Below are positions 1-36,413 of a DNA stretch of 36,413 nt, one piece after another. Location of the stretch: positions 1 through 36,413 of the forward strand of contig CALWPI010000005.1 of NCBI GenBank assembly GCA_944383385.1, given 5' to 3'. Within the stretch, counting starts at the first letter, position 1. Every line of letters begins with the position of its first letter. The notes under the pieces are model-generated. The model made no database searches, was not told the DNA's origin, and saw only the letters and a program-made list of their open reading frames with translations. The translations under genes and the position numbers were made by a program. This stretch comes from an uncultured Clostridia bacterium. Lineage in GTDB: Bacteria > Bacillota > Clostridia > Christensenellales > UBA1242.

Positions 1-152
1 CTAATATCAGTAAAAAGTCCGTTGAGATTTGCATTAATAGCAAATAGCACATCAAAATCCACCTTGCAATCAAAACAAGCCTTTTCTATATTGTTATATG
101 CTTTTTCAACATCATAATCGCCCATGAGCGGGATTACAAAACCAATTTTCAT
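1..152 (-). CDS. Partial N-terminus, possible family 2 glycosyltransferase
   Basis: The first 50 codons of a leftward gene are visible; the rest lies beyond the window edge. The ATG (150-152) is preceded by AAGGGG at a good distance, so the start is secure. The protein begins MKIGFVIPLMGDYD, then has a helix-like stretch (VEKAYNNIEKACFD), then FDVLFAINANLNG. A short hydrophobic strand ending in IP near the N-terminus, an early helix and a second strand ending in a small/polar turn resembles the opening of GT-A fold family 2 glycosyltransferases. No DxD motif is reachable in this fragment, so the family call is tentative. It has its own promoter and is not obviously part of the secretion locus. 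Confidence 0.45.
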   Translation of the reverse strand, partial: MKIGFVIPLMGDYDVEKAYNNIEKACFDCKVDFDVLFAINANLNGLFTDI

Positions 153-172
153 AATTGTCCCCTTATATGAGT

Positions 173-201
173 ATTATACAATTTTTTATCTTAAAATACA
201 A
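173..201 (-). promoter_or_regulatory. Promoter of the partial leftward gene
   Basis: Reading leftward, TTGTAT (196-201), 17-base spacer, TATAAT (173-178). The predicted transcript start lies a few bases before the AAGGGG ribosome binding site of the gene at 1-152. Confidence 0.6.
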
Positions 202-263
202 ATATTATGGTATATCTTTTATTTCGCAAATTTATATATTATATAAATCGACAATATTGAGCG

Positions 264-289
264 AAAAAAAAGAGTGGTTACCCACTCTT
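264..289 (-). terminator. Rho-independent terminator after the 78-residue gene
   Basis: Leftward transcript reads AAGAGTGG-GTAA-CCACTCTT followed by a run of T. The stop codon (288-290) sits at the base of the stem. Confidence 0.8.
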
Positions 290-524
290 AATCATCAACA
301 CCAGTTACGATATAATTTTTTATATTTTTCATATCTTCTAATGTCAATTTGTTTAATGACTCGCATGCTTGAGCAAAGGCGTTAAGAAATGAAGGTTTCA
401 CATCCTTTCTTTTCATTGCCACTTCTTTCATAGCATTGCTCACTTCGAGAACATGTTCTTTGGTGTCAATTTCAGTATTTTTAATGATATATTCAATAAT
501 ATCAAATTGATTTACTTCTTTCAT
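288..524 (-). CDS. Small unknown protein, 78 residues, co-regulated with T4SS genes
   Basis: A leftward gene of 78 codons. An upstream in-frame ATG at 539 exists, but GAGGT eight bases before the ATG at 522-524 favours the shorter form, starting MKEVNQFDIIEYII. The protein is charged, predicted mostly helical, with no membrane segment, signal peptide or Cys cluster; I recognise no family. Its promoter core is identical over 15 bases to those of virB4 and virB6, so it probably belongs to the same regulon. Possible roles are regulator, chaperone or effector accessory, but the sequence does not show which. It ends in its own terminator and is the last leftward gene of the locus. Confidence 0.7.
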   Translation of the reverse strand: MKEVNQFDIIEYIIKNTEIDTKEHVLEVSNAMKEVAMKRKDVKPSFLNAFAQACESLNKLTLEDMKNIKNYIVTGVDD

Positions 525-540
525 AACTACCTCACACAAT

Positions 541-570
541 TATTTTACTACATAAATAAATATTTTTCAA
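541..570 (-). promoter_or_regulatory. Promoter of the 78-residue gene, T4SS-type core
   Basis: Leftward: TTGAAA (565-570), 17 bases, TAAAAT (542-547). The core TTATGTAGTAAAATA (541-555) is identical to those before virB4 (8525-8539) and virB6 (11446-11460). Confidence 0.65.
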
Positions 571-577
571 TACCTAT

Positions 578-1102
578 TTATAACAAAACATCATTTATTG
601 CACTTTCACATTGGTCAAGAAAATTTTCAAATGAGTAAAACGATTTGTTTTTAGCCTCTGCGAAATAATATATTAGTGACATATATGGGTCGTTTGATGT
701 ATTGACACTAAATGTTGGAATTTTGACCATAACATCTAATTTTAGTCTATTTATATAAGTATCAATTCTTTTTAGAACACGCATCGTGGCTTGTGTCTCT
801 ATAACATAACTCTTGCTAAACAAAGAGGTGTTAAAGTTGCGAATAAAATAGTTCGCATAGTCAGATAGATTGCCAATGTTGTTGTCATTCAAGCAACTAG
901 ACACACGCGCATAAATGCCGACCTCTCTTTCATATCTCTCAAAATCATAATCTGCATATTTATCAGACAGTGCTTCCATTTTTTTATGATAAATATCCGT
1001 TATATATAATGCAGTCTCAATTTTGATGATATTATACAAGTCATTGGCCATAATGCCAGTTGGCACATAATTATATAGATTGCGAAACTTGTATTCGCTC
1101 AT
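578..1102 (-). CDS. Unknown 174-residue protein, coupled to the giant repeat protein
   Basis: The start ATG at 1102 has AAGGGG upstream and follows the stop of the 1521-residue gene by only 13 bases, so the two are surely cotranscribed. The protein is soluble, helix-rich and Tyr-rich, with no signal peptide or transmembrane segment. Its residues 63-69, IYARVSS, match IYARLSS at residues 65-71 of the giant protein next door. Both are preceded by an LSxxKY-like stretch, so it may share a short N-terminal domain with it. I recognise no known family. Context suggests a cytoplasmic partner of the giant protein or of the secretion ATPases; this is inference. No terminator is evident downstream, so the transcript may run on into the 78-residue gene. 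Confidence 0.7.
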   Translation of the reverse strand: MSEYKFRNLYNYVPTGIMANDLYNIIKIETALYITDIYHKKMEALSDKYADYDFERYEREVGIYARVSSCLNDNNIGNLSDYANYFIRNFNTSLFSKSYVIETQATMRVLKRIDTYINRLKLDVMVKIPTFSVNTSNDPYMSLIYYFAEAKNKSFYSFENFLDQCESAINDVLL

Positions 1103-1115
1103 TTTTTATCCCCTT

Positions 1116-4100
1116 TTAATTATTGTTAGTTAATTCGTTTTCGTTAATCTTTAATAATGCAAAAAACTTTTTGTTTAATTTGATGTTATTCAAATTGCCT
1201 GTAATTTGCAAATTAAATTGTTTATTCAAATAATCTACAAATTCGTTATTGTTCATTCTACTGATTTTTTCTTTGTTTTCAATAAAGTGACTTTTTAATC
1301 TTTCGGCAGCGATATCACTCAAAGAGATTGTGATTTCACCATTGTGGACTTTGACCTTGCCTTTTACTTCAACAGCAAATTGTTGACGTCTTTGCAAATC
1401 TTTCATTGCATTCTCTGGACTTATAAATTCGCCTTTGATTGCAGCATTTTGTGTCACGTGCGAAACAAAATTCATAAAGTCTTTTTTGAGTGTTGGACTA
1501 TCTTTTTTGCTTTCGTCCAGCATAATGCCATAATTTGCATAAAGATAATTATAAAACTCTTCAGATGTATTAATATATTCCAAATCTTTTTCGTTTGCAA
1601 GCAATCTTTGCATCTTGCCTACTGTTTCAGTATTTATCTCCAACATATTATTTTCTTTTTCTGCAATTGATTGGCTGATAGAATCCAAAACATTTTGATG
1701 CAAATCACTAGATTGCAATTGTGATTCATTCACTTTGACACCAAAATTGATTAGCAAATAATTTGCAAATTGTTTGTTATCCATTTGTTTAAGAAGATTG
1801 TCATCCAATAATAATTGACGTCTTAATAATATCAAAGTTTCCTTTGGTACATTTACGATGCCAGTTTGACTGCCTTCGTTATTCCTTTTGATTTCTTCAA
1901 GAATTTTTTCTCTTGCATCTTCTTTGTCCTTGTCAGGAGAGACATATAGCACACTTATTGCATGATTGTCCAGTTGCCACTTAAATTGTTTTGCATGCGA
2001 AATTTTGTTCCCTTCAACATCATCTTGTGGAACAAACTTCATTTGATATTTTTCTAACAATGTTTTGTCAAAACTATCATCATCCAATTTGTCCCAACCA
2101 TTTTTCTCATATTCCCATTTAATGTCGTCTATCATTTTGCTGTTTTGGAATAATTGACCTTGTTGAATTCGCAAATCTCGAATAACATTTTCTCTTTCTT
2201 TTTTCGACAAAGAGTTTTTAAGTCCTTTGTTCAATTCTTTCAAATGTTGTTTGAGCGTTTCACTTGAAGACGTGTCTATTTCAACACCTTCTTTTTCTAG
2301 TTGCCTTATGTCTTTGTCTGTTAATTCGCTAACTTTTTTGTCCTTTAATCTATCAACAGCACTCTGTTCTTTAAACTCGCCATAGTTCATAATAGTGCCG
2401 TCTTTTTGATATTGATTGCTTAATTCTTGATACAAATTGTTGCTTGTTCTAACTTTTTCGTTAGAAATATTGACACCGTATAAAGACAATCTATATGCAA
2501 TTTCTTCATTGCTCATGCTAGTAGTAGACTCTTCTTCAATATATTTTAATAATAAATTTCCAGCATTTTTGTCTATAACTACATTTTGTATATTCTTGTC
2601 ATTATCGTCACGTTTTCTGTCAGCAAGCGCAATCTTTTTGGCAAGCACTTCTTTGCAAATAAATGTATCTAGATTTGTTGTCCTTACATTGAGAATACCA
2701 GAAGTCAAACCTTCTGTTATAAAATCTACAAGAGAATTTTTGCTATCTATTTTGTCATAATCAATTATGATACCAAATTTTTTGTACAAGTTGTCTGCCA
2801 GTGTCTTATTGTCAATAGTTGGATCTAGTAGATTATTTGCCTTTAATTCATTTTCCAACAACTTAATATTCTCACTCGTCAATGAAACAATGTGATTGGC
2901 TGATTGTTTGCCCAATTCTTCTACAACACTATATTTTGCAAGCTCTTCGTCGTGTTGTTTTTTGTTGTATCTTTCTGGTGTAACCAAATATCCTTCGATA
3001 TATATTGTTGAGTTGTCATTATCATTATTAAATGCGTCTAATATGATTTGCATCTTCTTATAATCATCTTCACTTTGCAAATTTAATACAATTCCAAATG
3101 TTACATTTAGAGCATTTGCCAATGTTGTAACATCAATGTTTTTGAAATCATATGCGTGAGATTCCAAAACCATTTTCATGCTCTTTCTAGTAGCAGCATC
3201 AATAACAACCATTGTTTTATTATCAACAAAAGTTATATTCTTTTGCAAAGCATTGCATATTGAGTCTACTTGTCTATACTCTTGTTTGTGCTCTGCATCA
3301 TATTGTCTAGCTCCAATTTCGACTAATCTAGCAAAAGCTTTGTTGTTTGATTCCATCTCCTTCATTTTTGCAAGTTTCTTTTTGTTGCGTTCCAAAATCT
3401 TTTGCGAGAAAATTTGCAAATCTTTTGATGTTAATCTAACGGTTGCTTCAACTTCGCCAGCATAATGGTCAACGATATTTTCTTTTGCATCGTCTTTTTC
3501 TAGTTCTTTGTTGTCTTTTTCTAATTCACCCTTAAATATGCTTACGACCTTTTTCCAATCGTCTTCGCTCAAAATATTATTAGAAATCATATATTCGTGC
3601 ATTCTATCGCCAATCGCAAGAGCTGGGTTGCCCAGTTTAGAAACTTCGCTAACAGCGTATGATATTTTTTGATTGACATCAGCAGTTCTTATAAGACTGA
3701 CATTTATCATATCCTTCAATCTATCAAATATGGTATCACGAACAACGTTATTGCCTTTTGAAGCAGAATAACTCTGCATTTTGTTGACGAATCCCATTAC
3801 TTCGTTAGGAGTATGGTTTTCAATAATATATTTTGCAAGCGCACTTTTTTCTTGGTTTTGACCATTGTCTCTCTTTTGTGTTTTTTCTCTATCAACATAT
3901 CTTAGTACTTTTTGATATTCTTCATCACCACCCAAGAATTGCTTTGCATAATAATTTCTGTCTGCTTGCAATATATTTGAAATATCTATTGATTGATATA
4001 CCAACTGGAAAGTTGTACTTTTCAAAATGTCTCTACAATCTCCATAAGCAGAAATATTTTTTACATATGACTCACGTATATCAAAATTGAATTTGTTTTT

Positions 4101-5681
4101 CAATACTGGATTGTTGTTTACTTCACTCAATGTATCTTTTGCAGCATCAATTATTGGTTGTGTGCCATTTTCAATTGATTTTTGATATACGATATTTTCT
4201 ACTAATGCATTTTCGTATAGACTAAAATTATTTTCTGCATCTAACAAATCTTTGTTAGATTCGTCTTTTACTATTGATTTGCATTTTTGTATGGCTTCAA
4301 AATTCTTTTGTGAAATATCCAATTCATAGCCAAATAAGTCATTGATTTCATCAACGTCAACGAGATTATTACCGTATAAGTAGGTATACAATTCTTTTGA
4401 TTGTTTGTTTTCTATTGACGCAATTTTGGATAATATTGATTTTTGTTCGTTAGAGACATTGGCCATTAATCCAATATCAAAAGCCTTCTTTGAGACATAT
4501 TCATCTAAAAACTGTGGTATCAAAATACGATTTTCAAAATCTTTGACTACGGAATCTAATAGTGCTGCACGCAAGTCAGATTGTTGAGCGTCATCTAGGA
4601 TATCTTCTTCTGCTATTTGGTCTAACAATACATCTAGATGTGATACGTCTTCTTTAATTTTTCTCTTAATAGCATCCCAATCAATTTCTCTAAATTTGAT
4701 ATTATCTTTTGATTTTTTGGTTTTTTGTACGATTTGTGGAGTGCCGTCAACTAATCCAATTTGAGTGTCTTTCATTTTTTCCATTATCATACTTTTGCAA
4801 TTATTAATTTGTGCAATGATATGATTAACGTAATCATTAGAGCTACTATATTGTTGTAGTTGAGATTGTAGCGCATCAAATTTTTCTTTTGATATTAATT
4901 CTTTTTCCAAAGCATTTTCAAAAGACTGTGCATCAATAGCCTTTTCTTTTAGAATTGATTTTTCTTTTTTCTTTAATGTTTGTCTTTCAAAATGGTCAAT
5001 TAGTGCCGACTCAAAATAAACACTTTGTGAATCAATAAAATCACCAACTATGCCATTTAACATTTCATCTTTAGAATAAAACTGTTGTTTGTATTTTTCA
5101 AATTCTTTTCTAATTTCTTCATTTTTCAAATATTTAGTAAAATCACAAGCCTTTGACACAAAAATTTGAATATGTGGTGTTGCTTTTGATTCTTCTAAAT
5201 TGTCTGACGTTTTTAACAGTACATTAACATCGATATATGGAGCAATATCTTTGTCTAATATTGTATTATTCAACAAAACTTTTTTAAGATTTTTTGCATA
5301 AACGTATGGAGCATTATTTACTGCATTTTGAACACATTCATTTTGCAAATTATATATCATTGACGCTATTTCTTGTCTTTTAATATTGAGTGCATTAAAA
5401 ACATTTGATTTGTTTATCAAATTGTCATAAACGCCTTCAATCAAACGCACCCATCTATTTGAAGACACAGAAGACAAACGAGCATAAATCTCGCTATCAT
5501 CAAGTATATCATTTATGTCATATCCAAAAACGTCTTCACCTATTTTTTCTTCAAAAATTTCGTTTATTTTAGACTTATATTTATCATTAGAAAGTTCACG
5601 AAAATTTAATTTGGCATCACTTTTGATAGATTGTTGTAGTTTTTCGATTAAAAATTCGTATATGGTTCTTTTTGTTGCCAT
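1116..5681 (-). CDS. Giant cytoplasmic repeat protein of the T4SS locus, unknown function
   Basis: A 1521-residue leftward gene. An upstream ATG at 5729 exists, but GGGGG just before the ATG at 5679-5681 supports the start MATKRTIYEFLIEKLQQ. There is no signal peptide or transmembrane segment; composition is rich in Lys, Asn, Asp, Glu and Gln, with long helical or coiled-coil-like stretches. Residues about 823-1520 contain six degenerate units of about 60 residues (see the repeat entry), interrupted by a charged linker at about 1100-1270. I see no HUH or Tyr relaxase motif, no Walker motifs and no protease signature. It lies between virB4 and two small unknown genes. It could be a secreted effector, a scaffold or a DNA-processing factor. 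Very large poorly conserved cytoplasmic proteins do accompany some Gram-positive T4SS loci, but I cannot assign a function. Confidence 0.85.
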   Translation of the reverse strand: MATKRTIYEFLIEKLQQSIKSDAKLNFRELSNDKYKSKINEIFEEKIGEDVFGYDINDILDDSEIYARLSSVSSNRWVRLIEGVYDNLINKSNVFNALNIKRQEIASMIYNLQNECVQNAVNNAPYVYAKNLKKVLLNNTILDKDIAPYIDVNVLLKTSDNLEESKATPHIQIFVSKACDFTKYLKNEEIRKEFEKYKQQFYSKDEMLNGIVGDFIDSQSVYFESALIDHFERQTLKKKEKSILKEKAIDAQSFENALEKELISKEKFDALQSQLQQYSSSNDYVNHIIAQINNCKSMIMEKMKDTQIGLVDGTPQIVQKTKKSKDNIKFREIDWDAIKRKIKEDVSHLDVLLDQIAEEDILDDAQQSDLRAALLDSVVKDFENRILIPQFLDEYVSKKAFDIGLMANVSNEQKSILSKIASIENKQSKELYTYLYGNNLVDVDEINDLFGYELDISQKNFEAIQKCKSIVKDESNKDLLDAENNFSLYENALVENIVYQKSIENGTQPIIDAAKDTLSEVNNNPVLKNKFNFDIRESYVKNISAYGDCRDILKSTTFQLVYQSIDISNILQADRNYYAKQFLGGDEEYQKVLRYVDREKTQKRDNGQNQEKSALAKYIIENHTPNEVMGFVNKMQSYSASKGNNVVRDTIFDRLKDMINVSLIRTADVNQKISYAVSEVSKLGNPALAIGDRMHEYMISNNILSEDDWKKVVSIFKGELEKDNKELEKDDAKENIVDHYAGEVEATVRLTSKDLQIFSQKILERNKKKLAKMKEMESNNKAFARLVEIGARQYDAEHKQEYRQVDSICNALQKNITFVDNKTMVVIDAATRKSMKMVLESHAYDFKNIDVTTLANALNVTFGIVLNLQSEDDYKKMQIILDAFNNDNDNSTIYIEGYLVTPERYNKKQHDEELAKYSVVEELGKQSANHIVSLTSENIKLLENELKANNLLDPTIDNKTLADNLYKKFGIIIDYDKIDSKNSLVDFITEGLTSGILNVRTTNLDTFICKEVLAKKIALADRKRDDNDKNIQNVVIDKNAGNLLLKYIEEESTTSMSNEEIAYRLSLYGVNISNEKVRTSNNLYQELSNQYQKDGTIMNYGEFKEQSAVDRLKDKKVSELTDKDIRQLEKEGVEIDTSSSETLKQHLKELNKGLKNSLSKKERENVIRDLRIQQGQLFQNSKMIDDIKWEYEKNGWDKLDDDSFDKTLLEKYQMKFVPQDDVEGNKISHAKQFKWQLDNHAISVLYVSPDKDKEDAREKILEEIKRNNEGSQTGIVNVPKETLILLRRQLLLDDNLLKQMDNKQFANYLLINFGVKVNESQLQSSDLHQNVLDSISQSIAEKENNMLEINTETVGKMQRLLANEKDLEYINTSEEFYNYLYANYGIMLDESKKDSPTLKKDFMNFVSHVTQNAAIKGEFISPENAMKDLQRRQQFAVEVKGKVKVHNGEITISLSDIAAERLKSHFIENKEKISRMNNNEFVDYLNKQFNLQITGNLNNIKLNKKFFALLKINENELTNNN
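1141..3213 (-). repeat. Six degenerate 60-residue protein repeats inside the giant protein
   Basis: Units begin near nt 3213, 2895, 2590, 1865, 1653 and 1340 (residues about 823, 929, 1031, 1273, 1343 and 1447). Each starts with a short hydrophobic strand and a helix of the type LTSENIKLLENEL. Then follows a motif like MDNKQFANYLLINFGVKV, and usually a Ser/Asn-Leu turn and another helix. Examples of the core are NKTLADNLYKKFGIII, MSNEEIAYRLSLYGVNI, TSEEFYNYLYANYGIML and MNNNEFVDYLNKQFNLQI. The repeat is visible at protein level only; the DNA copies have diverged. Confidence 0.65.
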
Positions 5682-5713
5682 TTTTCCCCCAAAAAAACAA
5701 GAAATAAAATGTC

Positions 5714-5728
5714 TGCACACTTTGTGCA
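5714..5728. promoter_or_regulatory. Inverted repeat in the leader of the giant-protein gene
   Basis: TGCACA-CTT-TGTGCA is a perfect inverted repeat with six-base arms. It lies about 33 bases upstream of the start at 5681 and just downstream of two overlapping TATAAT-like boxes (about 5730-5745 on the reverse strand). It could be an operator or a leader hairpin. No convincing -35 at normal spacing was found. Confidence 0.35.
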
Positions 5729-5814
5729 TTATATAATATTATAATATCACTTTTTATAATATTAAGCAATATATTTGCAATTATACATATACACGTTTAT
5801 TCCAATAATATCTA

Positions 5815-5842
5815 ACAAAAAAGAGAGTAACATTACTCTCTT
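5815..5842 (-). terminator. Terminator at the 3' end of virB4
   Basis: Leftward: AAGAGAGTAA-TG-TTACTCTCTT then a T-rich tail. The virB4 stop codon (5833-5835) lies within the stem. Confidence 0.85.
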
Positions 5843-8484
5843 ATTTCAAACATTGCACGCACTGTGGATAATGCCTCAATTTGAAGTATTGTTCTATTCA
5901 TTGCACCAATAATCAAGAAACACTGTCCAACGCCGGCTGTGACAATTTGGTCTTTTTCTTCGTCATTTATACCACCAGCATTTCGATACAATTCCACAAG
6001 GTCAGTAACGTCATTAGGTGATAGTGAGAATATCATTGAATACAAGCTTGCATTGATAACAGCAGTTGATTGACGAGCAATCTCTTCCGAGCCCACAAAG
6101 TCTTTTATGTTCTGCGTAATGATGATTTGCATTCCATGATATTTACGAATACGTTTTGCCATATTTGCCATAAAGTCAAGAGCAATTGGATATTTTGGGT
6201 TAATAAACACGTGCGCTTCATCGACTGCAACAATTATTCTACGATACTCATACTCTTTCTTTTGCGAGCCAAAATATTTGTCATTGAAGTCTTTGTTTTT
6301 ACTAATTTCGTTGTCAAGATACTTAAAGACAAGCAACATTTGAGCATTTGTGATAACGTCGTTTCTATTATTTATCAATGAACGGAAACTGAAACAAACA
6401 AAGTTTTCGTTTGTAACAATACTTGTTGGTCCATTCCAAAGGTTTGAGTTTCTGCCACCTGTTGCAAATTTTTCAACATATATTCTAATTGTTTGCAAGT
6501 TTGATTTTTGATAAGGGTCTTGTTCGTCTTTTAGTTCGTTATCAATAACTGTAATAAGGTCATCAAAGATTGGAAAGTCTTCTGGTTCCAATGCTTCTAG
6601 TCTTGTTGAACGGTCAATATTTTTCATCGCATAAAGTTTGACCACGAGTGCATTTAGTTTTTCAAACGCATCCGAACTCATACCAGGCAAAATCAATCTA
6701 AAAAATTGTTCTAGGAATTGCAAATGCTCATTATATGAGTCAGCGCTCTCTCCTTCTTCATCTTGTAGTGTAGTAAAAATATGGAAAGGATTGAATATAC
6801 CATTTGTAGAGTTGCCAACATCAATAATCTTCCCATTAAGGCTGTGACATAATGTTTCATACTCATTTTCTGGGTCTAGAATAAATATTCTAGTATTATC
6901 GGCCGCAAGGTTGGTAAGAAGCGTCTTTGTAGCAAAAGATTTTCCACTACCAGATTTGCCGACAATAACCATATTACTATTTGCACGATTTTTGTTTCTA
7001 ATAAAGAAATTTGTAAACACAGGATATTCATTGTATCCCAAATAAAATCCTTTGTCGTCTTGCAATGCACTTGAAATAAATGGAAACATTGCTGCAATAC
7101 TAGAAGTGTGAATACCACGTTGATAATATGTCAATTTGTCTAGTCTACTTGGTGATGCTGAAATAAATGCATCAACTTGACGTCCAAAGTTTTCTGTATA
7201 ACGAAAACCATTTTGTTTGAGTTGTGCACGCACCTCTTTTTTCTGGTCATCTTCACAAACAATGTGCATATTGACGTTAAACAAGTTTTCTGTGCTATTT
7301 TTGAGACTTGCCAAAAGATTTGTCAATGTCTCTCTATGAGTTGTGAGCGCAATCTTGTCGCCTTCCGCAAAAGCCTTTCTCATCTTTGCATCAACTTCCA
7401 TAATTGATTTGTCGAGCATTTTTTCTGCTTCGTATTTGCCTAATGGCTCAATATTGACAACAACACGTGATTTGTCTAGTTCAAACAATGGATAAGCCCA
7501 CGCATCTGGCACATATATTGGATATTCGCTAATTGTAAATGTTCTATACAAAACACCATCAATATTGGTATTTGTACTGTTGAATCTCACTTTGTCAGGA
7601 CGAGTCCATTTGATTTGGTCTTCGTATGTCAAAAGGTCCAAATCTCTTTCGTCAAAATTACTATTATAATTTGATTTCAAAAATACTAGTAAATCACGAC
7701 CCGTCACCATATCGCTCTCAATTGGAGTGGACGAACTTGCAAGAGAAGAAATCATACCTTGGATTGTTGATTGCAAAAGTTCTCTATCTTTGTCATAAAC
7801 AACAATGTAATAGTGTGTCTTCAAAACTTTATTTTCATAATTGAGCATTTTGAGTGTAGCCAATCTTTCTTGGAATATTGGTTCACGTGCTTCAACTTCG
7901 ATGCTATTATACAATCCTCTATCAGCCATATCAAGCAATGTGTTGTATTTGTCATCTTCAAATGATTGCATTGCGTCAAGAATCATAGGTTTTTTGATTT
8001 TTATAATGGACATCCTTTGATTGATTGACAATCTATGAATAGCGTTTGTCATAGTCCTTATGACACTTGTTCTTTTTTCTTCATCAAGCAAGAAAAACTC
8101 AATTGGCTTGACTTCTAATACCATGCCATAATATTCGCCATAATCAATATACGTATCGTTCTTGATTCCTTCATATGGCAAAATTCTTTTTATGTCATGG
8201 TTTTTGTTAGTAAATTTTTTCTCATATTCTTTTTGAAAAGCAAGAAATCTAAAAGCCAAAACAACACTATAATATAGTTTGACACCATCAGCAACTGGCA
8301 CAAATAACATACACCACATTGCAATGAATGCAAATCCTATCAAGATATGATATGGAATATTTGAAAAGAAAATAAGCATTGATAGAAGTATTCCTATCAA
8401 CCCAATGATAATGTCACCAATAGTAACATTTTTATATAACTCGAGTTTCATTTTTGTTCTACGAGGTATAAATCTTGCTGCCAT
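5833..8484 (-). CDS. virB4: VirB4-family T4SS ATPase with N-terminal membrane segment
   Basis: This is the VirB4/TrbE/TraE-type ATPase that powers assembly and substrate transfer at the inner membrane. The 883-residue protein starts MAARFIPRRTK with AGGAGA upstream. Residues about 20-85 hold two hydrophobic helices (IIIGLIGILLSMLIFF and a second ending LFVP), resembling a fused VirB3/PrgI-like membrane domain. Walker A is GKSGSGKS at 509-516; FILDPENEYE follows about 25 residues later. Walker B is VAVDEAHVFI with D755-E756, and ITQNIKDF follows as a sensor-like motif. Length is at the upper end of the usual 800-850, fitting the extra N-terminal segment. It has its own promoter and terminator, so it forms a single-gene unit next to virB6. 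Confidence 0.93.
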   Translation of the reverse strand: MAARFIPRRTKMKLELYKNVTIGDIIIGLIGILLSMLIFFSNIPYHILIGFAFIAMWCMLFVPVADGVKLYYSVVLAFRFLAFQKEYEKKFTNKNHDIKRILPYEGIKNDTYIDYGEYYGMVLEVKPIEFFLLDEEKRTSVIRTMTNAIHRLSINQRMSIIKIKKPMILDAMQSFEDDKYNTLLDMADRGLYNSIEVEAREPIFQERLATLKMLNYENKVLKTHYYIVVYDKDRELLQSTIQGMISSLASSSTPIESDMVTGRDLLVFLKSNYNSNFDERDLDLLTYEDQIKWTRPDKVRFNSTNTNIDGVLYRTFTISEYPIYVPDAWAYPLFELDKSRVVVNIEPLGKYEAEKMLDKSIMEVDAKMRKAFAEGDKIALTTHRETLTNLLASLKNSTENLFNVNMHIVCEDDQKKEVRAQLKQNGFRYTENFGRQVDAFISASPSRLDKLTYYQRGIHTSSIAAMFPFISSALQDDKGFYLGYNEYPVFTNFFIRNKNRANSNMVIVGKSGSGKSFATKTLLTNLAADNTRIFILDPENEYETLCHSLNGKIIDVGNSTNGIFNPFHIFTTLQDEEGESADSYNEHLQFLEQFFRLILPGMSSDAFEKLNALVVKLYAMKNIDRSTRLEALEPEDFPIFDDLITVIDNELKDEQDPYQKSNLQTIRIYVEKFATGGRNSNLWNGPTSIVTNENFVCFSFRSLINNRNDVITNAQMLLVFKYLDNEISKNKDFNDKYFGSQKKEYEYRRIIVAVDEAHVFINPKYPIALDFMANMAKRIRKYHGMQIIITQNIKDFVGSEEIARQSTAVINASLYSMIFSLSPNDVTDLVELYRNAGGINDEEKDQIVTAGVGQCFLIIGAMNRTILQIEALSTVRAMFEIRE

Positions 8485-8525
8485 TTTTATCTCCTATATA
8501 GACCACAGTCTTATAACTACTAATT

Positions 8526-8553
8526 ATTTTACTACATAATAAAGATATTACAA
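8526..8553 (-). promoter_or_regulatory. Promoter of virB4, T4SS-type core
   Basis: Leftward: TTGTAA (8548-8553), 16 bases, TAAAAT (8526-8531). The 15-base core TTATGTAGTAAAATA (8525-8539) is identical to those of the 78-residue gene and virB6. Confidence 0.65.
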
Positions 8554-8677
8554 AATAAAAATCATTATATCTTATATAATAAATTATACCTATTTACACC
8601 CATAATACACAAAATTTGTGATAAACGCATAAAAAAACTCTATAATAGTGTGTTATTCAAAAATTACAATCAAAAAA

Positions 8678-8705
8678 TAAAAAGACGGAATAATTCCGTC
8701 TTTTT
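8678..8705 (-). terminator. Terminator of the virB6-like gene
   Basis: AAAAAGACGGAAT-A-ATTCCGTCTTTTT forms a long symmetric stem immediately after the stop codon of the leftward gene, followed on the leftward strand by more T residues. Confidence 0.85.
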
Positions 8706-8710
8706 ATTTA

Positions 8711-11410
8711 TTATTTTTTGCTGTTATCTTTGTTGTTTTCTTTCATTGCGCTGACAAGTGCTTCTTTCAAATCTTTAATAGCAGCCACTTGTTTGTCGCT
8801 ATCAGATTTGGATTTAGCAGCAATTTTTTCTGCAGCTTCCATAGAAGCAGCTTTGACTTTTTGTGCAAATTCATTTACAACACCACTACCAACGTTTGCC
8901 TTAAATGTTGCTTTCTCAATAGCTTTTAATAGGTTACTATCTTGCACTCCTTTACCACGAGCCATTTGTGAAGCACTCATGTCAACAGCATTTGCTTTGA
9001 GCGTTGCCCTATCCGTCTCATCAAATTTTTTCATGAGTTTGTCAACACTCAAGTTTGATACATCCATATCAAATTTCTTTGCTAATTCTGCATTGTCGCC
9101 AGCAAGGGTTTTACCTAATTGTCTTGCATTATTTTTCTCTTTTTCACTAGTATTCTTGTCTTTGAGTGTTTTTAAGATATCTTGCAATAGTCTTTCAACC
9201 AATGTATCAGCACGGTTAGCAACTGCACTTTGAGCTTCGTTATATCTTAATCCCAAATCGCGACTCTTTTGTGGCAACCCCCATTTTACATTAGGGTCTA
9301 GAGCATTATTTGTTCCTGTAACAATACCAGAAATTGCTTTACTCCACAATCCACCTTTGCCTTTTGCATTATTGCTTAATGCCTTATCAACATCAATATG
9401 GAACCCATCTTTTAATAGACTTTTTATACCAGATTGTGCTCCCCAATTAAGTGTCGCAACAGATGATTTTAGCAGGCCTGAACCAACATTTTTAGCCTTA
9501 TCCATAATCTTAGTTGTAGTTTCCTTTCTTCTTTGTTCTCGGGTGAGTTTAGATCTTCTTTCTTTTTCTTTTGCATTGTCACTTTTGCGCTTTTCCTTAG
9601 AGCTCATATATTGTCCGTTTTCTTCTACAATATATCCTGCTTCCTTTTTCTTTTCTATTTCATTAAGTTGTTCTGATGCATAATCTGATAAATTGCCATC
9701 TTTATCAATAAGATTACTTTTTTGATATTGGTCAAAACTTGATTGCTCTTCGGCACTGAGTTTATTCTCATCATAAGATTGTTGAGCCTCTGCATACTGC
9801 TTTTTGTATTGTTTTTTGCTTATCTGACCATTTTTACGTTTTTGCTCTAAATCTTCCATCTTACTTTGAGCAACATTCATCATTTTATTTTTATTTACCA
9901 AATTAGCAGCACCTTTAATTGAGTTACCTGTCTTGGCTAACGAGGCCGCCCCCTTCATTTTTACGCCCGACATAACAGCACCGCCTGCTTTAGCTCCTAA
10001 AGCAGCAGCTCCTGCACCTGCAGTCAGGGCAGCGACACCTACCATTGCTGCGCCTTTTGCAACTGATTTTGCAATACCTTCACCAGCAGATAATGAATCA
10101 TCTGCACCAATTAACCCAGCAACCTCAGTAACAAACTTTTTGACCATTAAGAGTCCCACTATTGCAAATATGGCTTGCATTATTAAATTATATCCATGCG
10201 CCCTTAAAAATGATAATCCCTCAGGTTGAAATACTTCTATTTGTTGGACAACAGGCAAAACTGTGAAAAACAAATTTATTCCAACTACTGGACCATAAGC
10301 ACCAAGTATATTTCCAATAAATTTTTGTTTCCAACTACCATAAGCATCTTTGATAGGGCTAATTGCTAGAATTGGTGGCAATATCATAAAGTAAAGTGCA
10401 GCCTTGTACATTCTCATAACCATACCAATAGTAACGCTCAACATCATCCATGCGCACATTACTTCTCCACCGATAAATACAATCATATTAAATCGACTAA
10501 AATTATAATATTGTTTTACCAATGATAATTCTTTGTAATCAAATCTATTAAAAGACAAAAAATTTTGTCCATTAGCGTTATCACCAAGGAATAACGAAAA
10601 ATTTCTAAATGCATAGTCAATATCATCTGCAACTTCACTACATGTGCTTGTAGCCGACCCTATTGTACCACCATTAGAGTATGACGTCTCTAACCAACCA
10701 GATTTAACTGGCTGGTCGTCCTCTGTGTAATAATCCGAAATTCCAGAACGATTTATATATTGACTAATATCAACCCAACTCAAAATGGTGCCTGACATAT
10801 CAATAAGTCCACTATTTTGATATGCTGGACTGCGCATATAATTTGCATTATAAGCAGCGGCAATAAACACGGTTGCACCAATTGATTGAGAACTATTAGA
10901 TGTTGCTTTGTCAAGCAATCTCAAAATTGTGTTTGATAGCAAAATACCAATAATACATGCTACTGGAATGACAATCATATTAGAAAATGCTTTGACTGCT
11001 TTGCCTAAGATTTCGCCTTTACTGTTTTTGGCCCCTTCTGTCGTATACTCTTGTCTAATCATTTGAACTATGACAGACACAATCATTAGTCCAATACCTA
11101 CAACAAATAAAGAAATAAACATGTTTATAACAATTCTATTAGATATTAATCCAAGAACAGGGTCTTCTGCGATTCCCAAATAAGCATCTGATGGGGCATC
11201 ATATCCCACCTGCCCAATTCCTGCCAGCGCCTTAAACACAGCCTGAAACAAATCTGCAAAATATGCGAATGCTGCACCTATTAAATAATACACCACACTT
11301 AAAATTGCATATATGAAATTTATCCACAACATAATAATGGAAACAAAAATGTCCATAATGAAATTCATTATTGCACTCAATATTCCAAGATTCAAGGACG
11401 AAACAACCAT
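8711..11410 (-). CDS. VirB6/TrbL-like T4SS channel protein with long soluble tail
   Basis: An 899-residue polytopic membrane protein. The start MVVSSLNLGI has AAGGGG upstream. Hydrophobic helices lie at about 10-60, 90-118, 140-168, 307-352, 376-392 and 407-426. An extracellular-looking loop of about 135 residues, rich in Ser, Asn, Tyr and Gly, separates the third and fourth groups. A Gly/Ala-rich segment follows (about 440-480), then a charged, coiled-coil-like tail to residue 899 rich in Lys, Glu and Gln. This arrangement is typical of VirB6/TrbL-type mating-channel proteins of Gram-positive T4SSs, and the neighbours (virB4, pilins, virD4) support it. The roughly 420-residue cytoplasmic tail is an unusual extension that might bind substrate or the giant protein; that is inference. 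Confidence 0.82.
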   Translation of the reverse strand: MVVSSLNLGILSAIMNFIMDIFVSIIMLWINFIYAILSVVYYLIGAAFAYFADLFQAVFKALAGIGQVGYDAPSDAYLGIAEDPVLGLISNRIVINMFISLFVVGIGLMIVSVIVQMIRQEYTTEGAKNSKGEILGKAVKAFSNMIVIPVACIIGILLSNTILRLLDKATSNSSQSIGATVFIAAAYNANYMRSPAYQNSGLIDMSGTILSWVDISQYINRSGISDYYTEDDQPVKSGWLETSYSNGGTIGSATSTCSEVADDIDYAFRNFSLFLGDNANGQNFLSFNRFDYKELSLVKQYYNFSRFNMIVFIGGEVMCAWMMLSVTIGMVMRMYKAALYFMILPPILAISPIKDAYGSWKQKFIGNILGAYGPVVGINLFFTVLPVVQQIEVFQPEGLSFLRAHGYNLIMQAIFAIVGLLMVKKFVTEVAGLIGADDSLSAGEGIAKSVAKGAAMVGVAALTAGAGAAALGAKAGGAVMSGVKMKGAASLAKTGNSIKGAANLVNKNKMMNVAQSKMEDLEQKRKNGQISKKQYKKQYAEAQQSYDENKLSAEEQSSFDQYQKSNLIDKDGNLSDYASEQLNEIEKKKEAGYIVEENGQYMSSKEKRKSDNAKEKERRSKLTREQRRKETTTKIMDKAKNVGSGLLKSSVATLNWGAQSGIKSLLKDGFHIDVDKALSNNAKGKGGLWSKAISGIVTGTNNALDPNVKWGLPQKSRDLGLRYNEAQSAVANRADTLVERLLQDILKTLKDKNTSEKEKNNARQLGKTLAGDNAELAKKFDMDVSNLSVDKLMKKFDETDRATLKANAVDMSASQMARGKGVQDSNLLKAIEKATFKANVGSGVVNEFAQKVKAASMEAAEKIAAKSKSDSDKQVAAIKDLKEALVSAMKENNKDNSKK

Positions 11411-11446
11411 AATATTCCCCTTATATTATATTATATTTACGAAAAT

Positions 11447-11475
11447 ATTTTACTACATAATTATACAAAAATCAA
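11447..11475 (-). promoter_or_regulatory. Promoter of the virB6-like gene, T4SS-type core
   Basis: Leftward: TTGATT (11470-11475), 17 bases, TAAAAT (11447-11452). Core TTATGTAGTAAAATA at 11446-11460. The rest of the 260-base gap to 11670 shows nothing I can support apart from the terminator at 11643-11667. Confidence 0.65.
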
Positions 11476-11642
11476 TCAACTGTACATTAAAAATACATAT
11501 TATGACAAAATTATTATGTACATAAAATTATTATAGATTTATTTTGCACTAATTACGAGATAATATTAATACACTATTCTAGAATCTCTTTATTTCACAC
11601 CATGTACGAGGATAACGCCATTATTTTAAGTAAAAATACAAT

Positions 11643-11667
11643 AAAAAGGCGGGGAATTCCCCACCAA
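11643..11667 (-). terminator. Terminator of the first pilin-like gene
   Basis: Leftward: GGTGGGG-AATT-CCCCGCC followed by TTTTTAT, directly after the stop codon at 11671-11673. Confidence 0.85.
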
Positions 11668-11670
11668 AGT

Positions 11671-12144
11671 TTATTGAACAGCGCCGGTATCTTGTGTTCC
11701 AAACAATCCTTTTAGTGAATCCATTATTAATTGATAATTATCAAGATACAAGAAAAGTATTCCCATAAGAACAAAGACCAAAACAAGCCCAATTATAGCG
11801 TTTGTTAAACGTTTCTTCATCTCACGTCTTTTATCATCCCCGTCAGCTTTTGCCATATTGACACCAATAGCGATTGCATATATTGTTCCACCTGCAGGTA
11901 TTACAATCAAAAGAACCAAACAAAACACTTTGAATCCTTCTACTATTTCATTAAAATCTTCATCTTCTGTTGTCCACTCCTGGTCTGACGCCTGCGAATA
12001 TACATCAACATTTTGTACTACTTGCGCGTCATCAACGACGGCTTGATTATTTGATTGCGTGCATAGTGGCGCAAAAATCATCATCATAATGACAATTAGC
12101 GCTGAAACACCTAATATCTTAAACCAGAAATTACTTTTAGCCAT
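11671..12144 (-). CDS. VirB2-like T4SS pilin, longer paralogue
   Basis: A 157-residue membrane protein, start MAKSNFWFKILG with AGGGG upstream. It has a signal-peptide-like first helix (residues 8-28, VSALIVIMMMIFAP). An acidic Gln/Asp/Glu-rich outer segment (about 30-65) is followed by two transmembrane helices (about 70-95 and 112-133) joined by a short charged loop. The signature GTIYAIAIGVNMAKADGDD, then RREMKKRL and a hydrophobic helix, matches the pattern of Gram-positive T4SS pilin-like (TrbC/VirB2) proteins. It is clearly paralogous to the gene at 12308-12649. It would provide the pilus or channel subunit; which of the two is the major subunit cannot be told from sequence. Confidence 0.78.
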   Translation of the reverse strand: MAKSNFWFKILGVSALIVIMMMIFAPLCTQSNNQAVVDDAQVVQNVDVYSQASDQEWTTEDEDFNEIVEGFKVFCLVLLIVIPAGGTIYAIAIGVNMAKADGDDKRREMKKRLTNAIIGLVLVFVLMGILFLYLDNYQLIMDSLKGLFGTQDTGAVQ

Positions 12145-12171
12145 ATACTGTTCCCCTATATTTACTTTGTT

Positions 12172-12200
12172 ATTTTACACTATTATTTGCAATTTGTCTA
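12172..12200 (-). promoter_or_regulatory. Promoter of the first pilin-like gene
   Basis: Leftward: TAGACA (12195-12200), 17 bases, TAAAAT (12172-12177). The -10 context GTGTAAAATAA resembles, but does not equal, the shared T4SS core. Confidence 0.55.
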
Positions 12201-12271
12201 TAATATTGAACAAAATTAGCAATGTGACTATTGAGATCGTTGTGTTTGTGTTGGTTTTATATTAAGTAACA

Positions 12272-12297
12272 ACAAAAAAGCCCATTAGGGCTCTTTT
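12272..12297 (-). terminator. Terminator of the second pilin-like gene
   Basis: Leftward: AGAGCCC-TAAT-GGGCTTTTTT, a short GC stem with a T-run, ten bases after the stop codon of the gene at 12308-12649. Confidence 0.8.
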
Positions 12298-12307
12298 GCT
12301 TTTGTTA

Positions 12308-12649
12308 TTATTCTGTTGGTGTTCCTTCTTGGCTTACCAATCCAAATATTGTGTCAACATTTGCTGCAAGCAACTTGAGAAGTACTAATATAATGATTGT
12401 GACAACAAAAGCAATGATAAAGTATAGCATTTTCTTCTTTGCTTCTGTCCTTGCCTCTTCACTCTCTGCCTTTGCAAGCTGGACACCTAACCATACTGCA
12501 TATATTGCACCGACTGCTGCAACTATTATAATAATTGGCCATAGTGCTGTATTGATACCGTCAACAATTGGTTTCAAAATGTTAGTATACCATTCTTTAT
12601 CTTGTACACCAGTACTTGTGTCTCCTAAAAGGCGTAAAAACATTCCCAT
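12308..12649 (-). CDS. VirB2-like T4SS pilin, shorter paralogue
   Basis: An upstream ATG at 12664 overlaps the ribosome binding site ATGGAGGAAAT, so the start at 12649 (MGMFLRLLGD) is chosen, giving 113 residues. After a short N-terminal segment come two transmembrane helices (about 35-57 and 72-95) with the loop GVQLAKAESEEARTEAKKK. Aligned with the neighbour at 11671-12144, it shares GxIYAxxxGVxxAKA, then RxExKK, then a long Ile/Val/Leu helix ending in a LAAN-D/LYLDN-like motif. It lacks the neighbour's signal-like first helix and acidic segment. It is the gene closest to the divergent virD4 promoter. Confidence 0.78.
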   Translation of the reverse strand: MGMFLRLLGDTSTGVQDKEWYTNILKPIVDGINTALWPIIIIVAAVGAIYAVWLGVQLAKAESEEARTEAKKKMLYFIIAFVVTIIILVLLKLLAANVDTIFGLVSQEGTPTE

Positions 12650-12675
12650 TTTTATTTCCTCCATTCGTTAGTTTT

Positions 12676-12704
12676 ATAATAACACATAAAAACTATCGTG
12701 TAAA
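12676..12704 (-). promoter_or_regulatory. Promoter of the second pilin-like gene
   Basis: Leftward: TTTACA (12699-12704), 17 bases, TATTAT (12676-12681), preceded by TTATGTG, similar to the TTATGTAG of the other T4SS promoters. GGAGG follows before the ATG. Confidence 0.6.
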
Positions 12705-12780
12705 ACAATTTTGCGTCATTTCTAAAATTATTCTACATTTTCGTCTTTTAATACATTTATTTTATTTGCAATCACAAAAC

Positions 12781-12822
12781 TAGTCAAATATTTTTGACTA
12801 TAAATTTATAAACAAGTATACT
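12781..12822 (+). promoter_or_regulatory. virD4 promoter with overlapping palindromes
   Basis: TTGACT (12794-12799), 17 bases, TATACT (12817-12822). The -35 lies in a perfect inverted repeat, TAGTCAAA-TATT-TTTGACTA (12781-12800). The -10 lies in the palindrome AAGTATACTT. Both are well placed to be repressor sites in the divergent region between the pilin and virD4 genes. Confidence 0.6.
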
Positions 12823-12863
12823 TATACTAGATTATTTATTCTATATTGAATGCGGAGTGTAAT

Positions 12864-14897
12864 ATGGACAAATTTCTTAAAAATTTATTTATTGTATTAG
12901 GAGTAACTGTGCTTGGACTATTGCTGGGAGCATTGCTTGATGCTGGTAGCAATAGCGAATTTACTTCATTTAGTTTGCAATTATCCAATTTTTACTCAAC
13001 CTATGCTATGATATTTTTATTTGTTGGATTTTTGGGTGGTCTATTATTTACATTATCTTCCGTCGCAAAAAAACTTGACAAAAATGAAGGCAAAGCAAAA
13101 GTTCAAGATAAAGACGGCCTTAGCAAATTCTATGACCAACACTGGTGCACAGAAAAAGAACTCGAAACCAATCCAAAATATTTGTATACGACGTACGATG
13201 CTCTACCATACAAAAACAAAGTAGGTTTTCCTATCCGTGCACAAATGGTTAATAGCCACAAAATGAAAATCAATATGTATGACAAAGACTTTCACTGTTT
13301 GGTCATTGGTACAACAGGTGCTGGTAAAACAACACAATATATGAACCCTATGATTCAAATATTTGGTGAATCTGCTGTAAAACCTAGTATGGTCATCACT
13401 GACCCAAAAGGCGAACTATACAATTTGCATAGTGAGAAACTACGAAAGAAAGGTTATCGTATTATAGTATTTGACCTTGCTGACCCATTTCGTTCAACTC
13501 GTTGGAACCCAATGGACAAAGCATATATGTTACATCAAAGAGCACTAAATATACACAAGGAAGTAAAGGTGCATACTCAGCCTGGCGATACTCCTGATAG
13601 ATATCCAAATTTGAGAAAATTCCAAGGCACAACATATGGTAACGAATGGTATGAATTTAATGGCATGGCCTTTGCAGATAGACCAACACTTGATAGAAAT
13701 CTAAAAAGTAAAGCACAAGCGTTAGATAACGAAGCCGAAGAAGACTTGAAAGACATTGCAACTGCACTTTGTCCTATCAAAGACCTAAATCAACCAAGAT
13801 GGGAAGAAGGTGCTCGTGGATTTGTCTTAGGGGTCATGATGGCAATGCTAGAAGACTCTGGTGACCCATCACTTGGAATGACACGAGAAAAATTTAATTT
13901 CTATAATGTTGCTAGAATTTGTAATACAAAAGATAATGATATCAACAATCCACAAAAGACAATTTGTGAATATTTCTTGGGTCGTGACCCACTAAGCCAC
14001 GCAGTACAATCTGCAAGCGAAGTTGTAAGCAATACAGAAAAAACTCGTACAAACTATATGGGTATTGTGTCTGGTTATGTGTCTGTGTTTGCTGACAGTG
14101 GTATATGTTATGCTACAAGTGTCAATGAAATGGACCTTACAAACTTTGACAATCAAAGCACTGCTCTATTTATAAAGATACCTGACGAAAAACAAACTCG
14201 TCACGCAATTGCTACAATATTTATCACACAATTATACAAAATACTTGTCGAAATCGCTCGTCAAAATGGTATCAAAGCAAATGATGATACTAAGGCGAAA
14301 TTGTCACATCCTACCTACTTTTTGTTAGATGAGTTCGCCAATATGCCAAAAATTGAAGAATTTGAAAAGAAAATTGCTATTGGTAGAAGTAGAAGGATAT
14401 TCTTCTGTTTGATACTGCAAGCATATTCACAACTTACTAACTTGTATGGTCAACAAGCAAGCGATATCATAAAGGACAACTGTAATATGCACGTATACAT
14501 TGCCTCAAATGATAGCGAAACCAAAAAAGCATTTTCCGAAAGATGTGGTAATATCACAGTCACAACAGAAACAACATCAGTCTCTCATGGTAGTAAGAAA
14601 GAAGACGGCAAGAGCACAAGCACATCACAGCAAAAAGACCAAAGGCCACTTATATACCCTGACGAACTTGGTTCATTGAAGGACGAACTTATTGTTTCTA
14701 TCTTGAAAGAACCTCCTATCAAAACAAAGTTTACTCCAAGTTATCTTGCCACAAACATTTATAGTATGACCCCTCCTCCACAATCTGCTGCTGTATCAAA
14801 CTATTTTGATGAACACGAATTTTTCTACGATATTAGCAAGAGAAACAAAATGATCTTAAAACCTACTTCTCGTGGTGGATTTGATGTCTTCTCATAA
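12864..14897 (+). CDS. virD4: VirD4/TraG-type coupling ATPase
   Basis: The coupling protein recruits DNA or protein substrates to the T4SS channel. The in-frame ATG at 12846 overlaps the ribosome binding site; GGAG seven bases before the ATG at 12864 selects MDKFLKNLFIVLG and gives 677 residues. Two N-terminal transmembrane helices lie at about 8-25 and 45-65. Walker A is GTTGAGKTT at 149-157, followed by VITDPKGELY. Walker B is FLLDEFANMPKI with D489-E490, then a Gln-rich sensor stretch (LILQAYSQLTNLYG). These are all typical of the VirD4/TraG/TcpA group. It is the only T4SS gene on the + strand, divergent from the pilin genes, and ends in its own terminator. Coupling proteins normally pair with a relaxase or effectors; no relaxase is in view. 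Confidence 0.94.
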   Translation: MDKFLKNLFIVLGVTVLGLLLGALLDAGSNSEFTSFSLQLSNFYSTYAMIFLFVGFLGGLLFTLSSVAKKLDKNEGKAKVQDKDGLSKFYDQHWCTEKELETNPKYLYTTYDALPYKNKVGFPIRAQMVNSHKMKINMYDKDFHCLVIGTTGAGKTTQYMNPMIQIFGESAVKPSMVITDPKGELYNLHSEKLRKKGYRIIVFDLADPFRSTRWNPMDKAYMLHQRALNIHKEVKVHTQPGDTPDRYPNLRKFQGTTYGNEWYEFNGMAFADRPTLDRNLKSKAQALDNEAEEDLKDIATALCPIKDLNQPRWEEGARGFVLGVMMAMLEDSGDPSLGMTREKFNFYNVARICNTKDNDINNPQKTICEYFLGRDPLSHAVQSASEVVSNTEKTRTNYMGIVSGYVSVFADSGICYATSVNEMDLTNFDNQSTALFIKIPDEKQTRHAIATIFITQLYKILVEIARQNGIKANDDTKAKLSHPTYFLLDEFANMPKIEEFEKKIAIGRSRRIFFCLILQAYSQLTNLYGQQASDIIKDNCNMHVYIASNDSETKKAFSERCGNITVTTETTSVSHGSKKEDGKSTSTSQQKDQRPLIYPDELGSLKDELIVSILKEPPIKTKFTPSYLATNIYSMTPPPQSAAVSNYFDEHEFFYDISKRNKMILKPTSRGGFDVFS

Positions 14898-14901
14898 AAA
14901 G

Positions 14902-14925
14902 AAAGAGTGCGTTTGCACTCTTTTT
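14902..14925 (+). terminator. Terminator of virD4
   Basis: AAAGAGTGC-GTTT-GCACTCTTTTT four bases after the stop codon. Confidence 0.85.
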
Positions 14926-15031
14926 GTGTTGTATAAATTGCTAACAATTTGATAAGGGGCAGTTTTGCGCCCTATGTTGAGTTTCTATTATAGTTTATTT
15001 GTTTTTTATAGAATATAATTTTGTATATCTA

Positions 15032-15047
15032 ATACGCGTGTGCGTAT
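15032..15047. repeat. Inverted repeat upstream of the surface-protein gene
   Basis: ATACGC-GTGT-GCGTAT, a perfect repeat with six-base arms, GC-rich against an AT-rich background. It lies between an alternative TTGTAT/TATAAT pair (15021-15026 and 15045-15050, 18-base spacer). It could be an operator. The rest of 14926-15080 shows only an imperfect hairpin near 14955-14980 (ATAAGGGGC with GCGCCCTAT). Confidence 0.35.
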
Positions 15048-15080
15048 AATAAAATTATAATACTTATACAATGTATTTAT

Positions 15081-15109
15081 TTGGCAAAAAAAAATCATTA
15101 TGCTAAAAT
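15081..15109 (+). promoter_or_regulatory. Promoter of the giant surface protein
   Basis: TTGGCA (15081-15086), 17 bases, TAAAAT (15104-15109), with TTATGC directly before the -10, an extended TRTGn element. Confidence 0.6.
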
Positions 15110-15141
15110 AATTTTAGTAAATAAAATGTCGCATTATGTAA

Positions 15142-15158
15142 AAAGTGCTTCGCACTTT
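15142..15158 (+). promoter_or_regulatory. Hairpin in the 5' leader of the surface-protein gene
   Basis: AAAGTGC-TTC-GCACTTT, a perfect seven-base stem in the predicted leader about 18 bases before the GGGGAG ribosome binding site. There is no T-run, so it is not a terminator. It could affect mRNA stability or translation. Confidence 0.4.
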
Positions 15159-15187
15159 GATATGTAAGTAAAAATGGGGAGATAAAA

Positions 15188-18100
15188 ATGCAAAAGAATA
15201 TTATTGCTAAAATTTTCGCAATTACTATTGCCGTCAGTTGTATGCTGACAGGATTTTTTGTGGTAAGTGGCAAAAAGGTCAATGCTGCCGAGACATATAC
15301 TGTTATTGAACAGTTGCCTGACGCAGAAAGATTTGTAATAAACAAAGTAAGTTATAGACAAGGCAATATTACAAATTCGAATCTTACTTTTGAAGGCGCA
15401 AGCAATCAAACAAATGTGTTCAATATGAGTGCTGCCCTATCTCCTGATAACAATGTCGCAAAAGGCGAAGATGTCATGCTTAACAATTATGGCAACAATC
15501 AAAGCACAGATTCTTATGAAATGTTGCTTATCTCCTTTGGTGATATAAATGGTTCATACAATGCTGATATGACAAAAGTGCTCTACACACATATCGTGAG
15601 TGTTACTTTGGATGTAAATGGCAACAGTTATGATATATCAACTAGCGACAATTATTTTGGTGGCAAAGCCGAAACTGGATATACTAATTATCCATCTTTA
15701 ACAGACCAAGACCTTGGACTACAACTTGGTTCAAATAAAATGGTAGAAACATCAAACATAGTCACATCTCAATTTACAACATTGCTTGACTTAAATGCAC
15801 TTGGTATAAATAGTTTGACAGAAGAAGGACACTATACTATTTCCTTCAATTTCTCATACATGGTATGTGATTATGTCGACGGACAAGAATCTAACCCACA
15901 AGTCGTCAATAACGTAAAATATGTATACGACTTTTATTTGTTCAGCAACACAAATTTTGCACAACAATACAAAGACTATAATAACTATCCAGAATTTTTG
16001 GGTTACAACATAAATGAAAGCAATGATGCAAATGATTTTGTCATAAGTCCAGAAGGCACGATGACATACTATGATTATAACAATAGATTACTCTCTCCTA
16101 CCCTTCAATATGACGCAGAAAATTATAACTTGTCATATACAAAAAAACGTACAACAACGGATACATATACCACAGTATTGACTAATGGTACGGAAGACAC
16201 AAAAATTCTTACAACATACAAAAATGGGAATTTTGCATTCTATCAAGAATTGTCTCCTACTGTCATTGACGGCGTAAAACGTTATATTGTCAATTACGAT
16301 TTTAGCGATATGAGCACATACAATTTGCATTTTGCTTATCAAATCAAAGCTGATAATGGATATCGCATCTTGGATAATGAAGGATATACTGCTGTTATGT
16401 ATAATGGCAAAAGCTCATTAAAAGGCGAAATCCTACACCCAGACCAAGCAATCCTACACGTCTATGGGGTTAGAACTTATATGACAGGAGCAAAGCCAAC
16501 ATTCTTTGCTCAAGACGGCTATACATTTAATGCTGACTTCACTGCTAGATATTATTTGTATTCTACAATTGGCACTATTGATAATACGCATTTGTATGCT
16601 AGTATGTATGACTATTGGAATGATGCTGATTTGACAAAAGAATATCAATACGATAGCACAAGTGATATGCTATTCCCTGAAATCAACTTGTCAAGTCTAT
16701 ACTTTGATGTATATGGTGTAGCAAATTTTGAAGACAATCAACCAACAAGCACAATCACTAGATACTCAAATCTAGATGATATGATTGCTGGTGTGGATGA
16801 AGATAACGTTTCGCTTGGCACAACTTCAAGACTTTATCTAGATAGCACTATTGGCGAAGAGACGGGTTATTATGTCGTCAAGGTAGATATCAAATTTAAT
16901 GAAAGAAGTAATGATGCTCACTATACTCAATATTTTGTATTTGCCAGAGTCAGTGGCGAACCAAAAGTCTCAATACATACAATAGACCAAAATAGCAGCA
17001 CACAAAACTTGATTTCTCCTTTCTATACCAATAAAGACGTTGTCTTCTCTATCGGTTATGATAGTCACAAAGAAAGTGGCAACGATTATATTGGTTATCT
17101 AAACTATCAATATTTTTGCAAACCATATATCGCTGAAATATATTATGGTGGAGAAAATTATGCATCAAATTATACACTTATAACAGACAATATCATAAGT
17201 TACTCCCCTTATGGTGGGGCAAATGCTAACGCAACTCGCGTTACAAACAGTGGTAGATATAGATTGGTTGTAAAATATGGCAGTAGTGGACTTGGCAGTA
17301 ATTCGTATAGTTTTATTATAGACAAAGACCCTATTGACAAGGTGAACGCATATAATGTATCTTTGACTCTTGATGAACAACATTACGTGCGAGAAAGTAT
17401 TGCAAATACTACTACAAACAAAATTTTTGCACTAGGATATGATTCAAAAGCAAGTGGTGCAAGTATCGTTGTAGAATATAAAAAATACGAATTGCAATCA
17501 ATAAAAGACTATGCTCAACTATACAGTATGACAGGCTCTTCAATAACAGCAATTTCTACTAATTATAAAATTGATTTTAACAACGTAAAAAACATTTTTG
17601 ATAATCAAAATGTTGAATGGGATATATACAAATATCTATTTGATGGCTCAAACAATAATTATGAAATGAATTCTGTATTGCGTCCAAGTGTACCTACAAT
17701 ATATTATTTTAGACTAACTGACCAAGCAGGCAACACGACATACCTTATTCATTTCTTTGACAACTCTACACCATATGCAGTCTTTGAACCACAACCAACA
17801 AACAATTACAACATAGTTTCAAGCGAAACAAGTTTGATTTGGGCAAATAGAAAAGGTATTTTGATTGAAAATTATCAAGCAGACCCTGATTATCCAATTT
17901 CAACACTAATATTTAGTAACGTCAATGGTATTACGAACAATTATGGTGTTCAAAACGTACAAAAAGACGGCACCTATGCACAAATGATTTTCAATTCATT
18001 GGATAATGTTGACGCATCGTTTACAGTTCAACAAGAAAATGGACAAAACTTGACAGAACAAACATCTTACAATCCTTTGGCAGTAAATAAATTAGTTTAT

Positions 18101-21100
18101 TATCCAGAGGGAGAAACAAATATCGCTAGCGCAATATTTGCTGGCGAAGGCAATATTGATGTAACAATAACTGATGCATTAGGCAATAGTTATAACACAA
18201 ATATTGAGATGAACCTTGACAATTCTTTGGGACTTGTTTATGCAAAAAATAGTAGTGATTCTACTATAACTAGAATAAACACACTAAATACAACTATTAT
18301 AAACGACCAACAACTTTATTTCTCATACTTAAATGACGTTCCTGGATATGAGTTGGGAGAGGGTGATGTACAATACATGTACTTCCCTATTGACCAATAT
18401 AGTTATGCAAATGTCAATTCATTACTCGAATTTAATAGACTGACTGACCTTACGAGTTACGAAAACCTACCAACAGGATATGCTATTTCTTATCCATTTG
18501 TGGCAACAAGTAATGTTTGGTCAACAGTTACTATTGACAATAATTTCGCATACCCTGACGGCAACCTTAGTGAGAGCAACACAAGAGTGTATTCCAACAT
18601 AATAAATCCAATGCCTGTTGGTGCAAATACATATTCAAAAGAAGGTCTTTACATCATAAAGAGAACTTATCCAGATTTGATTGATGAAAACTCAACTGAT
18701 AGTCAAACAAAATATTTTATCATCATTCTAGATAGGTCAAATATATATGATATTGACGCTTCAACAGTTAGTGTTGACAGTCAAGGCAACAAGACATACA
18801 GCATTGATTATTATTTTGAAAACGGGTCTGGAACATCAATTGTATTGGGCGTCAATGGCACACCAATCACGCTTGATGCTGTGGATATTCAAGCATACAA
18901 AAATAATAATGCAACTCTCTCATTCACATCAAAAAGATTGCCAATGAGATTGACTTTACCACAAGACAAATACAATACTTATCAAGCATTAAATATGTTG
19001 TCCACGCTAAACTTGACTGACGAGACAATTGACGAGACAACAATTAGAAACATTGCGCTTAATAACTCATCTAGTCAAAAATTCAAATTGACTGCAACTT
19101 TGAGTTATGCAAAAGATAATAATTCTATTGTGCAAACAATTGCAAGCACATTAGACAACACAAATTATACACAATACTTTGACATAAATAGTGCTGGTAG
19201 ATACACCTTGAATATCAAAGCCTCAACAGATGGCGAAAACGAATATTCTTATAATCTTGTGTTTAATGTAGAAAACTCTACCCCACAAGCAATATTTACA
19301 AGCACGGTCAATCATACAAACATTGGTAGTAGCAGTGTTGTAAATAGTGAAGGAACAACAAAAACCGTTTCATTCAATAATATAAATGACAACGAATTGT
19401 TCCTAGAAATTGAAGATTACAAAACAACATTTGAGTCTCGTATCAATCTATCAAACATTGTTCTAAATTACGAAAATCAATCTTATACACTTGCAATTAG
19501 TTATGACGGAGAAAAATATGTCATGACAAGCAATGGTCAAGATGTTTCAAATAGTTTAGATGTCACACAACAATCAGATAGAACAAAATATGTCATTGAT
19601 ATGTATGCTGTTTGTGGTAATCAAGAAGGCAATTATTCTGCCACAATTTACTACTATGATACAAACAATTCAACCACATTGAATGTCGTTGTAGACAGGA
19701 CAAAGCCTACTATCAACTTGAATAAACTCATATCTTATGACAAGTGGAGCGATACTCAAATAGATACTTCTACCTACTTCCTTGCAATGCCAAATGACTT
19801 TGAGTTCGAAAATAATAATAGCGCTCTTGAAACACAAAATATTTATATTAGAAAAATTGCTGATGTTACAGCAAATGGCTCGATGCCAGATTATACTCAA
19901 ACTGTTGACTTTAACCCAACGGACAAAACATTCACAGCTCTAAACTGGTCATTATTAGATAAAAATGATAATGACAATATCTATATTGCAGAAATTTTGC
20001 AAACAGCAAATATGACTGATTCTGGATATTATGAGATTGTAGAGGCTGACCAGGCTGGCAACTATACCATTTATGCATTTATTATAATAAACGACACTGC
20101 ACTTGAACCTCAATACAACTTCTCTTATACTAACTTAAATAGCGAGACAGTCAATAGCTTTACATTACCAAACAAAGATGCCGTGGTAACCGATGACCCA
20201 TCTTCACCAATACTATGGAGTAGCAATAACTCTGTTGAGATAAAAGCAAAAGAATTGCAATTCACTGCAATTGACACAGCATATACAAGTATGTTTGTTG
20301 ACCCATGGCAAAAGATTATTATTCGCAGAGGCGATAATAACGCCGTTGTTTATACAATTACGCTTGACCCTACCCAATATGGTATGAATGCAAATTATAA
20401 TGATTTGATGGATAGATTCAATCAAGCAATTTCTGCTATTGAACAAGATGACAGCAAAACTTGTTATAATTATATAATCACAATTACGAATAGATTTGGC
20501 GATGATTTTACAATACAATACAAAATACCTACTGCAAAATTATCACTAGAAATTCAACAGATATCTAATAATTTGTTTGAAGTAACTATTCCAGTTGATA
20601 CTGTTGTCGGTGGAGAAACTGTCATTACAAAATTTAATGTATACAAGTTTAGTCAAAACAGTTGGCAAGAAATAACTCGTGATGACGAAAACAAGAGTAT
20701 TTCACATAGCCCTGCAGGAAATACAAAATATAGATTTGGTGTGGGTATGTATCGTTTCTACACACAAGATAATTTTGGACGTGAGACAACGGTCTATTAT
20801 GGATTTGGAGTCGCATACAACTATGAGTATTCATATTCTGGTATTGCACAAGAGATAGAAGACACAACTTATACTGCCGGAATGGTTACAACTACTTATA
20901 CATCAGACACTTACACCTCATATATTGATTTCTATGACGGAACAGCTTGGATAACTTACAATTCAGCAATGAATAATATTTATACAAGAAATACTGAAAT
21001 ATCAATCGTACAAGCAGATTCTACTACAAGAAAAATTGTGTTTAATCTCAAACAAAATACTGAACTTACAAGCGTCACAATTAGATTAAGGCTTGTTGCA

Positions 21101-23026
21101 AATGGTATAACTGACCAAGGACAAAGTGTTGTAGTGTCCAAAACTTTCTGCATCACACACGAATTGCAAGACATTATTCTAAAAAATAATGGCGACCAAG
21201 TCATTAGTGGTATCAGCCATGACAGAAACAACCCAACTGAACTTAGCGAAGATGTCAAAATCACGTGGGAAGACGGATTGTTTGGAGCAAGTGTCAATTT
21301 GACGCGTACATACTATGACGAAAACTTGCAAAGAGATGTCACTGAAACAATCAACAACATTCCAAAAGATTATACTATTTCAAATGTTGGTCTATACAAA
21401 ATAGAAATAACTAATGGACTTGGCTATACGTCTAATGACAAAACACTATATATTAGACGTTACGAAGCAGATATGATAACATATGCCGTAGTCGGTGTTT
21501 CAAGTAATGGCGCTGAACAACGTCTCAACGCAAGTCCATATCTGTCTAGTTATAATGGAAATCCTGTCTATGTATTCTATGCTCCTTCTAGATACACTCA
21601 AATCGTGTATGAAGGCAGTGACACAATAGATAGCAACTCATATATCTTGATTAGAACAAACAAAAATAACAATTTACAAGTTGAAAAAGTTGATGATACC
21701 GTCCCTAACCTATATAGAATATATGGTGCAGGCTCATCAGGTTCTGAAAGATACATTCAAATTATATTAGTACCAGAAAGTAACAATATCTTAAATTACT
21801 TTGAATTGCTCGATATGGATTTGAGTGCACCAATCTATAACTACGAAGACTCTGTACTCAAAATAACTTCCAATACAGGCGTGCAAGTATCATTTAGTGG
21901 ATTCAATCCAGTTGAAATAACTGCTGGCGAAACAAATATGGGTAATATAATATCTGCCAAATATTATTTCAACAACGTTTATATCGACACAATTTCTTCA
22001 TTAAACGAGATTAATACCGTTCTGCTTTCAACAACTGGTCTGCATTCATTTGAGTTCTATGACCTTGCTGGTAATCAACAAATGTTTGGTTCATCAAATA
22101 GATTGAACTTCTACATTGTCAATAGTGTTTTGTTTACGACAAATGACCAAACACCAATTGACGGAAGAATATATAACGAAGACGTATTGATTACATTAAC
22201 CAATCGTTCACAAGGTAGCAATCTATATGACCAAGCAACACCAACGATTGTTGCAACTAGAAATGGAGTCGAATTTACTCCTGAAAAGATTGAAGCATCA
22301 AATACATTTGCTTGGAAATTTAGTGGTCAAGGTAGATACAAAATAACGATAACAAGCAAAGTGGCTGACTACTTGAACCCATTACAAACAAAAGAAATTT
22401 CAACAACTTACACATTTACAATTATCAATCCAAATCAAGCAGTATCATTTATGAGTATTTCACAAAGCCTTGGATTCACTATTACAAAAGTGACAAAGGG
22501 CGTCAATACAAATTATCCATTGACAGATACACATAGTTTGATATTGTCATCTACGACCTCAGGCAATGATATGTACACAGTGTATGTATCTGCCCCAGTT
22601 GAAGGATATAATACAACGTTTGATTTCTCATTCCAAGTATGGATAAATGACGAAGTCCCTGCAATAGCAAGTTCTATTGACTTTGGTACAGCAACAACAG
22701 ATATTATTACTATTACTTTCAACAAAAACATTATATATGGTCAAATTGGCGAAAGTTATATTACAATAACTGGATTGTCAACCCCAATCGAAATCAACAC
22801 TGAAACGTCAACTGAAAACGTAAGAACAAGCGTTCAAATCTCTATGATTGGCGACACGTGGATTCGCATTTACACAAAAGACGGCAACTTGGTTGCTTCA
22901 TACAAAGTAACAAGAAATGAGCCATTAAATACTACGGCAATCATTGTTATAAGTATAGCAGTCGTTGCAGTCATAGTTGCTATTATACTCTTTATCGTAC
23001 TAAGACGTAGATTACGTGTAAGATAA
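15188..23026 (+). CDS. Giant Ig-like surface protein with C-terminal membrane anchor
   Basis: A 2612-residue secreted protein with GGGGAGA before the ATG. The signal peptide spans residues 1-33 or 34 (positive KNIIAK, hydrophobic core, cleavage near KKVNA-AE). The ectodomain is Asn, Ser, Thr and Tyr rich and Cys-poor. It carries many beta-sandwich-like units marked by a D-x-AGN/GN turn and a following strand, such as DQAGNTTYLIHF (about 845), DALGNSYN (about 995), DQAGNYTIYAFI (about 1621), DNFGRETTVYYGF (about 1861) and DLAGNQQ (about 2292). These resemble bacterial Ig-like domains. A single helix at about 2581-2605 followed by RRRLRVR is a stop-transfer anchor; there is no LPxTG sortase signal. 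Likely an adhesin or contact protein. It lies on the same strand as virD4 but has its own promoter and terminator, so a link to the T4SS is only positional. Confidence 0.85.
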   Translation: MQKNIIAKIFAITIAVSCMLTGFFVVSGKKVNAAETYTVIEQLPDAERFVINKVSYRQGNITNSNLTFEGASNQTNVFNMSAALSPDNNVAKGEDVMLNNYGNNQSTDSYEMLLISFGDINGSYNADMTKVLYTHIVSVTLDVNGNSYDISTSDNYFGGKAETGYTNYPSLTDQDLGLQLGSNKMVETSNIVTSQFTTLLDLNALGINSLTEEGHYTISFNFSYMVCDYVDGQESNPQVVNNVKYVYDFYLFSNTNFAQQYKDYNNYPEFLGYNINESNDANDFVISPEGTMTYYDYNNRLLSPTLQYDAENYNLSYTKKRTTTDTYTTVLTNGTEDTKILTTYKNGNFAFYQELSPTVIDGVKRYIVNYDFSDMSTYNLHFAYQIKADNGYRILDNEGYTAVMYNGKSSLKGEILHPDQAILHVYGVRTYMTGAKPTFFAQDGYTFNADFTARYYLYSTIGTIDNTHLYASMYDYWNDADLTKEYQYDSTSDMLFPEINLSSLYFDVYGVANFEDNQPTSTITRYSNLDDMIAGVDEDNVSLGTTSRLYLDSTIGEETGYYVVKVDIKFNERSNDAHYTQYFVFARVSGEPKVSIHTIDQNSSTQNLISPFYTNKDVVFSIGYDSHKESGNDYIGYLNYQYFCKPYIAEIYYGGENYASNYTLITDNIISYSPYGGANANATRVTNSGRYRLVVKYGSSGLGSNSYSFIIDKDPIDKVNAYNVSLTLDEQHYVRESIANTTTNKIFALGYDSKASGASIVVEYKKYELQSIKDYAQLYSMTGSSITAISTNYKIDFNNVKNIFDNQNVEWDIYKYLFDGSNNNYEMNSVLRPSVPTIYYFRLTDQAGNTTYLIHFFDNSTPYAVFEPQPTNNYNIVSSETSLIWANRKGILIENYQADPDYPISTLIFSNVNGITNNYGVQNVQKDGTYAQMIFNSLDNVDASFTVQQENGQNLTEQTSYNPLAVNKLVYYPEGETNIASAIFAGEGNIDVTITDALGNSYNTNIEMNLDNSLGLVYAKNSSDSTITRINTLNTTIINDQQLYFSYLNDVPGYELGEGDVQYMYFPIDQYSYANVNSLLEFNRLTDLTSYENLPTGYAISYPFVATSNVWSTVTIDNNFAYPDGNLSESNTRVYSNIINPMPVGANTYSKEGLYIIKRTYPDLIDENSTDSQTKYFIIILDRSNIYDIDASTVSVDSQGNKTYSIDYYFENGSGTSIVLGVNGTPITLDAVDIQAYKNNNATLSFTSKRLPMRLTLPQDKYNTYQALNMLSTLNLTDETIDETTIRNIALNNSSSQKFKLTATLSYAKDNNSIVQTIASTLDNTNYTQYFDINSAGRYTLNIKASTDGENEYSYNLVFNVENSTPQAIFTSTVNHTNIGSSSVVNSEGTTKTVSFNNINDNELFLEIEDYKTTFESRINLSNIVLNYENQSYTLAISYDGEKYVMTSNGQDVSNSLDVTQQSDRTKYVIDMYAVCGNQEGNYSATIYYYDTNNSTTLNVVVDRTKPTINLNKLISYDKWSDTQIDTSTYFLAMPNDFEFENNNSALETQNIYIRKIADVTANGSMPDYTQTVDFNPTDKTFTALNWSLLDKNDNDNIYIAEILQTANMTDSGYYEIVEADQAGNYTIYAFIIINDTALEPQYNFSYTNLNSETVNSFTLPNKDAVVTDDPSSPILWSSNNSVEIKAKELQFTAIDTAYTSMFVDPWQKIIIRRGDNNAVVYTITLDPTQYGMNANYNDLMDRFNQAISAIEQDDSKTCYNYIITITNRFGDDFTIQYKIPTAKLSLEIQQISNNLFEVTIPVDTVVGGETVITKFNVYKFSQNSWQEITRDDENKSISHSPAGNTKYRFGVGMYRFYTQDNFGRETTVYYGFGVAYNYEYSYSGIAQEIEDTTYTAGMVTTTYTSDTYTSYIDFYDGTAWITYNSAMNNIYTRNTEISIVQADSTTRKIVFNLKQNTELTSVTIRLRLVANGITDQGQSVVVSKTFCITHELQDIILKNNGDQVISGISHDRNNPTELSEDVKITWEDGLFGASVNLTRTYYDENLQRDVTETINNIPKDYTISNVGLYKIEITNGLGYTSNDKTLYIRRYEADMITYAVVGVSSNGAEQRLNASPYLSSYNGNPVYVFYAPSRYTQIVYEGSDTIDSNSYILIRTNKNNNLQVEKVDDTVPNLYRIYGAGSSGSERYIQIILVPESNNILNYFELLDMDLSAPIYNYEDSVLKITSNTGVQVSFSGFNPVEITAGETNMGNIISAKYYFNNVYIDTISSLNEINTVLLSTTGLHSFEFYDLAGNQQMFGSSNRLNFYIVNSVLFTTNDQTPIDGRIYNEDVLITLTNRSQGSNLYDQATPTIVATRNGVEFTPEKIEASNTFAWKFSGQGRYKITITSKVADYLNPLQTKEISTTYTFTIINPNQAVSFMSISQSLGFTITKVTKGVNTNYPLTDTHSLILSSTTSGNDMYTVYVSAPVEGYNTTFDFSFQVWINDEVPAIASSIDFGTATTDIITITFNKNIIYGQIGESYITITGLSTPIEINTETSTENVRTSVQISMIGDTWIRIYTKDGNLVASYKVTRNEPLNTTAIIVISIAVVAVIVAIILFIVLRRRLRVR

Positions 23027-23056
23027 CAAAAAAAGACACAGAGATGTGTCTTTTTT
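23027..23056 (+). terminator. Terminator of the surface-protein gene
   Basis: AAAAAAGACACA-GAGA-TGTGTCTTTTTT immediately after the stop codon. Confidence 0.88.
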
Positions 23057-23137
23057 GTTGCAATATAATAGCACTTTTGTTTTTAGGTTTTGTAATGTTT
23101 TATATAAAATAACATTAAGACCATAATTTGTTTTGGC

Positions 23138-23168
23138 AAAAAAAGATACCCTACAAGGTATCTTTTTA
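23138..23168 (-). terminator. Terminator of the rplJ-rplL operon
   Basis: Leftward: AAAGATACC-TTGTAG-GGTATCTTTTTTT, 16 bases after the rplL stop codon. Confidence 0.88.
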
Positions 23169-23184
23169 ACACATTTATAAATAA

Positions 23185-23550
23185 TTATTTTAGTTCAACA
23201 GTTGCGCCAACTTCTTTGAATTGAGCTTCGAATGTTTTAGCTTCTTCTGCTGGAACATTCTCTTTGATTGTTGATGGAGCGTTGTCAGCCAAAGCTTTTG
23301 CTTCGCCAAGTCCTAGACCTGTGATAGCACGAATTGCTTGGATAACCTTAATCTTGTTTGGACCAACTTCCTTCAAAACAATATTAAATTCTGTCTTTTC
23401 TTCTGCAACAGGTGCAGCACCTGCAACAGCGCCTGCTACGACAGGAGCAGCAGCACTTACTCCAAATTCTTCTTCTAACATTTTAACTAAATCTGCTACT
23501 TCAACAACAGATAGCTTTTTGATTTCTTCAACTAAACTCTTTAATTCCAT
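23185..23550 (-). CDS. rplL: 50S ribosomal protein L7/L12
   Basis: L7/L12 forms the mobile stalk of the large subunit that recruits translation GTPases. The 121-residue length is typical. The N-terminal dimerisation helices ([21 protein letters not shown], residues about 7-27) are followed by an Ala/Val/Gly-rich hinge (about 32-48). The C-terminal domain contains [20 protein letters not shown] and ends in VGATVELK, all family hallmarks. Start supported by AAGGAGA. It follows rplJ by 19 bases in the same leftward operon and ends at a strong terminator, so rpoB is not downstream of it here, unlike in many Firmicutes. Confidence 0.97.
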
Positions 23551-23569
23551 GATTTTTCTCCTTTTTTAA

Positions 23570-24055
23570 TTAATTTTTCTTTGCAATTGCATCCAATGCT
23601 CTACACAATGCAGACATAGGAGCGTTGAGTTGACCAAGCAACATAGCAATAAGTGTCTTCTTGTCTGGTGTCTTTGCCAATTTTTCAATTTCGTTCTTGT
23701 CAATGACGTTGCCGTCCAACACACCAAATTTGATTTCCATTTTGCTATAATCTTTGATAGCGTCAGCAATAATTTTTGCTGCACCAACTTCATCTGAGCC
23801 AATTGCTACTGATGTAGTGCCTTCAAAGTATTTCTCGTCAAACCCAGTAATACCAAGTTCTTGCAATGCACGAAGCATCATTCTGTTTTTGTAGACTTTG
23901 TATGTGACGCCATTTTCTCTTGCCTTTTTTCTCAAAGCAGTGTCTTCTGTGACAGTCAACCCACGATAATCAACAAAAACAATAGATTTTGCATTTTTGA
24001 ATTGATTTTTAATCTCTTCGACTAAAACTTTCTTTGCCTCTTGATTTGCACTCAT
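23570..24055 (-). CDS. rplJ: 50S ribosomal protein L10
   Basis: L10 anchors the L7/L12 dimers to the ribosome and, as the L10-L12 complex, binds its own mRNA leader. The reading frame is open to 24157, but AAGGAGG precedes the ATG at 24055 and homology begins there (MSANQEAKKVLVEEIK), giving 161 residues. Family features are SIVFVDYRGLTV (about 23-34), KNRMMLRAL and the C-terminal helix APMSALCRALDAIAKK that binds L12. The upstream leader is described separately. Confidence 0.96.
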   Translation of the reverse strand: MSANQEAKKVLVEEIKNQFKNAKSIVFVDYRGLTVTEDTALRKKARENGVTYKVYKNRMMLRALQELGITGFDEKYFEGTTSVAIGSDEVGAAKIIADAIKDYSKMEIKFGVLDGNVIDKNEIEKLAKTPDKKTLIAMLLGQLNAPMSALCRALDAIAKKN

Positions 24056-24070
24056 TATAGCCTCCTTTAT

Positions 24071-24211
24071 AAATGTGTTTGGCAAAAATAAAAACCTCAC
24101 ACCATAGTTAAAGTGTAAGGTTGTAAAAATCACAATCAAACATTCTAACCTCGGCACGATATTTATGACTTATAGTCCCGTGCTGTCTATGGCAATGCTT
24201 TTATTAAAACC
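24071..24211 (-). ncRNA. L10 autoregulatory leader (RF00557-type) with attenuator
   Basis: The 319-base gap between rplJ and dnaE is mostly this leader, its promoter and the dnaE terminator. Leftward it contains ATAGACAGCACGGG and, after a stem-loop, CGTGCCGAGGTT (about 24144-24196). These conserved elements of the L10(L12)4 binding site form a kink-turn stem. Downstream is a hairpin AACCTTACAC/GTGTGAGGTT (24093-24122) followed by TTTATTTTT, an intrinsic attenuator. In the known mechanism, excess L10-L12 binds the leader and reduces operon expression; here the hairpin implies control by premature termination. Confidence 0.85.
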
Positions 24212-24217
24212 GTTGTT

Positions 24218-24246
24218 AGTATACATATATTTATTTACTTTGTCAA
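24218..24246 (-). promoter_or_regulatory. Promoter of rplJ-rplL
   Basis: Leftward: TTGACA (24241-24246), 17 bases, TATACT (24218-24223). This is the closest match to the consensus in the window, as expected for a ribosomal protein operon. Confidence 0.85.
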
Positions 24247-24351
24247 TACTTTATTATACTTTTTCATATTTTTATTTGCTTTACTTATTTGTTTTATATT
24301 TATATTGCAAAATATATAACACTATTTTATCTAAAATTATTTTTTATATAT

Positions 24352-24376
24352 AAAGAAAAAGGGGAAAACCCCTTTT
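24352..24376 (-). terminator. Terminator of dnaE
   Basis: Leftward: AAAAGGGG-TTTT-CCCCTTTT then TCTTT. The dnaE stop codon overlaps the first bases of the stem. Confidence 0.8.
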
Positions 24377-27300
24377 AACAAAGTTTTATATTTTCATCAC
24401 TAATATATGCATGCAATTCACTTATAAGGAAACTATCTGTATTGACAAAAATATCAATTTGGTACACCTTATTTGTTGCCGAACACTTTACCACAACAGG
24501 ACAATTGCCTGGATATGATTTGAGACAACTTATTACTTTTTCGTGTAATGAGATATCTGTCAAGTCATATTTGAGATAAAGTTTTTTCGTTTTTTGTGGT
24601 GTTTCTTGTTTCTTATTGTCTTCTTGACTCCAAGGAATAATGTTATCTATCACAATACTACTAGATTTGCCTTGCCTTATATTTAGTTTGCCGTAAATAG
24701 TCACCATATTGTCATCATAGAATTGAGATTTGAATTTTGTGTAAACATTTGGGAACAAAACGACCTCTATTCCACCATACAAATCTTCAAGCCTTCCAAA
24801 TGCCATTTCTTTTTTGGATTTGGATACATGCTTTTTGCAATCTGCAAGCATTCCTCCACAAACGACCTCTTGTCCGTCAACCAATCCTGAAAATGTATTT
24901 AGTTCGCTGTAATCTTCGTCATTAGACATATCGTTATCATCTACAATCAAATCAGCACTAGACAAGTTATAGTCCTTGAACTTGTCTATATATTTGTTTA
25001 ATGGGTGACCTGAAATATAAACACCTACGACTTCTTTTTCATATTTCAATTTTGTCGTATCATCAAATTCTGGAATATTTGGATATTCAATATTATTTGA
25101 TGTATCGTCAACAAGTAATGTGTCAAATAGGCTATATTGTCCAATAGCGTGGTTTTTGTTGTCATGTTCGACTCGTTCTACAATTGCTGGATACACTTGC
25201 ATTAGTTGACTACGATGTTTTCCAAAACAATCAAATGCACCAGACAAAATCATACTCTCAATACAACGTTTGTTGAGCATATTGCCATAAAGTCTATTGA
25301 TAAAGTCATAAAGGTCTTTGTACTCCCCACCACGCTGTCTTTCAGCAATGATTGTATCAACTATGCCAATACCAACATTTTTAAGTCCTGCAAGACCAAA
25401 TCTAATCTTGTTGTCTTTTGCCGTAAAGTATGTCATTGATTTATTTATATCTGGGGGCAATACTTCAATTTTTTCACTTCTAGCATGTGTTACATAGTTT
25501 GTAATCTCATCTGCGTTTGTTATTCTATCATTTAAGACTGCTGTCAAAAATTCTGCTTCATAATATTTTTTTAGATATGCTGTTTGGTAAGTAATCATAG
25601 AATATGCTGCTGCGTGTGATTTGTTGAACGCATAGTGAGCAAATGTTTCCATAGATTCCCAAATTTTGTTTGCAATCTCTTCACTTGCTCCTCTTTTTAG
25701 AGCACCGTCGATTTCTGCCACGTGTTTGCCTTTTTCGTCTACGTATGCTGCTCTACCATGCAAAAATGGCTCTTTCCATGCACGCATTTCGTCCACGTGT
25801 TTTTTACTCATAGCACGACGCACCATATCTGCTTGACCTAGTGTAAATCCTGCAAGTTTTTGCAATATCTGCATGACTTGCTCTTGATAAACTATACAAC
25901 CATACGTTGCTTTCAAAATACCTTCTAGGACTGGGTGGTCATATTTTATATCTTGTGGATTAAATTTGTTGTGTACATACATTGGTATAAAGTCCATTGG
26001 TCCTGGACGATAAAGCGAAACACCAGCGATAATATCTTCAAGACAATTTGGTTTCAGTTCTTTCATAAACTTCTGGAATCCCGCAGATTCAAGCTGGAAT
26101 ATTGCTTTTGTATTGCCAGTAGATATTAGTTTGTATACTTCTGGGTCATCATAATTGGATTTTTCAAAGTCAATATCCACACCATAATTTTCTTTGATAT
26201 ATTGGCAAGCTTTCTTGATATCAGTCAAGTTTCTAAGTCCCAAAAAGTCAAATTTCAAATGCCCCAATTTTTCCATAAGGACACCTTCAAATTGTGTGGT
26301 AATATCTTCACCGTTTCTTGCAAGTGGCACGTAATTTCTAAGCGTATCAAAACCAATAATGACCCCACAAGCATGAGTGGATGGTTGTCTTGGCATATCT
26401 TCTAGTTTGACGGCAATATCAATGACTTTTCGAATTTCGTCATTTTCACGATATATCTGTTGCAATTCAGGAATAGAATAATCTTCTTCACCTTCTTCAA
26501 CTGGTTTTAAGCCAAACACTTTACTAATCACTGGTTTTGGCACTTTGTTTGGAATGAGTTTTGTAACATTATCTGTTTCATGATATGGCACGTTTAGAAC
26601 ACGTCCAACATCTTTGATTGCATTTTTGGCAGCCATTGTACCAAATGTGATGATTTTGACAACACGGTCATCACCATATACTCGTCTAACATAATCATAG
26701 ACTTCTATTCTTCTTTCATCTTCAAAGTCAATATCAAAGTCTGGCGCTGTCACTCTTTCACTATTTAGAAATCTTTCAAAGAGTAATTCATATTTTAATG
26801 GATTGATATTAGTAATACCAATAAGATAAGCAACTAGCGAACCTGCTCCTGAACCACGTCCTGGTCCAACAGATATTCCCACACTTCTAGCATATTCAAT
26901 ATAGTCACGGACAGTCAAAAAGTACTCAACAAATCCTTGTTTTTCTATGACTTCCATTTCGGTATTTATTCGGTTAGTAATCTCCTCTGTTGTCTTTCCA
27001 AAACGTTTTTCCACACCTTTGTTGATAAGTTCCCAAATATACTGAGTTGCAGTATAACCCTCTGGGATGTGAAATTTTGGATAATGATAGTGACCAAATT
27101 CAAAATTGTAGTTGCATTTGTCTGCAATTTCAAGGGTTGTTTCTAATGCATCTAGGTCATTTGGAAACAACTTTGCCATTTCGTCATAGCTTTTTAGATA
27201 AAACTCATCATTAGGAAATTTGAGTGTACGTGTTGGGTCATCAATTTTGACACCCATTTGGACGCACAACAAAACATCTTGCATCTCTGCATCATCACGA

Positions 27301-27920
27301 TAAATATAGTGCACATCATTTGTTGCAACAGTTTTTATATTATACTTTTTTGCAAACTCTTTAAGCGCTGGATTGACTATTTTGTCTTCTTCAAGATAAT
27401 GATTTTGCAGTTCGAGATAAAAGTCATCACCAAACACTCTTTTGAACCAAACGACATAGTCTTCTGCTTCTTTCATTTGACCACGCAGAATGGCTTGTGG
27501 TATATCCCCTGCAAGACAAGCAGACAAGCAAATCAGCCCTTCATGGTATTGTTCAAGCAACTTATAGTCAATCCTTGGCTTGTAGTAAAATCCGTCTATA
27601 AAAGCAAAACTATTTAAGATACAAAGGTTTCTGTATCCTACATCGTTTTTGACAAGTAAAATCAAGTGACTCATTTTGCTTTTGCCACTCTTTACATGCA
27701 TATCATTTGCGACATACATTTCACAACCCAATATTGGTTTTATTCCTTGTTTTTTGCACTCATTATAAAAATTGACTGCTCCATACATATTTCCATGGTC
27801 AGTCATTGCAACTGCCGGCATACCCATTTCTTTGCATGTTTTGACCAATTTCTTACATCTGGCTGCACCGTCAAGGATACTATATTCTGTATGTACGTGT
27901 AGATGTACAAAGTTTCCCAT
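24375..27920 (-). CDS. dnaE: DNA polymerase III alpha subunit, DnaE type
   Basis: A 1181-residue replicative polymerase. An ATG at 27962 is in frame, but AAAGGAGGT before the ATG at 27920 and the family start (MGNFVHLHVHTEYSILDGA) define the gene. Order of domains: N-terminal PHP domain with HLHVHTEYS and TDHGNMYG; palm with GPGRGSGAGSLVAYLIG and the catalytic PDFDIDFED near residues 393-401; fingers with SLYRPGPMDF and YQEQVMQIL; helix-hairpin-helix region with GLAGLKNVG; then an OB-fold (GGMLADCKKHVSKSKKEMAF). Length and order fit DnaE, not PolC, since there is no inserted exonuclease domain. It has its own promoter and terminator between whiA and the rplJ operon. Confidence 0.97.
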   Translation of the reverse strand: MGNFVHLHVHTEYSILDGAARCKKLVKTCKEMGMPAVAMTDHGNMYGAVNFYNECKKQGIKPILGCEMYVANDMHVKSGKSKMSHLILLVKNDVGYRNLCILNSFAFIDGFYYKPRIDYKLLEQYHEGLICLSACLAGDIPQAILRGQMKEAEDYVVWFKRVFGDDFYLELQNHYLEEDKIVNPALKEFAKKYNIKTVATNDVHYIYRDDAEMQDVLLCVQMGVKIDDPTRTLKFPNDEFYLKSYDEMAKLFPNDLDALETTLEIADKCNYNFEFGHYHYPKFHIPEGYTATQYIWELINKGVEKRFGKTTEEITNRINTEMEVIEKQGFVEYFLTVRDYIEYARSVGISVGPGRGSGAGSLVAYLIGITNINPLKYELLFERFLNSERVTAPDFDIDFEDERRIEVYDYVRRVYGDDRVVKIITFGTMAAKNAIKDVGRVLNVPYHETDNVTKLIPNKVPKPVISKVFGLKPVEEGEEDYSIPELQQIYRENDEIRKVIDIAVKLEDMPRQPSTHACGVIIGFDTLRNYVPLARNGEDITTQFEGVLMEKLGHLKFDFLGLRNLTDIKKACQYIKENYGVDIDFEKSNYDDPEVYKLISTGNTKAIFQLESAGFQKFMKELKPNCLEDIIAGVSLYRPGPMDFIPMYVHNKFNPQDIKYDHPVLEGILKATYGCIVYQEQVMQILQKLAGFTLGQADMVRRAMSKKHVDEMRAWKEPFLHGRAAYVDEKGKHVAEIDGALKRGASEEIANKIWESMETFAHYAFNKSHAAAYSMITYQTAYLKKYYEAEFLTAVLNDRITNADEITNYVTHARSEKIEVLPPDINKSMTYFTAKDNKIRFGLAGLKNVGIGIVDTIIAERQRGGEYKDLYDFINRLYGNMLNKRCIESMILSGAFDCFGKHRSQLMQVYPAIVERVEHDNKNHAIGQYSLFDTLLVDDTSNNIEYPNIPEFDDTTKLKYEKEVVGVYISGHPLNKYIDKFKDYNLSSADLIVDDNDMSNDEDYSELNTFSGLVDGQEVVCGGMLADCKKHVSKSKKEMAFGRLEDLYGGIEVVLFPNVYTKFKSQFYDDNMVTIYGKLNIRQGKSSSIVIDNIIPWSQEDNKKQETPQKTKKLYLKYDLTDISLHEKVISCLKSYPGNCPVVVKCSATNKVYQIDIFVNTDSFLISELHAYISDENIKLC

Positions 27921-27942
27921 TGTACCTCCTTTTGTATTATTG

Positions 27943-27971
27943 ATTTTACCATAATACAACATTCACTACAA
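27943..27971 (-). promoter_or_regulatory. Promoter of dnaE
   Basis: Leftward: TTGTAG (27966-27971), 17 bases, TAAAAT (27943-27948), with TTATGG before the -10 as an extended TRTGn element. Confidence 0.6.
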
Positions 27972-27996
27972 ATAACTTTTTCGGTTACATTTCACA

Positions 27997-28029
27997 AAAA
28001 TAAAAAAGAAAAGATTATCTTTTCTTTTC
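27997..28029 (-). terminator. Terminator of the murB-PHP-whiA operon
   Basis: Leftward: AAAGAAAAGAT-A-ATCTTTTCTTT followed by TTATTTTT. The whiA stop codon sits at the centre of the hairpin. Confidence 0.75.
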
Positions 28030-28983
28030 TTTCAATTCTTTTGCAATTTTTTCTATTTTTTGAAATCTGTGATTTATTCCACTTTTTGTAACTGGGGTTG
28101 AGTACAATTTTGTTAGATTTTCAAGTGGTTCATCTGGGTTTGCCAGTCTTATTAAACACAGTTCAGCAAGTGGTGCATCTAGACTGCTTATACCTATTGT
28201 TTTGTTGATATAATTGATTGCATCTAGTTGTCTAACACTTGCACTCAATGTTTTGGATAAATTTGCATTAAAACAATTATTTTGTCTATTTACAGTATTT
28301 CTCACTTCACGAATAGTCGCTTCGTTTTGCAATTTCATTACACATTTTGATGCGCCAACCAATGCTAAAATGTCGCATATTACTTGATATTCTTTGATGT
28401 AAACAAGTATGTTATTTTTCCTTGTTGTCCATTTTGCAGGAATAGAAAAATGTGCAAGCAATTTTATAAAATCTTGTGCCAACACTTCATTTGCTAAAAT
28501 AAATTCAAAATGATAACCACTGCTGTTTTTAGTGTTGTTATCATAATTTTTGATTACAATATTACTTGTCGCACAACCGACAAAAATACCTTTTATATAA
28601 GAAATTTTGCAACACTCTTGTTTAATTAGAAATTCTGGTATACCGTCTACAAATTCATATCCGTCAGCACCTAGGTTCATAACTCCCAAATCCGTCAACA
28701 ACTCTTCTGCATCAAGTGGAATATATATGGTGTATCTTGTAGTTTTGTTTGGCATGTCCTCTGTCACTAGACTTGGTCTTTCTCCATAATACTGTTCGAT
28801 AATTGGACATATAGCACCAAAAAGTTCTTTGAGTTCGGTAAAAATCACTATTGATTTTTTGCCATTAGAGATGTCAAGTTGTCCGGCTGACTTTATAACA
28901 GCAGACAAAAAAGCCATAGAACAACAATCTGCGTCTATTTTTGTTTTTATGACTTCTAGTTTAGCATCTTTTGCAAATGACAT
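28015..28983 (-). CDS. whiA: WhiA-family DNA-binding protein
   Basis: WhiA is a conserved Gram-positive protein with a LAGLIDADG-like N-terminal domain and a C-terminal helix-turn-helix. In Bacillus it affects cell division and chromosome segregation, and in Streptomyces sporulation. The 322 residues include CCSMAFLSAVIKSAG near 20-34 and RKNNILVYIKEYQVI. EVRNTVNRQNNCFNANLSK and the C-terminal LANPDEPLENLTKL, then TPVTKSGINHRFQKIEKIA, are near-diagnostic. Its ATG overlaps the stop of the PHP gene by one base (TAATG), so the two are translationally coupled. The usual whiA neighbours rapZ and glmR (yvcK) are not seen; murB and the PHP gene take their place. Confidence 0.96.
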   Translation of the reverse strand: MSFAKDAKLEVIKTKIDADCCSMAFLSAVIKSAGQLDISNGKKSIVIFTELKELFGAICPIIEQYYGERPSLVTEDMPNKTTRYTIYIPLDAEELLTDLGVMNLGADGYEFVDGIPEFLIKQECCKISYIKGIFVGCATSNIVIKNYDNNTKNSSGYHFEFILANEVLAQDFIKLLAHFSIPAKWTTRKNNILVYIKEYQVICDILALVGASKCVMKLQNEATIREVRNTVNRQNNCFNANLSKTLSASVRQLDAINYINKTIGISSLDAPLAELCLIRLANPDEPLENLTKLYSTPVTKSGINHRFQKIEKIAKELKEKKR

Positions 28984-29729
28984 TATTTCCTCTCAAAATT
29001 TGGTGTTTTATCTATGTTTACAATTCTATCACAACTGATATTGTGTTGCAAAATGACTTTGAGTGCTCGACTGTTTACCCCTACGGCACTTGCACTATGT
29101 GCGTCACTATCTACAATAAAATTGACATTTGTTTTTAACATATCTTCAACCTCTTGATATGTAAAATAAATTCCCTTGCCATTCAACTCAACAAAAACAT
29201 TTCGTTTTGCGCAAAATTCTGCTAGTCTTTTGCAATCAACATCACAGTTTGCATATTTTAGATGAGCAAGTATATTTATTGGATATTTTTCTATTGCTTT
29301 CTCATATGCTAACGTATTTTTTTCTATTCTCTTTTTGCTAGCCTTCCCAATTCTAAAAGTATTTGGTATAAGAAAAGTAAAAAATTGTTTGATGCTTGTC
29401 CAAAACAATTTGTGATATCCAAGCACAATAATGTCAAGATGTGGTAGTACATCATCTGGCACATCAATGTCTCCATTGCTTGATATCAAATTTGCCTCAA
29501 TACCAAGTAAAATCTTGATATTAGGATATTTTACTCTCAGCCTTTCAATCTCTGCTTTTATTTGCCAAAACTTCTTTTTGTTTATACCATGAGCCATGTG
29601 TTTGAAACTATGTTCAGTAATAGCAATTTCTTTTAGCCCTCTTGCAATTGCTTGCTGAACATTTTCTTCAATAGTCCCTGTTCCGTGCGTAAACACAGTA
29701 TGTGTATGATAATCTCCAACTATTTTCAT
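28983..29729 (-). CDS. PHP-domain phosphatase, YcdX-like
   Basis: A 248-residue stand-alone PHP-fold metal-dependent phosphoesterase. Metal ligands follow the YcdX/HisK-like pattern: DYHTHT with H8 and H10, H15, TEHS with H40, GIEAN (Glu near 73), GYHKLFW, a His in AHLKYAN, and DSDAHSA near the C-terminus. AAGGAGAT before the ATG is a strong ribosome binding site. It starts nine bases after murB ends and overlaps whiA by one base, so the order murB-PHP-whiA is an operon. The substrate is unknown. Genes of this type are often found near whiA and murB in Clostridia, which hints at a cell envelope or nucleotide-sugar role, but that is inference. Confidence 0.88.
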   Translation of the reverse strand: MKIVGDYHTHTVFTHGTGTIEENVQQAIARGLKEIAITEHSFKHMAHGINKKKFWQIKAEIERLRVKYPNIKILLGIEANLISSNGDIDVPDDVLPHLDIIVLGYHKLFWTSIKQFFTFLIPNTFRIGKASKKRIEKNTLAYEKAIEKYPINILAHLKYANCDVDCKRLAEFCAKRNVFVELNGKGIYFTYQEVEDMLKTNVNFIVDSDAHSASAVGVNSRALKVILQHNISCDRIVNIDKTPNFERK

Positions 29730-29738
29730 ATATCTCCT

Positions 29739-30641
29739 TTATTTTATAAATATCACTTCACATTGCAAAGCAATACCATGTTTTTCAAAAACAATTTTCT
29801 GTATATATTTTACCAATTCTTGAAAATCTTTGCAAGTTGCGTGACCCTTGTTTACGATAAATCCTGCGTGTTTAGTCGAAACTTGGCAATCTCCAACACT
29901 TACTCCTTTGAGACCACATTGGTCAATTAGTTTACTAACGGGCACATTATCAATTCGCTTAAAAACACTTCCTGCACTAGGCATATTATATGGTTGACTA
30001 TCATATCTCTTTTTTAGTATTTCAAACATTTTTTCTTTTATTATTGATTTATCTAATGGTACTAATTGTATGTCAACACGCAAAATAATAATATCATTTT
30101 GTTCCATAAAAATACTGTGCCTATATGACAAATCAAGTCGTTTTGCTTTGTCATAATACACTTTATCATTTTTCAAGTACAATACACCTTTTACAACGTC
30201 CCCAATAGACGCTCCATACGCTCCTGCGTTCATATAAACAGCTCCACCAATACTTCCAGGTATACCATACAAATTTTCAAGTCCACTCAAACCATAATCT
30301 TTTGCAAGGTCACATATACGAAATAGGGAAACTCCTGCTCCACACAAAAGAGTATCACCGTCTTTTTCAATATTACAAAACACTTTTTTGAGTAATATGA
30401 CAATACCACCATATCCTTTGTCACTAACTACTATATTTGTGCCATTACCTATTATCATATGCTTTATATTGTCTTGTTTACAGTAATTAATGATTTTTAT
30501 AATATCACCTAAATTATTAGGTTCTACAAAATAACTCTCTCCACCAATTTTTATACTTGTGTGATTTGAAAAGTTGTCTTTATACACTTTTGCCTGTTTG
30601 CAATTCTTTTTTATTTTTCTTATAACTTCTTTTATTTTCAT
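29739..30641 (-). CDS. murB: UDP-N-acetylenolpyruvoylglucosamine reductase
   Basis: MurB reduces UDP-GlcNAc-enolpyruvate to UDP-MurNAc with FAD and NADPH in peptidoglycan synthesis. The 300-residue size is that of type II enzymes. FAD-binding elements are NHTSIKIGGESYFVEP (26-41), GNGTNIVVSD (65-74) and GLENLYGIPGSIGGAVYMN (120-138). YRHSIF with R174, SAGSVFKR with proton donor S225, and E295 in the C-terminal CEVIFIK match the catalytic residues. First gene of the murB-PHP-whiA operon. No Shine-Dalgarno sequence is visible. A weak TATATA box ends five bases before the ATG, so it may be leaderless, though the -35 is poor. Confidence 0.95.
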   Translation of the reverse strand: MKIKEVIRKIKKNCKQAKVYKDNFSNHTSIKIGGESYFVEPNNLGDIIKIINYCKQDNIKHMIIGNGTNIVVSDKGYGGIVILLKKVFCNIEKDGDTLLCGAGVSLFRICDLAKDYGLSGLENLYGIPGSIGGAVYMNAGAYGASIGDVVKGVLYLKNDKVYYDKAKRLDLSYRHSIFMEQNDIIILRVDIQLVPLDKSIIKEKMFEILKKRYDSQPYNMPSAGSVFKRIDNVPVSKLIDQCGLKGVSVGDCQVSTKHAGFIVNKGHATCKDFQELVKYIQKIVFEKHGIALQCEVIFIK

Positions 30642-30675
30642 ATCAATATATATGATTGTAGTTTTATTTTTGATA

Positions 30676-30703
30676 TAAAAAAAGACACTACACTGTGTCT
30701 TTC
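30676..30703 (-). terminator. Terminator of uvrC
   Basis: Leftward: AAAGACAC-AGTGTA-GTGTCTTTTTTT. The uvrC stop codon (TAG) lies in the loop/stem region. Confidence 0.85.
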
Positions 30704-32532
30704 TTTGTATGAAAATAAGAATATATATCGGTTGCAGTATTTTTGTTTATACCTTTGACTGCGCACAATTCTTCTATGCTTGCATTTTTTATATTTTCAA
30801 TATTTTTGAAATATTCAAACAATTGCGCAATTCTCTTTTGTCCAAGATTTTTGATATTATCAAGTTCACATTTAATCTGCCTTTTACCACGTAGTAATCT
30901 ATGAAATGTAATTGCAAATCTGTGACTCTCATCTCGAACATTTTGTAATAATTTTAGTGCATAATCGCCTTTTGATAAAACAATTGGTTTGGATTCGTGT
31001 GGCACATAAATTTCTTCATTTTTCTTTGCAAGTGAAATCATATCTATATCAAGGCCACTTTGTTGTAGCATTTGATATGCGTATCCAAGTTGTCCTTTAC
31101 CACCGTCTATAAGTATCAAATCTGGCAATTTACTAAAACTCGTATCCTCACCTTTTTTATATTCTAATAGTCTTCTATTGAGTGTTTCTTTCATGCACTC
31201 AAAGTCATTTGATTGATGAACGGTTTTTATCTTAAACTTTCTATAATTTTTTGATGATTTTTCGCCATTTTCAAACACAACCATGCTAGATACAATATCT
31301 GTGCCACTAATATTGCTTATATCGTATCCTTCAATTCTCATTGGCAATTTTTTGAGCATAAGCACCTTTTTTAGTCGTTCCATCGCCCCCATTGTTTTTA
31401 GGTAATGTAATTCATCTTTTTCAATGCTTCTATTTAGATACTCGCTTGCGTTTTTATTGCTCATTTTTATTAAGTCTTTTTTAGTCCCAATTTTTGGATT
31501 AAACAAGTGCGCATGCGCATTATATTGTCTAATATATTGTTCCAGAGTCTCCGTATCTTCAATACCTTGCACTAACACCATATTTGGCACAATAGAATTG
31601 GTTGGATAATATTGAGTCAAAAATGACGTAATCACTTCGCCGACATCACTATCCCCACCCAGCACATTATAATTGTTGACACCAAGCATTTTGCCACTGC
31701 GAATTATCATTACACTAACAGCACTGGTTTGACCGTTGGTTGCATACCCAAAGACATCAATATCCGTATTGTTTGCAAATTCTGTAAGCATTTTTTCGTC
31801 CATAAATTGCAACATTTTTAGGTCTTCACGGTATTCTATTGCTCTTTCATACTGCTCCATTTCGCTACACAAAAGCATTTTTCTAGTTAGTACTGCTTTT
31901 GCTACCGTATGGTCACCATTAAAAAAATCAATTACTTTATTGACTTCCAGACGATATTGTTCCTTGCTGACTCGTCCTGTACAAGGCGCAAGACATTTGC
32001 CTATATGGTAATTTAGGCACTCCCTTTTCAACTTTTTTGTTTCACTAAAATGTTCATGACATGTTCTAAGACAAAACACATTTTGTATCAAATTAAAAAG
32101 CCTATTTGCATTAACTGTGCCAAAATAGGGACCAAAATATTTGCTGCCGTCATTTTTGACTTTTCTTACAATCTCAACTTTTGGGAAATCACTTTTGACA
32201 TCAATCTTAAAAAACGGATATGCTTTGCCATCTTTTAGCATAATATTATAAAATGGTTGATTGTCTTTTATAAGATTTGCTTCAAGATTGAATGCTTCAA
32301 GTTCGGTATTTGTGAGTATGTATTCAAAATCTGCTACATTGCTCACCATTTTCTTTACTTTTTCTGTTTTGTTCTTGCTGGCAATAAAATAACTTGAAAC
32401 TCTTCGTTTCAAATTTTTGGCTTTTCCAATATATATGATGTGTCCACCACTATCCAACATTTTATAAACGCCAGGAGTCGAAGGCATGTGTGACACTTTG
32501 TTTTTAATTTTTTCTAAACAACTTTTGTCCAT
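30688..32532 (-). CDS. uvrC: UvrABC system protein C
   Basis: UvrC makes the dual incisions in nucleotide excision repair. The 614-residue protein has an N-terminal GIY-YIG nuclease domain (MPSTPGVYKMLD, IIYIGKAKNLKRRVSSYF; residues about 15-95). A Cys-containing segment CLNYHIGKCLAPC (about 170-182) and a UVR motif around YERAIEYREDLKML follow. The RNase H-like second nuclease has IEGYDISNISGTDIVSSM and LILIDGGKGQL. C-terminal helix-hairpin-helix motifs are IKNLGQKRIAQLF and AVKGINKNTATDIY. All parts are in the normal order and length. The start is fixed by homology; instead of a close ribosome binding site, a consensus -10 box ends five bases before the ATG. Confidence 0.97.
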   Translation of the reverse strand: MDKSCLEKIKNKVSHMPSTPGVYKMLDSGGHIIYIGKAKNLKRRVSSYFIASKNKTEKVKKMVSNVADFEYILTNTELEAFNLEANLIKDNQPFYNIMLKDGKAYPFFKIDVKSDFPKVEIVRKVKNDGSKYFGPYFGTVNANRLFNLIQNVFCLRTCHEHFSETKKLKRECLNYHIGKCLAPCTGRVSKEQYRLEVNKVIDFFNGDHTVAKAVLTRKMLLCSEMEQYERAIEYREDLKMLQFMDEKMLTEFANNTDIDVFGYATNGQTSAVSVMIIRSGKMLGVNNYNVLGGDSDVGEVITSFLTQYYPTNSIVPNMVLVQGIEDTETLEQYIRQYNAHAHLFNPKIGTKKDLIKMSNKNASEYLNRSIEKDELHYLKTMGAMERLKKVLMLKKLPMRIEGYDISNISGTDIVSSMVVFENGEKSSKNYRKFKIKTVHQSNDFECMKETLNRRLLEYKKGEDTSFSKLPDLILIDGGKGQLGYAYQMLQQSGLDIDMISLAKKNEEIYVPHESKPIVLSKGDYALKLLQNVRDESHRFAITFHRLLRGKRQIKCELDNIKNLGQKRIAQLFEYFKNIENIKNASIEELCAVKGINKNTATDIYSYFHTKKDTV

Positions 32533-32537
32533 ACTAT

Positions 32538-32566
32538 ATTATATCCTAATAAATAAAACTATTCAA
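32538..32566 (-). promoter_or_regulatory. Promoter of uvrC, predicted leaderless start
   Basis: Leftward: TTGAAT (32561-32566), 17 bases, TATAAT (32538-32543), then five bases to the ATG. Transcription would start at or next to the A of the ATG. Confidence 0.7.
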
Positions 32567-32585
32567 TCATTTACTTTGTTTCATC

Positions 32586-32610
32586 AAAAAAGGAAGATTA
32601 CTCTTCCTTT
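32586..32610 (-). terminator. Terminator of the acetyltransferase gene at 32598
   Basis: Leftward: AAGGAAGA-GTAA-TCTTCCTTTTTT. The stop codon TAA is in the loop. Confidence 0.85.
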
Positions 32611-33332
32611 TCTTCATTTGTTAATGTTTTTTCAAGCATATCTTCTATCCTTTTATCTTTTGATACAGTGAAAATACTGTAAGGACAGTTGAATGTTGGT
32701 TTATAACTTTTTAATTTTTTCTTAATCATATATGTAAAATGTTTCTTTATTATTGGTGCAAATATCTTATCAAATACATTTTCATATTTTGCTGTAAAAT
32801 TGTTTTTTCTATGAAATTTTTTTGCTCTTGCTACACTATCCAAAGATATAAACTTTGCTCCAAGATATTTAGAAAAATTTTCTACATGTTTGTGTAGTTC
32901 TGTCCCTATACCCATTTTCCTCAAATCGCGTTGAACAAGCATTGTGGATATGTAGACATAATTTTCATTTTTATTAAATGAATATTCCACATAACCGACT
33001 GGAATTAGTTTTTCGTTAGTTTTAGAAAATGTGTATATCTCACACCCGTATACATCAGTGTCGTCATATAAATCGTAATTGTTTTTGATATACTGCACAT
33101 AGTAATACAAAATATCTCGCCCATTATCTTCTTTTTTTTCACATTTGTCAATACCATATTGCATTGCTCTCGTTTTGCCTTGAAACATATTCTTTTCGTT
33201 TATGTCATAATTTTCTGCAATATTTTGACACTCTTGTTTGAAGTCAAAAAATCCTCTTATCAGTTCGCTATTACTTACCGGACCATAGGCAATTAAATTG
33301 TGTTCAAATTTCTTTTCTTGTTGTTTCGTCAT
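32598..33332 (-). CDS. GNAT-family acetyltransferase-like protein, most divergent paralogue
   Basis: 244 residues. The acetyl-CoA binding motif A is RDLRKMGIGTELHKHVENFS with R138-x-x-G141-x-G143, preceded by the beta strand VYISTMLVQ. KKFHRKNNF follows, the usual late GNAT strand and turn. The C-terminal FNCPYSIF matches the CPxxI tail of the three paralogues upstream. The N-terminal 110 residues lack a known domain, but LIAYGPVSNSELIRGFF echoes the paralogues' YxxFGxGKxSxKxLIK motif. It starts 40 bases after the gene at 33373-34044, with no terminator between, so the two are likely cotranscribed. AAAGGA lies 14 bases before the ATG, further than usual. Substrate unknown. Confidence 0.78.
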   Translation of the reverse strand: MTKQQEKKFEHNLIAYGPVSNSELIRGFFDFKQECQNIAENYDINEKNMFQGKTRAMQYGIDKCEKKEDNGRDILYYYVQYIKNNYDLYDDTDVYGCEIYTFSKTNEKLIPVGYVEYSFNKNENYVYISTMLVQRDLRKMGIGTELHKHVENFSKYLGAKFISLDSVARAKKFHRKNNFTAKYENVFDKIFAPIIKKHFTYMIKKKLKSYKPTFNCPYSIFTVSKDKRIEDMLEKTLTNEEKEE

Positions 33333-33372
33333 TTTCTTGTACTATATCCTTTAATTTAGTATATTAACCATT

Positions 33373-34044
33373 TTATCTTTCAATTAAAAAAGCAAATGGA
33401 CAAATTTTTTCTTTTTTTTCTAATACAAATTTTCTTTTTATCATTGGTTCTGTTGAGTTGCAATGAGGCATCTCATATCCGTCATAAATGTCATCACGTT
33501 TATGAAAATAATTGTGTCTATGAAATTTTATTGCACTGGCCACACTATCTAATACAATTGCTTCCATTTTTAGTCTACAAGCCAAATTTTCAATCTCTTT
33601 ATGCATGCTTGACCCTAACCCATGATGTTTATAATTATCAGCAACATTCATATTTGAAATATATATGCACTTGTGTGTTGGGTCAATAAAATAATCAGTA
33701 GAGCCCACAGAGACCAATCCCTCTCCTTTTGGAGATAAGCTATACACATTATATCTATAACAATATTTCCCTTTGCCAAAACAAGACTGAGGAACATAGT
33801 GATTAATATAAAAATATATATTAGGCGTCTTGCCATAGACACTAGGCATCTTTTTGATACCCACCGAATAATTAGGCATATTGACATCAAGATGTGGGTT
33901 TTTGTCATCAATATCGTATGAAGATTTTATAATATCTAAAAATACAGATAAGTTCAAAATACATTTTATAAATTGTTTTTTACTTATCCTGCCGGCACAA
34001 AACAGTGGATATTTGATATTGTCATTCAATGATTGTTTTTCCAT
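33373..34044 (-). CDS. GNAT-family acetyltransferase-like protein, paralogue
   Basis: 223 residues. N-terminal motif YPLFCAGRISKKQFIKCIL (12-30), then a YFYINHYVPQ strand. GNAT motif A is YKHHGLGSSMHKEIENLA with K139 in place of the usual first Arg/Gln and G142, G144. IKFHRHNYF and the tail KICPFAFL follow. The enzymatic core resembles other GNATs, but the 110-residue front half is shared only with its neighbours here. Predicted leaderless: the -10 ends six bases before the ATG and no Shine-Dalgarno is seen. Which molecule is acetylated cannot be inferred; the Lys substitution in motif A may weaken cofactor binding. Confidence 0.78.
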   Translation of the reverse strand: MEKQSLNDNIKYPLFCAGRISKKQFIKCILNLSVFLDIIKSSYDIDDKNPHLDVNMPNYSVGIKKMPSVYGKTPNIYFYINHYVPQSCFGKGKYCYRYNVYSLSPKGEGLVSVGSTDYFIDPTHKCIYISNMNVADNYKHHGLGSSMHKEIENLACRLKMEAIVLDSVASAIKFHRHNYFHKRDDIYDGYEMPHCNSTEPMIKRKFVLEKKEKICPFAFLIER

Positions 34045-34050
34045 ATTTAC

Positions 34051-34079
34051 ATTATATCAAATAACAACACTAATTACAA
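34051..34079 (-). promoter_or_regulatory. Promoter of the acetyltransferase at 33373, predicted leaderless
   Basis: Leftward: TTGTAA (34074-34079), 17 bases, TATAAT (34051-34056), then six bases (34045-34050) to the ATG. Confidence 0.7.
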
Positions 34080-34108
34080 TACTGAAAATTTTTCAATTAA
34101 ACGCTTTA

Positions 34109-34138
34109 TAAAAACAAGGATGCGTGCATCCTTGTTTT
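34109..34138 (-). terminator. Terminator of the acetyltransferase at 34137
   Basis: Leftward: AAAACAAGGATGC-AC-GCATCCTTGTTTT and further T. A 13-base perfect stem beginning at the stop codon. Confidence 0.9.
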
Positions 34139-34820
34139 AGTTATTAGTTAGTTCTGTATCTTGTTTTGTCTTCAATATTTCAAACGGACATTTTATGTTA
34201 TGGTCTTGTCTTTTAACATGTTTTTTTATCATTGATGGCAAAATTTCATCATCAAAATTTACAAAATCAAATCCATTATCAAAGTGAAATTTTATTGCTT
34301 CGCTTAAAGAATTTAGTCTCAAAATTCTAATATTTGCTTTTGCCGCAATGTCTTCAATACTTTTGTGTAATTGAGAGCCGACCCCATGATTTCTATATTC
34401 CTTTTTAACGGACATATTGTTGATATATATTTCGTTTATATTTCTATCTATTAAGTAATCTACACTCCCTATTTCAATTAAACTTTTAGGATTATATTTA
34501 TCAACTGCAAAGATACAATATTGATAATATTCTTTATTGTCTCCCGAAAATTGTGGTACTAAAAAATTTATATAAAAATATGAATATTTTTTGTCATTTT
34601 CAATATCAGTCAACACATCTGCGCCCACAAAAATATTTTCAATTTTGCCCTCATCTTTTTTGCTATAATAATCAATGATTTCACGTTTTATTGTCTTTGA
34701 TATAGTTGACACTTTCAACATCATTTTTATCATTGTTTTTAGTGATGATTTGTTTGAGCCTAAAATAGGATATTGTGTTGGTTTATCGAATTTGTTTTCT
34801 TCTAATTTCATTTCTTTCAT
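34137..34820 (-). CDS. GNAT-family acetyltransferase-like protein, paralogue
   Basis: 227 residues. N-terminal motif YPILGSNKSSLKTMIKMML (17-35), strand YFYINFLVPQ (81-90), then GSVDYLIDRNINEIYINNM. Motif A is YRNHGVGSQLHKSIEDIAA with R143, G146 and G148. AIKFHFDNGF and the tail IKCPFEIL follow. An alternative ATG lies three codons later (M4), with no Shine-Dalgarno for either. The first ATG is favoured because its -10 box ends exactly six bases upstream, the same geometry as in the sister genes. This gene has its own promoter and terminator, so each paralogue is a separate unit apart from the last pair. Confidence 0.8.
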   Translation of the reverse strand: MKEMKLEENKFDKPTQYPILGSNKSSLKTMIKMMLKVSTISKTIKREIIDYYSKKDEGKIENIFVGADVLTDIENDKKYSYFYINFLVPQFSGDNKEYYQYCIFAVDKYNPKSLIEIGSVDYLIDRNINEIYINNMSVKKEYRNHGVGSQLHKSIEDIAAKANIRILRLNSLSEAIKFHFDNGFDFVNFDDEILPSMIKKHVKRQDHNIKCPFEILKTKQDTELTNN

Positions 34821-34826
34821 GCAAAT

Positions 34827-34855
34827 ATTATATCAAAAATCTATCTACTATTCAA
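34827..34855 (-). promoter_or_regulatory. Promoter of the acetyltransferase at 34137, predicted leaderless
   Basis: Leftward: TTGAAT (34850-34855), 17 bases, TATAAT (34827-34832), then six bases (34821-34826) to the ATG. Confidence 0.72.
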
Positions 34856-34897
34856 TACCAAATTTTTTACATTTATTCATTAAAAGATAAAATGTGA

Positions 34898-34927
34898 ATA
34901 AAAAAAGAAGAATATTATTCTTCTTTT
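34898..34927 (-). terminator. Terminator of the acetyltransferase at 34915
   Basis: Leftward: AAAAGAAGAAT-AAT-ATTCTTCTTTT followed by TTTATTC. The stop codon TAA is inside the hairpin. Confidence 0.8.
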
Positions 34928-35604
34928 CCAAGTTCACAATTTTGCAAAATTTGTAATGGACAGCGAATTTCTTTTTGCTGTTTATATATTTTTTTCTTTA
35001 TCATATCTGGCATAATTTCCATATCTTTTGAATTTTGTTTACAAAATCTAAAACCATTATGATAATGAAAATTAATGGCATAATCAACGCTTTGTAACGT
35101 GATTTTGCGTATTTTCAGTTTTGCTGCAATATCTTCTAATGCATGGTGCAATTGACTACCAACGCCACAATTTCTATATTTTGGTCTTGTTTCAATATAA
35201 ATTATTTCCATTTTTTTCTTTCGCAAATTGACCAAGTAACTAATCGAACCTAATGTTTCTATATTATTTGGGTTATCAATATCTACACCAAAAGCAACAT
35301 ACCTAAAATGCTCCATATCTTCCCAGAATGATTGTTTGACAAAATAATTAATATAAAAATAAATATATTTAGTATTATTATTCCTATTATTAATCAAATC
35401 AACGCCAACATCAATATTTTTTATTTTGCTCTCATCTCTTTTAACAAACTTCAAATCATATTCGCCTTTTATTATATCAACTTGATTTGACATTCTAAGC
35501 ATTGTTTTTATCAATTGTTTAGTTGACATTTTTCCATATCCAAAAACTTGATATTTGCTATCAAGATGCATGTCTATTGATTTTGATTGTTCATTATCTT
35601 TCAT
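34915..35604 (-). CDS. GNAT-family acetyltransferase-like protein, paralogue
   Basis: 229 residues, closest to the paralogue at 34137. N-terminal motif YQVFGYGKMSTKQLIKTML (18-36), strand YFYINYFVKQ (82-91), motif A YRNCGVGSQLHHALEDIAA with R144, G147 and G149. AINFHYHNGF (about 176-185) and the tail IRCPLQIL follow. It is the first of the four tandem copies, directly downstream of the ArsR-type gene. No terminator separates it from that gene, so it may receive read-through in addition to its own leaderless-type promoter. Function beyond an acetyltransferase fold is unknown; the substrate may be a small molecule or a protein N-terminus or lysine. Confidence 0.8.
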   Translation of the reverse strand: MKDNEQSKSIDMHLDSKYQVFGYGKMSTKQLIKTMLRMSNQVDIIKGEYDLKFVKRDESKIKNIDVGVDLINNRNNNTKYIYFYINYFVKQSFWEDMEHFRYVAFGVDIDNPNNIETLGSISYLVNLRKKKMEIIYIETRPKYRNCGVGSQLHHALEDIAAKLKIRKITLQSVDYAINFHYHNGFRFCKQNSKDMEIMPDMIKKKIYKQQKEIRCPLQILQNCELGKEE

Positions 35605-35610
35605 ACATTT

Positions 35611-35639
35611 ATTATATCAAAATAAAAATATGATTTCAA
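35611..35639 (-). promoter_or_regulatory. Promoter of the acetyltransferase at 34915, predicted leaderless
   Basis: Leftward: TTGAAA (35634-35639), 17 bases, TATAAT (35611-35616), then six bases (35605-35610) to the ATG. No Shine-Dalgarno sequence. Confidence 0.75.
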
Positions 35640-35648
35640 GAGTCATTT

Positions 35649-35987
35649 TTAATAGTCATTAGCAAGCAAAAGGTCTACCCCTTTACTCATCATTTCACTA
35701 ATGCATTTGGTTGTTATGCTATAATATATCATTTTGCCCAACCTAGTTGATTTGACTAATTCAAAATTTTTGAGCACTTTTAGTTGATGTGAAACTGTTG
35801 TTTGATTGATAGACAAAAGTTCGCTTAGGTCACTAACACACATATCACTCAAACATAGTGCTGTAATTATTTTGATTCTTGTAGCATCTCCAAACATACT
35901 AAATAGGTCTGCAAGTCTACTAATCGCCTTCTCCTCTGGTAAATAGTATGCCAATTCATCTTGCTTTGTTTGTGATAAAAATGCCAT
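35649..35987 (-). CDS. ArsR/SmtB-family winged-helix repressor
   Basis: The frame is open to 36113, but AAGGAGC before the ATG at 35987 and family length favour MAFLSQTKQDELAYYL, 112 residues. The winged-helix core runs from FGDATRIKIITALC (32-45) through SELLSINQTTVSHQLKVLKN (recognition helix about 59-74) to the wing KSTRLGKMIYYSI. Such proteins release DNA on binding metal or on thiol oxidation. Cys45 and Cys50 in ALCLSDMCVSDL recall the ELCVCDL metal site of ArsR, with one Cys changed to Ser; Cys95 is a third. It is divergent from the Cys-rich peptide gene at 36140, 152 bases away, which it may control. A CAATA/TATTG repeat near 36018-36032 could be its operator. Confidence 0.9.
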   Translation of the reverse strand: MAFLSQTKQDELAYYLPEEKAISRLADLFSMFGDATRIKIITALCLSDMCVSDLSELLSINQTTVSHQLKVLKNFELVKSTRLGKMIYYSITTKCISEMMSKGVDLLLANDY

Positions 35988-36139
35988 AAATTTTGCTCCT
36001 TTGTATTCAAAATTTTCAATAGCAATTATTGATAAATATATTGTAATATTTTTATAAAAAAAACAAAAAATATGCACACAAAAATATTTTGTCGCATAAT
36101 AAATAATAAACATTTTTTTTGTAAAATGGAGGAGGAAAA

Positions 36140-36322
36140 ATGAATTTTAGTCAAGATGTACTTTTGGTATTGTTACTATCAATATTCACAAGCACAACAA
36201 ACACAGACCTAAATACTAACGCCAATTTCTTATTATTACTACTATTGGTATTGTCTGGTCAAAATAATAATAGTTCATGTGGATGTAGTAGTTGTAGTCG
36301 TTGCCAAAACAGTTCATTCTAA
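36140..36322 (+). CDS. Small hydrophobic peptide with C-terminal Cys cluster, 60 residues
   Basis: GGAGGAGG six bases before the ATG is one of the strongest ribosome binding sites in the window, and a terminator follows 18 bases after the stop, so a gene this short is credible. Residues 7-18 (VLLVLLLSIFTS) and 30-39 (FLLLLLLVLS) are hydrophobic, separated by an Asn/Thr-rich turn. The tail has C47-x-C49-x2-C52-x2-C55 in a Ser/Asn-rich context. I recognise no named family. Divergence from an ArsR-type regulator suggests metal or thiol stress. Membrane insertion and metal binding by the four Cys are inferences. Confidence 0.65.
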   Translation: MNFSQDVLLVLLLSIFTSTTNTDLNTNANFLLLLLLVLSGQNNNSSCGCSSCSRCQNSSF

Positions 36323-36339
36323 AATACATAAGAAACGCA

Positions 36340-36374
36340 AAAAAAAGAGATACCCTGATGGGTATCTCGTTTTT
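36340..36374. terminator. Bidirectional terminator between the Cys-rich peptide gene and 5S rRNA
   Basis: AAAAAA-GAGATACCC-TGAT-GGGTATCTC-GTTTTT. The nine-base stem has T-runs on both strands, so it can end both the rightward small gene and the leftward rRNA transcript. Confidence 0.85.
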
Positions 36375-36378
36375 GAAA

Positions 36379-36413
36379 CTGGCAATGACATATTTTCCCG
36401 GCTCGCTTCCAAG
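36379..36413 (-). rRNA. rrf: 5S ribosomal RNA, 3' end only
   Basis: Leftward the sequence reads GGAAGCGAGCCGGGAAAA, then TATGTCATTGCCAG, matching the 3' end of bacterial 5S rRNA (compare GGGAGAGTAGGTCGCTGCCAGG). It is followed by a terminator, as expected at the end of an rRNA operon. The gene continues beyond the window edge. Confidence 0.78.

Follow-up and report, generated by a model that had tools for sequence, protein, structure and literature searches.

Predicted leaderless mRNAs for uvrC and three tandem acetyltransferase genes in an uncultured Clostridia family

The window analyzed here, a stretch of 36,413 nucleotides from an uncultured Clostridia bacterium, carries uvrC and an array of GNAT acetyltransferase genes, all on the minus strand together with the features described below. 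uvrC (30688..32532, ATG at 32532-32530) was identified by its Pfam UvrC domains, and GNAT2 (33373..34044), GNAT3 (34137..34820), and GNAT4 (34915..35604) by Pfam PF00583; all four are predicted to be leaderless. Upstream of uvrC, a −35 box TTGAAT (32561..32566) is followed after 17 bp by a −10 box TATAAT (32538..32543), which ends 5 bases before the ATG (N5, where N is the number of bases separating the end of TATAAT from the start codon). The starts of GNAT2 (34044), GNAT3 (34820), and GNAT4 (35604) are preceded by TTGTAA (34074..34079) and TATAAT (34051..34056), TTGAAT (34850..34855) and TATAAT (34827..34832), and TTGAAA (35634..35639) and TATAAT (35611..35616), respectively, each with a 17-bp spacer and at N6. 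The three GNAT −10 boxes are extended, with TG one base upstream (TGA before the box in GNAT2). Direct reading and a scan confirmed this geometry, which an earlier note had described for uvrC and three acetyltransferases: 10 to 11 of 12 bases agree with the consensus, the spacer is 17 bp in all four cases, and all four genes start with ATG. With a TTGnnn −35 box, a spacer within 16 to 18 bp, and TATAAT, these are promoters of the sigma-A (sigma-70) type.

A fourth paralog, GNAT1 (32598..33332), recognized by Pfam, paralog comparison, and a Shine-Dalgarno (SD) check, lacks the geometry, has AAAGGA upstream, and was not mentioned among the promoter cases of the earlier note. It is probably cotranscribed with GNAT2, since no terminator separates the two. 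Intrinsic-terminator hairpins are predicted in the GNAT1/uvrC gap (32588..32611; −14.0 kcal/mol, z −4.2) and the GNAT3/GNAT2 gap (34111..34138; −14.4 kcal/mol, z −5.4), and a terminator-like hairpin lies in the GNAT4/GNAT3 gap (34898..34930, approximate limits; −10.5 kcal/mol, z −3.2). Judged by their identity to GNAT4 (34% for GNAT2, 42% for GNAT3), the three GNATs are tandem paralogs and not independent inventions of the geometry. By the matches found, these paralogs are limited to the source genome, with a weak match in 1 of 39 relatives and no homolog found in phages. The four cases of the earlier note thus stand as genes but reduce to two histories, uvrC and one duplicated GNAT cassette. 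The GNAT promoter spacers agree at just 7 to 10 of 17 positions (unrelated promoters, 6.9 ± 2.4), and the boxes, the 17-bp spacing, and N6 are conserved despite this divergence. The GNATs are read as tandem copies of a single cassette of promoter, predicted leaderless gene, and terminator.

No SD sequence was found upstream of GNAT2, GNAT3, or GNAT4, in line with the earlier note, and the sole SD-like element at uvrC, AGGA, overlaps the promoter and would be missing from the RNA if transcription begins on the ATG. The predicted mRNAs of all four genes would hence contain no SD. The contrast with strongly SD-led neighbors was borne out for rplJ (AAAGGAGG-CTATA-ATG) and dnaE (AAAAGGAGG-TACA-ATG) at their true starts. 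The bacterium does use SD sequences, which are enriched before many genes: an SD of at least 5 bases was present at 149 of 351 starts in the source genome, whereas a shifted control gave 21 of 351. The 16S rRNA was not found in the source genome sequence, and the 16S 3′-end pattern was found in 0 of 40 genomes, whose sequences apparently do not contain it.

Within 432 kb of source genome, 7 of 351 genes have an exact TATAAT at N5 or N6, and because 4 of these are the locus genes, the genome by itself gives only a modest to weak signal. The family-wide comparison gives the decisive signal against chance. Among 678 genes from 23 relatives in the source family, which comprises small-genome gut Clostridia, an exact TATAAT occurred 3, 2, 23, 2, and 2 times at N4 to N8, and 0, 0, 18, 1, and 1 times with TTG 16 to 18 bp upstream; these gene counts are approximate because the start caller misplaced dnaE and rplJ. 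After removal of five stretches picked near known matches and of uvrC-like genes, 572 genes remained, for which the counts at N4 to N8 were 3, 2, 9, 1, and 2 for exact TATAAT (Poisson P = 9e-6), 9, 7, 30, 8, and 6 with one mismatch allowed (P = 2e-10), and 2, 1, 21, 3, and 3 with TTG (P = 2e-15), with P values that overstate independence because the sampled species are related. The count of such starts against chance that the earlier note had called for, run on these samples, was thus positive. All 23 N6 genes have C or T at position −1, compared to 361 of 578 other ATG starts (Fisher P = 2.6e-5, with independence likewise overstated), as expected if the RNA starts on the A of AUG, since a pyrimidine also precedes normal transcription starts. 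ATG is the start codon in 22 of the 23, versus 578 of 655 other starts. About 4% of genes in the family have such a start, and the pattern was found in all 118 family genomes. The N6:N9 ratio was 59:8 in 6 genomes of the family, 21:9 in 3 other genomes of the order, and 1038:845 in 187 other Clostridia outside it.

The same spacing recurs at uvrC throughout the family. In 108 species from 40 genera, the uvrC spacings N0 to N15 were 3, 3, 0, 2, 1, 1, 51, 9, 4, 1, 0, 3, 3, 1, 0, and 3, so that 61 species spanning 30 genera fall at N5 to N7. An exact TATAAT at N6 precedes uvrC in 43 of 108 species but only 9 of 572 other genes, and the −1 base of the 51 N6 uvrC genes is T in 45, C in 4, and A in 2. 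The geometry is absent at uvrC in 47 species, including the whole genera g11, g14, g18, g20, g180, and g186 and 4 of 5 species of g40. uvrC has probably belonged to the leaderless class since early in the family. murB, by comparison, which the earlier note had considered as a fifth case, has TATATT at N3 without a −35 box, and in 20 family genomes no −10 box at N6 was found before any candidate murB start; it was rejected as a leaderless case.

In our reading, ordinary sigma-A promoters very probably yield leaderless mRNAs from these genes, which would form a conserved minor class beside normal SD genes. The −10 box appears to be placed so that +1 meets the start codon, at the N6 peak in the family and at N5 or N6 in the locus genes. 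Transcription would begin on the A of the AUG (for uvrC, on the A or within one base), and the resulting mRNAs would lack a 5′ leader. Ribosomes would then have to start at the 5′-terminal AUG without SD pairing, presumably as 70S particles if other bacteria are a guide. The class, about 4% of genes, would be kept by selection alongside the SD majority. The prediction of the earlier note is thus supported by the spacing, which peaks where +1 is the A of ATG, by the −1 pyrimidine, and by conservation at uvrC. Promoter geometry, its one-base precision, the −1 base, uvrC conservation, paralogy, and flanking hairpins are all read from DNA, whereas the sites at which the RNAs begin, initiation by 70S ribosomes, and a possible advantage for regulation are inferred.

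The source uvrC itself lies one base under the family norm, at a spacing seen in only 1 of 108 uvrCs, and its transcription start could therefore fall elsewhere. It is possible, though unlikely, that here and in species with N7 (9 of 108) the mRNA carries a leader of 0 to 2 bases or starts just inside the codon; N6 is nevertheless the norm (51 of 108), and the choice of a purine would favor the A. We regard it as improbable that the promoters are real but the working mRNA comes from a start further upstream or from read-through and is leadered in practice. In several genera the gene upstream of uvrC does end only a short distance before it, but the three GNATs lack an SD, uvrC has only the promoter-overlapping AGGA, and the predicted hairpins would stop read-through ahead of uvrC, GNAT2, and GNAT3. 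Very improbable is an origin by chance and compaction, with short AT-rich intergenic regions bringing TATAAT near ATG by accident. The source genome has a GC content of only 33%, and its 88 exact TATAAT-N5/6-ATG strings, against 60 for the reversed pattern, indicate that most such strings are background; compaction, however, predicts a broad spread of spacings, and we rejected it on the sharp single-base N6 peak with few genes on either side. The preference for a pyrimidine at −1 also speaks against it, as does the fact that uvrC keeps the geometry and murB does not. That the proteins begin downstream, behind hidden ribosome-binding sites (RBSs), is scarcely credible even for automatic start calls on a metagenome-assembled genome, since no in-frame ATG, GTG, or TTG in the first 50 codons of the four genes is preceded by an SD, the ground on which such starts were rejected, and since the uvrC N terminus aligns from residue 1 with that of a same-genus relative (G001).

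If the mRNAs are indeed leaderless, the class might have a function. Maintenance genes named in it are uvrC, uvrB, addB, recX, rarA, nth, ogt, ung, and xerS, and RNA-modification genes include miaB, trhP, rsmD, truA, and others. Among 27 non-uvrC leaderless open reading frames (one per genome), 7 belong to repair or recombination and 8 to RNA modification, compared to 0 and 2 of 27 controls (30 sampled leading genes minus 3 uvrC), of which fewer than half were annotated under cutoffs of 1e-30 or 1e-15, while the looser cutoffs for the leaderless set (0.001, 1e-20, or 1e-8) favor that set. The bias is a possible post hoc lead, and it is rather doubtful that leaderlessness is a selected regulatory class keeping genome-maintenance and RNA-modification genes translatable when normal initiation drops. 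The predictions are precise to one base and checkable in any gut metatranscriptome with 5′-end data, and SD-based gene callers may misplace starts in this family. A leaderless start at one gene, uvrC, can apparently persist through most genera of a family in which SD starts are normal.

Leaderless initiation is a known kind of initiation, and for the source lineage it is apparently unreported; no report of leaderless uvrC or other leaderless genes in this lineage was found in the open-licence PMC literature. The earlier note had called the arrangement unusual for a low-GC Gram-positive, which holds only in part: there are 2 to 4% leaderless starts in published maps of other Clostridia (PMC9045289, PMC5171806) and an average of 18.3% in a prediction survey of five mycoplasma genomes (PMC3160421), but the family does stand apart from other Clostridia (N6:N9 as above). 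Solventogenic clostridia and C. phytofermentans belong to the same class and share the low percentage; their leaderless starts were judged rare or RBS accompanied (PMC9045289, PMC5171806), whereas the source family has a sharp, conserved geometry. Apparently leaderless genes in known Clostridia as a rule also possessed an RBS and were transcribed from a further start upstream (PMC5171806), which weighs against the present prediction. As in Mycoplasma pneumoniae, a small genome, low GC content, and Firmicutes descent coincide with SD-independent starts, here predicted; in that species 16% of transcripts are leaderless-like and 8.1% of genes have an SD, whereas SDs are common in the source family. 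The earlier note had suggested that the arrangement might allow translation under particular ribosome states; in M. pneumoniae, normally growing cells translate leaderless-like and leadered genes equally well (PMC10568206).

Two further parallels concern the −10 box itself. In the leaderless genes of Zheng et al. 2011, a TA-like signal precedes the start codon by about 10 bp, and, as here, a −10 box replaces the SD, with TATAAT and a preceding TG in low-GC Firmicutes; the Firmicutes cases of that survey are in Lactobacillales and Mycoplasma, unlike the uncultured Clostridia family described here (PMC3160421). Deinococcus-Thermus −10-adjacent open reading frames likewise have a −10 motif 6 to 7 bp upstream, leaderless mRNA (predicted here), and conservation among homologs (PMC12340547). 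In D. radiodurans, nearly one third of genes carry a degenerate TANNNT, unlike the source family, with about 4% and a near-consensus TATAAT with a −35 box (PMC12340547). On this sequence-based prediction, an uncultured gut Clostridia family joins the lineages that have a real leaderless gene class.

Reading the window's sequence directly and scanning it located all four promoters where the earlier note had placed them, each consisting of TTGnnn, a spacer of exactly 17 bp and TATAAT. The TATAAT box ends 5 bases before the ATG of uvrC, whose identity was confirmed by Pfam, and 6 bases before the ATGs of the acetyltransferase genes GNAT2, GNAT3 and GNAT4 at 34044, 34820 and 35604 (spacings abbreviated N5 and N6). 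Three acetyltransferase genes do share this geometry, as claimed, but Pfam identifies four; the fourth, GNAT1 (32598-33332), is preceded by AAAGGA and has no such promoter. The described contrast with Shine-Dalgarno (SD)-bearing neighbors holds for rplJ and dnaE when their true starts are used. The suggested further case, murB, was rejected: the -10-like box closest to it is a TATATT at N3, and among candidate murB starts in 20 family genomes none had a -10 box at N6 and one had it at N5-7. The observation itself was confirmed, and its interpretation is partly supported. Elsewhere in the window, positions 5833-14897 hold a conjugation/type IV secretion module (TraG-type P-loop ATPase, coupling protein, two T4SS pilin-like proteins) adjoined by an open reading frame (ORF) of 2612 aa (15188-23026); ORFs of 1537 aa (1116-5729) and 899 aa (8711-11410) had no Pfam match at 1e-6.

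The four mutually diverged GNAT paralogs (32598-35604; INDEPENDENCE) include GNAT3, GNAT2 and GNAT1 with 42%, 34% and 24% identity to GNAT4. Homologs of GNAT4 were absent from 39 relatives, except for one weak partial match, and none matched in phages. Judged by sequence, the GNATs are a tandem array of the window's species, so that the four cases represent two histories. The cassette structure of the array includes terminator-type hairpins between GNAT4 and GNAT3, GNAT3 and GNAT2, and GNAT1 and uvrC; none was found between GNAT2 and GNAT1. Compared with one another, the spacers of these promoters agree at 7 to 10 of 17 bases, having diverged to the level of unrelated promoters (control, 6.9 ± 2.4), yet all three GNAT promoters keep both boxes, the distance of 17 bp and N6: the geometry was retained as neutral bases were altered.

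In its genome of 924 kb and 60 contigs, the window makes up contig 5; GC content is 33% in the sampled part. Of 351 usable gene starts in 432 kb, three have exact TATAAT at N5 and four at N6, and four of these seven are the window's own cases; allowing one mismatch (T1, A2 and T6 kept), the counts for N4 to N7 were 0, 6, 11 and 1. SD motifs of at least 5 bases preceded 149/351 starts, versus 21/351 in a control shifted by 30 bases, so SD initiation is normal in this genome. The scan gave 21 candidate starts, including one antisense and some unlikely ones; further genes of this genome with a promoter at N5/6 are nth, a rarA-like gene, ogt, a comF gene, xerS, a pseudouridine synthase gene, a deaminase-like gene and spoIIGA.

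The precision of this placement is evident across the small-genome gut Clostridia family of the window's genome. Genes were called in 60 stretches of DNA taken from 30 relatives, with promoters and SD motifs left out of account. Among the 678 genes from the 23 relatives in the family, exact TATAAT occurred at N4 to N8 in 3, 2, 23, 2 and 2 genes, and with TTG 16 to 18 bp upstream in 0, 0, 18, 1 and 1. A reduced set of 572 genes, from which five stretches picked near known hits and uvrC-like genes were removed, gave 3, 2, 9, 1 and 2, or 9, 7, 30, 8 and 6 with one mismatch (about 4% of genes above background). N6 is the textbook position for +1 on the A of the ATG, and a pyrimidine followed by a purine is the usual rule at transcription starts. 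The base preceding the start was T or C in 23/23 N6 genes versus 361/578 other ATG starts. From such promoters, RNA would start on the AUG, and ribosomes would initiate on that AUG without SD pairing.

The N6 pattern is present in 118/118 family genomes. For uvrC, sampled in 108 family species from 40 genera, the -10 box lies at N6 in 51 species and at N5-7 in 61 (30 genera), while each remaining spacing from 0 to 15 occurred 0 to 4 times, save N7 (9). Exact TATAAT at N6 was present in 43/108 uvrC genes versus 9/572 other genes, and TG precedes the -10 box in 28 of 50 retained uvrC N6 promoters. Forty-seven species lack this geometry; in some of them an upstream gene, judged by eye, apparently extends close to uvrC. 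In genus g186 (four species; genomes G266, G285, G304 and G321), the UvrC frames span only ~383 aa, with the mid-protein absent from the match. Outside the family but within the order, the same uvrC geometry is visible in three genomes (G025, G031 and G039). A sample of 196 genomes from the class was used to count TTG-N20-TATAAT-N6-ATG against an N9 version, a single spacing and hence a limited control: N6:N9 was 59:8 for the six family genomes, 21:9 for three more from the order and 1038:845 for the 187 others. A few further families of Clostridia (f54, with 31 N6 to 6 N9, and f40) favor N6 as well, and may likewise contain a class of leaderless genes, whose mRNAs begin on the start codon.

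Of 39 family loci selected by the pattern, one per genome, 28 lead an ORF of at least 100 codons with the frame opened at most 45 codons upstream. Eight encode repair or recombination functions (rarA-like, recX, addB twice, uvrC, identified by sequence match, uvrB, xerS and a Xer-type recombinase) and eight RNA modification (miaB three times, trhP twice, rluA-type, dusB-type and rsmD), whereas the 27 leading genes used as controls included none and two, respectively (Fisher P = 0.005 for the repair class, 7/27 without uvrC; 0.0001 for both classes combined). Many of these gene names come from matches below the library's own cut-off. We regard this bias as a lead, since it was noticed post hoc, orthologs repeat and E-value cut-offs were unequal. 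Among family N6 genes, miaB and addB are also recurrent, and two genera of the family have a xerS-like recombinase gene with its -10 box at N6 (loci L283:1536-2615 and L010:1174-2226).

A higher leaderless share in information storage and processing categories is described by Zheng et al. (PMC3160421); for D. radiodurans, no pathway bias was observed (PMC12340547). SD-independent ribosome start on leaderless mRNAs is treated in a review (PMC9031893), which also states that other laboratories did not reproduce the MazF stress-ribosome model, and leaderless-like genes of M. pneumoniae are described as translated normally (PMC10568206). No prior report for this lineage was found in the literature searched. 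The starts described here are of a known kind, and in this family they form a precise, conserved minor class.
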